A stretch of 64,000 nucleotides of DNA from an uncultured Bacteroidales bacterium (GTDB lineage Bacteria > Bacteroidota > Bacteroidia > Bacteroidales > Paludibacteraceae): positions 41,803 through 105,802 of the forward strand of contig CACZVM010000007.1 of assembly GCA_902784585.1 (NCBI GenBank), written 5' to 3'. A model generated the notes under the pieces. The model was not told where the DNA came from, did not search any database, and saw only the letters and a program-made list of their open reading frames with translations. Both the position numbers and the translations under genes were made by a program. Positions 1 to 64,000 of this stretch are shown here, one piece after another; positions within the stretch are counted from its first letter, which is position 1; each line of letters starts with the position of its first letter.

Positions 1-3000
1 AAACACCTTGTGCGGCATCGCTATAGGTCCAGCAAAGTGTCTGCGTATAGTTCTTCTGTCCCTCGATAGTCATCCATCCCTCGGCAGGCTCGAATCCGCA
101 GGTATAAGCCGGCGTGATTGCGACGCACTCGGTATTGAAGCTGATCGGCTTGGTAGCAGGCGACTGAGCGTCCTCACGCGTCTGGAAGACATACCACTCG
201 TAACGCATAGAGGGGTTCAGACCAGTCAGTTGGCATGATGTGCCGGTGACCGAAGTACGCGACACCTCTTGGCCTGAGCCATCGAGGAGTACAACCACCG
301 TTGTGAGTTCGGGATGATGCGTATTCCAAGCCAAAGTAGCAGATGTAGCGGTGACATCCACCGTACGGGGACTGGTGGGTGCAAACAGCGTGTTGCCCAC
401 CGGTTTGACAGCCAGATCGTCGACGAAGAACAGACCCGGAGTCGGCTGGAAGAGCACGATATACTTGCCCTGAGCAAACTCCAACGGCATCTGCTTCAAC
501 TCCCAATAGCGGAGTCCAGCAGGATCGTCGTTGACATTGTCATTCACCGTCAAGTCAGTCTGCGTATAGGTCAGCGTATCCAACACATGCAAGGTGGAGA
601 AGTCACTCGGATCGGTGAGCGTACCTACCACAATCGACTGGCTGTAAGCATCGCCCAGGAAGGTAGCATCCACTATCTTACCGCGGTTGGCGGCCGTAAC
701 ATGGGTCTGGTCGTAATTAGCAAAGCAACGTCCATAGAACTCGAGCATCATAGTATCGAGTCGGCAGTTGAGTTCCGGAAGGACGATATAGGAATTGTAG
801 TTGGCCTCGGAGGTGCTGATACGGAGCGACTGGCTGTCGTTGCGTCCTACTTCGTAATGTCTGGATGCATTGTAGGCAGTCATCGGACCATAATACTCGT
901 AACCCTTGCGCTGGATGAGCCACTGATAGCCGTTGACGGGCTCATCATAAGTGAGGCCCACCTGGAAGCACGAAGGCTTGAAATAGAGCGAGTCGGATGC
1001 ATCGCCTGCGAGGACGTCATTAGCATCCCACTCGTAACGATTGTTGAAATTCCATACAAAATCAGTACCACTCTGATTCGGTTCCATCGGCATACACAAC
1101 GTACGGAAGGCCATCTTATCGGTCGTAATGAAGTTCTTTACTCCGGCCGGCAGCGAAGCTGCAGACAAATAGGCGATATAATCCGTTTGCGGATCCAGAT
1201 TCTCGACCAGCTGCTCGGTTACTCCGCTCAGATTAGCATAGGAAGCCACCAGCGTACCTGTCTTGGTCTTGATATCCAAATTCCAGGGCCCGCCTATATT
1301 CTCCCACTCAACGAGAGCACGGGTTCCTTCGGCCACCACCTTCTTGAGTGCCACGAAGCTATATCCCTTGGGCTCACCCATGATCACAGAGTCGATACAG
1401 AGATACGTGCTGTCAGACGGCTGTTTCGGCATATGGAGCACCACTTGCTTGGTGGCCATTGTAGCCGAATCAAGGTCGAGCGTATAGAAGCTATAGAGAT
1501 AGTTCTTCTTAGAGGTAGCACGCGTATTCGGATCGAGTGCGTCAAGACGGAGAGATGCCATAGGCTTGTAAGTATCGAAGCTCTTATCCTTGTCGATCGT
1601 ACCAATCTCCAACACAGCGTCAGTAGATGCCTGCGGGAGTTGCGAGGTGACATCCAAATAACCCGGACGCACCTTAAACTCGAACGAACGAGCTTGCGGA
1701 GCACTCACGGCAGGGAAGATAACATATCCGCCGAAGTAATCACCGCGCGCATGCATCATGAGAGCACCTTCGCCCTTAAGTGCATACGCATAGTCGTCGT
1801 CCACGGTGCGGCAATGGGGATAATAGATAAAGGCCTGCGTAGTAGCACCCAGCGAATCGCGATCGGCAACCAAGGCCGGATGGATATAATAGGTACCGCT
1901 GGAGGAATACTTGCTATTGACATGCAGTTCGGAACGCTCGAATCCGAAAGTATAGGAATCTACATAATAGAACTTAGTACTGAAATTCAACGGATTGCGC
2001 GACCAGGTACTCTTTTCTTCTTTGCCACAGATCGTACGAGCAAAGACATAGTAGGACGTCGCATCCTGCAGACCGGTGAGAATGACATGCGTCGAATCCT
2101 GGATGATATTGGGCAAGGTCTCGAGGTATTGCGCCAAGTTACCAATATTATTGTATTCCGACTCACGAATAACCGCAATCTCCCAGAGACTATCTGTTGC
2201 CAGAATCGGGAGGAGCTTGAGTTCAGCACTATTAAACGACGTACCTATCAACTTCATACGCGGTGCCGTACAACTTGCCTCCAACTCAACTGACACATTG
2301 TCCAGATAGATATCCGCAGACGAAGTAGTCCCCAGACCGGAGGTAAAAGCAATACGATCGTACGGGAGATCATATTCGCCAAGCAACATCTCGTAATGCG
2401 AGAAGTCGGTAGAAGCCGTCAGCGTGAACTGTGCCAATTGGAAGAAGGTAGAAAGATCCTCGGGATCAGCTATCACACCCACATTGAGCACCGGCGTAGC
2501 GGTAGTAGAGGTACTCCACGTACGTGCATCGAAGGAGAGCTTCAGATCCGACAAGTTGGCATCAATAGCGGGCACTACCATCCAGGAACGAGAAGTGGCA
2601 GAACTGGAGTAGAGGTCAACCGCCTTGGTATCCAGGTTCGATACATTCTCCACCCTCGGATAATCACTGCTGGCGCTAAGATTGCGGAACAACCAGCAAC
2701 CCACCTCTGATTTACCCAGAGGGTAGTCCTCGAAGCCGTCAAAGAACGGCACAGGCGAACCGCCCTCAGTAGGACAAAGCGTGCGGAAAGTTGCATAGGT
2801 AACAGAAATAGCCGTGCTGTCACCACCCTCGCATATACCTTGTGCATAGACATAGTAGTTAGAGGTAGGCTGCAGATTGGTAAGGAGCACATTGTCGGAA
2901 TGCGTCACCATCGTGTCGAGCAAGTAGTGATAAACAGGCTTCTGTTCTTCCGTGAGCAACTTGTCCGCCACCAAGAGCCGATAGGTATCTTGATAGCCCT

Positions 3001-6000
3001 TCCAGCTGACAATAGCCGCTGATTCGCCTACACTATCTACCGTAAAGGATTGAACCGAACGGCAGCGCGGAATCAGATCGACAGAGATCTCTGATATATA
3101 AGCATAGTTGGTCACACCAAAGTCAGAAAGGAACATGATGTTGCGTCCCAGATCGCCCATATAGTCACCCTCATAGTGCTCAAAGCCTACACTATACGGA
3201 TCCCAACCTGTATGGCTGAGATTGAGCGTATCGATGGCCACAAAGGTATTTAGATCGGACGGGTCGGTTACAACACCCACAATAATCTGGCTATTGTAGG
3301 AAGAGGTGCTATAACCACGTCCCCAGAAATTAACCTGATACTTGCGGATAGAATCGACATTCAATTCCGGCATGATAGCATACGCGCCCACAGTGCTTGA
3401 AGACGACGAAACATTGTCGTAGAAATAGAGATAGTTGTTGCCATTATGCCTATACGAAGACGTATTGTTGACATATGGGATATAGGAAGAAGAAGCCGAT
3501 TGTGTCTTACTACCTACCGTCCAACACGGTTTCTCACCGCCTGTTCCAGTCTCGAAGCCCTCATCCTCGCTGAAGGTAATGGTTCCCATTTCCTCCGGAG
3601 CAAAGGCGTTACAAGGTGTAGTGAACGAGATGGTGTTCCATTGCGACATCGTAGCCGAGTCGCACAAAGCCGCTGTATAGACGTAGTACTTGGTTTGCGC
3701 CGAAAGGCCGAAGACCTCGTGAGAACGACGACTGATGGTGTCGCGATAAACCAGTTGGCTAGCAGGAACCTTGTAGTTCTCATCGGCCAAATGGGCATCG
3801 GAGATAGGCGTATTGGTCAACATCAGTATCCATTTGTCGTTTGTACGCAGACCACTGCTGACGCGTACACTCTCCGTAGTCAGATCGGAGATGCTCGGCT
3901 TGGTGAGCGGACATACCACCGACACAAAGGATACATCATCCAAATAGGCATAAGAAGTGAGTTCATACGGCGTACGCCAAGCGAAATAGCGAGCGGTATT
4001 CGGGATAAGAGAGGCGTACTCACTCAGATCATACGAGTATTGCGCACTCTCGCCACGCCCCTGGACAGAGTCGATCACCACAAACGTACTGAGATCCTCC
4101 GGGTCGGTCATCACACCGCATAGCCACGAATAGGACGAAGAGGCATACATATAGAACGTCACCGCTATCTGGCTCAAACTATCGCAGTTGATTTCAGGCG
4201 ACACCACATATGCAGGCGTATAATCGTAATATGCATAGCCGTACATACGGAATGTGTTGGAGCCCGAATTGGCGTAGGTAGAAGAACTATAGATATAGGG
4301 GATATAGCTAGACGTAGCATCCGGCGCACCATTTCCCACATACCAACAATTAGGCACCGAACCGACACCAGAGGCATAGGTATCAAAGGTCTCCTTGTTG
4401 GCCTTGTGCGGATCAAGCAGTTCGCAAGTAGTCTGCGCCTGCGTCATAATCCACGTACTATCACCACAAAGCGCACGGACATAGACATAGTAGGTCTTCA
4501 AAGCCTGCAGACCCTCCGCATGGAAACTCTTGCCGGCAAAAACAGTGTCACCCACAACCGTCAACGACTGATTGTATGTACCATTTTTAACAGCATTGAT
4601 GCTAACTTTGGAACTCAGCATGAGCAATTCCCATTGGTCGGCATCAGAAATACCACTCCATGTCAGATCAATAGAGTGAGGAGCCATGTTGGTTTGCACG
4701 AAATCATAGGGATCGATACACGTCGGATCTCTGAGTTCCACATTGTCAATCAACACATCGCTATTCATGATCAGACTACTGCCCAAACCGGATGTGATAG
4801 CTATATTGTCATAAGTCAACTGATAATTGGAGAGAATGAAACGCTCTTTTTTGAAATCTGTTCCGCCAACATATACTGTATCAAACGGCACAAAACTGCT
4901 TTGGTCTTCAATATCACCCATTGTACCCACAATGATCACACCAGAGGAGGCTTCTGTACCTGCCGCCGTACGCACATCGAAGGTCAACAAGCGAGAAGAG
5001 AGACTGCCCTCAACAGCCGGCAGGATAGCCACCGAGCGGTGGATAGTACCGGATGAAAAGAGATTCAATACCTTCTCCGGGGAACCGGCTGTACCGACAT
5101 TCACAATCTTAGGATAACCCACGCCCATATAGTCGGCTACTTGCCAACAACCGATGGTCGTGCTTTCGATATTGTAGTTCTCGAAGTTCTCCTTGTACGG
5201 ATAAGTCTCCTCTCGGCAAGGCGTAGTAAAACTCATCTCACTCCACCAGTCCATATCGCAAGTGGCACGCACATAGAGATAGTAGGTGGCATGCGGAGTG
5301 AGGCCACCGAAGCCAAAGACAGGCGTAGAAGCGGGATTGTTCCACTCCAGCGAATCAGCCAGCACTACACCGCGCATGGCGCGAATATCAGCCATCGTCT
5401 TATGCACACGATCCGACTCACTCAGTGGCGAACGAGACAAGAAGAACTCCCATATATCCCAGGACGAAACGCCCCAGCTAACCGTTAGGGAATCTGACTC
5501 TACTTGCAATTCGATATTGGTAGGCGGCACGCAATCCGACAACTTCTCAACAATAATCTCGTCGATATAGTTGATCGTGTTCTGGCTCATACGCATCACG
5601 TCATCCCACACGATGGCGATAACACCATCCGGACCATTGTAATCAACAAAGTTGGCATAACAACGTGTGTAACCCGTTGTATTCAATGTAAAGTGAGAAA
5701 CCGGGATAAAGGTATTTATATCCATCGGATTGGTCATCACACCCACCGTAGCGTGCGCCTGGTTGTAGGTATTGCTACCACTTAGATAAAACTTCACCTG
5801 CACACTATCCAAGTTCTCCACCGGAGGCAGCGTGATCCATGTATCAGCACCACCACGTTTACTCATAAACAAGCAGCCCAAGCCGGCATAACTATACTTC
5901 GAGTCGGTAAGAACAGCCGGATAGGTGGTTCCGTTATTACCGAACACACCCAGACCGGTTGCAAACTGACCGGTCATACCAGGAATAGTATATTTGGTAG

Positions 6001-7765
6001 TAGTAGACACCTCAAAATCAAACATATAAGGTATCTCACGCTGCGGCGCAATCGTCACAAACGGATAGCGGTAACTCCACTCCGTACCGGCCGCCTTAAC
6101 ATACACATAGTAAGGACGATTCCAGCTATGATTCGCCTCCAGCGAATTGCAACGATAGGTATTCGCACTAACCATCGCCTGATCAACAATGGCGCTTGTC
6201 TCCGGATTAGCCGGATCGACCTCCGCATTGGTGATGAGCACGTTGTAGGACACAGCGTTGCCCTCCCAAGAGATAGTAGCATAGGTGTCACGCGGATTGA
6301 CGTTGATCTTCGTCACCTTGTTGACCGCCTTGCGGTACTCTATCGTCAAATTGTCTAGATAGAATAAATTCTGTCGATCGAAATCACTCACAAAAGCGAT
6401 GTATGCACCTGTGCCGGTATAGGAGCCAAGGTCGACAATATTCTCCTGGAAGGTCTTATTACCCCACACTTCTACGGTATCCACCGGAGTGAAAGTAGTA
6501 ATATCATCGGGATCATCCATCACACCGACAATGATACTACGGCCGTACTGACGCCCCGTATAGGTATAGACAGTGCTCCAGAAATGTACCTGCAACTGAT
6601 TGATCTTAAAATCCTCATTCAGTGTATCGGCCATTGCCGGCGTAGCCAAATAGACATAGCGATCGGCCGGAACAGCCTGTTCGGGCTTAGAAGTCTCGCC
6701 GCCAGAGAAAATCACCGAAGGAGTAACATCCGGAGAATACAATGCCCATGCCGTGGCAGAAGCTTTCGAATTGACAAACGGATTGGTGTTTTTAGTATTA
6801 CCACCCCAACTCCAGTCCGCATCACGCAACACACCGGAGGGATAATTGAAGTTCTCAGTGAACGGCACTTGCTTCACCGTACGCACCTTGAAACCAAAAG
6901 GAATCCCCTCTGTCAACTCATGACTCCACACACTATTCTCCTCTTCGCACAACGAACGTACATATACGAGATACTCATTTCCAGCCACCAAGTTCAGATC
7001 CTTATTGGTCACATCACTCACCAAACCATGATATGCAATCTTCTCAGGCGTCTCGTGCTCTATCTCCTCAATCAGATCCGGGTCAATTGTATCGTTGGCT
7101 ACAATCAGCTCGAAGAAATCCGCATCGAAACTGGCTTCCCATGCAATATTCACTTTGCCCGCACCTTTGTTGGTCACCATAATGTCATGCGGGACAGTAC
7201 ACTCAGGAGCAGACTGCAATTTAATACTATCCAACACAATACCACGACCGAGGTTATCGGTTCCCTCAAAGGCGATCTGGTAGGTTTTACCTATCTCCGG
7301 CAGTGACAATTTGACACGCTGCCAATCAGATTGAGCCTCGCTATACTCTGCCAATACCTTCCAAGGATTATTGGAACCGGTACCGGTACGATAGAGTACG
7401 CGCAAGGTATCACGATCTGCGCCCCAGCGGGCATTAGCATACCAGAATGTCAATTGCGGCATGTATACCACTGTCGGACGAAGGTCCATTACCTTACTAA
7501 CCAGACGCGTCTTATAACCAAGCGTCTCACCTGTGTTATTGCGCAGATAAGCGCGATGGGTGCCTTGAACAACAGTAGAAGGCCATGTCAGATGATCCTC
7601 CACACTCTCAACCGCCCAAGGCATGTTACCTACAGGATGTTCCTGCGTCCAGACGTCCTCGGAAATACCATTCTCAAAGCCCTCATCAATAAGCACAATA
7701 CGGGCATTGAGGCTCATTGTAGCAACCGTCAAGGCTGCAAACAACATGAGTAGATGTTTCTTCAT
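1..7765 (-). CDS. Giant secreted choice-of-anchor-J / Fn3-like adhesin, 5' part (partial)
   Basis: Open frame from ATG at 7765 to the left edge (at least 2588 codons, no stop seen where I translated it); the C-terminus lies outside. N-terminus MKKHLLMLFAALTVATMSLNA is a signal peptide, followed at once by IVLIDEGFENG, the start of a choice-of-anchor-J (cleaved-adhesin) module. About ten such modules follow, each opening with a Phe-Glu-Asn/Asp-like strand (for example YPYKENFENYN, FFDGFEDYPLG, YTCGFEPAEGW), a Gly-Cys-Trp or similar strand, and a VGVMTDPxDxxTF segment. They alternate with Fn3-like modules ending in YYVYVRAxC and WxxxxFTTxC. Known family members are gingipain-type haemagglutinin/adhesin domains on type IX secretion (T9SS) substrates. 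I infer a surface or secreted adhesin; the export signal would be in the unseen C-terminus. Long open frames on the other strand here are shadows. Confidence 0.9.
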   Translation of the reverse strand, partial: MKKHLLMLFAALTVATMSLNARIVLIDEGFENGISEDVWTQEHPVGNMPWAVESVEDHLTWPSTVVQGTHRAYLRNNTGETLGYKTRLVSKVMDLRPTVVYMPQLTFWYANARWGADRDTLRVLYRTGTGSNNPWKVLAEYSEAQSDWQRVKLSLPEIGKTYQIAFEGTDNLGRGIVLDSIKLQSAPECTVPHDIMVTNKGAGKVNIAWEASFDADFFELIVANDTIDPDLIEEIEHETPEKIAYHGLVSDVTNKDLNLVAGNEYLVYVRSLCEEENSVWSHELTEGIPFGFKVRTVKQVPFTENFNYPSGVLRDADWSWGGNTKNTNPFVNSKASATAWALYSPDVTPSVIFSGGETSKPEQAVPADRYVYLATPAMADTLNEDFKINQLQVHFWSTVYTYTGRQYGRSIIVGVMDDPDDITTFTPVDTVEVWGNKTFQENIVDLGSYTGTGAYIAFVSDFDRQNLFYLDNLTIEYRKAVNKVTKINVNPRDTYATISWEGNAVSYNVLITNAEVDPANPETSAIVDQAMVSANTYRCNSLEANHSWNRPYYVYVKAAGTEWSYRYPFVTIAPQREIPYMFDFEVSTTTKYTIPGMTGQFATGLGVFGNNGTTYPAVLTDSKYSYAGLGCLFMSKRGGADTWITLPPVENLDSVQVKFYLSGSNTYNQAHATVGVMTNPMDINTFIPVSHFTLNTTGYTRCYANFVDYNGPDGVIAIVWDDVMRMSQNTINYIDEIIVEKLSDCVPPTNIELQVESDSLTVSWGVSSWDIWEFFLSRSPLSESDRVHKTMADIRAMRGVVLADSLEWNNPASTPVFGFGGLTPHATYYLYVRATCDMDWWSEMSFTTPCREETYPYKENFENYNIESTTIGCWQVADYMGVGYPKIVNVGTAGSPEKVLNLFSSGTIHRSVAILPAVEGSLSSRLLTFDVRTAAGTEASSGVIIVGTMGDIEDQSSFVPFDTVYVGGTDFKKERFILSNYQLTYDNIAITSGLGSSLIMNSDVLIDNVELRDPTCIDPYDFVQTNMAPHSIDLTWSGISDADQWELLMLSSKVSINAVKNGTYNQSLTVVGDTVFAGKSFHAEGLQALKTYYVYVRALCGDSTWIMTQAQTTCELLDPHKANKETFDTYASGVGSVPNCWYVGNGAPDATSSYIPYIYSSSTYANSGSNTFRMYGYAYYDYTPAYVVSPEINCDSLSQIAVTFYMYASSSYSWLCGVMTDPEDLSTFVVIDSVQGRGESAQYSYDLSEYASLIPNTARYFAWRTPYELTSYAYLDDVSFVSVVCPLTKPSISDLTTESVRVSSGLRTNDKWILMLTNTPISDAHLADENYKVPASQLVYRDTISRRSHEVFGLSAQTKYYVYTAALCDSATMSQWNTISFTTPCNAFAPEEMGTITFSEDEGFETGTGGEKPCWTVGSKTQSASSSYIPYVNNTSSYRHNGNNYLYFYDNVSSSSSTVGAYAIMPELNVDSIRKYQVNFWGRGYSTSSYNSQIIVGVVTDPSDLNTFVAIDTLNLSHTGWDPYSVGFEHYEGDYMGDLGRNIMFLSDFGVTNYAYISEISVDLIPRCRSVQSFTVDSVGESAAIVSWKGYQDTYRLLVADKLLTEEQKPVYHYLLDTMVTHSDNVLLTNLQPTSNYYVYAQGICEGGDSTAISVTYATFRTLCPTEGGSPVPFFDGFEDYPLGKSEVGCWLFRNLSASSDYPRVENVSNLDTKAVDLYSSSATSRSWMVVPAIDANLSDLKLSFDARTWSTSTTATPVLNVGVIADPEDLSTFFQLAQFTLTASTDFSHYEMLLGEYDLPYDRIAFTSGLGTTSSADIYLDNVSVELEASCTAPRMKLIGTSFNSAELKLLPILATDSLWEIAVIRESEYNNIGNLAQYLETLPNIIQDSTHVILTGLQDATSYYVFARTICGKEEKSTWSRNPLNFSTKFYYVDSYTFGFERSELHVNSKYSSSGTYYIHPALVADRDSLGATTQAFIYYPHCRTVDDDYAYALKGEGALMMHARGDYFGGYVIFPAVSAPQARSFEFKVRPGYLDVTSQLPQASTDAVLEIGTIDKDKSFDTYKPMASLRLDALDPNTRATSKKNYLYSFYTLDLDSATMATKQVVLHMPKQPSDSTYLCIDSVIMGEPKGYSFVALKKVVAEGTRALVEWENIGGPWNLDIKTKTGTLVASYANLSGVTEQLVENLDPQTDYIAYLSAASLPAGVKNFITTDKMAFRTLCMPMEPNQSGTDFVWNFNNRYEWDANDVLAGDASDSLYFKPSCFQVGLTYDEPVNGYQWLIQRKGYEYYGPMTAYNASRHYEVGRNDSQSLRISTSEANYNSYIVLPELNCRLDTMMLEFYGRCFANYDQTHVTAANRGKIVDATFLGDAYSQSIVVGTLTDPSDFSTLHVLDTLTYTQTDLTVNDNVNDDPAGLRYWELKQMPLEFAQGKYIVLFQPTPGLFFVDDLAVKPVGNTLFAPTSPRTVDVTATSATLAWNTHHPELTTVVVLLDGSGQEVSRTSVTGTSCQLTGLNPSMRYEWYVFQTREDAQSPATKPISFNTECVAITPAYTCGFEPAEGWMTIEGQKNYTQTLCWTYSDAAQGV

Positions 7766-7803
7766 AAACTTTAATTCTTTATATACTAAAAACAATTATT
7801 GCC

Positions 7804-7812
7804 GCAAATATA
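7804..7812 (-). promoter_or_regulatory. -7 box for the giant adhesin
   Basis: Minus strand reads TATATTTGC, matching the Bacteroidota TAnnTTTGC element, about 40 nt before the ATG at 7765. No TTTG sits at the usual distance upstream, so the match is incomplete. Confidence 0.4.
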
Positions 7813-7913
7813 CAAAATTAGGGCACAAAATTACATAAAAAAATGTAGATATGCAACTTTTTGACAGAAAAACACCCAATTTTTCTTCATTTTGCAAACT
7901 GGAGTTTACACAA

Positions 7914-7941
7914 GAACGCGGCCTCCGGAGAGGTCGCGTTC
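7914..7941 (-). terminator. Hairpin downstream of gcvH
   Basis: Twelve-nt arms GAACGCGGCCTC and GAGGTCGCGTTC pair with one mismatch around CGGA, 30 nt past the gcvH stop. There is no strong T run on the minus strand, so termination is only probable. A 12-bp palindrome ACGCGTACGCGT lies next to it at 7952-7963. Confidence 0.5.
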
Positions 7942-7970
7942 CTATTAAATAACGCGTACGCGTACGTAAA

Positions 7971-8345
7971 TTAGAGAGTAGCCTGGTAGGCCGCAGCGTC
8001 CATCAGGTTGTCGAGCTCAGCCGCATCCTTGAGGGCAATACGGATGATCCAGCCCTCGCCATACGGATCGTTGTTGACCAACTCGGGTTGCGCATCCAGC
8101 GCACCGTTAACCTCCAGCACCTCACCGGTAGCAGGCATATTCAGGTCGCTCACGGTCTTAACGGCCTCGATCGAACCGAACACCTCACCCTGACCAACGG
8201 TCTCGCCTACAGTGGGTACGTCCACAAACACGATTTCGCCCAACTCAGATTGTGCATAATCGGTGATGCCTACATAGGCCTCGTCGCCCTCCACACGAAT
8301 CCACTCGTGCTCGGCGGTATACTTGATATTATTCGGAAAATTCAT
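7971..8345 (-). CDS. gcvH: Glycine cleavage system H protein
   Basis: 124 aa, the normal GcvH length. It carries the aminomethyl arm of the glycine cleavage system on a lipoyl group in the cytoplasm. Seen: [12 protein letters not shown] near the N-terminus, [19 protein letters not shown], and the lipoylation site [11 protein letters not shown] with Lys63. The start follows the gldJ stop by 28 nt, so the two are probably co-transcribed. No gcvT or gcvP is visible in this window, so the other subunits must be elsewhere. Confidence 0.97.
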
Positions 8346-8373
8346 ATCTGTTTAACTTTTTCTCTCTTCAGTT

Positions 8374-9972
8374 TTACTTAACCGGCGTTCCGGGGATCTG
8401 GTCGCCCAGCGTCGACATAGCGCAACGGAAACCGATCTTCGATGAGCACTGGTCCTGGTCGAGATAACGACGGTTAGACGGGTTGAGCCAGTAGATACGA
8501 TCGGCCCACGAACCACCCTTGTAGACGCGGCTCTTCTTGGTCACACGCGGAGCGAGGATGTCGGTCGGGTCGGTCTTAACGGCAGCCAGGTTCTCTACAC
8601 CTACGGTATCCAACGGATAGTCGGTGTCGATCAGGCTGGCGAAGTCGCCGTCCAATACGTCACGCTTATCGTCCTCTTTACCCCAGCTGATCTTGATACG
8701 ACCTACCGAGTCAACACCGAACTTACCATTCTCATCCAATACCGGATGGCTGAAAATATTACCACGATACGAGTTGTACTCGGTCATGTCCTGATAGCTG
8801 GTCTCACGATATACATCCATCACCCACTCGTTGACGTTGCCGGCCATGTTGTACAGACCGAAATCGTTCGGAGCAAAAGCATCCACGGGGTTGGTAACCA
8901 CATAACGGTCGTTGAGCGCACCGCTCACACCCATCATATCGCCGCGACCGCGGACGAAGTTGGCCTGCATCTGGCCCACATTCTTCTTGCTCATATCACG
9001 CGGATGGTAGCCCGACCAAGGATATACCTTACCCTCTATCGTCAGGCCGTCCTCACCCGCCACAGGTGCATACGCAGCGAACTCCCACTCTACCTCGGTC
9101 GGCAGACGGTAGCCCGTCACGAAGATACCATCGGCGATGCTCACCTTACGCTCTGCACCGTAGCTATCCAATTGCGGATGACGGCCATACTCAGGCACGT
9201 AGCTATCGTCCATCAGGTATTTCTCGGTATTGAAGACGAACTTATCGCGGATCCACTCGTAGCTCGGACGATACATCGTCACCGTCTGCTCCGGATCCTC
9301 CGGGCTAACCTCCTCGTAGGAAGTCATCTCATAACCCGTCTGCTGCTCCCACTCGTCCTTGTAGGCCTCGTCATCGGTAGGCTGCAGGTCTGCGAACGGC
9401 GGCACCACGATCGCACCGGCGTTGATCAACGCCATCTCATTCACGCGGTCGGTACGCCACTGGCAGTAATCCATCGCCTGCTCCCAGGTCACACCCACTA
9501 CGGGATAGAACGAGAAAGCCGGGTGCTCGAAGTAGTTGTCCTCATACGGATCGTTGTAGGCCAAGTCGTCACGCCAAACCTTGTGGTTCGGACGAGCCTG
9601 ATCCACCAGCTCCGGAGCTACCGCACCGAACACGAACTCCAACCAATGCAGATACTCGTTCCAGTTGAGGTTGGTCACCTCATACTTGTCCATGTAGAAC
9701 GAGCTAACGGTCAGGCTACGCGTCTCGTTGTTGCGGGGAGCCGTCACAAACTCATCTTTCTCACCTACGGTAAACGTACCACCCTGGATAGGCACCATAC
9801 CTACCGGATTGACATTACCCACGCCTTCGTTGGCCTGGAAGTTGGTAGTCTTCTGGTCGAAATAGTTCCAACCTGTCGTGTTGCTCACGCGGGTATTCAA
9901 CTCACGCTGGTTGCACGATGCAGCCGACACGGCCACCACTACCATCAACAGATACTTAAATACGTTCTTCAT
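8374..9972 (-). CDS. gldJ: GldJ-type gliding motility / T9SS lipoprotein
   Basis: 532 aa. The signal peptide ends in a lipobox, SAASC, with Cys20 as the likely lipidated residue. The body has the formylglycine-generating-enzyme (SUMF1/FGE-sulfatase) fold: GMVPIQGGTFTVGEKDE, FYMDKYEVTN, YPVVGVTWEQA, YRLPTEVEWEFAAY, NDFGLYNMAGNVNEWV, SRVYKGGSWADR, IGFRCAMS. The TTGWNYFDQK segment after the lipobox and the NEYLHWLEFVF segment fit GldJ better than its paralogue GldK, where a PYGM segment is usual; I judged this from memory. GldJ acts at the periplasmic face of the outer membrane and is needed for T9SS/gliding in Flavobacterium. None of gldK-L-M-N, murF or porUV is nearby. A strong promoter lies upstream at 10042-10074. 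Confidence 0.85.
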   Translation of the reverse strand: MKNVFKYLLMVVVAVSAASCNQRELNTRVSNTTGWNYFDQKTTNFQANEGVGNVNPVGMVPIQGGTFTVGEKDEFVTAPRNNETRSLTVSSFYMDKYEVTNLNWNEYLHWLEFVFGAVAPELVDQARPNHKVWRDDLAYNDPYEDNYFEHPAFSFYPVVGVTWEQAMDYCQWRTDRVNEMALINAGAIVVPPFADLQPTDDEAYKDEWEQQTGYEMTSYEEVSPEDPEQTVTMYRPSYEWIRDKFVFNTEKYLMDDSYVPEYGRHPQLDSYGAERKVSIADGIFVTGYRLPTEVEWEFAAYAPVAGEDGLTIEGKVYPWSGYHPRDMSKKNVGQMQANFVRGRGDMMGVSGALNDRYVVTNPVDAFAPNDFGLYNMAGNVNEWVMDVYRETSYQDMTEYNSYRGNIFSHPVLDENGKFGVDSVGRIKISWGKEDDKRDVLDGDFASLIDTDYPLDTVGVENLAAVKTDPTDILAPRVTKKSRVYKGGSWADRIYWLNPSNRRYLDQDQCSSKIGFRCAMSTLGDQIPGTPVK

Positions 9973-10041
9973 ATGCTTTAACTAATAGTATTTTTTTGTC
10001 CTTTTTTCCTTGTTTATGCACACGCGTACATAATTCAGCCT

Positions 10042-10074
10042 GCAAATGTACTGCTTTTTTTGCATATACGCAAA
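10042..10074 (-). promoter_or_regulatory. gldJ promoter
   Basis: Minus strand: -33 part TTTGCGTATATGC, an A tract, then -7 part GCAGTACATTTGC; 33 nt in all, about 70 nt before the ATG. Confidence 0.75.
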
Positions 10075-10090
10075 TTTTTGTTAGTTTTTT

Positions 10091-10122
10091 TTTGTTATTT
10101 GCATTTTTTTTAGTAATTTTGC
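10091..10122 (+). promoter_or_regulatory. folP promoter
   Basis: TTTG at 10091 and TAATTTTGC at 10114-10122, one nt tighter than the other promoters here. It ends four nt before the GTG start of folP, so the mRNA is leaderless or nearly so. Confidence 0.7.
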
Positions 10123-10125
10123 AGC

Positions 10126-10854
10126 GTGAAAGTGCGAATAATGGCCATAGGCAACGTCACGCCGGACAGTTTTTATGCCGGTTCGCGTCTTGCCGACGAA
10201 ACGCAGATCACGGCCTGGGCGCGACAGGCACTCAGCGACGGAGCCGACCTGCTGGATATAGGCGGTTGCTCTACCCGTCCGAACGCCCCGCTTGCCACGG
10301 CCGAAGAGGAATGGCAACGTGTCGAACCCGCCCTAGATATACTCCGAAGAGAAGTGCCAGAAGCACAACTCTCGCTCGATACGTTCCGGCCCGAGATAGC
10401 CCGTCGTGCCTTGCAGCAGTTCGGCCCCATGACCATCAACGATGTGTCTGGCGGTTGCGAGCAGATGTACGCCCTAATTCGCGAATGGCAAGTGCCCTAT
10501 GTATTCACCTGTTGCCAAACCGGAGTGAACGAGACACTAACGAGACAACTACGAGACATTCACGAGTTGATTCTGGATCCCGGATTCGGATTTCTGGGCG
10601 GCGTAGCACAGGATTACGAGCGGTTGCGCCAATTGGATGAATTCCGTCAATACGGCCGGCCGATACTCGTAGGATTAAGCCGTAAGTCGATGATCTACAG
10701 GCCATTAGGACTCACACCGGAGACCAGCCTGATACCTACGCAAGCACTTCATCTCTACGCCCTGGAGCACGGCGCTACCATCCTACGCGTACACGATGTG
10801 AAAGAAGCGGCACAAACCGTCACGCTCTATGAGCGTCTCACCAATTACCAATAA
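10126..10854 (+). CDS. folP: Dihydropteroate synthase
   Basis: 242 aa with GTG start, somewhat shorter than the usual 260-280 aa. It joins 6-hydroxymethyl-dihydropterin pyrophosphate to p-aminobenzoate in folate synthesis. Motifs in order: IMAIGNVTPDSFYAG (residues 5-19), LLDIGGCSTRPNA (Cys where Glu is usual in GGESTRP), LSLDTFRPEIA, TINDVSGG, LILDPGFGFLG, ILVGLSRKSMI. GTG at 10126 is preferred over ATG at 10141 because it keeps the first core strand, but the promoter ends only four nt before it. The last codons (TNYQ-stop) are written by a CCAATTACCAATAACC-like repeat tract that also fills the gap to cdaA. Confidence 0.92.
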   Translation: MKVRIMAIGNVTPDSFYAGSRLADETQITAWARQALSDGADLLDIGGCSTRPNAPLATAEEEWQRVEPALDILRREVPEAQLSLDTFRPEIARRALQQFGPMTINDVSGGCEQMYALIREWQVPYVFTCCQTGVNETLTRQLRDIHELILDPGFGFLGGVAQDYERLRQLDEFRQYGRPILVGLSRKSMIYRPLGLTPETSLIPTQALHLYALEHGATILRVHDVKEAAQTVTLYERLTNYQ

Positions 10855-10876
10855 CCAATTACCAATAACCATTACC
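10844..10876. repeat. Stuttered repeat tract, core ACCAATTACC / ACCAATAACC
   Basis: Degenerate tandem copies of a 10-11 nt unit fill the folP-cdaA border and supply the folP stop codon. The same core returns at 30213-30317. Confidence 0.8.
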
Positions 10877-11653
10877 ATGCATTTATTGGCCTTTTCGTTC
10901 GGATTCAAGGATGTGATTGACATCTTGCTGGTGGCCGTCATCCTATATGAAGCATATCGCCTACTGCGCAAGACAGGAGCTTCCAACCTCTTCTGGGGCA
11001 TACTGGCGTTTATCATAGTATGGTTTATGGTCAGCTTTGTATTCCAACTCGAGTTGACCGGAGCACTCTTCGACCGCATCATCTCGGTGGGTGCCATCGC
11101 ACTCATCGTAATCTTCCAGGAGGAGATACGTACGTTCTTCTACCGCGTGGGAGCGCGCTTCTCGTCGATGAAACTGCTGCGCCGCCGCGCCGCTCAAGAG
11201 GACGTCGCTACCCAGCAGCAGATCCAGGAAGTGAACCAAGCCTGCCGCCATATGGCCAAGACCAAGACCGGCGCTCTCATCGTACTGGCCGGCGAGATGA
11301 ACCTGAAGGAATATACCGATACGGGCGAACGATTGGACGCACAGGTGTCGGCCCGACTGATAGAAAATATTTTCTTCAAGAACACCCCGCTACACGATGG
11401 CGCACTCATCCTGCGTAACGGACGTATGCTGGCCGCCGCATGTATCCTGCCGGTCAGTCACAATCTGGAGATACCCCAACACTACGGCCTGCGTCACCGC
11501 GCCGCGCTGGGACTGACAGAAAAAACGGACGCGACCTGCATAGTCGTGTCCGAAGAAACCGGGCAAATATCCGTTGCCCAAGAGGGTACTATTCGCGAGG
11601 TGACCGAAGATGACTTATTCCTCGTACTTCATGCGCGATCGGCTGCCGCCTGA
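10877..11653 (+). CDS. cdaA: Diadenylate cyclase
   Basis: 258 aa from ATG 10877 (MHLLAFSFGFKDVIDILLVA). An in-frame start further upstream would translate the repeat tract and is unlikely. CdaA makes cyclic di-AMP at the inner membrane, a messenger for osmolyte and cell-wall control. Seen: three N-terminal membrane helices (about residues 10-85), then the DisA_N cyclase domain with TKTGALIVL, NTPLHDGALILRNG (DGA motif) and YGLRHRAALGLTE (RHR motif). It follows folP by 22 nt, a common pairing in Bacteroidota. Its 3' end overlaps the convergent beta-barrel gene by 39 nt. Confidence 0.95.
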   Translation: MHLLAFSFGFKDVIDILLVAVILYEAYRLLRKTGASNLFWGILAFIIVWFMVSFVFQLELTGALFDRIISVGAIALIVIFQEEIRTFFYRVGARFSSMKLLRRRAAQEDVATQQQIQEVNQACRHMAKTKTGALIVLAGEMNLKEYTDTGERLDAQVSARLIENIFFKNTPLHDGALILRNGRMLAAACILPVSHNLEIPQHYGLRHRAALGLTEKTDATCIVVSEETGQISVAQEGTIREVTEDDLFLVLHARSAAA

Positions 11654-12619
11654 GCCTACCGTGCGGCGGTAGTTCTCGTTGCAGAGAACACAACCGCGGG
11701 CATCCGGCATACGGAAGAGCACCGTGAATTTCAATCCTATCGTCATACTGCGTACCGCCGAGGCGAAGCCTGCGGTGGACATGATGTCGTTCATGTGCAG
11801 TCCGTCTATCATCGTGTGGGCTCCATACGCCTCCTGGGCATCGTACCTATCCGGCATCGTCAGCGCCATATTCGTTCCGGCCTTGTGGATGTCGGTCAGT
11901 CCGAAATCAAAGAATCCCGCCAGGCGGTATTCTATCTTACGGTCGGGCACATCAAAACCGTGCGCATCGTTGATCACACCGATACGGCCACCCACCTCCA
12001 GCGACACATCCAAGTCGATATTCAGATTCGTGCTGTTGCGCGAACTGACACGCTCGTCTTCAAACCACTGATAGAGAGGCATGCCCGTATAGAGCGGACT
12101 ATCCTCATACTTGGCGGCTGTCATCACCGATGCCTTCGACGCGGCCTGCGTCCAGGCATTGATGCCGATCTTCATACCCGCCAACATATAGAAACGGCGG
12201 TGCTGCACACCTACCATCAGCGGGACTTGTACCGCCAGGTTGCTATAGTTGTCCTTACGACCCGAAAGCTCATAGATGAAATCAAAGGATTCGCCCTGCA
12301 GGTCATACTGCTTGCCGGGTATCTGGAAACGCTCCTTCTGGCCCACCGAGAAACTGGTCATTCCGCCCCAAGCTCCTATGCCTACATCCAACAGGAAAGC
12401 AGTAGGACTGTATTTGGGCGCTATCTGCAACTCCACGACGCCTCCCAGGCCGCCGGCTACACCGAAGCTCGGACTATAGTCGCTACCACTGGGCAGCAAC
12501 GACCATTCGCCTATCTGACCGTACGCGCCTACATAAGTGGAGACACGCGCTTGCAGCGGCGCTACGCAGAGCAAGGCGACCAATAAAAAGCAGGTATTTT
12601 TACGTATTTTCTTGCACAT
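11615..12619 (-). CDS. Outer-membrane beta-barrel protein, unknown role
   Basis: 334 aa. Signal peptide of about 24 residues ending APLQA, then repeated amphipathic strands rich in Gly and aromatics (VSTYVGAYGQIGEWS, FGVAGGLGGVVELQIAP, FLLDVGIGAWGGM, LAVQVPLMVGVQHRRFYML, LDVSLEVGGRIGV, YRLAGFFDFGLTDI, MTIGLKFTVLFRM), as in outer-membrane barrels of the PorT/OmpA-like kind. A Cys-rich CVLCNENYR segment and a basic, Gly/Ser-rich tail follow the last strand. The 3' end overlaps cdaA by 39 nt on the opposite strand. I do not recognise a named family. Confidence 0.75.
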   Translation of the reverse strand: MCKKIRKNTCFLLVALLCVAPLQARVSTYVGAYGQIGEWSLLPSGSDYSPSFGVAGGLGGVVELQIAPKYSPTAFLLDVGIGAWGGMTSFSVGQKERFQIPGKQYDLQGESFDFIYELSGRKDNYSNLAVQVPLMVGVQHRRFYMLAGMKIGINAWTQAASKASVMTAAKYEDSPLYTGMPLYQWFEDERVSSRNSTNLNIDLDVSLEVGGRIGVINDAHGFDVPDRKIEYRLAGFFDFGLTDIHKAGTNMALTMPDRYDAQEAYGAHTMIDGLHMNDIMSTAGFASAVRSMTIGLKFTVLFRMPDARGCVLCNENYRRTVGSGGSRSRMKYEE

Positions 12620-12643
12620 TCGAATTTTTTGTTGTAATTTTGC
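12611..12643 (+). promoter_or_regulatory. metG promoter
   Basis: CTTGCACATTCG at the -33 side and TGTAATTTTGC at the -7 side, 33 nt overall. It lies back to back with the beta-barrel promoter. Confidence 0.75.
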
Positions 12644-12658
12644 ACCCGATTTTGCGAC

Positions 12659-12691
12659 GCAAAAGTACTGCTTTTTGCTGACATACGCAAA
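12659..12691 (-). promoter_or_regulatory. Beta-barrel gene promoter
   Basis: Minus strand TTTGCGTATGTCAGC then GCAGTACTTTTGC, 33 nt overall; 15 nt separate it from the metG promoter. Confidence 0.75.
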
Positions 12692-12726
12692 TTTTTTTTA
12701 TTTTTTGACGAAAAAATACATAAAAT

Positions 12727-14802
12727 ATGGCATTTAATCGCACTTTAATTACCGCTGCACTGCCGTATGCCAACGGCCCTGTGCACATCGGTCACCTTGC
12801 CGGCGTGTATGTTCCGGCCGACATCTACGCCCGCTATCTGCGTCTGAAAGGACAGGAAGTGATGTACGTCTGCGGTAGCGACGAACACGGTGTACCTGTC
12901 ACTATCCGCGCCCGCAAGGAAGGGATCTCCACCCAGCAGGTCGTAGATCGCTACCACGAACTGATCAAGCGCTCGTTCGCCGAGTTCGGCATATCGTTCG
13001 ACATCTATTCGCGTACCACCTCGGCTATCCACCATCAGTTTGCGGCTGACTATTTCCGCGCAATGTATGATGCCCATCAGTTCACCGAAGAGACTACCGA
13101 ACAGTTCTACGACCCCGAGACAGGCCATTTCCTCACCGATCGTAACATCCGCGGTGAGTGTCCGCGTTGCCATTCGCTGGGCGCCTACGGCGACCAATGC
13201 GAGAAATGCGGCGCAACCCTCTCGCCGGATGAACTGATCAACCCCTACAACGCCGAGACGGGTAATGCATTGGCCAAGAAGGCCACCAAGCACTGGTACC
13301 TGCCACTGGATCAATACCAGAGCTGGCTGGAGGACTGGATACTGAACAACCACAAGGAGTGGCGTCCGAACGTGTACGGACAATGCAAGTCGTGGCTGGA
13401 CGGCGGACTCAAGCCCCGCGCCGTGACGCGTGACCTCGACTGGGGAATCCCCGTACCCGTAGAGGGCGCAGAAGGCAAGGTGCTCTACGTATGGTTTGAT
13501 GCACCGATCGGCTATATCAGCAATACGCAGGAGCTCTGCCAGGCGCAACCGGAGAAATACGGCGATTGGACCAAATGGTGGCGTCAGGACGACACCCGCA
13601 TGATCCACTTCATCGGCAAGGACAACATCGTCTTCCATTGTATCGTCTTCCCCGCAATGCTCAAGGCCCAAGGCTACAACCTGCCGGACAACGTACCGAG
13701 CAATGAGTTCCTCAATCTGGAGGGCGACAAGATATCCACCAGCCGCAACTGGGCCGTGTGGCTCAACGAGTATCTGGACGATTTTCCCGGCAAGCAGGAT
13801 GTGCTTCGCTATGTGCTCACCGCCAATGCGCCGGAAACCAAGGACAACGACTTCACATGGGCGGACTTCCAGGCTCGTAACAACAACGAACTGGTGGCTA
13901 TCTACGGCAACTTCGTCAACCGAGCACTCGTGCTCACCAACAAATATTTCGACGGACACGTACCCGCATGCGGTGAACTCACCGACTACGACCGTCAGAC
14001 CATCGAAGAATTTAAGAATGTCAAGGCAACGCTGGAGGAACTGCTCAACAACTTCCGCTTCCGCGACGCGCAGAAAGAGGCGATGAACCTTGCCCGTATC
14101 GGCAACAAATACCTAGCCGACACCGAGCCATGGAAACTCGCCAAGACGGATATGCCTCGTACGGCTACCGCACTCCATCTGGCGCTGCAGATTGCCGCCA
14201 ACCTGGCTATCGCCTTCGAACCCTTCCTGCCCTTCTCGTCCGAGAAGCTGAAAGGCATGTTGCAGCTCGACGCCTCCATCGGTTGGGACGACCTGGGCCG
14301 CATCGACCTGCTGCCGGAAGGTCAGACGCTGGGCGAAGTGAGTCTGCTCTTTGAGAAGATAGAAGACAGCACCATCCAGGCGCAACTCGATCGTCTGGCA
14401 CGTATCAAAGCCGAGAACGAGGAGGCTGCCAAACAGGAGGCACTCAAGAACTGGCGTCCCGAACCCGTGAAAGCACCTACCACCATCGATGAGTTCGACA
14501 AGGCGGACATCCGCGTGGCAACAGTGCTGGAATGCACGAACGTGAAGAAATCCGACCGTCTGTTGCAGTTCCGTCTGGATGACGGTATGGGCGGACGCAC
14601 GATCCTGAGCGGCATCGCACAGAGTTATCCCGACCCGCAAGTACTGGTGGGCAAGCAGGTGCTCTTCATCGCCAATTTCCCGCCGCGCAAGATGATGGGT
14701 ATCGAGAGCCAGGGTATGATCCTCTCGGCCGTAGATGCAGACGGACGACTGGTGGTCACCACCGTCACGGCACCCGTCAAGAACGGCAGTCAGGTAGGCT
14801 GA
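12727..14802 (+). CDS. metG: Methionyl-tRNA synthetase
   Basis: 691 aa, the long form. It charges tRNA-Met in the cytoplasm. Seen: [20 protein letters not shown] (HIGH motif), a four-Cys zinc knuckle ([18 protein letters not shown], about residues 142-159), [18 protein letters not shown], the KMSKS-equivalent [13 protein letters not shown], an anticodon-binding helical domain, and a C-terminal EMAP-type tRNA-binding domain ([23 protein letters not shown] onward) that also dimerises the enzyme. The start ATG lies about 80 nt after the promoter. Confidence 0.98.
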
Positions 14803-14803
14803 C

Positions 14804-14840
14804 AAAAAAGGCCGTCCCGCACAAGCGAGACGGCTTTTTT
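14804..14840. terminator. Bidirectional terminator, metG / phosphoglucomutase
   Basis: AAAAAAG, stem GCCGTCCCGC-acaa-GCGAGACGGC (one mismatch), then TTTTTT. The flanking A and T runs serve both convergent genes. Confidence 0.88.
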
Positions 14841-14858
14841 GTATTCAGCGTTCAGTTA

Positions 14859-16640
14859 TCAGATACCCAGGCTTGCCTTGATAGCCGGTACGCGGGCATC
14901 CGCCTCAGCGGTACAACGCTCGTAGTCAGCACCCGTGAACGGCTTGCCGCTCTTCACCGGAATCTCGAAGTAGAACTTGATCTTCGGCTCGGTACCGGAA
15001 GGACGAACGGATACTTTCAGACCACCTTCGGTGAAGTACTGGAGTACATTGCTCGTAGCATTCAACGGCATCTCGATATCAGATTCAACCCACTTGCCGT
15101 CCTTCAATTCCTGTTGCTTGAGGAGCTTGAAGTCTTTGATCTTAACGACCTTCTCGCCGGCGATCTCCTTCGGCGCGTTAGCGCGGTAGTCAACCATCAT
15201 CTTCTGGATCTCCTCTGCACCGCTCTTACCCGGACGAACAACGTTGATCGTGGTCTCCTTCTGGAAGCCGTAGTCCTCGTAGATCTTAAGCAGGTAGTCA
15301 TACAGCGTCATACCGTTGTCTTTTGCGTACGCAGCGATCTCGCAGATCAAGCAGATAGCGGAAGGCGAGCATTTATCGCGAACAGCGTCGTACGGCAGGA
15401 AGCCGAAGCTCTCCTCACCGCCGCCGATATATTTGCGTTTGCCTTCCCACATACGGATACGGTTAGCAATCCACTTGAAGCCCGTATATTCATCGGTCAG
15501 CGTTACACCTTGTGCGTCAGCGATCTTGCGGATGAGCTCGGAGGTAACGATGGTCTTGACGATGTACATGTCGGGACGCATCTTACCCAGACGTTTCATG
15601 TTGTTGATGATGTAATAGTGGTACATGATGTTGGTCTGGTTACCGTTGATAATCACCCACTCGCCCTTGTCGTTGCGGCAGACGATAGCGATACGGTCAG
15701 CGTCCGGGTCAGAAGCAATCACGAGGTCGGCCCCAAGCTTGGTGCCTAACTTCATACCGAGGGTCATAGCCTCAGCGTTCTCCGGGTTCGGGGAAACAAC
15801 GGTCGGGAAGTTACCGTCGATCACCATCTGCTCGGGAACGACGTGGATGTTCTGGAAGCCCCAAGAACGCAAGCACATCGGCACGATCTGACGACCTGCT
15901 CCGTGCATCGGAGTGTAAACGATGTTGAGGTCTTTCTGACGAAGAATAGAGTCTTGGTCGATCATGACTTCCTTCACAGCCATCATGTAGTCGTAGTCCA
16001 TCTCGCCGCCGATGATCTCGATCAGGTCATTGTTGGCTTCCCATTTCACGTCAGCGAGGGTCACTTTGTTCACCTCTTCGATGATACCCTGGTCGTGCGG
16101 TTGGAGCACTTGCGAACCATCCTCCCAGTATGCCTTGTAGCCGTTGTACTCTTTCGGGTTGTGGCTGGCAGTTACGTTCACACCGCCTTGGCACTTGAGG
16201 TGACGGATAGCGAAGGAAACCTCCGGTGTCGGGCGCAGGCTCTCAAACAGATACACCTGGATACCGTTGGCCGAGAAGATGTTGGCTACGGTCTCAGCGA
16301 ACAGACGACCGTTGTTACGGCAGTCATGACCTACCACAACAGCCACGCGGCCGTTCTGTACGTTCTTGAATCCACCCTCTTTCTGTACCTTCAGGAGATA
16401 GTTGGCATAACCCTGCGTAGCCATGGCTACGATGTATTTGTTCATGCGGTTCGTACCCGGGCCCATGATACCGCGCAGACCGCCGGTACCGAATTCGAGG
16501 GTACGATAGAAAGCATCGATGAGGTCAGTCTTGTCCTCGGCCTCCATCATCGCTTTCACTTGTGCGCGGGTCTCCGCGTCAAACGGTTCGCGGGTCCATA
16601 CCTCCGCGATCTCCATTACTTTTTTCAATTCTTCATTCAT
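14859..16640 (-). CDS. Phosphoglucomutase / phosphomannomutase (alpha-D-phosphohexomutase)
   Basis: 593 aa, the PgcA-like long form. It interconverts hexose 1- and 6-phosphates for glycan and envelope precursors. Seen: TLEFGTGGLRGIMGPGTNRM, the phosphoserine loop VNVTASHNPKEYNGYK, the metal loop SDPDADRIAIV, the sugar-binding loop GGGEESFGFL, and the phosphate-binding loop VSVRPSGTEPKIKFYF. It is the last gene of the hflX-hpt operon, 50 nt behind hpt, with an AATTCTTAATTC repeat tract in the gap. Glucose versus mannose preference cannot be told from sequence. Confidence 0.93.
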   Translation of the reverse strand: MNEELKKVMEIAEVWTREPFDAETRAQVKAMMEAEDKTDLIDAFYRTLEFGTGGLRGIMGPGTNRMNKYIVAMATQGYANYLLKVQKEGGFKNVQNGRVAVVVGHDCRNNGRLFAETVANIFSANGIQVYLFESLRPTPEVSFAIRHLKCQGGVNVTASHNPKEYNGYKAYWEDGSQVLQPHDQGIIEEVNKVTLADVKWEANNDLIEIIGGEMDYDYMMAVKEVMIDQDSILRQKDLNIVYTPMHGAGRQIVPMCLRSWGFQNIHVVPEQMVIDGNFPTVVSPNPENAEAMTLGMKLGTKLGADLVIASDPDADRIAIVCRNDKGEWVIINGNQTNIMYHYYIINNMKRLGKMRPDMYIVKTIVTSELIRKIADAQGVTLTDEYTGFKWIANRIRMWEGKRKYIGGGEESFGFLPYDAVRDKCSPSAICLICEIAAYAKDNGMTLYDYLLKIYEDYGFQKETTINVVRPGKSGAEEIQKMMVDYRANAPKEIAGEKVVKIKDFKLLKQQELKDGKWVESDIEMPLNATSNVLQYFTEGGLKVSVRPSGTEPKIKFYFEIPVKSGKPFTGADYERCTAEADARVPAIKASLGI

Positions 16641-16675
16641 AATGGTAAAAGTTTTTTTAAAGGTTAATATTGCTT

Positions 16676-16705
16676 GTTAATTTTGAATTCTTAATTCTTA
16701 ATCTT
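16676..16705. repeat. Stuttered repeat tract, core AATTCTTAATTC
   Basis: Degenerate tandem copies of TTAATTCTTAAT-like units in the hpt/phosphoglucomutase gap. They supply the last codons and stop of hpt (KIKN-stop). Confidence 0.65.
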
Positions 16706-17233
16706 ATATATTGCGTCCAGGTTACGTGCAAAGCCATCCAGATCCAGCCCGTAACCGATAACGAACTCATTGGCTATCTGACGGCCCACATAGTCGGGTC
16801 TCGCATCGTTGTACTCCAGTTTGTCAGGTTTGAAGAGCATTGTGGCTACACGCACCGTGGCCGCGCCTTCGGCCCGCATATGAGCCTTCAGCTGATGAAT
16901 CGTCATACCCGTGTCGACGATGTCCTCTACGATGATCACGTCGCGTCCCTTCACGCTCTGCTGCAGCGGAACGATGAACTGCAACTCTCCCGTTGAGGCC
17001 ATGCCCCAATATGAACTGACGCGGAGGAAGGTTACCTCGCAACGCAGGTCATGCAGCCGGCGCAGCAGGTCGGCTGCAAAGACGAACGCACCGTTCAGCA
17101 CCACCACAAACAGGGGCACACGGCCCTCGTAGTCGGCTCTGATATGATCTGCCTCCTGTTGTATGTCACTCGCTATCTGTTCGGGGGTCAGCCATTCCTC
17201 AAACACATGGCCTTGTTCTTCAATTGTCCTCAT
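16691..17233 (-). CDS. hpt: Hypoxanthine phosphoribosyltransferase
   Basis: 180 aa, family-typical. It salvages hypoxanthine/guanine with PRPP to IMP/GMP in the cytoplasm. Seen: LFVVVLNGAFVFAADLLRR (PPi loop region), VTFLRVSSYWG, the PRPP-binding motif VIIVEDIVDTGMTIHQL, and FVIGYGLDLDGFARNLDAIY near the end. Its start overlaps the hflX stop by 14 nt, so translation is probably coupled. The stop codon falls in a repeat tract. Confidence 0.95.
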   Translation of the reverse strand: MRTIEEQGHVFEEWLTPEQIASDIQQEADHIRADYEGRVPLFVVVLNGAFVFAADLLRRLHDLRCEVTFLRVSSYWGMASTGELQFIVPLQQSVKGRDVIIVEDIVDTGMTIHQLKAHMRAEGAATVRVATMLFKPDKLEYNDARPDYVGRQIANEFVIGYGLDLDGFARNLDAIYKIKN

Positions 17234-18464
17234 AGTTCTGAAACAGAAAATCGTTATACGGATAACGCTTCACGTGGATTGCCTTGATACGCTCATAGAG
17301 CAACGCACGCAACGCGTCTATATTATCTTTGTTCTTCGCCGAGATGAAGATGCTGTCTTCGCCCAAACGGGCTATCCAGGTCTTCCGCAAATCCTCCAGC
17401 GACAAGTTCTCTCTTTGGATCGGCGTCAAGTCATCCTCCTCTTTGGGCACATAATGGAACGCGTCTATCTTATTAAAGACCACCACCGTCGGTTTGTCTT
17501 CTTTGCAGATATCGGCTATCGTCTGCTGTACCACTTCATACTGCTCCTCGAAGTTCGGATGGCTGATGTCCACCACGTGTACCAGCAAGTCGGCCTCGCG
17601 CACCTCGTCCAGCGTCGATTTGAACGACTCCACCAGATGGTGAGGCAACTTACGGATAAATCCAACCGTGTCGCTCAGCAGGAACGGCAAGTTCTCTATC
17701 GTCACCTTCCGAACTGTGGTGTCGAGTGTCGCAAAGAGCTTGTTCTCCGCGAACACATCGGACTTACTCAGCAGGTTCATTAGCGTGCTCTTACCCACGT
17801 TGGTATAGCCCACTAGCGCCACGCGCACCATCTTTCCGCGGTGCTGACGTTGCGTCGCCATCTGCTTGTCGATCGTCTTGAGTTGCTCGCGCAGCAGGGC
17901 AATACGCTGACCTATCACCCGCTTGTCCGCCTCTATCTGGGTCTCACCCATACCGCGATTGGTGCCTCCGCCGCCGCGCTGGCGGTCCAGGTGACTCCAC
18001 ATGCGCGTCAGACGCGGCAACATATACTGCAGATGCGCCATCTCCACTTGCGTCTTTGCGTAACTCGTCTGCGCGCGTTGAAGGAAAATCTCTAAGATGA
18101 GTATCGTGCGGTCGATCACCCGCACATTCGCCGGATGCTTCTCGCGCCGGTTGATGGCTTTTTCGAGGTTTCGTATCTGCCGCGGGCTCAACTCGTCATC
18201 AAAGATGACCACATCAATCGGCTCCTCACCGGCTTCCCTCTCTATGACAAACTGCCGTACTTCCTCCAGTTTTCCTTCTCCTACATAAGTAGTAGAGTTC
18301 GGTTGATCTAATCGCTGCGTAAAACGTTTCACGGGAACGATACCGTGCGTGTCGGCCAGAAAAGCCAACTCGTCCAGGTATTCCTTGGTGCGTTCTTCCG
18401 GCTGATTAGGTGTGATGAGTCCCACCAACACTGCGTGTTCTATGTAGGGTTTGATTTCTATCAT
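17220..18464 (-). CDS. hflX: GTPase HflX
   Basis: 414 aa from ATG 18464 (MIEIKPYIEHAVLVGL). The frame is open further upstream, but that part lies in the promoter. HflX is a ribosome-associated GTPase that splits stalled ribosomes under stress. Seen: HflX N-terminal domain (YVGEGKLEEV, FDDELSPRQIRNLEKA, VIDRTILILEIFLQRAQT), the Gly-rich linker RGGGGTNRGMGETQIE, P-loop GYTNVGKSTLMN, DTVGFIRKLPHHLVESF (G3) and NKID (G4). First gene of the hflX-hpt-phosphoglucomutase operon, with a leader of only about seven nt. Confidence 0.96.
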   Translation of the reverse strand: MIEIKPYIEHAVLVGLITPNQPEERTKEYLDELAFLADTHGIVPVKRFTQRLDQPNSTTYVGEGKLEEVRQFVIEREAGEEPIDVVIFDDELSPRQIRNLEKAINRREKHPANVRVIDRTILILEIFLQRAQTSYAKTQVEMAHLQYMLPRLTRMWSHLDRQRGGGGTNRGMGETQIEADKRVIGQRIALLREQLKTIDKQMATQRQHRGKMVRVALVGYTNVGKSTLMNLLSKSDVFAENKLFATLDTTVRKVTIENLPFLLSDTVGFIRKLPHHLVESFKSTLDEVREADLLVHVVDISHPNFEEQYEVVQQTIADICKEDKPTVVVFNKIDAFHYVPKEEDDLTPIQRENLSLEDLRKTWIARLGEDSIFISAKNKDNIDALRALLYERIKAIHVKRYPYNDFLFQNYEDN

Positions 18465-18477
18465 CAACTTTTGCGCC

Positions 18478-18510
18478 GCAAAAGTAGTAAAAAAAAATGA
18501 CGTGTGCAAA
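18478..18510 (-). promoter_or_regulatory. hflX promoter, inside a terminator
   Basis: Minus strand TTTGCACACG then ACTACTTTTGC, 33 nt overall. Its -33 TTTGC is the loop of the 18489-18529 terminator of the upstream gene. Confidence 0.75.
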
Positions 18511-18529
18511 TTTCACGTCATTTTTTTTT
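18489..18529 (-). terminator. Terminator of the small tripartite gene
   Basis: Sixteen-bp perfect inverted repeat: nine A plus TGACGTG pairs with CACGTCA plus nine T, nine-nt loop. It begins three nt after the stop codon at 18533. The A/T runs make it bidirectional in form. Confidence 0.9.
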
Positions 18530-18532
18530 GCA

Positions 18533-18985
18533 TTAACCCGCTATTCTGCGCTTATAGCCGATAAAAAGCAATGCGAAGAGCAGCAGTATCAGAGGTTCAC
18601 CCACCGGTGCCGGATCAGGTATGACACCGGTCGGATTATCGTCCGGATCATCCCACGAGTCTCCGTCGTTCGAAGAACCCGGCTCCCAAGAGTCAGTCCG
18701 TCTTGGTTTTGAACCGCCGGGAGCAGCGCAGTACGGCGTATTATAGGTAGTCGCATCGAACATCGAATGACCCACCATCGAATAGCCTACTAAGGAATGG
18801 CAGGTAGAGGTGGATTGGAACTGATAGATGGGCGCGACCACCTTGTGATAGAACGGTTGGTACCTCGAATTCGTGCTCGTTCGGACAGGCGTAGCACAGA
18901 CAGAGGACCCCAAACCTCCGCAAAGCAGCATCAACAGGGCACAAAGCCAAATATGTTTATTCATTCGTCTCTCCATAACCATCAT
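18533..18985 (-). CDS. Small secreted protein with PxxPxG-TM-Arg C-terminus
   Basis: 150 aa from ATG 18985; ATGs at 18976 and 18964 are alternatives. Layout: signal peptide (LCALLMLLCGGLGSSVCA), a Ser/Thr/Tyr-rich stretch, an acidic Asp/Pro/Gly-rich stretch (DGDSWDDPDDNPTG), then PDPAPVGEP, one hydrophobic helix LILLLFALLFIG, and YKRRIAG at the end. Motif, helix and basic end is the layout of sortase/exosortase-type sorting signals; no such enzyme is visible here. ATG 18985 overlaps the TGA of the giant upstream gene (ATGA), which points to translational coupling. A second protein with the same layout is at 40567-40935, also right after a giant gene. Function unknown. Confidence 0.75.
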   Translation of the reverse strand: MMVMERRMNKHIWLCALLMLLCGGLGSSVCATPVRTSTNSRYQPFYHKVVAPIYQFQSTSTCHSLVGYSMVGHSMFDATTYNTPYCAAPGGSKPRRTDSWEPGSSNDGDSWDDPDDNPTGVIPDPAPVGEPLILLLFALLFIGYKRRIAG

Positions 18986-21900
18986 CTCCATATTTGTCCA
19001 AACATCGTATATACGTGCCCGTTGCGCATGATCAGTACATGGCCGTCTCGTATCAGTTTACGTGCATCCGAAGCCGCCTCTTGCTCTTCTGCCGGATCAA
19101 AACCGGTCAGGATAGGATTCGTATTCTCCGGCACATAACCGCTGCGGCGGATATAATAGCGCACCTCATGGCTGTTGGCCGGTGTCTCTATCTCCAGACA
19201 TATACCATCGATGATGGTTCGTTCGCTTTGCGTCTGCGCATCGTAGAGCACAAGTTCTCCATCTATCGCATTGACACCTGTGAACCATAGTTGCGTGGTA
19301 GGTGCGAAACTGAGCTTACTCATGTAAAATGAGATAGGTACGTTGACCACAGAGTCCAGCAGGTCTATACTCAATCCGTAGCCGTTCTCTACCGCGTAGA
19401 TATTAAACGGCGTAGCCGGATAAGAGGTTGCCGAGTACTTGCTGATATTCACCGTCGTCAGAACCGCATCCTCACCCTTACGGATCGCATTGTCGTATCC
19501 TTGACCGAGCAGCAGTCGCGTCGTGCAGCGCTGCGAAGCGGCATTGGTAGCCGTCACGGTCATGATACCCTTGCTGCGTCCCGACGCGTTCACGCGTCTT
19601 GGTGCAGGCAAAACAGGCGGAGTGGGTGCTACTGTTACTACACGACTCGTGTTGAGCCGTAGCGTCTTCTCGCTGACGGATGATTTCGCATTCACCACCA
19701 TCGCATGCATTGGCGGCAAGTAGCGCGCCAAAGTGGTGATGGTATCCCGCGTAGCGTCTGCAGTAGCCTTGTTCACTACCCTCCATAGACCCGTTGCATC
19801 AATATAGCGGAACTCCAGTTCCAGATCATTGTCTGCAATGAAGCCCCATATATCAATATAGCCCATCGTAGGATTACCGAAGACGAAGGTGGTGTTCGCG
19901 TTCGCCTTGGTGATGGTATAGGTCTGCTGCGTGGCTTCACCCGGATAGAACGCCAGTTTACCGGCTGTGGTATCTGGCGACAAGGTAGTTCTCATCGCGC
20001 GCAGGTTATCCTCATAGAGTTCATCTGCACGATCGCCGGAAGCATAGTAATAATAGTATCGGTCATCGCTCTTCGGCAGACGTACAACGGCATCATTATT
20101 GGCTGCCGTGCGTGTATAGACGGCCCATCCCTGTGCAGGCGGCAGCGAGAGCGTGAGCGCATTGGTCACTTTCGACCAGTCGGATTCGCTCAAGGTATCG
20201 TTCTCCACATTGCTGCCATTACCTACCTTCACGATGGTGCGGTCGAAGACAGACGGGTAGAACGAAGCATTACCTGTAGTATGCGAACGGCCACTCGCGT
20301 CAAACTCACCTACCGACCACATCTTTGTTTCGCCGGAAAGGTCCGCATTCGCCATAAAGAGGTCGCCGCTGATCATACCCGTCACCGGTGCGGAACGCAG
20401 CGCCCATTTATTATACGGGAGCGTCATATCTACCACAGCCACGTCGTAGGAAAGACGCTGCTGCTGACTGATGGCGGCACCCGGCAAGAAACGGATATCA
20501 TCGCAGATGTTATACGCAAAGCCTACATGCTTAACCGAGTCTTTCGAAGATATACTGCTCGGGTCCGGCAGGTTCGGATACGGCATACCATCTCCTACGG
20601 CAGAGATGATGATATCGGTGGTAGGCAGCGGAGCAAATCGTCCTATATTAGGTATCGTATCATTATTCACATCAACGCCTATCCAGTTGTTCGGGTTGTT
20701 CCAGCGGTTGTCCTCTGCACTCTGGGGCGCCCAACGCAGATAGTCAGGAACAAGGCCGAGTGTGAATGGTATCGTACCGATAGGGCAGCCGTCCGCACCT
20801 TCCAGCGAACCCGTCAGACCCTGCATGAGGATACCAAAGGTATAGTGGTATCCCTGACGCATCTGATAGTTGTTGGAGGGGGATGGGTGAAGAACGATGT
20901 TATGGCCTTTCAGGTAATAGCCCGAGTTGTCGCCTCCGAAGTTATATACTCTGTCCGGCTCCAGGTTCAGTCGGTGAACACCCTCATAATAATCGGGGTC
21001 ATCGGTCGAAAGGAGCGTGATCGAATGGAGCGCCGCAGAGGGCATGATGGAGTCGATATAGAGGGAGAACTCACCATTGGCCGTTCGCTCGTTCACCAGT
21101 ACCTTGATCGGCATATTCATCTCCGTCGAGTCGCGCTGGATACCGCCGACGATCAAGGGAACGCCGCCACCCAAGGTGGACTTGAGTTTGATCACCATCG
21201 GCGTAGGACATACCTCCATATGGTTCTTGTATATGTCCTCCGAACCGGTACCCAGAATCGGGAAGATAACATATTGCAAAGAGTCATTTTTCGCAACCGA
21301 GGCGGTTATCTGCGACTGATAGAGCATCAGGAAACCGTTATTCACCAGATGCGACAGAATCACATACGGATCGTAGTGACTTCCGGGCTCCGGCTCGTGA
21401 GTACCGTTGATAGATACCTTCTCACTCTTTTGTGTGAGCAACATGTTATTATGGTTCACCTCCGTCAGACTGCGGGCAAACCGGTTCTGATCGGAAGCAG
21501 CCTCACAACGCAAGATATCCTTGATCACTTTCTTGATATCGCTGTATTTGTAGCCGTAACGCTCCAGGCTGGACACATCCGATGTGTCGCCGTAGAGCAG
21601 CCAGTCGTTAGTACACGAACCGTTCACGTCGAGCGGTGCGATGCTATCCAGGAACAGCGAACCCTTGACGCGCACACTCAGATCGTAGGTGGCGTTGGCA
21701 CACAGGTTAGTTACCTTCGGATCCTCCTTCTCTTCATTGTCCAGCATGAGAATCATTCGGTTGGTCACATTCAGATTGCTGGTCATGGCGCACTTGTCGC
21801 TCATCAGGCCTTCGTCTGCAGCCGACAGACGCACCGTGTAGGTGTTATCCGCTGTCATCTTGGCATTATGGATGACGTATAGCACCGGACGAACGACACC

Positions 21901-24900
21901 GTCCAGGTTCTCGTACAGATAGCCCTTGTTGAAGAACGTACCGGTTTTGGTTTTCTGGTAGTTCGCGAATGTCGTATCAAACCGTGTGACGAAATCAGAC
22001 AGGTTGATGAAGATAGAGTCTTCATCGGTCGGCACGTAGTTGTGCGCCGGCATCGGGATATATCCGAAGATCGTATCCGGTGTCGCCGGCTTGTCATCTA
22101 TTGCAGGTTTGCCCGGGCGATTTGCCTCATGCAGATAGCCGTCTATCATCGGCACAAAGGAGATAGCGCCGGCCTTGGTCGTTTGCTGAATGGTATAATA
22201 GACGTTGCTACCGTTGTAGGTCAGGGTATCAATGAAGCCCTGATAATCAACACGAAGTACAACGTGGATGATAGAGTCGTTCTTGATGTCATCCACACAC
22301 TTGGTGTTGGCCTGATAGGCAATCAACGGCGGCTTGGTGGCAAAGACGCACATGTCGTCGATGATGAAGTCGTTGCCGTTGAAGTCCGACGCCATATTAT
22401 ATATACGCACACGGAAATGGTCGTAGGCGCCTTCCTGCTTGATGGGGAAGTATATCTGACTCCACTGGTTGGACGGCTTGATATCGCCGGTCATATAGGT
22501 GGTGATGTCGTCCCATGACGTGCCGTTCGTGGAACCTTGTACCGATATGGTGAAGTTCGGGTTGGCCTTACCGCTTTGGTTGCTCGGGTTGCCTACGTAG
22601 GCGGAGAAATACATCTTCTGTCCTTCGCAAAGTTTCGTTTCCAGCGAAAGGGCTGCCACCTGTCCGGCGGAGTTCATTCCGTCGCAGTAGATCATATAGC
22701 CGTTCTCAGCACCGCCGTGTTGCTCCATCTTATGCCAGTAGTTGGAGTACGGGATGCGATTGATCAGTCCGTACTCACCCACACCCGGGAAATTCGGCGC
22801 AAAGTCGTTGTGGTAACGGTTGTCCGGAATGTCTGGACGTACGGGATAGCTGTAGCCGTACGAACCGTCTCCCCACGGCAGCGGGTGCGGATAGACTTGG
22901 TAGTCCTTGCCCGGCTTGATATAGTCGAAGTTCAGACGCTCCAGTATCTCGTAGTTCTGCTCAATCTCATCATCCGTGATGAGTGCTTTGGCCACACCAC
23001 CCTTGGTGCTCTCCTGCTGCGGACCGAACTTACGCGGATTATGATACATAACCTTGTAGCGGCAGATATTGAACCAGTAAGCACCTTCGTCATTGGTTAC
23101 ATCCGGGTCTCCCACTGTTCCGGCACCCGTGGTTGCCTTACTGCGTGAACGCAGACAGTAATAGACAGTATCGTTCGCGTCACCGGACAGACTGGTCTTG
23201 GCAGGCACATTCAGGAAATCGTCATCTACCGTAATCGGGTGGTTACAAGGTGTGTAGATCTTAGTCGAAGGATTGTAGGTGAACCACAAGCAGTCCGCAT
23301 CCCATCCGCCGCACCAGATCATCGTATCCTGACGACTCACACCATCTTCATCGAGCGTTGTACTCATAGAAGACCAGTTGTCATCACGCATGTAGTAGCC
23401 TAACAAGGATTCGGAGTGTCCTTTCTTGGTCAGGTTGTCGTAGATATAGCGCTGTTCGGTACGGAGCAGCAGACGGTTACCAATAGGCGCCATCACCTCA
23501 TGGTCCTCCATGTACGTCTCGTCTTTCAATTCGTAAGGACCTTCTCCTTCGTCGCCGACACTAAGGGATTTATAATTCTCCATGCGTTCTGCCATCTCGG
23601 TCCACGGATGCAGTTCAAATACCTCGCGGAGCGACAAAGTCGGCTCGATGATGTTTTTCATCGTATCCAGCACCGCCGTATCTACCTGGTTGATATATTT
23701 CATGGACAGCGGCAGGTTGTCGTAGTAGGCACCCAGGTCCACCACATACGTAATCGTCTTTTTGTCGTGAGGCGGCATTACCTGAGGCGACTTGGCCGGC
23801 GGGTCATTCTTGCTGGCATATTGTACAGCCGGATAGTGGAACACCGTATAACGGCCCATCGTCACGAGTTTTTTGCCACCCTTTCCGTCATCTACAGAGT
23901 CACCGATGATACGGAACGGGTAGTTGAATTTACCTACGTTTCGCGGCGGAGTGATCCATAGTGAGTCGAGGATATCCATGTCGCTGCAGTCGAAGCCGTT
24001 CTCGTCCTCTCCTTCGCGGTACCAACGCCACCAGCCGTAGAAACCGCGCTCACGAACAGGCAGTTCAACAGCCTGGTTTTCCTTGCCGTAGTTGCCGGGG
24101 TTGTAATAATAGAGAATACGTTTGTTCTCATGTACCTGCTGACGGCCATCCGGCATCAAGGGATCACCCGACGCGCCCGGACTGTGTACCAGTGTCTGGT
24201 TGTTGGCATATTGGAAGAAGCTCGGCTGCGATATGGTCAACTTGAAGTTGGCATACCGATAGTCAGGTGTCAAGGTTTTAGATACATCGACAATGTATGC
24301 AAAATAGAGGGTGGCTGAACGCGGCGAACGAATACCGTTTTTCAGACATTTCATCGTGAGCGTACTATCCCCTATGTTGCTGATCTTGCACCAGTCCGGT
24401 GTCTTACCGTATTCGTCCACCAGACGGATTTCCGCGAGGGCGGGATTCCCCAGATGCATCTTCTTGGTCAGCGTATCGCTCGCGGAGGCGACATACTTTA
24501 CAACGTGACCATCCGCATCGAATGTGTTCGTTCCGTGACGATAGAAGGTTCCCAGGTAGAACGTGTGGGTGGAGTCGGCTCCAACGCCGGTAGGTAAGGT
24601 AGCAGGGAAGGTGTAGTTGTATTCTTCTCCTTCCGGCACGCAGACGAGCGAGTCGTAGCGTGCCTCGTGGTAGGTCTTGCGGATCAACGGAATCTTGAGG
24701 CAAGCGTCGCTAAGCGAACTGAACGAACTCCAGTCGCCCTTGAAGCGGTAATCCACTGTCGCGCCGCCCTGCAGACCCACTGTCACTTGCAGCGTATCGA
24801 CGATATTGGCGTACTTGCCGTCAATGGTTACACCCACGTGCAAACCGTCAACGGTCCCACCCATCGGACTGTCGCCCGAAGGCGTGATGGTGGAGGTGAA

Positions 24901-27900
24901 ATTCGTGGTCGTCCTGTTCAAACCGCTCAGCGGCTCCGGTGAGCCATCAAAGTCTCGTCTATCACGTATCGTATCTACCGTGTACGTGAGTTGCCATATT
25001 TTTTCCGGATTTGTCAAGTTAGCCAGACTTGATTCGTCTTCACGGCAGACATAGACCTTCTTATTGTCCAACAGCATCGAGTATTCGTGGTAGGCTTTGA
25101 ATGCCGTCTGGACTGTTACCGGCGATGTACTGTTATAACCGAACTCCACGCTCTCATGGTTCGGGTACGTACCGTTGTTCTGGATGTTGAATTCATCCAG
25201 AAGATAACTCCAGGAGAACATGGAAGCTTCCGACTCCGTTTCCGTCAGGACAAGCCTCGGCACAGCCGGATCACCGCTCACTTCAAATTTCAACCATTTA
25301 CCCGTACCGTATTTCAGTATTACCTGTTCCTCGTAGTTGGCATTGTCGTTGGTATAGGAGCGAACCAACTCAAACGTCAGGGTAGATGGACTTGCCGGAT
25401 CACCTACTCCGGGAGTAGTCTCGCCGGCAATGGCGAAGGATTTGTTTACGTCGTATTCCGTATGCAACGTGATGCTGGTGCCTGTAAATGAATATGCCCA
25501 CGGGGTGATATATTCCTCTTTACTGTTGGCGGCATCGTACGAACCCTTGATCAGTTTGGTCTTGACGTCGTTATGTTTGTAAAGCGTAAGACTGCTTTGG
25601 GTGTACTGGCGGAAAATCAGTCCGCCCGAACCCGCCGTGATGAAGTAGCGCTTGCCGCCGTTCACCACCGACCATATCAGCTCAGTGCCGGAAAGGGCAG
25701 CTTGCATCAGTGGCACGCGTGCCGGCACTTCCGTACCGCCCACATTCACGGTGATATTCAGCGTGTCGCGGTCGGCCTTATCCGTGTTCTGCGCTTGGGT
25801 GGTCAGCGCAACACTGGTGGCTGTCTTCGTGCCGATGGCAAAATACGTGCTTCCACCTGTCAACGTACAGCTCGCGCCTGTCAGATTGAGCACAGTCGTC
25901 GTGTCCTTGGTGGAGATGATGTCCTCGCGGACAACGTGATCCTCGGCATCCAGCAACTCACGGTAGGTCTGCTTCTCCAGCGTGAAGTTCAGCGTCTGCG
26001 ACTGTCCCGCCAACGGACTGAAGTTATAGCTCTCCTGCTCCGGTTTCAGCACCAGTCGCGTCTGCGAAGCGCCGTAGTGATAAGTCTTGGTCTTTACCAG
26101 TATGTCGCGGTAGCGCGAACCGTCCGCTCTCAGCTTCAGTCCGTCATCTGCGCTTTTTTTCTTCCAACGGCCGTAGTAGTCCTTCACCTTGCTCAGGGGT
26201 GCCGGACGAAGCCAGACGCGTAGCGTATCTACGATGTCCTGAGTCGGTCCGATAGGACTGGATGCGCCGCTGTAGATGTTGCAGCAGAAGCCGTTCTCCG
26301 TTTCCTCCATGATGACGCTGTCTCCAGTAGCTATCAGGCCCGCTGCACGGGTGTCATAGATATATTGGAACGTATGCGTCATACGATAGTCTTGCGACAG
26401 ACGCAGCTCATTGGCATTCGCAATGGTCTTGTCAGGGTTCGGGTGGAAATAGATGGTATCATTGCCCACCTTCATTTGCGCCATCAGTTGCTTACCGATC
26501 AGTTTCGACCATACCTGCTTCATCGAAGATTCGGTATGGTAGTCGAACGTGATCTCGTCCATCCAGGGCGTGGTGGCATCCGTCGTGTCCGGCAGGATGA
26601 CGTAATGGGCATCCACGACACCCACACCGGAAATCATAAAGTCGGTTCCATCGCCTGACACACCGTCGAACTGATCGGTTGTCGGCATATATTTGACATT
26701 GGGCTTGTCGCTATTACCGCGCTCCTCCTTTTCAATCACTCCTGCTACTGTGTGCAGGTAGTGCGTAGAGGTGATGCGGGTATCCTCCACACACGAGGCT
26801 GCGGGCGTCGGCCAACCTTTGGTTGAGGTAAACAGACCCGCCCAGGTATTGTTGGCAATGATGGTATTCGGGTCGGTGTAGTACAAACCTAAATACTCAT
26901 CGCCGTTCGGCTGATAGTCCTGGTAGAAAACAAGCGAGTCGACAGCGCCTTTTTGCGTTTCATGCTTCGGGTCCAGCACATATTCGTTGGCTTCGCACTC
27001 TGCACATATACCTTCTTTACCTATAATCTTGTACGATGTCAGGTAATTGGGGTCGGAGTTGTTGGCGTCGCCTATACCCTGGCGCACGTTGGTCCAGTCG
27101 TTGTAATAACGGGCACGGGCATAACGAGGCGCACCACCCGGATGCGTCAGGAAGTATCGCTTGCCATCCTCTTTCAGGAACGAAATGGCGACGTTGATGC
27201 TACCTTTATATCTTGCTTGCGCATAGAGTACTAATTCACCGGACAAAGTCACCGATTCGCCAACGTTGAATTTTGTAAACGCACCGACTATAGTATCCGG
27301 CACATTGGTCCAGCAAATAAACTCATAATCGCCCAACAGACGGGGCGCTTGTACCGTCACGGTGGATTCATCCTTAACAGCGTGCTGGTCCGGAATCTGC
27401 GTACCAAAGTGGCCGTTGTTGTTGTAATGGATGTATTTGTCGGCCTCTGCCTCTATGAACACCATACCGCCGTTCTTCTTAGGGTTGGTAGCATCAATTT
27501 GTGCCCAACCGGACTTGCCGGTGCAGGGCGTTTCCGTATTTTTTACCAAGACGGAAGTACCTTCTATCATCTCGCTCCAACCTGCGATGTCCGCACCCGG
27601 GTCGGTCTCGCTGTACTCCGGACCTGTCTGCAAGGTGGCTTTGATTGTGAGTTTGGACCAATCGTCTGTAATGGTCCACATTTCTTCGGTGGTCCATATG
27701 GTGCCGTCCTCGTTCGGAATCATCTTCACGTTCGTTCCCGTGCTGACTTTCAGGAAATAACCCGCCGGTTCGAACGCCACGCCTAAGTTGTCTTCGCTCG
27801 AGGTCTCGTCAATCGCCATAAAGCCGTATGCATCCTTTGAAGGAACGTACGCCTTCGGTTGATCTTTCAATGCCCGGATACGCAGCGAATCGATGGGGGT

Positions 27901-29052
27901 GAATACCGAAGCGGATTTAGGGGAACCGGAACCTAAGTCCTTAGCGCTATGATAGGCGTTGTTATAACCTACATAGTAGTAGGTACTATCCCGACCCGGC
28001 ACTTTCATGCCTCTGGTCTGATAATATGGATCCCCTTCTCTCACCAGCTCCATACAATCGTAGTGATCCAGCGTGTATATCTTGCGCCAGGAAGAGAACG
28101 TACTCATGTTATCCGCACTACGATAGCGTACGTAGTCCTGCGTGTCCCATCCGAAGAAATACGAAGGGCAGGAATGGAACTCTTTCTCGCCCAGCACGTA
28201 CAGACGGAAGAGTGTACGCGGAGTCGGTTTGTGCTTGCTATCCGCAAACGCATAGCCGGATGCACCCGGAGTGAGGGTAAAGTCGCCATTGGCGCACTTC
28301 ACGTTGCTAAGCGTCGTGTTGAAGGTTACCAACGACCCGTTCACATAAGCGTTCGGGGCGTTGAAACGCGGGATGTCGAACATATACACCTCGCGGTAGG
28401 TCATGCCGGCAAAGCCGGTGCCCATTTTACCGTCAAACGCCCAGGTCGGGTGTCCCGCACTGCCGTCACCGCGGTGATACGTTTCATCCAAATCCAGCGT
28501 TCCGTTCGGGTCCATGTTTTCCGTGGCACGCACGGTCGGCACAACGAACACCACGTCGCAGAGGTATTGGCTGGTCTTGTTGTTCGACAGGCAGCCCAGA
28601 AACTTGAACGCACTGGTGGAACTCGGTGTACCCGACATCAGGGTATAACCGCTCGAACTCCACATGGTATAACTGATGCCGCCCAAAGCGTAATCCACTT
28701 TGTTTTTGACACGCGTCAATGCAGTATCTATCGTCCAAACAGAAGCCTCAGACGGCACGGTCGCACCCGCATCTTGCGGAATAAGGCGCAACTCATGAGC
28801 CGCTTTGTATTTGAATCTACCACCGGTATAACTCGGATAATGGCTCACGAAATACTCTTCGCCAGCATCTTCTGTCCCATTGCCGTTCACATCTATCCAT
28901 ACTGACAGCAGGAACCGATCGCCCGGTTGAAAATCAACCACCAAACCGGCATCGGTAGGGGTCCAACCCACACCTAAAACGCGGCTAGGAATGAATAACA
29001 AAAAAACGAAAAACGGAAGCAAGTGCCTCCACAGACTAATTTTCTTCTCCAT
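18982..29052 (-). CDS. Giant secreted surface protein, 3356 aa
   Basis: Start ATG 29052 (MEKKISLWRHLLPFFVFLLF); signal peptide about 27 residues ending SRVLG. The mature chain is long, beta-rich, Thr/Ser/Asp/Gly-rich and poor in recognisable enzymatic motifs. Visible pieces: repeated Ig/BACON-like stretches with aromatic-Tyr patterns; near the C-terminus a WAPQSAEDNRWNNPNNW motif common in Bacteroidota surface proteins, then NKWALRSAPVTGMISGDLFM, then a beta domain (about the last 200 residues). The end is a 27-residue tail, ARKLIRDGHV...IMRNGHVYTMFGQIWR, that matches the out-of-frame tail after 40423. I infer export through T9SS or a related route. The stop overlaps the start of the small tripartite gene. 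Promoter at 29074-29106, leader about 15 nt. Confidence 0.9.
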   Translation of the reverse strand: MEKKISLWRHLLPFFVFLLFIPSRVLGVGWTPTDAGLVVDFQPGDRFLLSVWIDVNGNGTEDAGEEYFVSHYPSYTGGRFKYKAAHELRLIPQDAGATVPSEASVWTIDTALTRVKNKVDYALGGISYTMWSSSGYTLMSGTPSSTSAFKFLGCLSNNKTSQYLCDVVFVVPTVRATENMDPNGTLDLDETYHRGDGSAGHPTWAFDGKMGTGFAGMTYREVYMFDIPRFNAPNAYVNGSLVTFNTTLSNVKCANGDFTLTPGASGYAFADSKHKPTPRTLFRLYVLGEKEFHSCPSYFFGWDTQDYVRYRSADNMSTFSSWRKIYTLDHYDCMELVREGDPYYQTRGMKVPGRDSTYYYVGYNNAYHSAKDLGSGSPKSASVFTPIDSLRIRALKDQPKAYVPSKDAYGFMAIDETSSEDNLGVAFEPAGYFLKVSTGTNVKMIPNEDGTIWTTEEMWTITDDWSKLTIKATLQTGPEYSETDPGADIAGWSEMIEGTSVLVKNTETPCTGKSGWAQIDATNPKKNGGMVFIEAEADKYIHYNNNGHFGTQIPDQHAVKDESTVTVQAPRLLGDYEFICWTNVPDTIVGAFTKFNVGESVTLSGELVLYAQARYKGSINVAISFLKEDGKRYFLTHPGGAPRYARARYYNDWTNVRQGIGDANNSDPNYLTSYKIIGKEGICAECEANEYVLDPKHETQKGAVDSLVFYQDYQPNGDEYLGLYYTDPNTIIANNTWAGLFTSTKGWPTPAASCVEDTRITSTHYLHTVAGVIEKEERGNSDKPNVKYMPTTDQFDGVSGDGTDFMISGVGVVDAHYVILPDTTDATTPWMDEITFDYHTESSMKQVWSKLIGKQLMAQMKVGNDTIYFHPNPDKTIANANELRLSQDYRMTHTFQYIYDTRAAGLIATGDSVIMEETENGFCCNIYSGASSPIGPTQDIVDTLRVWLRPAPLSKVKDYYGRWKKKSADDGLKLRADGSRYRDILVKTKTYHYGASQTRLVLKPEQESYNFSPLAGQSQTLNFTLEKQTYRELLDAEDHVVREDIISTKDTTTVLNLTGASCTLTGGSTYFAIGTKTATSVALTTQAQNTDKADRDTLNITVNVGGTEVPARVPLMQAALSGTELIWSVVNGGKRYFITAGSGGLIFRQYTQSSLTLYKHNDVKTKLIKGSYDAANSKEEYITPWAYSFTGTSITLHTEYDVNKSFAIAGETTPGVGDPASPSTLTFELVRSYTNDNANYEEQVILKYGTGKWLKFEVSGDPAVPRLVLTETESEASMFSWSYLLDEFNIQNNGTYPNHESVEFGYNSTSPVTVQTAFKAYHEYSMLLDNKKVYVCREDESSLANLTNPEKIWQLTYTVDTIRDRRDFDGSPEPLSGLNRTTTNFTSTITPSGDSPMGGTVDGLHVGVTIDGKYANIVDTLQVTVGLQGGATVDYRFKGDWSSFSSLSDACLKIPLIRKTYHEARYDSLVCVPEGEEYNYTFPATLPTGVGADSTHTFYLGTFYRHGTNTFDADGHVVKYVASASDTLTKKMHLGNPALAEIRLVDEYGKTPDWCKISNIGDSTLTMKCLKNGIRSPRSATLYFAYIVDVSKTLTPDYRYANFKLTISQPSFFQYANNQTLVHSPGASGDPLMPDGRQQVHENKRILYYYNPGNYGKENQAVELPVRERGFYGWWRWYREGEDENGFDCSDMDILDSLWITPPRNVGKFNYPFRIIGDSVDDGKGGKKLVTMGRYTVFHYPAVQYASKNDPPAKSPQVMPPHDKKTITYVVDLGAYYDNLPLSMKYINQVDTAVLDTMKNIIEPTLSLREVFELHPWTEMAERMENYKSLSVGDEGEGPYELKDETYMEDHEVMAPIGNRLLLRTEQRYIYDNLTKKGHSESLLGYYMRDDNWSSMSTTLDEDGVSRQDTMIWCGGWDADCLWFTYNPSTKIYTPCNHPITVDDDFLNVPAKTSLSGDANDTVYYCLRSRSKATTGAGTVGDPDVTNDEGAYWFNICRYKVMYHNPRKFGPQQESTKGGVAKALITDDEIEQNYEILERLNFDYIKPGKDYQVYPHPLPWGDGSYGYSYPVRPDIPDNRYHNDFAPNFPGVGEYGLINRIPYSNYWHKMEQHGGAENGYMIYCDGMNSAGQVAALSLETKLCEGQKMYFSAYVGNPSNQSGKANPNFTISVQGSTNGTSWDDITTYMTGDIKPSNQWSQIYFPIKQEGAYDHFRVRIYNMASDFNGNDFIIDDMCVFATKPPLIAYQANTKCVDDIKNDSIIHVVLRVDYQGFIDTLTYNGSNVYYTIQQTTKAGAISFVPMIDGYLHEANRPGKPAIDDKPATPDTIFGYIPMPAHNYVPTDEDSIFINLSDFVTRFDTTFANYQKTKTGTFFNKGYLYENLDGVVRPVLYVIHNAKMTADNTYTVRLSAADEGLMSDKCAMTSNLNVTNRMILMLDNEEKEDPKVTNLCANATYDLSVRVKGSLFLDSIAPLDVNGSCTNDWLLYGDTSDVSSLERYGYKYSDIKKVIKDILRCEAASDQNRFARSLTEVNHNNMLLTQKSEKVSINGTHEPEPGSHYDPYVILSHLVNNGFLMLYQSQITASVAKNDSLQYVIFPILGTGSEDIYKNHMEVCPTPMVIKLKSTLGGGVPLIVGGIQRDSTEMNMPIKVLVNERTANGEFSLYIDSIMPSAALHSITLLSTDDPDYYEGVHRLNLEPDRVYNFGGDNSGYYLKGHNIVLHPSPSNNYQMRQGYHYTFGILMQGLTGSLEGADGCPIGTIPFTLGLVPDYLRWAPQSAEDNRWNNPNNWIGVDVNNDTIPNIGRFAPLPTTDIIISAVGDGMPYPNLPDPSSISSKDSVKHVGFAYNICDDIRFLPGAAISQQQRLSYDVAVVDMTLPYNKWALRSAPVTGMISGDLFMANADLSGETKMWSVGEFDASGRSHTTGNASFYPSVFDRTIVKVGNGSNVENDTLSESDWSKVTNALTLSLPPAQGWAVYTRTAANNDAVVRLPKSDDRYYYYYASGDRADELYEDNLRAMRTTLSPDTTAGKLAFYPGEATQQTYTITKANANTTFVFGNPTMGYIDIWGFIADNDLELEFRYIDATGLWRVVNKATADATRDTITTLARYLPPMHAMVVNAKSSVSEKTLRLNTSRVVTVAPTPPVLPAPRRVNASGRSKGIMTVTATNAASQRCTTRLLLGQGYDNAIRKGEDAVLTTVNISKYSATSYPATPFNIYAVENGYGLSIDLLDSVVNVPISFYMSKLSFAPTTQLWFTGVNAIDGELVLYDAQTQSERTIIDGICLEIETPANSHEVRYYIRRSGYVPENTNPILTGFDPAEEQEAASDARKLIRDGHVLIMRNGHVYTMFGQIWR

Positions 29053-29073
29053 TACCAATCTTCAAAAAATCGC

Positions 29074-29106
29074 GCAAAGGTACTGTTTTTTTGCGAGTCT
29101 TGCAAA
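29074..29106 (-). promoter_or_regulatory. Promoter of the 3356-aa gene
   Basis: Minus strand TTTGCAAGACTCGC then ACAGTACCTTTGC, 33 nt overall. Confidence 0.75.
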
Positions 29107-29200
29107 TATTTTTTATATATAAAAAGAGTTGCCAACTCAACCTTGCAAAAAATGGTGCTTTTTATCTATCATTCTGCAAAAATGTTCAATATAACACCAT

Positions 29201-29229
29201 AAAAAAAAGCGCCCGACGGACGCTTTTCC
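29201..29229 (-). terminator. rpsO terminator
   Basis: Minus strand AAAAGCGTCCGTCGGGCGC followed by eight T, about 30 nt after the rpsO stop. Confidence 0.85.
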
Positions 29230-29260
29230 AAAACGGATAATCGGTAACCGATCATCGTTT

Positions 29261-29530
29261 TTACTTACGAATACCAAGCTCTTTGATGATAGCGCGGTAA
29301 CGCTCGATGTCTTTTGCCTTCAGGTAGTCCAACAGGCGGCGACGCTTACCTACAAGGGTCGTCAGGGCGCGCTCTGTACCGAAGTCCTTACGGTTTTCCT
29401 TCAGGTGCTCGGTCAGGTGGTTGATACGGAAGGTGAACAGGGCGATTTGGCTCTCGGCCGAACCCGTGTTCTTAGCGTCTTTGCCGTACTTGGCAAAAAG
29501 CTCAGCTTTCTTTTCAGATGTTAAATACAT
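29261..29530 (-). CDS. rpsO: 30S ribosomal protein S15
   Basis: 89 aa from ATG 29530 (MYLTSEKKAELFAKYG), the standard S15 length. An upstream in-frame extension would translate a repeat tract and is rejected. S15 binds 16S rRNA early in 30S assembly. Seen: GSAESQIALFTFRINHLTEHLK, KDFGTERALTTLVGKRRRLLDYLK, RYRAIIKELGIRK. The leader of about 145 nt is long for this window; S15 is autoregulated through its leader in other bacteria, but no specific structure was identified here. Confidence 0.97.
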   Translation of the reverse strand: MYLTSEKKAELFAKYGKDAKNTGSAESQIALFTFRINHLTEHLKENRKDFGTERALTTLVGKRRRLLDYLKAKDIERYRAIIKELGIRK

Positions 29531-29576
29531 AATTAATTCTTTTGGGCTTTCAGTTTCAGTTTTTTCAGCTTTCTGA

Positions 29577-29612
29577 TGGCTGACTACTGATGACTGACAG
29601 CTGGTTTTACAA
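29577..29612. repeat. Stuttered repeat tract, core CTGACTACTGATGACTGAC
   Basis: Degenerate copies of TGACTACTGA-like units in the rpsO leader. Confidence 0.55.
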
Positions 29613-29680
29613 TCACCACTGAAGCCGCATGCATGCATCACAACTTCGTGGCATCAATCGCTCTTTCGCAGAAAAAGCGT

Positions 29681-29713
29681 GCAAAAGTACTGCTTTTTTT
29701 TGAATTGGCCAAA
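29681..29713 (-). promoter_or_regulatory. rpsO promoter
   Basis: Minus strand TTTGGCCAATTC then GCAGTACTTTTGC, 33 nt overall. The -33 TTTG is the end of the T run of the smpB terminator. Confidence 0.72.
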
Positions 29714-29716
29714 AAA

Positions 29717-29748
29717 AAATGCGTTTTTTTGTATTTTTTAACGCATTT
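29717..29748 (-). terminator. smpB terminator
   Basis: Minus strand AAATGCGTT, 14-nt loop, AACGCATTT followed by more T. The left arm contains the smpB stop codon and the T run merges into the rpsO -33 box. Confidence 0.75.
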
Positions 29749-30202
29749 TGGCCTCTTTCATCGCTTGCTGCACCTCTCTTCGGTCATCAGCTTCGCGCAG
29801 CGACTGGCGTTTGTCGTAGCTGTGTTTACCTTGGCAGAGGGCTATCTCCATCTTTGCCAACCCGCGCTCGTTGATAAATAGTTCCAGCGGGATAATGGTC
29901 TTGCCGGTATCCTTCGTCGCCTTATCCAGTTTGCGTATCTCGCGGCGCTGCAGCAGCAGTTTTCGGTCGCGTTTGGCCTCATGGTTGGCGTAACTGCCGA
30001 ACCGGTATTCGGCTATATGCATCTGCTTAACGTACATCTCTCCGTGTTCCACGGCGCAGTAGCTGTCCACCAGCGAGGCCTTACCCTCGCGGATCGACTT
30101 TATCTCCGTGCCAAACAGTTGGATGCCGGCCGTGTACCGGTCGAGTATGATATACTCAAACTTCGCTTTTTTGTTATATATGTGGATATCCGCTTTCAGC
30201 AT
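29738..30202 (-). CDS. smpB: SsrA-binding protein SmpB
   Basis: 154 aa, family-typical. It brings tmRNA to stalled ribosomes for trans-translation. Seen: [86 protein letters not shown] (the KxxYDKR signature), and a basic C-terminal tail. Its stop codon lies within its own terminator stem. No ssrA gene was found in the window. Confidence 0.96.
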
Positions 30203-30212
30203 TCAGCTTCAC

Positions 30213-30317
30213 TATTACCAATCACCAATTACCTGACGGTGTCCCCGTCAAACGGGGAAACCCTAGACGGAAGGGGCACCAATCACCAATTACCAATTAC
30301 CAATTACCAATTACCAA
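30213..30317. repeat. Stuttered repeat tract, core CACCAATTACC, split by a hairpin element
   Basis: Copies of CCAATCACCAATTACC-like units on both sides of a 48-nt insert at 30233-30280. The insert contains CCCCGT-caa-ACGGGG at 30243-30257 inside a wider GGTG...CACC pairing. It fills the whole smpB/CNNM-CBS gap. The core is shared with 10844-10876. Confidence 0.8.
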
Positions 30318-31376
30318 TCACTCCTCTTTCGGAGCGATTTTCTTGTATTTCTTCTGCCTCTGTTCCCAGCGCTCACGGGCATATTGCTGCATGTCTATCA
30401 CGGTGTCGTTCTCGTCGATTATCTCCAGTCCGAAGATCGTCTCGATGATATCCTCCAGCGTCAGGATGCCGACGAACATCCCGTACTCGTCTATTATCTG
30501 CGCTATCTGGCTCTTCTGCTTGAGCATGCTGTCGAAGATGGTACCCAGCGTCAGGTCCTGGTCGAATGCCGGCAGCGGACGCTTGATGCCGCCCAGTGTC
30601 TTGCGGAAATGGTCTTCCGTCAGCTCTTCCAGCGCATCGTTACGCAGCACATAGCCGGTGATGTATTCGGGTGCTTCGGGTTTATAGAGCGGGATACGCG
30701 AGAAATGGTCATATTCATCGTTGTCGTAATATGCTCTGAGCGTCATGTTCTCCGGCGCTATCTTCGCCACCACACGAGGCGTCATCACGTCGTACGCATG
30801 TATCGAATCCAGACGCATCAGGTTCGAGAATATCTTGTTCTCATCCTCGTCCACCACGCCTTCTTCTTCGCCTACGTTCACCATCGACAGCACTTCTTCG
30901 CGACTCACCGAAGGCTCGTCTTCGTTGTCCGGGAAAGCACGTGTGATCAGCTCCACAAGCATCACAAACGGATATAATATAATGATTAGCGCGCGTATCG
31001 TGCGGGCGGTGAAGCCCATCAGCGCACGCCAGTAGGTCGTGCCGATTACTTTCGGTATTATCTCGCCGAAGATCAGTATCAGCAGCGTTACGATGGCTGA
31101 AACCAGGCCGAACCACTTACTGCCGAACACCTCTGTCGCCTGCATGCCTACGCCGGCGGCACCGATGGTGTTGGCGATGGTGTTGAGCGAGAGGATAGCC
31201 GCCAGCGGACGACCCGTGTCGTCTTTGTATTGCGCCATCAGCTTCGCAGGACCGTAGCCCTCTTCCTCACGCAGGTTGATATAACTGAGCGACGTGGTCA
31301 TCAGCACCGATTCCAGCACGGAGCATAGAAAACTGACGGCCATCGCACCGAATAAAAATACGAATAAAAGTCCCAT
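30318..31376 (-). CDS. CNNM/CBS-domain membrane protein (hemolysin-C / CorC family)
   Basis: 352 aa from ATG 31376 (MGLLFVFLFGAMAVSFLC). An upstream extension would lie in the promoter. N-terminal CNNM (DUF21) domain with about four membrane segments (residues 1-170: LREEEGYGPAKLMAQY, ILSLNTIANTIGAAGVG, IFGEIIPKVIGTTYW), then a CBS pair (about 200-330: IHAYDVMTPRVVA, SRIPLYKPEAPEYITGYVLRNDAL, IAQIIDEYGMFVGILTLEDIIETIFGLEI). The chain ends in a basic tail without the usual CorC_HlyC domain, so it is short for the family. Likely role: divalent-cation (Mg) efflux or transport at the inner membrane, by family analogy. Confidence 0.9.
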   Translation of the reverse strand: MGLLFVFLFGAMAVSFLCSVLESVLMTTSLSYINLREEEGYGPAKLMAQYKDDTGRPLAAILSLNTIANTIGAAGVGMQATEVFGSKWFGLVSAIVTLLILIFGEIIPKVIGTTYWRALMGFTARTIRALIIILYPFVMLVELITRAFPDNEDEPSVSREEVLSMVNVGEEEGVVDEDENKIFSNLMRLDSIHAYDVMTPRVVAKIAPENMTLRAYYDNDEYDHFSRIPLYKPEAPEYITGYVLRNDALEELTEDHFRKTLGGIKRPLPAFDQDLTLGTIFDSMLKQKSQIAQIIDEYGMFVGILTLEDIIETIFGLEIIDENDTVIDMQQYARERWEQRQKKYKKIAPKEE

Positions 31377-31392
31377 AATTCTAAAATCGGCT

Positions 31393-31425
31393 GCAAAGGT
31401 ACTACAAAAAAATTGAAGTACCAAA
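31393..31425 (-). promoter_or_regulatory. CNNM/CBS gene promoter
   Basis: Minus strand TTTGGTACTTC then GTAGTACCTTTGC, 33 nt overall, about 17 nt before the ATG. Confidence 0.72.
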
Positions 31426-31485
31426 AAAAATGGTAAAAAAACCTATTATGGGTGCATAAATAGTGTTTTTACCGGTTTATTTGGA

Positions 31486-31561
31486 GTTCGCTGAGTTTAG
31501 CGAACGTACTTTCGAAGGGGCCCCACTCGTGGGGGTGAAGAAGTGCCTCGGATGGCACTTC
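31486..31561. repeat. Three consecutive perfect hairpins
   Basis: GTTCGCT-gagttt-AGCGAAC (31486-31505), CCCCAC-tc-GTGGGG (31521-31534) and GAAGTGCC-tcggat-GGCACTTC (31540-31561), GC-rich in an AT-rich intergenic region. The form is like REP/BIME-type palindromic repeats; copy number elsewhere cannot be seen from here. Confidence 0.7.
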
Positions 31562-31608
31562 GAGCTTGAGCACCACGGTAGTGAGTCACGCGAAAGCATA
31601 GAACAATA

Positions 31609-31641
31609 CTTGCGTATTCTGATTTTTTTGTGTAATTTTGC
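31609..31641 (+). promoter_or_regulatory. Promoter of the InlB-repeat gene leader
   Basis: CTTGCGTATTCTG then GTGTAATTTTGC, 33 nt overall. It is the only good promoter match before the giant gene, giving a leader of about 675 nt. Confidence 0.7.
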
Positions 31642-31910
31642 GCCCAACTTTTTTGGGCGCGAGCGCACAACACGCAAACGCGTACATATTAAATAATAAG
31701 ATACACAAAATACAAAACGTTACGAGAATTCGATTTTTTTCTCTATTTTTTCATTTTCCCGTAACCCCAAACGGCCTTCGCCTCCTGGCTTTAAACCCGA
31801 GGCAAACGATCATTTATTTATTCGGTTTACCGCCTTTTTGTCGTGCGGCTATCAGTCCAAACAGCTGAAGCCGTACCTAGGCGGACACCGAGCGGATACT
31901 GCCTAAGTCG

Positions 31911-31965
31911 ACCGAGAGTTATCGAGATTATATCGAGATATGATCGAGACTATATCGTGGGTAAT
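31911..31965. repeat. Stuttered repeat tract, core ATCGAGATTAT
   Basis: Four degenerate copies of an ATCGAGA(T/C)-based unit of 12-14 nt in the leader region. Confidence 0.65.
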
Positions 31966-32067
31966 ACGTGATTAGAATCTTTTCCACACGGAGCGTTTTT
32001 CCTACGTAATGGATTTTTGAAGTAGTCCTAACGCAGAACTATATAATAACACAAAATACAAAACAAA

Positions 32068-32181
32068 ATGCAAAACTTACTTAACTTTAATTTCAAATCA
32101 ATCGTGCAGAGTAAGGCACGGTGGTTATTAACCTTAATCGCCATCCTAACACTTGGTGTGGGACAGATGTGGGGAGTATAG
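32068..32181 (+). pseudogene. Truncated copy of the next gene's signal-peptide region, 37 codons
   Basis: ATG to TAG. It starts MQNLLNFNF, has KARWLLTLIAILTLG, and ends VGQMWGV. The 2699-aa protein downstream starts MKNFLNLNQ and has YAAMLIMLLTLGVGQMWAG. The two share LTLGVGQMW and 16 identical nucleotides (GTGGGACAGATGTGGG), and a similar ACAAAATAC-type leader before the ATG. It may be the remnant of a lost paralogue or a short upstream reading frame with a regulatory role. Nothing else of a paralogue follows; an AT-rich repeat tract begins right after the stop. Confidence 0.7.
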
Positions 32182-32183
32182 AG

Positions 32184-32245
32184 ATCACACATTAACCACG
32201 CAATAATCACACAATAATCACCCAATAATCACCCAATAGAACCTC
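32184..32245. repeat. Stuttered repeat tract, core CAATAATCACC
   Basis: Five degenerate copies of a CGCAATAATCAC-like unit immediately after the 37-codon frame. Confidence 0.75.
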
Positions 32246-32323
32246 TATGCAGAGTAAGAAAAAACAAGGGATTGGACAGGGGTGAGTGGCTGAGAACGAC
32301 AAATATAAAAAACAAAATACATT

Positions 32324-35300
32324 ATGAAAAACTTTTTAAACTTAAATCAACTCTCGATGAGTTGGAATGAAAAACAAAAGCCGCAGCGGGCAATCCGGTA
32401 TGCGGCAATGCTAATCATGCTCCTCACCCTCGGAGTGGGACAGATGTGGGCAGGAAAAGGATTTTGGGGGTCAGGACAGTGGAATGTCAAATATTATGAT
32501 GGATCAGGCAGTGACAAATGGATTGGAGAAGGTAATGATGGTGCCACTAAAGACTTAGGTATTAAAACAACTCTTTACCTAAAAGGGAGTTGGGTTAAAA
32601 CTTGGTCTGACGGTGGCTGGACACAATCATCAGTGGTATGGAATTATGGATTATCATCTTCATATGGAAACACGAAAACCGCGACAAAGTCTTCCGTTCA
32701 AGGAAACCAAACATGGGATTTTTCTGTGGATTATAACGTTATAGCCAACGCGCCAAATAATCCAGGACAAAATACCATATATATGTATTGGCGATTAGAT
32801 GATTATGTATCTTCAACTGCTAGTTATATAAATTTCACAATCCCCGGATTTAAAAAAACAAGCGTAAGCCAAGATTTTGGTAATGTAACTGTCAGCAGTA
32901 CAAAAGATCTAACTATTTCGTTTACACAGCACTATGGAACGGCCTTGACGACAAGTAATTGCGCTCTTTCCGGTACTAATAGCTCGGAATTCGAAGTACG
33001 GAGTATTAGTGAGACAGGAGTTACCGTACGGTTTAAGCCGTCAAGTAACGGAAGTAAATCTGCAACCCTTACCATTACAGATGCACATAGCAAGACATGT
33101 ACCATTACGTTGAGTGGTAAGACACAACGTGCCGTTACATACAAAAAGGGAGATAATGGTACTGGTAGTGATATAACCGATTATAAAGTTTATAACACTA
33201 ATTTAACTTTGAGAAGTAGTGGTTTTACTCGTACCGGTTACAATCTAACAGCTTGGAACACTAGTTCAAACGGAACGAGTGGAACATCTTATGCTCTTGG
33301 GGCGACATATTCTTCAAATAACGCATTAACGCTTTATCCTACGTGGACAGCAAAGACTACTACCATTACTTTGAATAATCAAGGTGCAACTACTGCGGGA
33401 ACTACAAGTGTAACAGCCACTTACGACCAAGAGATGCCGGAAATCATAATTCCGACAAAGACCGGATATACGTTCGGTGGATATTGGGGTGCTCCTGGTG
33501 GAAGTGGTCCACAATATTACAATGCCGATGGTTCCAGTGCTCATAATTGGAACGATGAAGCATCCACTATTACTCTTTATGCCAAATGGACGGAGAACAT
33601 GTCCTCTGTTTCGTTGGTTGCTTCGCCGACGGGGAAGGGTTCGTTCACTATTGGCGGCGCAGCAGCGACAAGCACTACTGCAGGCGTAGCTACGACTCGT
33701 TCGGTGACGGCAGTTCCTATTTCCGGATACCACTTTGTAAGTTGGTCTATCACCGGTGGTGCCACTATAAGCGGTTCGACGGACAACCCCGTAACCGTAA
33801 CAGGTGATGGCACAGGAACAGCAGCCACGCTGACAGCCACCTTCGCTGCAGATGCCGCAAGTTACACAATCACATACGGCGCCGGAAATTCACCTTATAA
33901 TAACGGTACGGTTTCGGAAGGTCACTCCTATGCCAGTGGTTCTTCCCAGACAGCCGGAACCCAGATTTCGTTAACCGCTACACCTACTAACGCACACTAT
34001 AAATTAGCAGGTTGGTATAGCGAAGCAGCGTGCTCTTCGGCTATTGCCGGTGCCGGTACTACTAATCCATACGAGTTTACGTTAGGTGCTAACACTTCCG
34101 TTTATGCGAAGTTCATCCTGAAGCAATGTACGATTACTCTTAACAAGAACGGTGGTTCAACCGGTGCTGCGTCTGTTACAGCTTCGCATGGCTCTACACT
34201 TCCTTCCTTCACGGCGCATTCCCGTACAGGTTACACGCTGGACGGCTACTATACAGATCCCAGTACAGGAACGAAAATCATTGATGCCAGCGGTGCATTG
34301 GTAGCTTCCACAACATATGCCAACGCCAGCAAACAATGGAATAACGATGCTACTTCTTTGACCTTGTATGCCCACTGGACGGCAAAAACCTATGACATCA
34401 CTTATGTAGATGCCAATAACGTAGCTACTATCGCAACCAATCCTTCTACCGGAAGTACGGATGCTACTATTAACTTCACCGTTACAATGAAACCGGGCTT
34501 CAAGAGTTTGAGTGTAACGGCGGTTGATGCAGGTAGTAACACCGTGACGGTAACCAATCCGAGTTCCAATAATTATCGTTTCACCATGCCGGCAAGCGCT
34601 GTGACGGTAACAGTAACCGCAACTGCTCTGCCTGTAGTGTATGTCTTGAAGACGAAACATGCAAATTCCTCTTTGGGAGATGATGCAACCGGACTTCCGT
34701 CAACGGCTACAATATGGGCATGGACATTTTCAGGCAGTAAGAACTTCTATACTACTCCGGGCAGTTTCCCAGGCCCTTCGGCCTCTTCAAAAGCGACTGC
34801 TATTACCGATGACATCATCGGCGATGAGTGGTATCGTTTCATTCCGGATAATACCAGTTATTTTGATGGTAGCACGGCATATCATGTGATTTTGACAAGT
34901 ACAAACCGAATCCTGGATACTGAAACCACATTTATTGAGAACGGTTCTTCACATTCGGCTGCTACGCATACGGGAACGATTTGGATTGTGCCGCATGGAA
35001 CAGATGCGAACACGGCTTATTTATATACATCGTATCCGGATGAGATTGTTACTCCATATAACACCACATATTATGCAGGTGACCACGGTAGCATCAATGT
35101 CTTCGGAACAACTATAACAAGTGGTAATTCTCAAACCATAGCCACCACGAAGAACCGTACATTAACGGCTACTCCGGCAAGCGGCTATGCATTCAACCGA
35201 TGGATCACCACAGGTAGCGTAACGGTAGCGGATGCCACCAGCGCTACTACTACTGTTTCTGCTACAGGAGCAGGCGGTACGGTAACAGCTACGTATTTTG

Positions 35301-38300
35301 AGACAGTTAACAGCGGATGGTATATCAAGGGAAATCCTGCCGGTAATGATTGGGGCACTCCGACCACTCTTCCTTTGAATAGAGTTCTTCCGGGAGAGAC
35401 TAATGTATATTACCGCCCGGTTACACTCCCGGCTAATGATCAATACTTCCGATTCTGGCATGTTGAAACAGGGAATCCACAATATGGTGCGTCTACCGGC
35501 AATCTCGCTGTTTTAAAAGATACGAAATATGACATATCAAAAGAAATTGGCAAAGATGGTAATTCCTTCAAGTACAGTGCCGGTGGTACGGTTTGGTTCG
35601 TGGTTGACGCAAGTGGTGCTACCAAGAAATTCTGGCTGCAAGATCCGGTAGAGTTCTACTCTGTCAACTTCGGTTATAGCGACGGTTGTAAGACATTCTC
35701 TGCAAAAGACGGAGAAGGTAACGACCTTGTTTCCGGCAATACCTATGTATCCGGAACAGAACTCACCTTTACCCAGACCAAGAAAGAAGGCTACACCTTC
35801 GTAGGCTGGAATACAGCGGCTGATGGCAGCGGCAGTTCTTTGGGAACAGGTTCGTCCTATACCGTTGCCAGCCTTTCCGCGGATGTCAACGTATATGCGA
35901 TTTATACAGAGAACAAGACGGCTATTACTATTAATACTGACGGACACGGAACGATTACGACTCCGAGCCCGAACAGTAGTCCGTACAGTTTAGGTGTTGC
36001 CACCACGCAAGCTATCAATGCAACTGCAAATGAGGGTTACCACTGGAATACATGGACTACAAGCGGAAATGCGGCATTAGGAACGACGGCTACGACGGCA
36101 AGCAACACCGCCAAAGGTAATGGTGCGGAAGGCGGTACAGGTACTGTAACCGCCACCTTTACCCCGAACACATATACAGTACGATTCCATCGTAATGGTG
36201 GTGCAGGGGATGTTGTTGAGCAGAACTTCACCTATGGTGTAGCGCAGAACCTGACAGCGAATACTTACACCAAGACGGGTTATAACTTCGCGGGTTGGGC
36301 ACTAGCGGCTGATGCTGCGGTAACTTATGCGGATGAGGCAAATGTTTCTAACCTTACCTCGACAAATAGTGGCACATTCCATTTGTATGCAAAATGGACG
36401 CCAAAGACCACAACTATCACGTATAGCCAGAGTGGTACAGGATACGGCAGCGGTGGTCAGTCAACGACCCAAACAGCGACTTACGATGCTGCAATGCCGA
36501 CTCCGATAACAACTCCGACGGCTGCTAACGGATATGCGTTCATGGGTTACTATGATGCCCTTGAGCCGCTTGGTAATAAATATTATAATGCAGATGGTAC
36601 GAGTGCACGCACTTGGAATAAAGAAGATGCAACAGCAACACTCTACGCTTACTTCAAGAAAGCGGAGATTACAGAGTTGGTATTTGATGCAGAAACAGTC
36701 GAACCGGAGAGCACCGTAGGCGTAACGCCGACGATTAGTCCGACACCGGTAGGAACGACCATCATCTGCTGGACGATTCTGCATAGTAATGACACTCCGC
36801 TGGATCCGCAACCGGCGATGACATGGAGCGATGGCAAACTAACCTTTGCTGCTTCTACATACAGCGGAACGTATAAGGTACAGGCTGTTTTGCGCACGGG
36901 TAATGATTGCAGCGGTGGTACATCATTGGATACTGAGACTGCCAGCTTCTTGGTAGCAGGTAGCCACACCGTAACCGTCAACTACAAGTGCGGCGATGAT
37001 GTCATTAAAACAGCAACCAGTGTTACCGGACGTCCGACAGATTGGTCTGATGATATTACCGCTCCGGACATCTTCGGTTATACGTTTGTTCGTTGGGATG
37101 CTGAAGATGGTGTAACCATCAAGAACGGAGACTCCGATCCTGTAACCACCACTACGAACGCTACTATTCAAATCGAAGCAACCTATGCCGGTAAACTGAC
37201 TGCGGTATATACACAAAAGAGCATGATCTATTTCAAGAACACCTTGGGATGGAGCGATGTATATGTGAACTTCTATACCGGTAGTTATTGGAACAATCCT
37301 AAGGGTTCGGGTAATAATGGCGTAACGAACCAGAACTTGGCGATGACTCAGTATGGAGAAACCGACATCTGGTACTACGATTACGGCGCAGCAAGTATTA
37401 CGCCGAGTTTGTATGTATCTTTTACCAGCAAATCGCAAAGCAATTCCGAGAACTTCTGGCATACAGATGGTGTAGATGTTGTTTACCCCGCGAACTATGC
37501 GGATAACATACATTCGGATAGAGCTGCAGAGAATGGCTTCAAGGCAGCAACGCCTATGTTTGTGCCGTTGGCTGCTCAAGACTACGTATTGCTGAATGGA
37601 AAGGCGCATTACTATAACGCCGGTTATTGGTCACGATACACACCGGGTACGGGTTACAGACTTGAGATTTATAACGAGGCTGGTAATTCAATGATCAAAT
37701 ATAAAGATTTTGAATCAGCAGATGACTTGATGCCGATGAAGGCAGTTCTAGATTTGGAAGGCGGACAGACCTATAAATTCCAAATCAGACGTGGTGGAGA
37801 AAGTAGTGCCGGTATCTACTACGGTAATAGCGGAACAATGGACTATACAAATCACGGTCAGGATGTTGCATGGGATTTGACTAATTATCCGAGTATGTCT
37901 AAGGCTGGCATCACAACGAACGCTGCCGGTGACTACACCTTCAATTTGAGTTATTCGGCTTATCATAACAAATCAACCGGTAAGGATGAATACCGTCTTC
38001 GTATAGCCGTTGATTATCCGGTAGCGAGCGGTGACTACCGATTGGTATATAGCGATGCTGTACAGACAAAACCGTTAACTTCGGCGATCGTAAACAAGGT
38101 GAATGATGGTACGGATATCGTTTCGTTCTTCGTTCGCCCGGGTTCAACACCGGTACTGCGTATCCAACAGGCAACAGTCAATCCGTCAACCGGTGCAATC
38201 ACTTGGAATGAGTATCCGAATTCCGGTACACCGACGAACCAGATTACCGGCACGATCGCAAGTACCATATCTTCGAGCGGAACAGAGGTTTACAACTTCA

Positions 38301-40423
38301 ATCTTTCGATGAACGGTAGCGGTGCGTTGACTGTAGCAAGTGCAGAAGTATACGACGGTAACTTCTACATTCGCACCGATGCTGCTAACAGCAAGTGGGA
38401 TAACTACCGCACCGATCCGGATCACTTGATGACCTATTCGGAGTATTCCATTGACCACGGCGGTTACACGCACTATTACACGCACTGGGTAAATAAGGAC
38501 GATGCAGGTCGCAAGAACGTGAAGTTCGTTATTGCCAACGACTATAGCCCGAATATCTCGGATACGCTGGCACGTGAGGCCGCTTCCGGCACATGGGCAA
38601 ATATCGCATCCTTCATGGAAGAAGGCGGTGACCTGAAGCGTAGCGCGAACGTGCGCTTTATGTGGGACAAGCGCGACAACACCATCAGCCGTGCATATGT
38701 CGATGGCGCGCAAGGAGACTACTCCACCAACTTCCTGTACATGCTGAATGTTGAGGACGGAGCAGACAAGATCAGGAAAAGTGATGAAAGTGCCCTGACA
38801 GACCATAAGGTGACGTTCAAAGATAACGGTAACTGGATGTATGAGGCAAATATCCAGGCACAGCCGGAAGCAGCCATCAAGCTTCTCTCCAACTGGGGTA
38901 CATCGAATACGATCACGCAGTACTTCCGCGGCGCTTCGGATGCTACAGAGACGCTCCTTGGCGGTAGCGGTTCGACCTGGTATGACATCCGTGTCATCTA
39001 TGACTTCAAGACCAACCGTCTGATAGCAGGTTTGATACCAAGCGGAAATATTTCAGATCCGATGGCTATTCACGCCGATGTGATGTTCATCCGTGAGCAT
39101 CAAGGCGATATTGCGCAGGTAACATTCACAGAAGATGGTGCTATCACTGATATCGAGACCGCTTACGGCGTACTCCAATTCAACAAGTGGACGATTAACA
39201 ACAAGTCTAAAGCAGATGGACACGCTCCGTTAAGTCCGCTATTGTCAGCATATGAGCGCGATCTGTTCTACATATCGTTCCCGTTCCGCGTCTCGATGGA
39301 AGAAGTATTTGGATTCGGTACGTATGGTCAGCACTGGATTATTGAAGAATACGACGGTGCTAGCCGTGCTGCTAATGGTTACTGGGCAGAGTCCGGTCCG
39401 AACTGGAAGTTCGTCTTTAACCGCAAGAACAAGTTCTTCGAGCCGGGTACCGGTTACATCATCGCGCTGGATCTGGATGAGATGGGTGAGAGTGCTGATA
39501 TTTGGGCGAACACTGACCGGGTAGAGCTCTACTTCCCGTCTTACGGCAAAATGGATAACATTACCAGCTCGACCGCAACATATGATATTCCTGCGCATTT
39601 ATGTACGATAGACCGAAGCAATGAACCCAAGCCCGGAGGAGGTACACTTGGCGATGCTTATGACCGCCGCGTCAAGGATAGTCACTGGAATGTATTGGGT
39701 GTTCCGACCTACGTCAATCCGGATGCGCCGAACTACGCAAATACCGCTTGGACAGCGTCAGCTACCGAAACAAGTATCGGTCCGAACTTCCTCTATCAGT
39801 GGAACATGGACGACAATTCCGTATCGGCTGTTTCAGCAAGCGGCTATACGTATCACGCAATGCACGCGTACCTTGTACAATACTGCGGCAACGTTACCTG
39901 GACTTCCAGCGTCAGCGTAAAACCGTCACCTATCGTGGCACGCGAACGCACTGCTCCGAAGAACGTTGAGTTCAAAGTGGAACTGATGCAGAATGAGAAG
40001 GCAGTTGACCAGACCTTCGTGAAGTTGAGCGACAATGAGAACGTAACGACCGGCTTTGAGTTCAACTACGATATGTCGAAAGAGTTCAACAAGAACAAAG
40101 CGAACATCTACACGATGATTACATCGAACATCGACGGCGATCTCTCCATCACAGAAGCAGCCGGTAATACGTTGCCGATGAGCGACCAAACAACGATCGT
40201 GCCGGTAGGTGTGGATATCAAGACCAATGGCGACTACACCTTTGCTATACCTGACGGTACAAGCGGAGTGGGCGTTACGCTCATCGATACGGAGAATAAT
40301 ATCCGTACGAGCCTCAGCGCACTGAGCTACACCGTCAACCTGACCGCAGGCACCCACGACGGACGCTTCTTGCTCGAGATCGCACCGATCCAGCAGACAC
40401 CGACGGGAAGAGGTTACGGGTGA
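32324..40423 (+). CDS. Giant InlB-repeat secreted protein, 2699 aa, C-terminal tail frameshifted
   Basis: Signal peptide in the first ~43 residues (YAAMLIMLLTLGVGQMWA). An ASPM/SPD-2/Hydin-like Ig domain follows (about 175-265), then Listeria-Bacteroides (InlB B) repeats and divergent relatives: about 270-425, 425-510, 513-597, 599-688, 914-990, 1110-1200, 1200-1285, 1285-1363 and 1363-1447, recognisable by GYTFGGYW, GYNFAGWA and TLYAKWT-type ends. Several Ig-like or unknown beta domains follow, with ISFPFRVSMEEVFGF and WNVLGVPTYVNP segments near the C-terminus. The frame stops at TGA 40421-40423, inside a repeat tract. The next frame carries on to 40526 and encodes the tail also found on the 3356-aa protein. 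Likely a surface protein. The first 900 nt are more AT-rich than the rest. Confidence 0.9.
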   Translation: MKNFLNLNQLSMSWNEKQKPQRAIRYAAMLIMLLTLGVGQMWAGKGFWGSGQWNVKYYDGSGSDKWIGEGNDGATKDLGIKTTLYLKGSWVKTWSDGGWTQSSVVWNYGLSSSYGNTKTATKSSVQGNQTWDFSVDYNVIANAPNNPGQNTIYMYWRLDDYVSSTASYINFTIPGFKKTSVSQDFGNVTVSSTKDLTISFTQHYGTALTTSNCALSGTNSSEFEVRSISETGVTVRFKPSSNGSKSATLTITDAHSKTCTITLSGKTQRAVTYKKGDNGTGSDITDYKVYNTNLTLRSSGFTRTGYNLTAWNTSSNGTSGTSYALGATYSSNNALTLYPTWTAKTTTITLNNQGATTAGTTSVTATYDQEMPEIIIPTKTGYTFGGYWGAPGGSGPQYYNADGSSAHNWNDEASTITLYAKWTENMSSVSLVASPTGKGSFTIGGAAATSTTAGVATTRSVTAVPISGYHFVSWSITGGATISGSTDNPVTVTGDGTGTAATLTATFAADAASYTITYGAGNSPYNNGTVSEGHSYASGSSQTAGTQISLTATPTNAHYKLAGWYSEAACSSAIAGAGTTNPYEFTLGANTSVYAKFILKQCTITLNKNGGSTGAASVTASHGSTLPSFTAHSRTGYTLDGYYTDPSTGTKIIDASGALVASTTYANASKQWNNDATSLTLYAHWTAKTYDITYVDANNVATIATNPSTGSTDATINFTVTMKPGFKSLSVTAVDAGSNTVTVTNPSSNNYRFTMPASAVTVTVTATALPVVYVLKTKHANSSLGDDATGLPSTATIWAWTFSGSKNFYTTPGSFPGPSASSKATAITDDIIGDEWYRFIPDNTSYFDGSTAYHVILTSTNRILDTETTFIENGSSHSAATHTGTIWIVPHGTDANTAYLYTSYPDEIVTPYNTTYYAGDHGSINVFGTTITSGNSQTIATTKNRTLTATPASGYAFNRWITTGSVTVADATSATTTVSATGAGGTVTATYFETVNSGWYIKGNPAGNDWGTPTTLPLNRVLPGETNVYYRPVTLPANDQYFRFWHVETGNPQYGASTGNLAVLKDTKYDISKEIGKDGNSFKYSAGGTVWFVVDASGATKKFWLQDPVEFYSVNFGYSDGCKTFSAKDGEGNDLVSGNTYVSGTELTFTQTKKEGYTFVGWNTAADGSGSSLGTGSSYTVASLSADVNVYAIYTENKTAITINTDGHGTITTPSPNSSPYSLGVATTQAINATANEGYHWNTWTTSGNAALGTTATTASNTAKGNGAEGGTGTVTATFTPNTYTVRFHRNGGAGDVVEQNFTYGVAQNLTANTYTKTGYNFAGWALAADAAVTYADEANVSNLTSTNSGTFHLYAKWTPKTTTITYSQSGTGYGSGGQSTTQTATYDAAMPTPITTPTAANGYAFMGYYDALEPLGNKYYNADGTSARTWNKEDATATLYAYFKKAEITELVFDAETVEPESTVGVTPTISPTPVGTTIICWTILHSNDTPLDPQPAMTWSDGKLTFAASTYSGTYKVQAVLRTGNDCSGGTSLDTETASFLVAGSHTVTVNYKCGDDVIKTATSVTGRPTDWSDDITAPDIFGYTFVRWDAEDGVTIKNGDSDPVTTTTNATIQIEATYAGKLTAVYTQKSMIYFKNTLGWSDVYVNFYTGSYWNNPKGSGNNGVTNQNLAMTQYGETDIWYYDYGAASITPSLYVSFTSKSQSNSENFWHTDGVDVVYPANYADNIHSDRAAENGFKAATPMFVPLAAQDYVLLNGKAHYYNAGYWSRYTPGTGYRLEIYNEAGNSMIKYKDFESADDLMPMKAVLDLEGGQTYKFQIRRGGESSAGIYYGNSGTMDYTNHGQDVAWDLTNYPSMSKAGITTNAAGDYTFNLSYSAYHNKSTGKDEYRLRIAVDYPVASGDYRLVYSDAVQTKPLTSAIVNKVNDGTDIVSFFVRPGSTPVLRIQQATVNPSTGAITWNEYPNSGTPTNQITGTIASTISSSGTEVYNFNLSMNGSGALTVASAEVYDGNFYIRTDAANSKWDNYRTDPDHLMTYSEYSIDHGGYTHYYTHWVNKDDAGRKNVKFVIANDYSPNISDTLAREAASGTWANIASFMEEGGDLKRSANVRFMWDKRDNTISRAYVDGAQGDYSTNFLYMLNVEDGADKIRKSDESALTDHKVTFKDNGNWMYEANIQAQPEAAIKLLSNWGTSNTITQYFRGASDATETLLGGSGSTWYDIRVIYDFKTNRLIAGLIPSGNISDPMAIHADVMFIREHQGDIAQVTFTEDGAITDIETAYGVLQFNKWTINNKSKADGHAPLSPLLSAYERDLFYISFPFRVSMEEVFGFGTYGQHWIIEEYDGASRAANGYWAESGPNWKFVFNRKNKFFEPGTGYIIALDLDEMGESADIWANTDRVELYFPSYGKMDNITSSTATYDIPAHLCTIDRSNEPKPGGGTLGDAYDRRVKDSHWNVLGVPTYVNPDAPNYANTAWTASATETSIGPNFLYQWNMDDNSVSAVSASGYTYHAMHAYLVQYCGNVTWTSSVSVKPSPIVARERTAPKNVEFKVELMQNEKAVDQTFVKLSDNENVTTGFEFNYDMSKEFNKNKANIYTMITSNIDGDLSITEAAGNTLPMSDQTTIVPVGVDIKTNGDYTFAIPDGTSGVGVTLIDTENNIRTSLSALSYTVNLTAGTHDGRFLLEIAPIQQTPTGRGYG

Positions 40424-40441
40424 CGGGTTAGAGGTTACGGG
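40411..40441. repeat. Stuttered repeat tract, core AGGTTACGGG, at a frameshift
   Basis: AGGTTACGGG (40411-40420), TGACGGGTTA (40421-40430), G, AGGTTACGGG (40432-40441). It holds the stop codon of the 2699-aa frame; the tail frame resumes right after it. Confidence 0.8.
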
Positions 40442-40442
40442 A

Positions 40443-40526
40443 GCGCGCAAAGTGATCATTGATCAGAAGATGTATATCATCCGCGATGGTAAGATGTATG
40501 ACGCTCGTGGAGCGATGATCAAATAA
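40443..40526 (+). pseudogene. Out-of-frame C-terminal tail of the InlB-repeat protein
   Basis: Codons from 40443 to TAA 40524-40526 spell 27 residues beginning ARKVIIDQKM and ending KMYDARGAMIK. They align residue for residue with the last 27 of the 3356-aa protein (ARKLIRDGHV...): shared Ala-Arg-Lys, Ile, Asp, Arg, Gly, Tyr and Gly at fixed spacing. Removing 10 nt (or any number leaving remainder 1 on division by 3) between the two frames joins it to the main protein. Confidence 0.8.
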
Positions 40527-40566
40527 AGTGGAGTGTTGAGTACTTAATGAAGAAAGGAAAAGAATT

Positions 40567-40935
40567 ATGAGAACGAAACTTTATATCATCGCAATATTGA
40601 GCATCGCAGCAGTAGCAATGAACGCACAAACGTTCCAACCCGCTACTATCGACAACAGCGCCATCCAGAGCCAAAAGATCATGCAGACGGGCACTAACTA
40701 TAGTGGTCAGGTCTACGAGCCCTTCAGCAGCGTTACTCCTTCGGAGCAAAGCACTGTTGGAGCCAGCTCTGCTCCTGCAAAAGTGAGTGGACCGAGAAAA
40801 GGCTTCGAATACGGTGGTGATACCCCTCCGGGCCCATCCCCTATCGGCGATGCCCTTCTGCCGCTACTCTTGATGGCTGTCGCTTTTGGCATATACAGCG
40901 CTGCGCGCAGAAAACGCCTCACCGCTAAGCAATAA
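40567..40935 (+). CDS. Small secreted protein with PxxPxG-TM-Arg C-terminus
   Basis: 122 aa. Signal peptide MRTKLYIIAILSIAAVAMNA, a polar Ser/Thr/Gln-rich middle, then GPRKGFEYGGDTPPGPSPIGD, a hydrophobic helix (ALLPLLLMAVAFGIY) and SAARRKRLTAKQ. Same three-part layout as the protein at 18533-18985, with PSPIGDAL matching PAPVGEPL. It starts 40 nt after the end of the giant gene's tail frame, so it is probably in the same transcript, and is followed by a good terminator. Function unknown; a membrane-retained or processed partner of the giant protein is an inference from context. Confidence 0.8.
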   Translation: MRTKLYIIAILSIAAVAMNAQTFQPATIDNSAIQSQKIMQTGTNYSGQVYEPFSSVTPSEQSTVGASSAPAKVSGPRKGFEYGGDTPPGPSPIGDALLPLLLMAVAFGIYSAARRKRLTAKQ

Positions 40936-40951
40936 GGTGTCAACGAATCCG

Positions 40952-40987
40952 AAAAGAGGGTGTATCCAGCCGATACACTCTCTTTTT
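40952..40987 (+). terminator. Terminator after the small tripartite gene
   Basis: AAGAGGGTGTATC-cagcc-GATACACTCTCTT (one G-T pair) followed by TTT. Confidence 0.88.
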
Positions 40988-41063
40988 GTTTCTCCTATAG
41001 AATAGTTTGGAATTGTGTTTTGTCTGTTTTTTTCCATTAATAAAATTTTTTATCATACAAAAT

Positions 41064-41096
41064 CTTGCACATTCAAAAATTTTGTAGTACTTTTGC
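41064..41096 (+). promoter_or_regulatory. panD promoter
   Basis: CTTGCACATTC then GTAGTACTTTTGC, 33 nt overall, about 30 nt before the ATG. Confidence 0.75.
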
Positions 41097-41126
41097 AGCC
41101 GCAAAAGTTTGAAACATTATAGCACT

Positions 41127-41468
41127 ATGCTTTTGAATATACTCAAATCGAAGATTCATCGAGTGCAAGTGACGGAGGCGAACCTCGAATATATCGGTTC
41201 GATCACCATCGACGAGGCACTGATGGAAGCCGCGAATATCTACGCCGGCGAACGCGTGCAAGTGGTTGACAACAACAACGGTGCACGGCTGGAGACCTAT
41301 GTCATCCCCGGCCGCCGCGGCAGCGGATGTATATGCATCAATGGAGCTGCAGCGCATCTGGTCAACGTGGGTGACACCGTCATCATCATGGCCTATGCCC
41401 TCTTGACACCCGAAGAAGCCAAGACCTTTAAGCCGAGTATCGTTTTTCCCGTGAATAACCATTTATAA
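41127..41468 (+). CDS. panD: Aspartate 1-decarboxylase
   Basis: 113 aa from ATG 41127 ([20 protein letters not shown]). It makes beta-alanine for pantothenate and CoA. The chain self-cleaves between Gly24 and Ser25 in YIGSITID to form the pyruvoyl cofactor; the count from this ATG puts the pair exactly there, which supports the start. Also seen: [51 protein letters not shown] monocistronic unit, cut off from tgt by the GxxExxY element. Confidence 0.97.
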
Positions 41469-41487
41469 AAGAAAAATATATAAAAAA

Positions 41488-41614
41488 TACTGATTATTGA
41501 TCGTATCACTACGTGTTTTTGAATCTTTATTCCGATAACATATTTACAAATAAATTTGATATATCTTATCCGAATAAATCTTCCTTTTCTGCGAATTACT
41601 ATCAATAATCAGTA
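41488..41614 (-). repeat. Left flank of the GxxExxY element
   Basis: Ends pair perfectly: TACTGATTATTGAT (41488-41501) with ATCAATAATCAGTA (41601-41614). On the minus strand the interior holds GATTTATT (41573-41580), AAATTTATTTGTAA (41544-41557) and AATAAAGATTC (41521-41531). Confidence 0.7.
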
Positions 41615-41635
41615 AAAATACCAAAAATATTTTTC

Positions 41636-42082
41636 ATGGCGGAGAAAACGACCATACATATTGTAGAGGAACCGAAACGGCAAGAACTGAAACAGGCTTG
41701 TTACGGTATTATCGGTTGCATGCAGGAGGTTCACAACCAACTTGGAGCCGGACTACCGGAATATATCTACCAAGAAGCCCTAACTACTGAACTGGAAGCA
41801 GCCGGATACATTGTATATAAGGAACTTGAATACCACCCTCTATACAAAGGAAAAGAGATGAAAGCTTACCTTAAAATGGATTTGGTGGTAGAGAGCAGTA
41901 TTGGTCGAATAATCATTGAATGCAAAGCGTTGACGCAACTAACAGAGCGCGAACACTATCAAACATTCGGATATTTACGAGGAACCGGCTGGCCGGTAGC
42001 TATATTGGTTAATTTTGGGGCATACCCAAAAGCTCAGATTGAGCGATACTATATGAATAATGGTCAAATAGAAGTATTTTAA
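41636..42082 (+). CDS. GxxExxY family protein (PD-(D/E)XK nuclease superfamily)
   Basis: 148 aa. The naming motif is GLPEYIY at residues 39-45 within LGAGLPEYIYQEAL. The nuclease-fold core is visible as MDLVVESS (Asp82) and IIIECKALT (Glu95, Lys97), then REHYQTFGYLRGTGWPVAILVNFG. The biochemical role of the family is unknown; the fold suggests nucleic-acid binding or cleavage. It has no 33-nt promoter of the local type. Codons are more AT-rich than in neighbouring panD and tgt, consistent with recent arrival. Confidence 0.9.
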   Translation: MAEKTTIHIVEEPKRQELKQACYGIIGCMQEVHNQLGAGLPEYIYQEALTTELEAAGYIVYKELEYHPLYKGKEMKAYLKMDLVVESSIGRIIIECKALTQLTEREHYQTFGYLRGTGWPVAILVNFGAYPKAQIERYYMNNGQIEVF

Positions 42083-42108
42083 TTTTTGATATTTTCGATT
42101 ATTTTCAA

Positions 42109-42228
42109 AGAATTATTGATTTTGATTTTTATAAAAATCAGAGGATTTATTTAGAAAAATGATCGGTAAATTTATTTATAAGAGCAGTTTTGTAAATAAA
42201 GACTCGATAAAAGAAAATCAATAATTCT
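42109..42228 (+). repeat. Right flank of the GxxExxY element
   Basis: Ends pair perfectly: AGAATTATTGATTTT (42109-42123) with AAAATCAATAATTCT (42214-42228). A small hairpin TGATTTTT-at-AAAAATCA is at 42123-42140. Interior blocks GATTTATT (42144-42151), AAATTTATTTATAA (42168-42181) and AATAAAGACTC (42195-42205) follow the left flank's order and spacing within one nt. Confidence 0.7.
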
Positions 42229-42256
42229 ATTTTTCTTTGATCTATTGAAACAAAAT

Positions 42257-43390
42257 ATGACATTTTTTGAACTACATAGCGGCAACAGCGGCGTTGGCCC
42301 CAGAGCAGGTGTCATCCATACCGATCATGGCGACATCCTAACGCCTATCTTCATGCCCGTCGGCACCGTTGGTACCGTCAAGGGTGTACAGCGGCGTGAA
42401 CTGGAAGACGACATCCATGCACAGATCATCCTGGGCAACACCTATCATCTCTTCCTCCGCCCGGGTACGGAGATACTCCGTCAGGCCGGCGGACTGCACG
42501 CCTTCGAGGGATGGACACGTCCTATCCTCACCGACAGCGGCGGCTTCCAGGTCTTCTCGCTCACCGACATCCGCAAGATGACCGAAGAAGGCGTACGTTT
42601 CTCTTCGCATATCGACGGACGCAAACTGCTCTTCACGCCCGAGAACGTGATGGACATCCAGCGCGCCATTGGTGCCGACATCATGATGGCCTTCGATGAA
42701 TGCTGTCCCGGCACGGCCGACAAGCGCTACGCCAAAGATTCGATGGACCGTACCCACCGATGGCTCGATCGATGCATCGCGCAGTTTGAAGGCACCGACG
42801 ATCTCTACGGCTACCGCCAGCATCTCTTCCCCATCGTGCAGGGCTGCACCTACACCGACCTGCGCCAGGACGCCTGCCGCCATCTGCGCGACCTCGATCG
42901 CGACGGATACGCCATAGGCGGACTCGCCGTAGGTGAACCTACAGAAGTGATGTACGACATGATCGAGGTATGCAACGACATCCTGCCTGTCCACAAGCCC
43001 CGTTACCTCATGGGCGTAGGCACGCCATGGAACATCCTGGAGGCTATCGAACGCGGTGTGGATATGTTCGACTGCGTCATGCCTACCCGCAACGGACGCA
43101 ACGGCATGATCTTCACCTGGCAGGGCGTGATGAACCTGCGCAACCGGAAGTGGGAAGACGACTTCACCGAACTCGATCCCACCGGTACCAGCTACGTCGA
43201 CCATGCGTACACGCGCGCCTACGTTCGTCATTTAATACACGCGCAAGAGATGCTCGGACTAGAGGTGCTCTCTATCCACAACCTCGCCTTCTATCTCGAT
43301 CTCGTCAGCCAGGCACGCCGGCACATCCTCGCCGGAGACTTCAGCGCATGGAAAGCCGGAGTCATGCCTGCAATAATGACGAGATTATAA
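42257..43390 (+). CDS. tgt: tRNA-guanine transglycosylase
   Basis: 377 aa from ATG 42257. It swaps guanine 34 for a queuine precursor in tRNAs with GUN anticodons. Seen: TPIFMPVGTVGTVKGV, LGNTYHLFLRPG, ILTDSGGFQVFSL (catalytic Asp region), GGLAVGEP, YLMGVGTPWNILEAIERGVDMFDCVMPTRNGRNG. The usual zinc site CxCxxC is replaced: LDPTGTSYVDHAYTRAYVRHL has Gly, Ser and Asp at the Cys positions. The His in the later IHNL segment is kept. First gene of a pair with the LptF/LptG-type permease. Confidence 0.96.
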   Translation: MTFFELHSGNSGVGPRAGVIHTDHGDILTPIFMPVGTVGTVKGVQRRELEDDIHAQIILGNTYHLFLRPGTEILRQAGGLHAFEGWTRPILTDSGGFQVFSLTDIRKMTEEGVRFSSHIDGRKLLFTPENVMDIQRAIGADIMMAFDECCPGTADKRYAKDSMDRTHRWLDRCIAQFEGTDDLYGYRQHLFPIVQGCTYTDLRQDACRHLRDLDRDGYAIGGLAVGEPTEVMYDMIEVCNDILPVHKPRYLMGVGTPWNILEAIERGVDMFDCVMPTRNGRNGMIFTWQGVMNLRNRKWEDDFTELDPTGTSYVDHAYTRAYVRHLIHAQEMLGLEVLSIHNLAFYLDLVSQARRHILAGDFSAWKAGVMPAIMTRL

Positions 43391-43420
43391 ATCATAAATC
43401 AACAATTTGAAATCTTAAAT
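43388..43420. repeat. Stuttered repeat tract, core ATAAATC
   Basis: ATAAATCATAAATCAAC-like and AAATCTTAAAT copies fill the tgt/permease gap, starting at the tgt stop. Confidence 0.6.
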
Positions 43421-43424
43421 TGGC

Positions 43425-44498
43425 GTGAAACGCCTCGACTGGTATATCATCAAGAAGTTTCTGGGCACGTTTTTCTTTTCTATCGTGCTCATTCTCTCTA
43501 TCGCCATCGTCTTCGACCTGACGGAGAAGATAGACGACTTCTTTGAGAACCAGGTTCCGCTGCGCGAGATCATATGGGATTACTATATCCCCTTCCTGCC
43601 CTATTATATGAACATGTTCAGTTCGCTGTTCATCTTCATCTCCGTCATCTTCTTTACCAGCAAACTGGCCGGCAACTCCGAGATCATCGCCATGCAGGCC
43701 GCAGGCATGAGTTACCATCGGCTGATGGTACCATATATGGTCTCTGCCTCCATCCTCTTCGTTCTGGCCCTTGTGCTGGGCGGATGGGTCATCCCCCGTA
43801 CGTCCGAACGAATGCTGGCCTTCACCGATCGCTACGTAGAGCATTTCACCAAGGAGAGCGCACGTAATATCCAGATGGAGGTCCAACCAGGCACCATCCT
43901 CTACATGGAGTCGTTCCAGCGCCGTTCCGGCATCGGTTACCGCTGCTCTATCGAGCAGTTTGAGGGCAAGACGCTCATGGAGCGTATCACCGCCGACCGT
44001 ATCTATTACGACTCGCTCGAGCAGTGGCATCTCGACAACTATACCAAACGGACGTTCGAAGGCTTGCATGAGACGCTCGAGCGCGCACAACGCATGGATA
44101 TCACCCTGCCTATCGTTCCCGACGAACTCTTCATCACCGCCCAACATGCACAACAGATGACGACACCCGAATTGCGCCATTATATGGAGCGCCAACGCCA
44201 GCGCGGAAGCGGAAATATCAAGGCTTTCGAGGTGGAATGGCACAAACGTTGGGCCTCCCCGATTGGTGCATTCATCATGACGCTGCTGGGCGTGACGATG
44301 TCCAGCCGCAAGGTACGCGGTGGCATGGGTAAGAACCTGGGCATTGGTATCGTACTCACTGCCCTCTATATCCTCTTCTCCACCGTCAGCACGACCTTCT
44401 CGGTCAACAATGTGATGTCGCCCTTCATGGCCGCATGGCTGCCTAACATCGTCTTCCTTGCGATATCTATTCCGCTGTACATCAGGGCAAGCCGCTGA
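43425..44498 (+). CDS. LptF/LptG (YjgP/YjgQ) family permease
   Basis: 357 aa, GTG start. LptF/G form the inner-membrane channel of the LPS transporter with LptB. Seen: WYIIKKFLGTFFFSIVLIL, three N-terminal membrane helices, SKLAGNSEIIAMQAAGMSYHRLM (the coupling-helix region), a periplasmic beta-jellyroll part (about 130-240), and three C-terminal helices from ASPIGAFIMTLLGVTMSSRK to the end. The layout is normal. A single family member is seen here; whether it acts as LptF or LptG cannot be told. Follows tgt by 34 nt. Confidence 0.92.
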   Translation: MKRLDWYIIKKFLGTFFFSIVLILSIAIVFDLTEKIDDFFENQVPLREIIWDYYIPFLPYYMNMFSSLFIFISVIFFTSKLAGNSEIIAMQAAGMSYHRLMVPYMVSASILFVLALVLGGWVIPRTSERMLAFTDRYVEHFTKESARNIQMEVQPGTILYMESFQRRSGIGYRCSIEQFEGKTLMERITADRIYYDSLEQWHLDNYTKRTFEGLHETLERAQRMDITLPIVPDELFITAQHAQQMTTPELRHYMERQRQRGSGNIKAFEVEWHKRWASPIGAFIMTLLGVTMSSRKVRGGMGKNLGIGIVLTALYILFSTVSTTFSVNNVMSPFMAAWLPNIVFLAISIPLYIRASR

Positions 44499-44536
44499 TG
44501 AGCTGTCGGCATTCAGAAGTCGACCGTCAGACAAGA

Positions 44537-44563
44537 AAAAAGAGCCCCGAAGGACTCTTTTTC
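44537..44563. terminator. Bidirectional terminator
   Basis: AAAGAG-c-CC-gaa-GG-a-CTCTTT with A and T runs outside, between the permease and the convergent small gene. Confidence 0.85.
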
Positions 44564-44566
44564 TGT

Positions 44567-44860
44567 TTATCGCAACTCGACGCGACGTGTAACCGTCTGA
44601 CCATTCACTGTTGCGCAGAGGCGGTAAGTACCGCGATCCAGATCAAATTCTGCCAGGTTGCCTGTCTCCTGCTGGAGCAGTTTGCCTTGTTTTGTATAGA
44701 TCCTGGCTTCCTCCATCCGAGTGGATGTTACCACCAGCGTGTTTTCGCGGAAGCGAACTGTAAGATTTTCATTGCTTTTTGCGGCGTCCGCGAATGTAAA
44801 ACCTGCCATCAGGCAGCAAAAGGTCATCAGATAACTAACTTTCATTAAATACTCTTTCAT
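44567..44860 (-). CDS. Tiny secreted beta protein resembling a stand-alone T9SS C-terminal domain
   Basis: 97 aa; ATG 44845 is an alternative start. Signal peptide (YLMTFCCLMAGFTFADA), then one beta domain: LTVRFRENTLVVTST, EEARIYTKQGKLLQQ, LAEFDLDRGTYRLCATVNG, QTVTRRVELR. The pattern (strand, xIYxxxGK, FDLxxGxYxLxVxxxG, final strand) is that of type-A T9SS C-terminal domains and of small DUF3244-like secreted proteins. There is no cargo domain. Own promoter at 44970-45002 with a leader of about 100 nt. Role unknown. Confidence 0.75.
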   Translation of the reverse strand: MKEYLMKVSYLMTFCCLMAGFTFADAAKSNENLTVRFRENTLVVTSTRMEEARIYTKQGKLLQQETGNLAEFDLDRGTYRLCATVNGQTVTRRVELR

Positions 44861-44969
44861 AGTTAGCTCCTTTCTTTTTTAATGACTAATACCATTTTTC
44901 GTTCGCACCAATGCGTGGGCTTCCCGCGTGTATCGCGTACCTTGAGAGCAGGTGCCATCGAAAAACGCT

Positions 44970-45002
44970 GCAAAATTACTGCCTTTCGCCGACACCTCCA
45001 AA
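44970..45002 (-). promoter_or_regulatory. Promoter of the tiny beta protein
   Basis: Minus strand TTTGGAGGTGTCGG then GCAGTAATTTTGC, 33 nt overall. Confidence 0.7.
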
Positions 45003-45165
45003 TATTCTCATCAAAAAGTGTAATTTTTCCGCAAAATGACGAATCGAGTTTACAAAATGTTATCTAAATGGTAACATTCGTGACGTTTTTCTTAAATTCT
45101 GTAGCTATCACTGCATAATCAATCCGCCGCGTCAGAACGAAAAAACACAGAAAAACGCACGCGTG

Positions 45166-45198
45166 CTTGCGTATGTGAGAAAAAAGTTGTAATTTTGC
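45166..45198 (+). promoter_or_regulatory. typA promoter
   Basis: CTTGCGTATGTGAG then GTTGTAATTTTGC, 33 nt overall, 22 nt before the ATG; probably drives typA to ctpA. Confidence 0.75.
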
Positions 45199-45220
45199 GC
45201 CCGATTTAATTTGGCATAGT

Positions 45221-47035
45221 ATGCAAAATATTCGCAATATAGCTATCATCGCCCACGTGGACCACGGCAAAACAACGCTGGTGGACAAGATGCTGTACAC
45301 CGCTAAGGTAGTCAGCAGTCAGCATTCTGAATTCAGCGATCAGCCCAAGGAGTTGATCCTGGACAACAACGATCTGGAACGTGAGCGCGGTATAACGATC
45401 CTCGCCAAGAACGTAGCCATCGACTACAAAGGCACGAAGATCAACATCATCGACACTCCGGGGCACGCCGACTTCGGCGGCGAGGTGGAGCGTGTGCTGA
45501 ACATGGCTGACGGCGTTCTGCTGCTCGTCGATGCCTTCGAAGGAGCCATGCCGCAGACCCGCTTTGTGCTGCAGAAAGCACTCGAACTGGGCCTCAAGCC
45601 TATCGTCGTAATCAACAAAGTGGACAAACTCAACTGCCGTCCCGACGAGGTGCAAGAAGAGGTGTTCGACCTCATGTGCAATCTCAATGCCACCGACGAC
45701 CAGCTGGATTTCCAGACGCTGTACGGCTCTGCCAAGCAGGGATGGATGTCCACCGATTGGCGCAAACCGACAACGGACCTGACCGACCTGATGGACGCCA
45801 TCATCGAGTATATACCGGCGCCGCAGGAGAACCCCGGCACGCCGCAGATGCTCGTCACATCGCTGGACTACAACTCATACGTAGGCCGTATAGCTATCGG
45901 ACGTGTCCACCGCGGTGAGTTCCGCGACGGACAGATGGTCACCCTCGCCAAGAAAGACGGCACGATGGTCAAGACCAAGATCAAGGAACTGCATACCTTC
46001 CAGGGTATGGGGCATGTGAAGACGGACATCGTACGTAATGGCGACATATGCGCCATGATCGGTATCGACGGCTTCGAGATAGGCGACACCATCTGCGATG
46101 CGGATAATCCCGAACCGCTCAAGCCTATCGCCATCGACGAACCTACGATGTCGATGACCTTCTGCATCAACGATAGCCCCTTCTTCGGACAAGACGGCAA
46201 ATATGTGACCTCACGTCATATCCAGGATCGTTTGAACAAAGAGCTGGAGAAGAACCTCGCCCTGCGCGTGGAGAAAGGTGCGGAAGAGAGCAGTTGGCGC
46301 GTTTACGGCCGCGGTGTACTTCACCTGTCCGTCCTCATCGAGACCATGCGCCGCGAGGGATACGAACTGCAGGTAGGCCAACCGCAGGTGATCATCAAGG
46401 AGATAGACGGCGTGAAATGCGAACCGGTAGAGTCACTTACCGTCAATACGCCCGAAGAATGCAGCGGTAAGATCATCGAGTTCGTCTCGACCCACAAGGG
46501 CGAGATGACCAAGATGGAGATGGTCAACGACCGTGTGCACCTGGAGTTCACGATCCCTTCACGAGGCATCCTCGGTATGCGTACCTACGTGATGAATGTC
46601 TCTGCCGGCGAGGCTATCATGGCCCACCGCTTCCTGGAGTACCAACCATGGAAAGGCGACATCGTCAAGCGCAACAACGGCTCGCTCATCGCGATGGAAG
46701 CCGGCACGGCCTATGCCTACGCGCTGGACAAGCTGCAGGACCGCGGACGCTTCTTCATCGACCCGCAAGAGGAGGTTTATGCCGGTCAGGTAGTGGGCGA
46801 GAACGCCAAAGAGGGCGACATCGTCATCAATGTGACCAAATCCAAGAAACTGACGAACATGCGTTCTAAATCGGCAGACGACAAGGCTGTGTTGCCGCCT
46901 CCGGTACGGATGTCGCTCGAGGAGGCGCTGGAGTACATCAAGGAGGATGAATACGTAGAAGTAACGCCTCACGCAATGCGTATCCGCAAGATTATCCTGG
47001 ACGAACTGGAGCGCAAACGCGCCGGAAGAGCATAA
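45221..47035 (+). CDS. typA: GTPase TypA/BipA
   Basis: 604 aa, family-typical. A translational GTPase that binds 70S ribosomes and supports growth under stress. Seen: [19 protein letters not shown] (P-loop), [13 protein letters not shown] (G2), [20 protein letters not shown] (G3), VVINKVDKL (G4), then domain II, the EF-G-like III/V domains and the BipA C-terminal domain ([38 protein letters not shown]). The stretch [12 protein letters not shown] (residues 31-42) between P-loop and switch I looks inserted and is encoded by a CAGTCAGCATTC-type repeat. First gene of the typA-tig-mpl-deaminase-ctpA run. Confidence 0.97.
45312..45345. repeat. Stuttered tract inside typA, core GTCAGCAGTCAGCATTC
   Basis: GTCAGCAGTCAGCATTCTG-like copies with ATTCAGCGATCAG, in frame, encoding residues 31-42. 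Similar CATTCAG words occur at 14845, 30195 and 44510. Confidence 0.5.
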
Positions 47036-47071
47036 CTAGTCTACTAGACGACTAGTCAACTAGACAACTAG
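47036..47071. repeat. Stuttered repeat tract, core ACTAGTCAACTAG
   Basis: Five degenerate CTAGT/CTAGA units with self-complementary CTAG centres in the typA/tig gap, starting at the typA stop. Confidence 0.75.
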
Positions 47072-47088
47072 AATAAAAATTATATATT

Positions 47089-48174
47089 ATGAAAATTGAA
47101 CAAAGTGAATTGAAAGACCTGATGGCTGTGGTGAAGATCACGATCGAACCGGCTGACTATCAGGACGAAGTGGCTAAGCAACTGAAAGAAGTGCGCCACA
47201 AAGCGCAGATGCCCGGTTTCCGTCCGGGAATGGTTCCCGCCGGACTGGTGAAGAAGATGTACGGCAAGGGTATCCTGGCTGATGTACTCAACAAACTCGT
47301 AGGTGAGAACCTGCAGAAGCACATCGAGGAGAAAAACCTGCAGATCTTGGGCGAACCGCTGCCCAACGACGCAGAGACCAAGAACATCGACCTCGATCAC
47401 GAGGACACCTTCACCTTCGCTTTCGACATCGCTGTAGCTCCGGAGTTTGATGCCAAACTGAACGGCAAGAACAAACTGCCCGAGTACACGATCGAACCTA
47501 CCGACGAGATGGTACAGAAGCAAGTGGAAGCCTATACCAACCGCTTCGGCGAGTATATCCCCGAGGATAAAGAGAAGGGTACCAAGGCAGAAGTGAAACC
47601 TTGCGCCGTAGATGCTGAACTGTTCGCAAAAGTGTACGGTCCGGACGCACCGAAGGACGAGGCCGGCTTCCGCGCCAAAGTGAAAGAAGACATCATCCGC
47701 AGCCTGGCTGAGGAGAGCAAATATCGCTTCAGTATCGATGCCAAAGAGGCTATCCTGAAGAAGATGGAGAAAGTGGCCTTCCCCGAGGACTTCCTCAAGC
47801 GCTGGCTGCTCGCTACCAACGACAAGATGACCCAGGAGGAACTCGACAAGGACTTCCCGAAGATGATCGAGGAACTGAAATGGCACCTGGCGAAAGATCA
47901 GTTGATGAAGGAATACAAGATCGACGTACAGAAAGAGGAAGTGGAAGCCTTCGCCAAACGTATCGCTAAGATGCAATTCATGCAGTATGGCCTGATGAAC
48001 GTAGACGACGCTATGCTCGCCAACTACGCTCAGGAGATGCTCAAGCAGGAGAACCAACTGCGTAACATCGTAGAGCGCGTCGTAGAAGACAAACTGTTCG
48101 AGGCGCTGAAGGGTGTAGCCAAGATCGAGGCCAAGACCATCAGCCAAGAGAACTTCGACAAACTGTTCAAATGA
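47089..48174 (+). CDS. tig: Trigger factor without the PPIase domain
   Basis: 361 aa, against about 430-450 for usual family members. A ribosome-bound chaperone for nascent chains. Ribosome-binding N-domain: MKIEQSELKDLMAVVKITI, signature MPGFRPGMVPAGLVKKMYG, up to about residue 140. Then YTIEPTDEMVQKQVEAYTNRFGEYIP leads almost directly (via a Lys/Glu-rich linker at about 158-175) into the helical C-domain (FAKVYGPDAPKDEAGFRAKVKEDI onward). The FKBP-like PPIase domain of about 90 residues that normally sits between them is missing. The stop overlaps the mpl start (ATGA). Confidence 0.93.
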   Translation: MKIEQSELKDLMAVVKITIEPADYQDEVAKQLKEVRHKAQMPGFRPGMVPAGLVKKMYGKGILADVLNKLVGENLQKHIEEKNLQILGEPLPNDAETKNIDLDHEDTFTFAFDIAVAPEFDAKLNGKNKLPEYTIEPTDEMVQKQVEAYTNRFGEYIPEDKEKGTKAEVKPCAVDAELFAKVYGPDAPKDEAGFRAKVKEDIIRSLAEESKYRFSIDAKEAILKKMEKVAFPEDFLKRWLLATNDKMTQEELDKDFPKMIEELKWHLAKDQLMKEYKIDVQKEEVEAFAKRIAKMQFMQYGLMNVDDAMLANYAQEMLKQENQLRNIVERVVEDKLFEALKGVAKIEAKTISQENFDKLFK

Positions 48175-49541
48175 CACACATACATTTTATCGCTATCGGA
48201 GGCGCGGCGATGCACAACCTGGCATTGGCCGTCGCTTCCAAGGATGGATACAAAGTAACGGGGTCGGACGATGAAATCTTCGACCCCGCCTTGTCTCATC
48301 TGCGTGACGCTGGCCTGCTGCCCGCAGAGATGGGTTGGCACCCCGAACGGATTACTCCCGACATCGATGCAATCATCCTCGGCATGCACGCCCGTGAGGA
48401 TAACCCCGAACTGGTACGTGCACGCGAGTTGGGACTGAAGATATACTCTTTCCCCGAGTATCTCTACGAGCAGACCAAGGATAAGATACGCATCGTCGTA
48501 GGCGGCTCACACGGCAAGACCACTACCACCTCAATGATCCTATATGTCCTTAACCGCCTTGGCATCGAAGCCGACTATATGGTGGGAGCGCAGATAGAGG
48601 GGTTCGAACGGATGGTGCGTCTGTCGGATACCGCCAAGTATGCCGTCTTTGAGGGCGATGAGTACCTCACTTCCCCACTCGACTTGCGAAGCAAATTCCT
48701 TTGGTACCACCCGCACGTGGCTATCCTGACGGGTATCGCGTGGGATCATATCAATGTGTTCCCCACCTTCCCCGAGTACGTAGATACGTTCCGCCGATTC
48801 GTACATACCATCTTACCCAACGGCTCGTTCATCTACTTCGCCGGCGACGAGAACCTGAGGATGCTTGCTGAGGAACTAAAAGACGCTCCCTCCGGGGAGG
48901 GGACGGGCGTAGGCGCTATTATCCCCTACGACGCCTACGACGGCGATGTAGCGATGCAGGTGTTCGGACGTCATAACATGCAAAACCTGCAGGCGGCAAT
49001 GTTGGCCTGCCATTGCATTGGGGTTGCACCCGACGATTTCTACCGCGAGATCAGCACCTTCACCGGTGCCAGCAACCGTCTGGAGATGATCTGCGAGACC
49101 GAGACTGGTGTCGCCTACAAAGATTTCGCCCACTCGCCCAGCAAACTGCGCGCCACCGTCAATGCCGTGCGCGAACGCTATCCGGAAAAACGGCTGGTGG
49201 CTGCGATGGAACTGCATACCTTCTCCAGCCTGATGGCGGATTTTCTGCCGCAATACAAGGATTGTATGGCCGAAGCAGATGTGGCTTACGTCTATTTCAA
49301 TCCGAAGGTGATCGAGCATAAACGCCTCACTCTTATCACAAAAGAGGAGGTACGGAATGCGTTTGGCACGAAAAATGTAGAGGTGTTTACCGAGAGCGAA
49401 GCGCTGCAAGCAGCCCTGCGGGATCAAATCACAAACAAGTCACAAATCACAAATCAGGGCATCGCCCTGCTGATGATGTCCTCCGGCACATTCGACGGAG
49501 TCAATGTGAAGGAGTTCGCAAAAGAACTACTACATGGATAA
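48171..49541 (+). CDS. mpl: UDP-N-acetylmuramate:tripeptide ligase (Mpl)-type Mur ligase
   Basis: 456 aa. Mpl attaches recycled murein tripeptide to UDP-MurNAc. Seen: HIHFIAIGGAAMHNLALAV, VTGSDDEIFDP, the ATP loop VVGGSHGKTTTTSMILYVL, VFEGDEYLTSPLD, LTGIAWDHINVFPTFPEYV, FGRHNMQNLQAAMLAC, YKDFAHSPSKLRATV. Two stretches look inserted and are encoded by repeats: DAPSGEGTGVGA (about 239-250) and DQITNKSQITNQG (about 418-430). Translationally coupled to tig; overlaps the deaminase start by eight nt. Assignment to Mpl rather than MurC rests on the DEY(L)TS and HSPSK motifs. Confidence 0.92.
   Translation: MTHIHFIAIGGAAMHNLALAVASKDGYKVTGSDDEIFDPALSHLRDAGLLPAEMGWHPERITPDIDAIILGMHAREDNPELVRARELGLKIYSFPEYLYEQTKDKIRIVVGGSHGKTTTTSMILYVLNRLGIEADYMVGAQIEGFERMVRLSDTAKYAVFEGDEYLTSPLDLRSKFLWYHPHVAILTGIAWDHINVFPTFPEYVDTFRRFVHTILPNGSFIYFAGDENLRMLAEELKDAPSGEGTGVGAIIPYDAYDGDVAMQVFGRHNMQNLQAAMLACHCIGVAPDDFYREISTFTGASNRLEMICETETGVAYKDFAHSPSKLRATVNAVRERYPEKRLVAAMELHTFSSLMADFLPQYKDCMAEADVAYVYFNPKVIEHKRLTLITKEEVRNAFGTKNVEVFTESEALQAALRDQITNKSQITNQGIALLMMSSGTFDGVNVKEFAKELLHG
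48886..48915. repeat. GC-rich hairpin repeat inside mpl
   Basis: CTCCCTCCGGGGAGGGGACG-type sequence with a CCCTC...GAGGG pairing, in frame, encoding Ala-Pro-Ser-Gly-Glu-Gly-Thr-Gly-Val-Gly. It looks like an inserted palindromic unit. Confidence 0.55.
49426..49459. repeat. Stuttered repeat tract inside mpl, core CACAAATCACAAATC
   Basis: ATCACAAACAAGTCACAAAT-type copies in frame, translating to the internal repeat QITNKSQITNQ. Confidence 0.7.
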
Positions 49542-49962
49542 ACAAAAGAAACGCGATACCCTCTATATGCGCATGGCGCGTACGTGGGCAGAGAACAGTT
49601 ATTGCGTGCGCCGCAAAGTGGGTGCATTGCTCGTCAAGAACCAGATGATCATCTCTGATGGTTACAACGGTACACCCTCCGGTTTTGAGAACATATGCGA
49701 GGATGAGAACAACGTGAGCAAACCTTACGTGCTTCATGCCGAGGCCAATGCACTGACCAAAGTAGCACGCTCCAACAACTCGTCGGATGGTGCCACACTC
49801 TACGTGACCGCCAGTCCGTGTCTGGAGTGCTCCAAACTGATTATCCAATCGGGTATCAAGCGCGTCGTCTACGGCGAGGAATATCGCCTGATGGACGGAG
49901 TGGAACTGCTCAAACGCGCAGGTATCGAGGTGGAGTTCCTCAACGATCAAGAGTCGAAATGA
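49534..49962 (+). CDS. dCMP/cytidine deaminase family protein
   Basis: 142 aa. Deoxycytidylate deaminases make dUMP for thymidylate synthesis. Seen: SYCVRRKVGALLVKNQMII, SDGYNGTPSGFENIC, the zinc/proton-shuttle motif HAEANAL, and PCLECSKLIIQSGIKRVVY with the two Cys ligands. This is the ComEB-like form. It overlaps the mpl stop by eight nt and is followed by ctpA after 32 nt. Confidence 0.93.
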   Translation: MDKQKKRDTLYMRMARTWAENSYCVRRKVGALLVKNQMIISDGYNGTPSGFENICEDENNVSKPYVLHAEANALTKVARSNNSSDGATLYVTASPCLECSKLIIQSGIKRVVYGEEYRLMDGVELLKRAGIEVEFLNDQESK

Positions 49963-49994
49963 CGTTGTAACGTAATAGCGAAAGGTTTTTTTCT

Positions 49995-51632
49995 ATGAAA
50001 AAGTATCTTATTCCTACCCTGACGGTAGCGGTGATGGCGCTGGGTATCCTGATCGGTACAGCCCTCACCCAGAAGGCGAACGCACAGCGTATCGTCTATC
50101 AGAACGGTATGTGGAGTCTGCAGCAATCCAAGGTAGACAAACTGCTGCAACTGATGGAGCAAGCCTATGTGGACAGCCTCAACATCGATAGCATCACCGA
50201 CGAGGCGATGACCGATCTGGTGCAGAAACTGGATCCGCACAGCTCGTATATTCCCAAAAAAGATCTGGAGATAGTCAACTCCGAGTTGGCCTCTTCGTTC
50301 TCGGGCATCGGTGTTCAGTTCTCTATCCAGCAAGACACTGTGCGTATCATAGCCGTCATCTCCGGCGGACCGAGTGAAGGCGTGGGTGTGTTGGCGGGCG
50401 ACAAGATCATCACCGTGGACGACAGCCTGTTTGTAGGCAAGAAGATCAACAACGAGAAGGTCATGCGCACCCTCCGCGGCGAGAAGGGAACACGCGTCAA
50501 GATAGGTGTGCTGCGTGCCGGTTCGCCCGACATGCTCTACTATACCATCACCCGTGGTGACATCCCCGTCAACTCCGTGGATGCGAAGTTCACTATCGAA
50601 CCGATTGGTCAGAACAGCCAGAACACATGGAAGATAGGATTCGTCCGCGTCAACAAGTTCGGCGAGACCACCTATCGCGAGTTCCTCAATGCTCTTGCCG
50701 ACCTGCGCAAGCAGGGCGCTACACGCTACATCATCGACCTGCGCGAGAACTCAGGCGGCTACATGGAGCAGGCTATTCGTATGGCCAACGAGTTCCTCAA
50801 AGGCGGCCAGATGATTGTCTATGCCGAAGGACGTGCCTATCCGCGTTATGTAGCCAAAGCCGACGGTTCGGGACGCTTCAAGAATACTCCGCTCGTCGTC
50901 CTCATCGACGACTTCTCGGCTTCGGCTAGCGAGATCTTCGCCGGTGCGATGCAGGATAATGATCGTGCTACCATCGTCGGACGCCGTTCGTTCGGTAAGG
51001 GACTCGTACAACAGCAGATGCCCTTCGAAGACGGTAGTGCCGTGCGCCTGACCGTAGCCCGCTACTACACCCCCAGCGGACGGTGTATCCAGAAACCCTA
51101 CACCCTGGGAGATCAGGACGACTACCAGAAAGAGCTGACCGATCGTTGGGAACACGGTGAGTTCTACTCGGCTGACTCGATCCACTTCAGCGACACCACC
51201 ACCTATCGCACCCGCGGTGGACGTATCGTACACGGCGGTGGCGGCATCATGCCTGATGTGTTCGTCGGACGCGACACCACCCTCAACACACCGTGGTATA
51301 ACAAGTGCGTCAACCTGGCTTACACCTATCAGTTCGCCTACCAGTACACCGACCGGCATCGTAAGCAACTCAGCCAGTACAAGGATTGGCAAGCGCTGGA
51401 GAAACATCTGCTCAGCCAGAATCTGCTGCAGCAGTTTGTAGCCTTTGCCAAGGAGAAAGGCGTAGAACCCGACGAGGCGCAGATAGAGAAATCCAAACCG
51501 CTGATGACGCGTCTGCTGAACGCATATATCGTCCGTAATATCCTGGGCGACGACGGTTTCTTCCCGCTCTTTGAGCGCGATGATGAAATCACCAAAAAAG
51601 CAATAGAGGTCCTTTCAAAAAGTGAAAAATGA
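49995..51632 (+). CDS. C-terminal processing peptidase (S41)
   Basis: 545 aa. CtpA-type serine protease of the cell envelope. N-terminal membrane anchor/signal (LIPTLTVAVMALGILIGTAL), a helical region with LVQKLDPHSSYIPKKDLE, a PDZ domain (FSGIGVQFSIQQDTVRIIAV, GDKIITVDDS; about 95-180), and the S41 core: YIIDLRENSGGYMEQAI, DDFSASASEIFAGAMQDN (nucleophile Ser), RRSFGKGLVQQQMPFEDGSAVRLTVARYYTPSGR (catalytic Lys), GIMPDVFV. A C-terminal helical extension of about 110 residues follows. Last gene of the typA operon, ended by a clear terminator. Confidence 0.95.
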   Translation: MKKYLIPTLTVAVMALGILIGTALTQKANAQRIVYQNGMWSLQQSKVDKLLQLMEQAYVDSLNIDSITDEAMTDLVQKLDPHSSYIPKKDLEIVNSELASSFSGIGVQFSIQQDTVRIIAVISGGPSEGVGVLAGDKIITVDDSLFVGKKINNEKVMRTLRGEKGTRVKIGVLRAGSPDMLYYTITRGDIPVNSVDAKFTIEPIGQNSQNTWKIGFVRVNKFGETTYREFLNALADLRKQGATRYIIDLRENSGGYMEQAIRMANEFLKGGQMIVYAEGRAYPRYVAKADGSGRFKNTPLVVLIDDFSASASEIFAGAMQDNDRATIVGRRSFGKGLVQQQMPFEDGSAVRLTVARYYTPSGRCIQKPYTLGDQDDYQKELTDRWEHGEFYSADSIHFSDTTTYRTRGGRIVHGGGGIMPDVFVGRDTTLNTPWYNKCVNLAYTYQFAYQYTDRHRKQLSQYKDWQALEKHLLSQNLLQQFVAFAKEKGVEPDEAQIEKSKPLMTRLLNAYIVRNILGDDGFFPLFERDDEITKKAIEVLSKSEK

Positions 51633-51648
51633 AAGGATAAAGGATATA

Positions 51649-51684
51649 CGAAAAGCGGGCTACCACTTGGCAGTCCGCTTTTCG
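51649..51684. terminator. Bidirectional terminator, ctpA / pepD
   Basis: CGAAAAGCGGgCT, loop, AGtCCGCTTTTCG between the two convergent stops. Confidence 0.88.
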
Positions 51685-51694
51685 TATACAGTTC

Positions 51695-53140
51695 TTACAG
51701 TGCTTTCAGTATAGCCTCTACGTAGCGATAGGTCTTGGCTACCGTACTGATCTCCACGCGCTCGTCCGGCGAGTGCGGGTGCTTGATGGTCGGACCGAAA
51801 GCAATCATCTCCATACCCGGATACTTGCTGCCGATGATGCCGCACTCTAGGCCGGCGTGGATGATAACGACGCGTGCGTCCTCGCCGAACTCCTTCTTAT
51901 AGGTCTCCACCATCTTCTGCTGCAACGTACTGTGGAAATTGGGTTGCCAACCGGGATAACCACCGGTGAACACCACTTCCGCTCCTGCCAGCGAGAATGC
52001 CGACTGGATAATCGATTGCAGTTCCTCCTTGCGGCTCTCTACCGACGAACGGGTCAGACAGTAGCAAGTCACCTTGCCTTCTACGGTCTTCACCATCGCG
52101 AGGTTGTTGCTGGTTTCCACTACGTCCGGACGCTCGGGGATCATTCGGTATACACCGTGCGGACAGAGCGTCAACGCGTGGATCAGACAATCTTGGATCT
52201 CCTCGGGTATCTCTGTCTTGGGGCACTCCACTTCGGTTGCCTTAAGTGTGATACCGTCGTCTACGCCGGCGTACTCGCGCAGGTAGAGATCTTCGTAACG
52301 GTCGATCATATCCTGCAAGTCCTGGTAGGAATCCGCCGGGATAGTGATGACTGCCGACGCCTCACGCGGGATCGCATTCCTCAGGCTGCCGCCGTCAATG
52401 GAGGCTAGGCGTGCCTCATAGTTGGCCACCGCATCCTTCAGCACACGCACCAGCAACTTGATGGCGTTGCCGCGTTGCAGATGGATGTCGCAACCCGAGT
52501 GACCACCCTTCAGACCCTTCAGCTCGATACGTAATGCGATGTCGCCCTCTTCGGTATCAACCGGTTGATAAGCAAACGTAGCAGTAGTATCGATACCACC
52601 GGCACAACCTACGCACAACTCTCCCTCATCCTCATTGTCCAGATTGAGCAGGTACTTGCCTTGCAGCCAACCTCCTTTCAGGTCGTTAGCGCCGAACATA
52701 CCCGTCTCCTCGTCGATGGTGAAGAGCGCCTCCAGCGGCGGATGAACCACGTTCTTGTCAGCCAGTATAGCCATCGCTATAGCGGCTCCGATGCCGTCGT
52801 CAGCACCCAGAGTCGTACCGTTGGCGGTTACCCACTGACCGTTGTCCTCTATATAAGCCTCGATGGGATCCTTTTCGAAGTCGAATACCTTGTCGCCGTT
52901 CTTCTGAGGCACCATGTCCATGTGAGCCTGCAGGATCACTCCGGGATGGCTCTCCATACCCGGCGTAGCCGGCTTACGGATAAGCACATTGCCTATCTCG
53001 TCTTGCAGGGTCTCCAGGCCCAGCGACTTGCCGTAGTTAACAAAAAAGTCCGCAATTTGTTTGCGTTTACCGCTCGGACGCGGTATCTGCGTGAGTTGGT
53101 AGAAGTTCTCCCACACAGCTTTGGGTTCCAGATTTCGCAT
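51695..53140 (-). CDS. pepD: Aminoacyl-histidine dipeptidase (M20C)
   Basis: 481 aa. Cytosolic di-zinc dipeptidase. Seen: FYQLTQIPRPSGKRKQIADF, VILQAHMDMVPQK, TTLGADDGIGAAIAMAILAD (bridging Asp), LFTIDEETGMFGANDLKGG (catalytic Glu pair), LKGLKGGHSGCDIHLQRGNAI (dimerisation lid), AGLECGIIGSKYPGMEMIAFGP, HSPDERVEI near the end. 24 nt behind ansA, so probably one amino-acid salvage operon. Confidence 0.96.
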   Translation of the reverse strand: MRNLEPKAVWENFYQLTQIPRPSGKRKQIADFFVNYGKSLGLETLQDEIGNVLIRKPATPGMESHPGVILQAHMDMVPQKNGDKVFDFEKDPIEAYIEDNGQWVTANGTTLGADDGIGAAIAMAILADKNVVHPPLEALFTIDEETGMFGANDLKGGWLQGKYLLNLDNEDEGELCVGCAGGIDTTATFAYQPVDTEEGDIALRIELKGLKGGHSGCDIHLQRGNAIKLLVRVLKDAVANYEARLASIDGGSLRNAIPREASAVITIPADSYQDLQDMIDRYEDLYLREYAGVDDGITLKATEVECPKTEIPEEIQDCLIHALTLCPHGVYRMIPERPDVVETSNNLAMVKTVEGKVTCYCLTRSSVESRKEELQSIIQSAFSLAGAEVVFTGGYPGWQPNFHSTLQQKMVETYKKEFGEDARVVIIHAGLECGIIGSKYPGMEMIAFGPTIKHPHSPDERVEISTVAKTYRYVEAILKAL

Positions 53141-53164
53141 ATACTATGTTTTTTTTAGATTGAT

Positions 53165-54199
53165 TTACTCGTCTATCGTCACCTCGCCGCACAGGTTCGT
53201 CTGCAGCAGGGTCTTCACTTGCTCGGTGTCGTCCGGGAACTCGCCCAGCAGATACATCATCTTGGTCAGCAGGGCCTCGGTGGTCACGTCATAACCGGAG
53301 ATGACGCCGGCACGCATCAGGTTGAGCGACACGGCGTAGAGTCCCATCTCCACCGAACCGGTGTTACACTGCGTCTTGTTGACGATGATGATGCCCTTGT
53401 CCACCGCCTTCTTCAGCTCACGATAGAGCCATTTGGCGGTAGGCGCATTGCCTGCTCCGAAGGTCTCCAGCACCACGGCCTTCAGCCCCTTGATATGCAG
53501 CACGGCACGTACCGTGGCAGGTTGGATACCAGGGAAGAGCTTGAGTACCGCCACGTTGACATCATAGGCTGTGTGAAGCTTGAGCGGCAGGCGAGGATCG
53601 CTATAGTGCACCAGATGAGGCTGGTAGGTGATATGCACACCGGCCTTGGCCAATGCGGGGTAGTTATAGCTGTTGAAGGCGGAGAAATGCTCGGCATTAC
53701 GCTTCGTCGTGCGGTTGGCACGGAACAGGCGGTCCTCAAAATAGATGGTCACTTCCGGCACGATGGCATTACCTTCCTCGTCCTTGGCCGCAGCTATCTC
53801 AATAGCAGTCAGCAGATTCTCCTTCGCATCGCTACGGAGCACACCCACCGGCAACTGACTACCAGTGAACACTACCGGCTTGCCTAGGTTCTCCAGCATG
53901 AACGAGAGCGCCGAAGCCGAATAGGACATCGTGTCCGTACCGTGCAGGATCACAAAGCCGTCGTAGTCGTCATAGTGATCATATACCATCTGCGCCATCT
54001 GCGCCCAGCTCTTCGGATCGACGTCCGAAGAGTCCAACAGCGGATTGAAAGCGGAAATATCGATGTGCGTATCCCCTTCCGAGAGCTCAGGCATATACGA
54101 CATGAAGGTCTCTATGTCGGCGGGAACCAATGCTCCGGAATGGCGGTCACGTACCATGGTGATCGTGCCACCGGTAGATATTAACAGTACCTTGCTCAT
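53165..54199 (-). CDS. ansA: Type I L-asparaginase
   Basis: 344 aa from ATG 54199 (MSKVLLISTGGTITM). An upstream in-frame extension would lie in the promoter. It hydrolyses asparagine to aspartate; no signal peptide, so cytosolic. Seen: first catalytic Thr in STGGTITM, second in VILHGTDTMSYSASAL, then KPVVFTGSQLPVGVLRSDAKENL and VLETFGAGNAP. First gene of an operon with pepD. Confidence 0.96.
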   Translation of the reverse strand: MSKVLLISTGGTITMVRDRHSGALVPADIETFMSYMPELSEGDTHIDISAFNPLLDSSDVDPKSWAQMAQMVYDHYDDYDGFVILHGTDTMSYSASALSFMLENLGKPVVFTGSQLPVGVLRSDAKENLLTAIEIAAAKDEEGNAIVPEVTIYFEDRLFRANRTTKRNAEHFSAFNSYNYPALAKAGVHITYQPHLVHYSDPRLPLKLHTAYDVNVAVLKLFPGIQPATVRAVLHIKGLKAVVLETFGAGNAPTAKWLYRELKKAVDKGIIIVNKTQCNTGSVEMGLYAVSLNLMRAGVISGYDVTTEALLTKMMYLLGEFPDDTEQVKTLLQTNLCGEVTIDE

Positions 54200-54232
54200 C
54201 GTGTTTTTCGTGTTTGAGACATCTTTGCGACT

Positions 54233-54265
54233 GCAAAGATAGTATAAAATTTGCATATATGCAAA
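54233..54265 (-). promoter_or_regulatory. ansA promoter
   Basis: Minus strand TTTGCATATATGCAAA then ATACTATCTTTGC, 33 nt overall. The -33 half is the palindrome shared with the divergent promoter. Confidence 0.78.
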
Positions 54266-54282
54266 AAAAGTTGTACTTTTGC
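54250..54282 (+). promoter_or_regulatory. Response-regulator promoter
   Basis: TTTGCATATATGCAAA then GTTGTACTTTTGC, 33 nt overall. Its -33 half (54250-54265) is a perfect 16-bp palindrome used in both directions. Confidence 0.78.
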
Positions 54283-54298
54283 ACAAATTTTTTGGCAA

Positions 54299-54967
54299 GT
54301 GACAACAAAAATCCTCCTTATCGACAGCGACATCAGCCTATCGATGGTGCTCTGCGACTACCTGGTGAGCCGTGGCTACAAGGCCCAACATGTGGTTCAT
54401 GCCCGCGATGCATTCCGCCAACTCGACCAGGCCCATTACGATCTGGTGTTGATGGAGATGCAGAACATCGGCATGAACGGCTACGAACTGCTGCGCGAGA
54501 TACGCCACCGCTATCCGTTGCTGCCGGTCATCATCCTCACCACACGCGGCGAACGCGAGGCGCAGATGAAGGCCTTCCAGCTCGGCTGCGACGACTACCA
54601 GCTCAAGCCCTTCTCTATGGACCTGCTTATCTGCCGCATCGAGGCCGTCATGCGACGCATCCGTCATGACGAAGAGAGCAAGCAGCGCGTGTTCGAACTC
54701 GACGGACACATCTTCGATGCTGTCCATCAGCAGTTCGACGGACAACATCTGTCGGGGCGCGAGAGCGAACTGCTCCTGATGCTATGCCGCCACCAGGACG
54801 AGATAGTGGATCGTCACCGCATCCTCTCGTCGCTATGGAAAGAGGATAATGCCTTCACCTCGCGTTCGCTGGGTGTGTTCATCAATCATCTGCGGGTCTA
54901 TCTGCGACCCATCGGCTATAACATCCTCGCCATTCGCGGCAAGGGGTATCGGCTGGTCAAACAGTAA
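54299..54967 (+). CDS. OmpR-family response regulator with Glu at the phospho-acceptor site
   Basis: 222 aa from GTG 54299 (first residues TTKILLIDSDIS). The longer in-frame start would overlap the promoter. Receiver domain (1-120): acidic pair read as Asp-Ser, DLVLMEMQNIGMNGYELL with Glu where the phosphorylated Asp normally sits, conserved Thr in IILTTRGER and Lys in DDYQLKPFS. C-terminal winged helix (about 135-222): LSGRESELLLMLCRHQDEIVDRHRILSSLW, SRSLGVFINHLRVYLRP, IRGKGYRLVKQ. No sensor kinase is adjacent. Resembles RprY-type orphan regulators of Bacteroidales. It may work without phosphorylation. Confidence 0.92.
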   Translation: MTTKILLIDSDISLSMVLCDYLVSRGYKAQHVVHARDAFRQLDQAHYDLVLMEMQNIGMNGYELLREIRHRYPLLPVIILTTRGEREAQMKAFQLGCDDYQLKPFSMDLLICRIEAVMRRIRHDEESKQRVFELDGHIFDAVHQQFDGQHLSGRESELLLMLCRHQDEIVDRHRILSSLWKEDNAFTSRSLGVFINHLRVYLRPIGYNILAIRGKGYRLVKQ

Positions 54968-54983
54968 GAGAGCGGATTCTCTT
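54966..54983. terminator. Short hairpin between convergent stops
   Basis: AAGAGA-gcggat-TCTCTT spans the region between the response-regulator and recO stop codons. There is no T run, so terminator activity is doubtful. Confidence 0.3.
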
Positions 54984-55557
54984 AATCGAAGATTTCCATT
55001 AGAATATCCAGCGAACGCGGCTCCTGCCAGTCGTCTATCTGTTCGCTGAAATAGCGGCTCAGCAAGCGAAGCTGTTGCTGACGTTCGCTACGTGTACGGG
55101 GCATGGCATATAGTTCGGGATGCTCGTTCTCATCAATAGCAAAACCCAGTTTCTCAGCCAGTCCTATCAGAAAATGCAGATGGATGTTCTGCGGTTCGTC
55201 CGCCTCGTCCAACTGCTGCACCGTTCTGCATATAAACTCGAAGAGCGGTTCATCAGCCATCGGGTGACGGAGTGTGAGCGAGAGAACCTCGCTGATAAAA
55301 AGTGCGATAGACCGCTTATAGGGATCTGCGGTGATCGTGCGTGGCACGTATTGCAGCTGCGATGTACGGATCGACGTATTGTCGGTTGTCAGTTGCAGCC
55401 ACGCGAGCGGGCTGTAGAGTCCGGCCGAGTGCTTGCGACCGAGGCCGTACACCTTATATCGAACGCGCCCACCCGTGCGCGTATAGGCGTGCAAGAGTTG
55501 GGCGCGGTCGTTGAGTGGCTGCAGCGACAGCACTATGGCATCAGTCGTGCTTAACAT
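54982..55557 (-). CDS. recO: DNA repair protein RecO, short form
   Basis: 191 aa, about 50 residues shorter than usual. RecO helps load RecA on SSB-coated DNA. Seen: N-terminal OB fold (TDAIVLSLQPLNDRAQLLHAYTR, GRVRYKVYGLG, LYSPLAWLQL), then the helical domain (SIALFISEVLSLTLRHP, LFEFICRTVQQLDE, HLHFLIGLAEKLGFAIDE). The chain ends at about the position where the Cys-bearing C-terminal part would begin. Its start overlaps the metallophosphatase stop by 17 nt. Last gene of the kelch-pgk-DUF3127-phosphatase-recO run. Confidence 0.85.
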   Translation of the reverse strand: MLSTTDAIVLSLQPLNDRAQLLHAYTRTGGRVRYKVYGLGRKHSAGLYSPLAWLQLTTDNTSIRTSQLQYVPRTITADPYKRSIALFISEVLSLTLRHPMADEPLFEFICRTVQQLDEADEPQNIHLHFLIGLAEKLGFAIDENEHPELYAMPRTRSERQQQLRLLSRYFSEQIDDWQEPRSLDILMEIFD

Positions 55558-56482
55558 ACACCCTATCTATCAATTGGCCGTCGCGCATCCGATAGGTGCG
55601 CAGACAGAGTTGGGAGGCACGTACCGTAAGCACCGCATAGACCGGTTCATCCGTCGCGCACTCACAGGCTATCCACTGTTGCGGCTGCTTGGGTTTACCC
55701 GCGCTGTTCAGGTTCACAAACGGCATACGACGCTGATACAGATGGTCATGACCGGCTATCACCAGATCGGCCTCGCCTAATGCATGGCGGAAAGCACCGT
55801 AGATGAGCGGATAGAAACGCCCCTTGGCCGCCGGCAACACAGGATGATGCATCACCACGACGATGAAACGACCGTCGGCCGTATACATCGCCTGGCGCAA
55901 CCAGGTCAGTGTTCGCGTCACATGGACCAGTCGATCCAGAGGATTGGTATCCATTACGATGAGGCGCATATTCGGATAATCCACCCAGTAGTTCGATTCG
56001 CCGAACGTCTTCTGCCATACCGGAGAGAGCCGTTTGACGAGTCCCTTGCTGTACTCGTGATTACCCGGACACACCACCACCGGCAGGCCACTCAATCCAC
56101 TCCCCCTCCATTCGCGGAGCAACAACTGATGGTAATATTCCTGTCCGCGATCCATCCAATCGCCTGTCTGCACGATCATCTCCGCACCGGGCACACGCTT
56201 GGCCAGACTATCGTAGTCGGCCTGACGCAACTGGCTATGGATATCACCGAGCAACAGGATGTTCAAAGTCGCAGGAGTTTGCCTATCCTGCCATCCGCTG
56301 TCGAACCGCACAAACCCCGGCACGCTGTCGTCAGCGAACGTAGGCATATGAAACGTGATTGTGTCACCCGTCCAACGCGGCTCGTCGGGCATACCGAACC
56401 ACGCCTGCCAGCGAACGATACATACCGCGATGATCGCCGCCGACAGGAGTGTCCAGCTAATTATCTTAAGTGTTCTGCGCAT
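55541..56482 (-). CDS. Membrane-anchored calcineurin-like metallophosphatase
   Basis: 313 aa. One N-terminal membrane helix (ISWTLLSAAIIAVCIVRW) with the catalytic domain outside the cytoplasm. Metal-binding motifs of the family: LLLGDIHSQ, TGDWMDRGQ, CPGNHEYS, VVMHHPVLP, AGHDHLYQR. Substrate unknown; purple-acid-phosphatase-like and nucleotide/phospholipid pyrophosphatase members share these motifs. Start overlaps the DUF3127 stop (TGATG). Confidence 0.88.
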   Translation of the reverse strand: MRRTLKIISWTLLSAAIIAVCIVRWQAWFGMPDEPRWTGDTITFHMPTFADDSVPGFVRFDSGWQDRQTPATLNILLLGDIHSQLRQADYDSLAKRVPGAEMIVQTGDWMDRGQEYYHQLLLREWRGSGLSGLPVVVCPGNHEYSKGLVKRLSPVWQKTFGESNYWVDYPNMRLIVMDTNPLDRLVHVTRTLTWLRQAMYTADGRFIVVVMHHPVLPAAKGRFYPLIYGAFRHALGEADLVIAGHDHLYQRRMPFVNLNSAGKPKQPQQWIACECATDEPVYAVLTVRASQLCLRTYRMRDGQLIDRVYVKHD

Positions 56483-56901
56483 CAGAAGGGCAGATCGCTC
56501 GTACCGTCACCGGCCGAAGCGTCAAACGGATCCACCGGAGCCTGCTCCACCGGCGCAGCGGCAGGCTGCGGAGCTGCTACGGGTTGAGCCACAGGAGCGG
56601 CTGCAGGAGCTGCAGCGGCTTGCTGCGTCATGTCGCCCTGCTGGATCTTCCATGCACGGATAGAGGTGTACCAACGGCCGTTGAACTCACGGCTCTCGAT
56701 ATCAAAACTAACGGTTACCAACTGGTCGATATCGCAGGGGTTCTGCTTGATACGATCCTCACCAAATACTTCGAAATGCACTTTACGAGGATACTGGTCC
56801 AGGGTCTCCAGCACGTACGGCTGCACCTTCCACGGGTTGCCATTGCGGCCTACACCTTCCTGTGCAGGCAGCACTTGTATGATTTTACCTACTACTTCCA
56901 T
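56482..56901 (-). CDS. DUF3127 OB-fold protein with SSB-like acidic tail
   Basis: 139 aa. N-terminal DUF3127 domain (1-90): MEVVGKIIQVLPAQEGVGRNG, PYVLETLDQYPRKVHFEVFG, VTVSFDIESREFNGRWYTSI, RAWKI. Then an Ala/Pro/Gln-rich linker (95-125) and the C-terminal end DGTSDLPF. Single-stranded-DNA-binding proteins end in a similar Asp-Xaa-Leu-Pro-Phe tip that recruits RecO and other repair proteins. Here the same ending is on a protein two genes from recO. ssDNA binding is an inference from domain and tail. Confidence 0.88.
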   Translation of the reverse strand: MEVVGKIIQVLPAQEGVGRNGNPWKVQPYVLETLDQYPRKVHFEVFGEDRIKQNPCDIDQLVTVSFDIESREFNGRWYTSIRAWKIQQGDMTQQAAAAPAAAPVAQPVAAPQPAAAPVEQAPVDPFDASAGDGTSDLPF

Positions 56902-56905
56902 GACT

Positions 56906-56937
56906 AATTCACAATTTACAATTCACAATTCATAATT
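56906..56937. repeat. Stuttered repeat tract, core AATTCACAATTTAC
   Basis: AATTCACAATTTACAATTC-type copies fill the pgk/DUF3127 gap and run up to the pgk stop. Confidence 0.7.
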
Positions 56938-58183
56938 AGCCTTTAATAGCAGCAACACCCGGCAAAACCTTACCCTCGATAGCCTCGAGCAGTGCACCAC
57001 CGCCGGTAGAGATATACGATACCTGGTCTGCCAGACCGAACTTGTTCACGCAAGCCACCGAGTCGCCACCACCGATGAGCGAGAAAGCACCTTCCTTGGT
57101 AGCCTCAGCGATAGCCTCACCGATAGCACGGCTGCCGCCGCAGAAATTATCGAACTCGAATACACCTGCAGGACCATTCCAGAGGATGGTTTTCGCACCC
57201 TTGATGGCGTTGCGGAAGTTCTCCTGTGCCTTCGGACCGGCATCCAGTCCTTCCCAGCCCTCAGGGATAGCGTTGGACGGGAAGATCTTCTGGTTAGCAT
57301 CGTTGCTGAACGAGTCTGCGCATACTGCGTCCGGAGCCAGCACCAGTTCTACACCGTTCTTCTTGGCCAACTCCTCTACACCCAGTGCTACGTCGAGCTT
57401 ATCCAGCTCCACGATCGAACCGCCGATCTCGCCACCGTGTGCTTTGGCAAACGTGTAGGTCATACCGCCGCAGAGGATCAGTTTGTCCACCTTGCCCAGC
57501 AGGTTCTCGATGATACCGATCTTCGAACTTACTTTCGAACCACCCATGATGGCCACGAACGGACGTTTGATATCGCCCAGCACTGCATCTACTGCAGCTA
57601 CCTCTTTCTCCATCAGGAAACCGAGCATCTTGTTGTCTGCATCGAAATAGTCGGCGATGACAGCCGTCGAAGCATGCTTGCGGTGAGCGGTGCCGAAGGC
57701 ATCCATCACGTAGCAGTCAGCATAGCCGGCCAGCACCTTGGCGAACTCTTTCTGACGGTCTTTCATCTCTTTCTTGGCTGCCTCGTATGCAGGATCCTCT
57801 TTGTCGATACCTACCGGCTTGCCTTCCTCTTCCGGATAGAAACGCAGGTTCTCCAGCAGCAGTACCTCACCCGGTTTCAGCGCAGCTGCCTCAGCTTGAG
57901 CCTTAGCGCAGTCCTCAGCGAACTGAACGGGGCGACCCAGCGCAGCAGCTACGGCGTCCTTGATCTGACCGAGGCTGAACTTAGCCTGCACTTTGCCTTT
58001 CGGCTTACCCATGTGGCTCATGATGATGAGCGCACCGCCTTCATCCAGGATGTGTTTGAGCGTAGGCAGCGCACCGCGGATACGGGTGTCGTCGGTGATC
58101 TTACCGTTCTCGTCCAGTGGTACATTGAAGTCCACACGTACAATCGCCTTCTTTCCGGCGAACTTGTAATCTTTGATTGTCAT
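56936..58183 (-). CDS. pgk: Phosphoglycerate kinase
   Basis: 415 aa, standard. Glycolysis: 1,3-bisphosphoglycerate plus ADP to 3-phosphoglycerate plus ATP. Seen: [143 protein letters not shown]. It follows the kelch-like lipoprotein gene by 21 nt. Confidence 0.98.
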
Positions 58184-58204
58184 AGTGTTAAATATTTTAG
58201 TTAG

Positions 58205-59545
58205 TTAATCTTTTTTTTCCCAGTCTATTGAGTTGAGACGGCCGCGATACACGTCGCTGTAGCAGGCAGTCTTGTCCTGGCCGCCGAACAGATATATATT
58301 GTTGTCGCGTACGATGGCTGTCTGCCTCTGTCTTACTCCGTAGCTTTCCGGCAGACGGTTCTTCAGCGTATCTGCCACCTTCCATGTTATTCCCTCGTCG
58401 GTCGATACCATGATGTCGCTACCTATATATTGTCTATCCGGATCAATGCCGCCGAAGAGCATCAGCTGGTTGTTATACCATACTAGGGATGCACCGGTCA
58501 TGCTCCGGAAGGACGGACGGTCAGCCGAGAACTCCTCCAACCGATAACTGCCGTAAGGCAGCGGATGGGGAGTGTACTCGAGGTTCCAACTGGTGTTGAG
58601 CGGTTGACCGTCTTCAGCAAAGCCGCCTACGATCATCGCACGCTGACGCTGACTGCTACTCAGGAAGCCCACCGCCGCAAAATCGCTCACGGGGAACAGT
58701 CCTTCCGGACGCAGACCGCTCAGGGCCAGGCCGTCGTTCTGACAATAAGCCAGTTCGTAGCCGTTGTTATCCACCAATGCCCACACGCGGGTGTTCCAGT
58801 AGAGCAACATCGTCACCACAGGATAATCCACCGTCTTGGCCGTCCACGTCTGTGCGTCCGTCGAGGTATAGAGCGTCGTGCCTTCTCCATAGTAGAGCGT
58901 CGTGCCGTCGCAGATGATCTGACGCACCATGGCGTTCACCGGCAGACCGGCAGGCACACCCAGGTCGATCCATTCGATGCCATCCTCCGAACCATAGACC
59001 CGCAGCGAATAACCGTTGTTACGCAGCAGCACGAAGTCATCGCCCAGTTCCACTACCTGCTGTTCACTCTCGTCTGCCGGATAGACAGACGGGGTCAACA
59101 TGGTCCACTCGTACAGATCGGGATCCATCTGATGCACCGTGGGTACGATCTCATACACCTTGGTGTTCACGCCGTCCTGCGAACGGATGGTCAGGTACAT
59201 CGGCTGCTTGGTGAAATCCAGCGTGTCATATCCCGTCAGGATACACGTGGTGTCCGGCAGGGTCAGAAAGGCTGCACTCGGGGTGGCAGCAAACACAAAA
59301 CGCGGCACCACACGCTCCAGACTCGTTCCGTAGGCTATCGAGTCACGTCCGGTGGTCACCAGACCCGTATCCAGCAGTTCCTGAACGCTGAACTTAGCCG
59401 CAGCCAAGCCGGGCATACTGTCGTTCTTGGCAAAAGTGAACGCCGTCAACTGCGCCACGGACGACTTGATGGCTATATAGCCGCCTTCACAACTGGCCAA
59501 CACCAGCGCCGTCAGGCAAAGAATTATGTAGTAAAATCGCTTCAT
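58205..59545 (-). CDS. Kelch-like (DUF6242-type) lipoprotein
   Basis: 446 aa. Lipobox LVLASC with Cys19. An N-terminal beta region (20-140) with a TCILTGYDTLDFTKQPMYLTI segment that resembles DUF6242, then Trp/Tyr-rich kelch-like blades: YSLRVYGSEDGIEWIDLG, TLYTSTDAQTWTAKTV, RAMIVGGFAEDGQPLNTSW, QLMLFGGIDPDRQYIGSD, NIYLFGGQDKTACYSDVYRG. Likely periplasmic or surface; role unknown. First gene of the run that includes pgk. Confidence 0.82.
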   Translation of the reverse strand: MKRFYYIILCLTALVLASCEGGYIAIKSSVAQLTAFTFAKNDSMPGLAAAKFSVQELLDTGLVTTGRDSIAYGTSLERVVPRFVFAATPSAAFLTLPDTTCILTGYDTLDFTKQPMYLTIRSQDGVNTKVYEIVPTVHQMDPDLYEWTMLTPSVYPADESEQQVVELGDDFVLLRNNGYSLRVYGSEDGIEWIDLGVPAGLPVNAMVRQIICDGTTLYYGEGTTLYTSTDAQTWTAKTVDYPVVTMLLYWNTRVWALVDNNGYELAYCQNDGLALSGLRPEGLFPVSDFAAVGFLSSSQRQRAMIVGGFAEDGQPLNTSWNLEYTPHPLPYGSYRLEEFSADRPSFRSMTGASLVWYNNQLMLFGGIDPDRQYIGSDIMVSTDEGITWKVADTLKNRLPESYGVRQRQTAIVRDNNIYLFGGQDKTACYSDVYRGRLNSIDWEKKD

Positions 59546-59577
59546 TTGTTCAAATATGTCGGTAAAGTGACGAAAAG

Positions 59578-59610
59578 TTTGCGTATGTCGGAAAAAAGCA
59601 GTACCTTTGT
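59578..59610 (+). promoter_or_regulatory. 5-formyl-THF cyclo-ligase promoter
   Basis: TTTGCGTATGTCGG then GCAGTACCTTTGT, 33 nt overall; the last base is T instead of C. Confidence 0.72.
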
Positions 59611-59640
59611 CGTCGATTTTGCAAAACAGTTTAATTCGAT

Positions 59641-60243
59641 ATGTTATTTAGTGCACAAATTCATGATTTTGTTGCGTGGCTTCCTTGGGTTCACGCCCGT
59701 CGCGAACAGAAAGCTATGCGTGCTATTGTGGAGCAACGTCGCCGCATAATGTCCGAGCAGGAGGTGCAGGAGCAGTCGGCTCTTATCATTGCCCAGCTTG
59801 AGCAGATGTCCACTTTCCAAGAGGCGAAGGTGGTCTTGCTCTATTACCCTATTCACAACGAGGTGGATCTGCGTCCGCTGCTCACCAAGTATGAGGGGCA
59901 AAAAACATTTTTGTTACCTGTCACCCATCGCCACTCGATGGAGGTTCGTCCGTATGACGGCGAGGACATGATGCGCAAGGGTCGTATGGGCGTGCCCGAA
60001 CCTCAGACTGAGACCTACAAGGGGCATATCGACTTGATTCTTGTTCCCGGTGTCGTCTTCGACAACCATTGCCATCGCATCGGTCGCGGAGGCGGCTATT
60101 ACGACAAGTATCTATCCAAACATCCGCTGGCCAAGAAGATCGGTGTGTGCTATAATTTCCAACTCAAGAAGCACGACATCCCTCACTTGTGGCACGACCA
60201 TAAGATGGATCGCGTCATCACTCCTCAGAAGACCATTGGATAG
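59641..60243 (+). CDS. 5-formyltetrahydrofolate cyclo-ligase
   Basis: 200 aa from ATG 59641; the promoter position allows this start, though ATG 59716 (MRAIVEQRRRIMSEQEV) would match the usual N-terminus. ATP-dependent conversion of 5-formyl-THF to 5,10-methenyl-THF. Seen: VVLLYYPIHNEVDLRPL, KTFLLPVTHRHSMEVRPYDG, GRMGVPEPQ, DLILVPGVVFDNHCHRIGRGGGYYDKYL (substrate and ATP motif), KIGVCYNFQL, HKMDRVITPQK. The 3' end overlaps the convergent unknown gene by 26 nt. Confidence 0.93.
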   Translation: MLFSAQIHDFVAWLPWVHARREQKAMRAIVEQRRRIMSEQEVQEQSALIIAQLEQMSTFQEAKVVLLYYPIHNEVDLRPLLTKYEGQKTFLLPVTHRHSMEVRPYDGEDMMRKGRMGVPEPQTETYKGHIDLILVPGVVFDNHCHRIGRGGGYYDKYLSKHPLAKKIGVCYNFQLKKHDIPHLWHDHKMDRVITPQKTIG

Positions 60244-60985
60244 TGGGTTGCATATCCCGTATCCGTTGCAGCTCTCGGTCGCCCTCGGCCGAGAGTTTCT
60301 TTTCGCCTTTGCGGTAGTAGTATATCAATCCGTACAGTTTGCATTTCTGCAAGCGTGCGTAGGGCAATTCGTTCTGGTAGTACGCTTCCACCAGATTCCA
60401 TATATTCAGGATGATGGCATCAGCCTCCGCACGCAGCGCGGTCAGGTCGCCTTGCACACGCGTGGTGTTCTGCTCGCGGAACTGGTGGGTCACCTGGTGT
60501 TCGCAGAAGATGTCATAATGCACCTTCACCTTGTTGATAGCAGGGTTGTAGATAGGAAATCCGCCGGCTGCCACACGTTTCTGTTCTCCCTCAATGATCT
60601 TCTTGCCCCACTCCAGGATGTTCTCCTCCGTAGTCAGCTCGGGCACTGTGTGGTTGAGCGGATCCAGTCCGTAGAGTTGCTTCTGCTCTTTCTTAATCTC
60701 GCCACGGATCACCGAGAGGTTGAGCACCTGGATGAAATGCGATATGTACATACGTGCATTCTGCACGATATGACGGTATTGCTTGTTCGCACTCACCTTG
60801 CTGGTGTAGTTGTCTTTCGACTGCATGACCACATTCTCAAACTGCACCAGAAAACGCTGTGCTTCGCTCAGCACTTTATAGTTGAGCACCTGCTCTGTGA
60901 AGTCCGCCCCCTGCGCACGTTGTACGGCATGCTGCAAGGCATGCAGGCGGGACAAGTCCGTGTTAGGTAATCGACGATAAGGCAT
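60218..60985 (-). CDS. Conserved helical protein of unknown function
   Basis: 255 aa, no signal peptide, charged and mostly helical with many Gln/Asn/Lys/Tyr. Recognisable stretches: HALQHAVQRAQGADFTEQVL, YISHFIQVLNLSVIRGEI, FPIYNPAINKVKVHYDIF, YARLQKCKLYGLIYYYRKGE. I have seen similar hypothetical proteins in Bacteroidales but know no function. 28 nt upstream of the polyprenyl-synthase stop side in the same direction, with a TTATGATTTATG repeat tract in the gap. Confidence 0.75.
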   Translation of the reverse strand: MPYRRLPNTDLSRLHALQHAVQRAQGADFTEQVLNYKVLSEAQRFLVQFENVVMQSKDNYTSKVSANKQYRHIVQNARMYISHFIQVLNLSVIRGEIKKEQKQLYGLDPLNHTVPELTTEENILEWGKKIIEGEQKRVAAGGFPIYNPAINKVKVHYDIFCEHQVTHQFREQNTTRVQGDLTALRAEADAIILNIWNLVEAYYQNELPYARLQKCKLYGLIYYYRKGEKKLSAEGDRELQRIRDMQPTIQWSSEE

Positions 60986-61021
60986 AAATTAATTTTGATT
61001 TATAATTTATGATTTATGATT
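60984..61021. repeat. Stuttered repeat tract, core TTTATGATTTATGATTT
   Basis: AATTTATGATTTATGATTTT-type copies between the polyprenyl synthase stop and the next gene. Confidence 0.65.
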
Positions 61022-61961
61022 TTCTTGTTACGAGTTTCTCTGCCAGCACGCGCAGGGCGTCGGTGGCTTTGTTCTGCGGCAGACTGTCAAGCTGCAGCAG
61101 GGCTTCGGCGGTATGCTGCTCCATCTCCACTTCGCACGCTTCGCGCACTCCCAGGCGCGTATAGAGTGCCGTGACGGCGGCTATCTTCTCCTGGTCGCGG
61201 TCGCTCACCAGCAGCCACTCCAGCAGTTCCGCCTTGTCCTCCGCCGGAGCCGTCTCCAGCGCCGTCAGCAGCAGATAGGTCTTCTTGTTGCAGCATATAT
61301 CCCCTCCGATGGCTTTGCCGAAGGTCTTCGGATCTCCGTACACATCCAGCAGGTCGTCTTGTATCTGGAAGGCCAGACCGATATGCCGGCCGTATTCATA
61401 CAGTGCCTCCTGTTCCGCTTCGTCTGCACCGGCGATGTACCCGCCCGTACGCAGCGCATTGGCCAGCAGCACCGCGGTCTTCTTCTCTATCATCATCAGG
61501 TAGTCGCCCAGACTCACCTGACTCGCGTGCTCAAAATCGACATCATACTGCTGTCCCTCGCATATACCGGTGGCCATCTCGTTGAACCAGCACAGCACCT
61601 TGCCCAGCTTGTCTGCCGGCACGCCTTCCAGCAGTTTGTACGCCTCTATCAGCATCTGGTCGCCCGAGAGGATCGCGGTGTTGTCATTCCATTTCACGTG
61701 TACTGTCTCGCGTCCGCGACGTACCAGTGCGCGATCCATCACGTCGTCATGCAGCAGTGTGAAGTTATGAAACACCTCCAGCGCCAGGGCGGCGGGCAGC
61801 ACATCTTCTTCTTTGCCTCCGAAGATCTCCGCGGCCGTCATGGCCAGCGTCGGACGCAGCCGTTTGCCGCCCGAGGCCAGCGTATAAGCGATCGGCTCAT
61901 ACAGCCCCTTCGGCTCCTTGCTCCAATCCAGATTTTCTATCGCTTTGTTAATGTCTGTCAT
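61014..61961 (-). CDS. Polyprenyl diphosphate synthase
   Basis: 315 aa. Trans-isoprenyl diphosphate synthase (farnesyl/geranylgeranyl or longer). Seen: LASGGKRLRPTLAMTAAEIFG, first Asp-rich motif FTLLHDDVMDRALVRRGRETVH, GDQMLIEAYKLL, MIEKKTAVLLANALRTGGYIAG, second Asp-rich motif GLAFQIQDDLLDVYGDPKTFGKAIGGDI, NKKTYLLLTAL. Product length cannot be fixed from sequence. It lies 74 nt after ddl in the same direction. Confidence 0.92.
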   Translation of the reverse strand: MTDINKAIENLDWSKEPKGLYEPIAYTLASGGKRLRPTLAMTAAEIFGGKEEDVLPAALALEVFHNFTLLHDDVMDRALVRRGRETVHVKWNDNTAILSGDQMLIEAYKLLEGVPADKLGKVLCWFNEMATGICEGQQYDVDFEHASQVSLGDYLMMIEKKTAVLLANALRTGGYIAGADEAEQEALYEYGRHIGLAFQIQDDLLDVYGDPKTFGKAIGGDICCNKKTYLLLTALETAPAEDKAELLEWLLVSDRDQEKIAAVTALYTRLGVREACEVEMEQHTAEALLQLDSLPQNKATDALRVLAEKLVTRKS

Positions 61962-62035
61962 CTTTTATGAGATTTAATTCCTGAAGCACCGTTCACTCCG
62001 TTCACTCTTTATTCCTTTGGCGCAGCGGTCCTTGT

Positions 62036-63079
62036 TCATTTAACGAAGTGGTTTTCGATGATATCGCTCAGCACGTCCTTGATGTCCAGTCCGGCGGCGC
62101 GTACCTGTTGCGGGATGAAGCTTGTCGGCGTCATACCCGGCGTGGTGTTTACCTCCAGCAGGTTGATTTGAACATCGTCCTTTGTACATTGTCCTTTGTC
62201 CCTTTGTACCTTTGTAATGATCCAATCCACGCGGATGATACCGTTCGCGCCGATGATGTCGTACAGACGCAGCGTCTCAGCTTGTATCTTGTCGCGCACC
62301 TCGTCAGGGATGCGTGCAGGCGTGATCTCGTCCACCTCGCCTTTGTATTTGGCATCGTAGTCGAAGAACTCGTTGTGCGTCACGACCTCCGTGATGGGGA
62401 AAGCCACGGCTTTGTCTTTGGTCTTATACGCACCGCAGGTCACCTCCGTGCCTTGCATGAACGACTCGCATATCACCTCGTCGCCTTCCTTGAACGCACG
62501 TTCGATAGCGGGATAGACCTCTTCTACGGTCTTCACTTTCGAACAACCGAAACTGCTGCCGCCTACGTTCGATTTGATGAAACAGGGCAGTCCAAGCGTC
62601 TCGGCTATCTTCGGCGCATTGGGCCATTTCTGGCCGGCACGCAGGATCATGCTGGCGGCGATATGAAAACCGAAATACGAGAGGTAGTGGTTGCAGGCAA
62701 ACTTGTTGAACGTCAGCGCAGCGGCCAGCACGCCGCAGCAGCTGTACGGCATGCCGATCATGTCCAGGTAGCCCTGCAGGATACCGTTCTCGCCCGGCGT
62801 ACCGTGTATCGTGATATACGCGAAGTCGAACGTCTGTTTCGCGCCCCCGCGCGTAAAAGAAAAATCATTCTTGTCGATGGCTATACCGGCGGCGCTCAGC
62901 ACCTCCGGGTTCGTGCCGTCAAAATCAGGCAGTGCCTGCCAGTCTGTGCCGTGCAGACGAACGATCGTCACGTCGTATCCGGCCTCACTGATCCATCCGT
63001 ATAATCCTGCCGCCGAACGCAGCGATACCTCATATTCGCTACTATCTCCGCCGGCTATAATGGCTATCTTTCTGCTCAT
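62036..63079 (-). CDS. ddl: D-alanine--D-alanine ligase
   Basis: 347 aa from ATG 63079 (MSRKIAIIAGGDSSEYEVSL); ATG 63088 is possible. Makes D-Ala-D-Ala for peptidoglycan. Seen: AITIHGTPGENGILQGYLDM-type segment (YITIHGTPGENG), SCCGVLAAALTFNKFACN, GLPCFIKSNVGGSSFGCSKV (ATP loop), EVICESFMQGTEVTCGAYK, NGIIRVDWIIT, LLEVNTTPGMTPTSFIP. Between VDWIIT and INLLEVN lies an extra stretch KVQRDKGQCTKDDVQ, encoded by an ACAAAGG repeat tract. Leader about 10-19 nt after the promoter. Confidence 0.95.
   Translation of the reverse strand: MSRKIAIIAGGDSSEYEVSLRSAAGLYGWISEAGYDVTIVRLHGTDWQALPDFDGTNPEVLSAAGIAIDKNDFSFTRGGAKQTFDFAYITIHGTPGENGILQGYLDMIGMPYSCCGVLAAALTFNKFACNHYLSYFGFHIAASMILRAGQKWPNAPKIAETLGLPCFIKSNVGGSSFGCSKVKTVEEVYPAIERAFKEGDEVICESFMQGTEVTCGAYKTKDKAVAFPITEVVTHNEFFDYDAKYKGEVDEITPARIPDEVRDKIQAETLRLYDIIGANGIIRVDWIITKVQRDKGQCTKDDVQINLLEVNTTPGMTPTSFIPQQVRAAGLDIKDVLSDIIENHFVK
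62179..62215. repeat. Stuttered repeat tract inside ddl, core ACAAAGG
   Basis: Coding strand ACAAAGGTACAAAGGGAC-type copies (four of ACAAAGG), in frame, encoding about residues 288-300 between two conserved strands. Confidence 0.75.
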
Positions 63080-63104
63080 TTTACGCATATTTTCCAATTT
63101 GCGT

Positions 63105-63137
63105 GCAAAGATACTACTTTTTTTGCACATATGCAAG
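63105..63137 (-). promoter_or_regulatory. ddl promoter
   Basis: Minus strand CTTGCATATGTGC then GTAGTATCTTTGC, 33 nt overall. Confidence 0.75.
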
Positions 63138-63191
63138 CGCGCGCGCAACTTTTTTATTCCTTTTCTTTTCGATATTTTTCGTTTCAAAATG

Positions 63192-63211
63192 TATATTATA
63201 TATATAATATA
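63192..63211. repeat. 20-bp AT palindrome
   Basis: TATATTATATATATAATATA is identical to its reverse complement. It lies upstream of the ddl promoter. Confidence 0.7.
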
Positions 63212-63282
63212 TAATATAGTAAAAGAAGGGCAAAAATGGTAGTTTCGGGGCGTTGAAAGGTCTCTGACGGTGGAGGAATATC

Positions 63283-63355
63283 GCCCTAATCACGCACTAA
63301 TAACGCGGTAATCACCCGGTAATCACCCCGTTATCACCCCGTTATCACCCGCTTT
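63283..63355. repeat. Stuttered repeat tract, core GGTAATCACCC / CGTTATCACCC
   Basis: About six degenerate copies of an 11-13 nt unit built on TAATCACC/TTATCACC. It resembles the tract at 32184-32245. Confidence 0.75.
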
Positions 63356-63492
63356 TGTCTTGTTCCGATCAGGTAAATGTCTCGTTAAAACCTCGTTAGT
63401 TTCTTATGGTTGAGCGGGAAATTAGATTTCCTTGGAAAAGAAGAAAGATTTTTTACGCGGGATAGTATCCCGCACAATGAACAAAGCCTATT

Positions 63493-64000
63493 CTACTTTA
63501 ATTTCCAGGTTTGCCAATCGGCGGCATCGGAAGAAGGCGTGACGGTCGGTGTTTGCGACTTACCGTTCTTGACGATAGACTGCTGGCGGACGTTGGTGGT
63601 GATGTAGGTGCCAAGTTCCTGCAAGGTGACATCACCCTTGGTGTCTTGGAGTTTCTTCAAGAGATAATAGGTGAACATGCCGTGTTGTTCGTCGGTATTG
63701 GGATAGGCTGTCTCATCGCCCGAGGCGGCAGAGAAGACTACCATCTTGCCTTGCGGCTGGCCGCTCTTCACCTTGATAGCCACGCCACGCGCAGAGGCAA
63801 GCATGCCGTCCTCGCGTTTCGAGCCGGAGAAGCAGGCGTCCATGAAGACAGTGACAGAGCGAGCACGCATCGCACCGAGTTTCTGGTACATGTCATCGAG
63901 CTTGTAGGCCGATTGTACGTAACGTCCGTCGCCATCTATAGGCAGCAGGTACGCCGATTTGCTGGCTTCATCGGGGATGCCGTGACCGGCATAATAGACA
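63493..64000 (-). CDS. Caspase-family (C14) protease, 3' part (partial)
   Basis: The frame runs from the right edge to the stop at 63493; at least 168 codons, start outside. The catalytic His lies in VYYAGHGIPDE and the Cys in VTVFMDACFSGSKRE, the two motifs of caspase/metacaspase p20 domains. Also seen: YLLPIDGDGRYVQS, MVVFSAASGDETAYPNTDEQHGMFTYYLLKKLQ, and LQELGTYITTNVRQQS. The chain ends soon after the p20-like fold (DAADWQTWKLK). Whether a signal peptide or an extra N-terminal domain exists cannot be seen. Both catalytic residues are present, so it is probably active. Confidence 0.93.
   Translation of the reverse strand, partial: VYYAGHGIPDEASKSAYLLPIDGDGRYVQSAYKLDDMYQKLGAMRARSVTVFMDACFSGSKREDGMLASARGVAIKVKSGQPQGKMVVFSAASGDETAYPNTDEQHGMFTYYLLKKLQDTKGDVTLQELGTYITTNVRQQSIVKNGKSQTPTVTPSSDAADWQTWKLK

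Follow-up and report, generated by a model that had tools for sequence, protein, structure and literature searches.

Heptanucleotide repeats have been described from several bacteria. According to the available parts of the reports, the GGGAATC-type repeats of Xanthomonas and Nostoc constitute a quadruplex-forming family (PMC4692102), and the TAACTGA repeats of Beggiatoaceae are mostly intergenic, with sets in five Bacteroidetes, one of which lies inside a putative PurC gene, close to the end of the gene (PMC4679880). Rickettsia palindromic elements are ~150 bp long, palindromic and located in frame inside unrelated protein genes, as given in the accessible part of PMC10969869. Haemophilus tetranucleotides form contingency loci by slipped-strand mispairing (PMC2651432, available part). 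None of the papers listed, which come mainly from the open literature, treats coding heptanucleotide arrays of Bacteroidota as a family or reports type IX tails that switch frame; for the former the nearest report, judged from its available part, is that on the TAACTGA repeats (PMC4679880).

The DNA analysed here is a stretch of 64,000 nt (the window) on contig C7 of an uncultured Bacteroidales bacterium, the draft genome of which comprises 1.63 Mb in 21 contigs and is 79 % complete. In this assembly the C-terminal tail of a giant protein is cut off from the protein, and a degenerate heptanucleotide array lies at the linker that joins the two in relatives. As gene damage next to a putative secretion signal, the case of the tail is a modest one, and the repeat family is the more interesting matter.

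The giant protein and its detached tail

The giant ORF (32324..40423, + strand) encodes 2699 aa with a signal-peptide-like start, as judged by eye, and Listeria-Bacteroides (InlB-type) repeats (PF09479, E 4.5e-27; PF18998, E 3.4e-16). It ends in TPTGRGYG and is closed by the TGA at 40421-40423, which agrees with the stop reported in the preliminary description. The 27-codon tail claimed there for another frame was likewise found, at 40443..40523 (+ strand) with its stop at 40524-40526, and its peptide is ARKVIIDQKMYIIRDGKMYDARGAMIK. A model built from the in-frame tails of 82 relatives, own genome excluded, recovered it with E 4.9e-14 (best domain) when searched against the six-frame translated window. 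The only other match in the window at E ≤ 1 was the tail of a 3358-aa protein (18982..29058, − strand), in which a tail of the same family is in frame (E 0.0034). The likeness between these two tails, already noticed earlier, amounts to 37 % identity. The window tail is thus a true member of the tail family, and a chance match is excluded. In the own genome the model gave 41 matches at E ≤ 0.1, of which 39 are within open frames of at least 152 aa; the two detached ones are the window tail (60 aa open) and a weaker match on contig C14 (26 aa open).

The position of the tail, the number of its copies and its replacement by a longer domain in some relatives suggest that the tail serves as a signal for type IX secretion, in which case the product of the giant gene would presumably have lost its secretion or anchoring. 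Similar to the type A domains of type IX systems (PF18962/TIGR04183), as presented in the available part of PMC10202324, the tails of this family stand at the C-terminus of large proteins with signal-peptide-like starts, the type IX core protein SprA is present in the own genome (2621 bits), and five homologues have at the same position a longer domain that is type-A-like by eye. The own genome also has two type A domains above cut-off. Unlike the type A domain, for which the model has 75 positions, the window tail has 27 residues, and searches of Pfam and NCBIfam, PF18962 and TIGR04183 included, gave no match to it. The five longer domains had matches below cut-off at best: two matched PF18962 weakly (E 0.016 and 0.055), one RodZ_C (E 7.1e-5) and one DUF6383 (E 0.1), and one was without match. 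The tail as a plain fragment of a type A domain was considered and rejected, as a profile comparison with the five longer domains gave a weak match (11 columns, prob. 45 %).

Relatives, array and junction

The first scan of the genome-contig collection, made with the window protein alone, found no relative. An alignment-based scan of the same collection gave 60 loci in drafts titled uncultured Bacteroidales or Paludibacteraceae, many of them from ruminant gut samples. For the C-terminal 399 aa of the giant, matches were present in 71 of 150 genomes. We examined 92 C-termini (window included) of the 112 places listed, the 20 left out being weaker or partial matches. A search of orthologues for an in-frame tail had been proposed in the preliminary description, and such tails were found: the short tail is in frame in 83 of the 92 C-termini. 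Five have a longer C-terminal domain (L097, L100, L101, L103 and L105), one has a truncated tail (L076), and three are without an in-frame tail: L037 and, in the own genome, the window copy and its paralogue L047.

The array of the window (40411..40441, + strand) consists of four degenerate heptamers and GGG (AGGTTAC GGGTGAC GGGTTAG AGGTTAC GGG) and reads VTGDGLEVTG in the frame of the tail. The unit GGGTGAC holds the TGA that is in frame with the giant. TRF gives a period of 21 for this array, the linker has a lag-7 score of 9.0 and a lag-21 score of 11, and the array is absent from the seven arrays above the lag-7 threshold in the scan of the window. We call it heptameric because of its unit and because clearer copies occur elsewhere. 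Seven is the commonest array period in the window, with 7 arrays compared to a mean of 0 in 5 simulated sequences, and lags 12 and 14 come next with 4 arrays each. The unit had previously been taken as 10 nt, the deletion of which would restore the frame; a net shift of 10 nt does join the frames arithmetically, but 10 nt is not the unit of a heptameric array.

Linkers with the same array type are in frame in L038, L039, L041 and L094, where they encode EVTGDGLQVTG or a close variant. In a DNA alignment with six relatives, the array of the window was equal in length to those of L039, L041, L025 and L094. The array of L038 is 6 nt shorter, yet in frame, and L018 has a diverged linker with a length equal to that of the window. 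Compared to all six, the window is 5 nt shorter, and this difference is located in the stretch that leads from the TPT codons to the array. As the array is as long as in the in-frame relatives and the difference is upstream of it, the frame was, on this evidence, not lost by a change in repeat number. Phase variation through a 10-nt unit, as suggested in the preliminary description, was therefore rejected.

The 5-nt difference falls at a junction (40405..40410, + strand) at which an exact match of ~100 nt with the own-genome paralogue (L047/L177, contig C8) also ends. DNA identity between the window and L047 is ~55 % upstream of 40157, rises to 96 % over the end of the body (40157..40406, + strand, ~83 codons) and drops at the start of the linker; similarity resumes at 83 % in a small downstream gene. 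From the pattern of identity this looks like a recent exchange between the two loci. L047 has neither linker nor tail and carries at this place a different heptamer array (GTGTAAT GTATAAA GTGTAAT GTGTAAA), the TAA of which ends the protein.

Comparable cases were seen in other genomes. The RUG152 paralogues L161 and L164 have near-identical 3' ends, and one of them is 14 nt shorter with its tail out of frame. In L302, which has a leucine-rich-repeat-like body, and in L303, body and tail are in different frames. According to open-frame values transcribed by hand, 6 of the 150 tail matches listed have an open frame of less than 70 aa, 3 of these 6 being at contig edges; the detached tails away from edges among the 150 matches listed are those of the window, L302 and L303. 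A point against the exchange is that linkers and tails of one genome did not prove to be homogenised in general, the mean percentiles being 0.55 and 0.61, neither significant, for the 28 of 29 pairs with enough matched controls. The 98th percentile, a cut-off chosen afterwards, was nevertheless reached or exceeded in these 28 pairs by 6 tails and 3 linkers.

The small downstream gene (40567..40935, + strand) encodes 122 aa with a signal-peptide-like start and a C-terminal segment of SPIGDA, a hydrophobic stretch and RRK. It had no match in NCBIfam and one sub-threshold match in Pfam (SpoVAE, E 0.11), and dozens of the loci fetched for the giant's protein family also hold a relative of this gene.

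Origin of the frame break

The DNA of the window tail shows no decay, as far as 27 codons, which set a weak limit on age, can indicate. Compared to the tail of L039 it has 6 synonymous and 6 nonsynonymous codon differences, similar to the 7 and 6, respectively, between the in-frame tails of L038 and L039. The nonsynonymous share is 0.674 for the window and 0.644 (sd 0.090) for the comparison set, giving it rank 32 of 47; the set was limited to in-frame tails of the same length, 46 of the 83. Given this lack of decay, the break would be of recent date, unless it is still polymorphic or stems from an assembly error. The preliminary description had offered phase variation, fixed loss or assembly error; a frame loss ahead of an intact tail is supported. 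That description pointed to a real feature, but misread its unit and its cause.

We consider it probable that the break is recent and occurred at the paralogue-exchange junction, with the out-of-frame array providing the stop. The ancestral giant would have had, like the relatives, a linker of heptanucleotide array followed by the 27-residue tail. A small change in length just 5' of the array, on the border of the exchanged segment, would then have set the body and the tail in different frames, and the exchange itself may have caused this change. Translation would enter the array in the phase in which GGGTGAC gives TGA. The window protein ends in TPTGRGYG because the phase of the array turns this unit into a stop.

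An error of assembly or consensus, by which the true sequence would be in frame and the observed length an artefact of a collapse or misjoin at the repeat shared by the paralogues, seems unlikely to us. It would fit the coincidence of the break with the end of the ~100-nt exact match to C8, where short-read assemblies can fail, and the draft state of the genome (21 contigs, 79 % complete). Detached tails are also present in other drafts, as seen from the 6 of 150 matches listed with less than 70 aa open, 3 of them at contig edges. On the other hand, the long ORFs nearby are open, and a simple swap of the window and L047 loci is ruled out because the shared segment is read in the same frame by both and the paralogue is tail-less as well.

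Phase variation, in which slippage by one heptamer would move the tail in and out of frame, is improbable in our view. A heptamer is not a multiple of three, so adding or removing a single unit changes the frame, and a strong tandem array was found in 20 of 83 linkers, in 13 of which the best lag was 7 or 14. In being coding and in having a unit that is not a multiple of three, the window array resembles the Haemophilus contingency loci, as these are described in the available part of PMC2651432. Unlike them, it is degenerate, its length is conserved across species, and the frame difference of 5 nt lies outside it. Thus the number of units does not set the frame in the way of slipped-strand loci, array length being equal in 4 of 6 relatives. 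In addition, a tail or longer domain is in frame in 89 of the 92 C-termini (83 short, 5 long, 1 truncated), and across species this is not the pattern of a frequent on/off switch.

Programmed +1 frameshifting at GGG TGA C, which would yield a fraction of tailed protein, is very improbable: the open stretch of the tail frame begins ahead of the stop and extends to the end of the tail, the tail is without decay, and an AGAGG stretch a few bases 5' of the site resembles the stimulator known from the release factor 2 gene, but the site is kept in 0 of 6 aligned relatives, in which body, linker and tail are in one frame.

Heptanucleotide arrays in the genus

The recent break at the exchange junction, which we prefer as the explanation of the detached tail, would have taken place beside an array of a kind that is dispersed through genomes of the genus. 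In the linkers of 83 homologues the frequency of lag-7 matches was 0.336 compared to 0.255 in body DNA (z 10.7), and lags 10, 14, 15 and 21 were also raised (z 4.2, 9.0, 7.7 and 7.1, respectively); these z values, and those for ArgS below, were obtained against resampled control DNA and are too high as measures of significance because kinship between the sequences was ignored. The 20 linkers with a strong array have many different units, the best lag being 7 in 11, 14 in 2, 15 in 5 and 9 in 2 of them. At the same threshold 1 of 320 body control segments had an array.

The unit GGTTACG was detected in 27 of 120 genomes searched; all 27, the own genome among them, belong to the 73 from the genus, and the 47 from other genera had none. 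There were up to 71 overlapping matches per genome, and the reversed control gave 2 matches in total. With a tandem 7-nt unit in many copies, this is a heptanucleotide simple sequence repeat, the window copy itself being degenerate. A sample of the matches, 112 distinct arrays that are partly non-independent since orthologous sites (ArgS, DXS, UvrA) and repeated arrays in a gene were counted separately, was compared with 1120 random positions nearby. The share inside ORFs of at least 200 aa was 84 of 112 (75 %) for the arrays and 74 % for the random positions, and an enrichment of arrays in coding DNA was accordingly rejected. In orientation the two differed: 66 of the ORF arrays were sense and 18 antisense, whereas the random positions were even. 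With a slightly different sorting, 67 internal sense copies occurred in all three phases (43:16:8), VTG[DY]GL being the commonest reading. The sampled arrays were 19-82 nt long in a pattern search. In the own genome the array carriers scanned were DXS, UDP-GlcNAc 2-epimerase, an FAD protein, ArgS, QueH, UvrA, a nucleotidyl transferase and LigA, and all 8 belong to different Pfam families.

ArgS allowed one site to be followed across species; 61 genomes were searched, 48 had a match and 30 were fetched. The segment between SVLRK and KEL has quite different DNA among the 30 genomes and is in frame in all 30. Many of these segments are visibly tandem: units of the GGTTACG type were found in four, and others were of the CTTCAGC, TCGGTTC, GAGTTGA, ATTACGA and CTCTCGC types; 9-mers such as CTAGGCGAC occurred too, and L314, L322 and L334 are among those without a clear repeat by eye. 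Lag-7 matches reached 0.349 in the segment compared to 0.230 in the DNA that flanks it at these loci (z 9.8, kinship ignored), and lags 8, 9, 14, 16, 18 and 21 were raised as well. At ArgS the site is thus kept while the repeat unit changes between species.

As far as the available parts of PMC4692102 and PMC4679880 describe them, the known heptanucleotide repeats share with the present arrays the 7-nt unit, the short arrays and the many dispersed copies, and the G runs of the GGTTACG arrays are spaced similarly to those of the GGGAATC family (PMC4692102). Unlike the TAACTGA and GGGAATC types as presented there, the GGTTACG arrays are not mainly intergenic or coding-strand-avoiding but mostly sense in ORFs, and one gene segment (ArgS) has different units in different species. 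Dispersed, short and in frame within unrelated protein genes, they resemble the Rickettsia palindromic elements, so far as these are covered in the accessible part of PMC10969869; they differ from them in being tandem heptamers of 19-82 nt.

We propose tentatively, with slightly less than even confidence, that this genus has a coding-sequence family made up of short tandem repeats, chiefly heptanucleotides, which are kept in frame in fixed tolerant segments of core enzymes and in the linkers before the tails, and of which the unit is replaced between species. If so, the genus would have an ongoing rewriting of variable protein segments by repeat DNA, and the out-of-frame tail of the window would be a rare visible failure of this rewriting. 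A turnover of repeat DNA inside enzymes such as ArgS, with frame and rough length kept, would generate protein diversity through a DNA process instead of through single codons. Such turnover in place, if true, would also bear on the commonness of 7-nt units among bacterial repeats and would give secretion tails a site for loss of frame.

When compared with the sequences of solved structures, the arrays of DXS and ArgS coincide with regions of gaps or low conservation, where they in part add residues and in part replace them, and these regions are probably surface loops.

Paralogues of the giant gene and their tails

The paralogue of the giant gene in its own genome (L047) has no tail, and a GTGTAAT-type heptamer array is found at the tail position (L047 2680-2735); the stop of L047 is supplied by this array. 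Two paralogues of the giant's family in the related genome RUG152, L161 and L164, have near-identical 3' ends, and a 14-nt difference puts one of them out of frame. This pair is a second case of the pattern formed by the giant and L047. The frames of body and tail also differ in two more tail proteins from related genomes (L302 and L303).

Repeats in linkers and in conserved enzymes

Linkers between body and tail may be open to several kinds of repeat, because the linker translations of L083, L055, L022 and L028 look like other dispersed repeats (TPTLSQGEGE, SLKGRAQ). In L046 (G034) the tail is flanked on both sides by ACAATTC heptamers and the frame is kept.

GGTTACG arrays also occur in frame in own-genome genes for DXS, an epimerase, an FAD protein, ArgS, QueH, UvrA, a nucleotidyl transferase and LigA (loci L205, L215, L217, L218, L224, L227, L229 and L234), DXS containing more than one. 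When ArgS was compared across 30 genomes (L306-L335), its variable segment was in frame in 30/30 and had a 7-nt period (z 9.8, a value which ignores relatedness). The short repeat DNA of this segment differs between species, while its site is constant.

The downstream gene and other arrays of the window

A small gene downstream of the giant (40567-40935) has a signal-peptide-like start and an SPIGDA-hydrophobic-RRK end, and it looks like a C-terminal sorting or membrane anchor. A family search with it gave no match above the cut-off; relatives are found in dozens of loci of the giant's family. A+T-rich heptamer arrays (ACCAATT, AATTCAC) lie elsewhere in the window at 10840-10871, 30277-30318 and 56906-56937.
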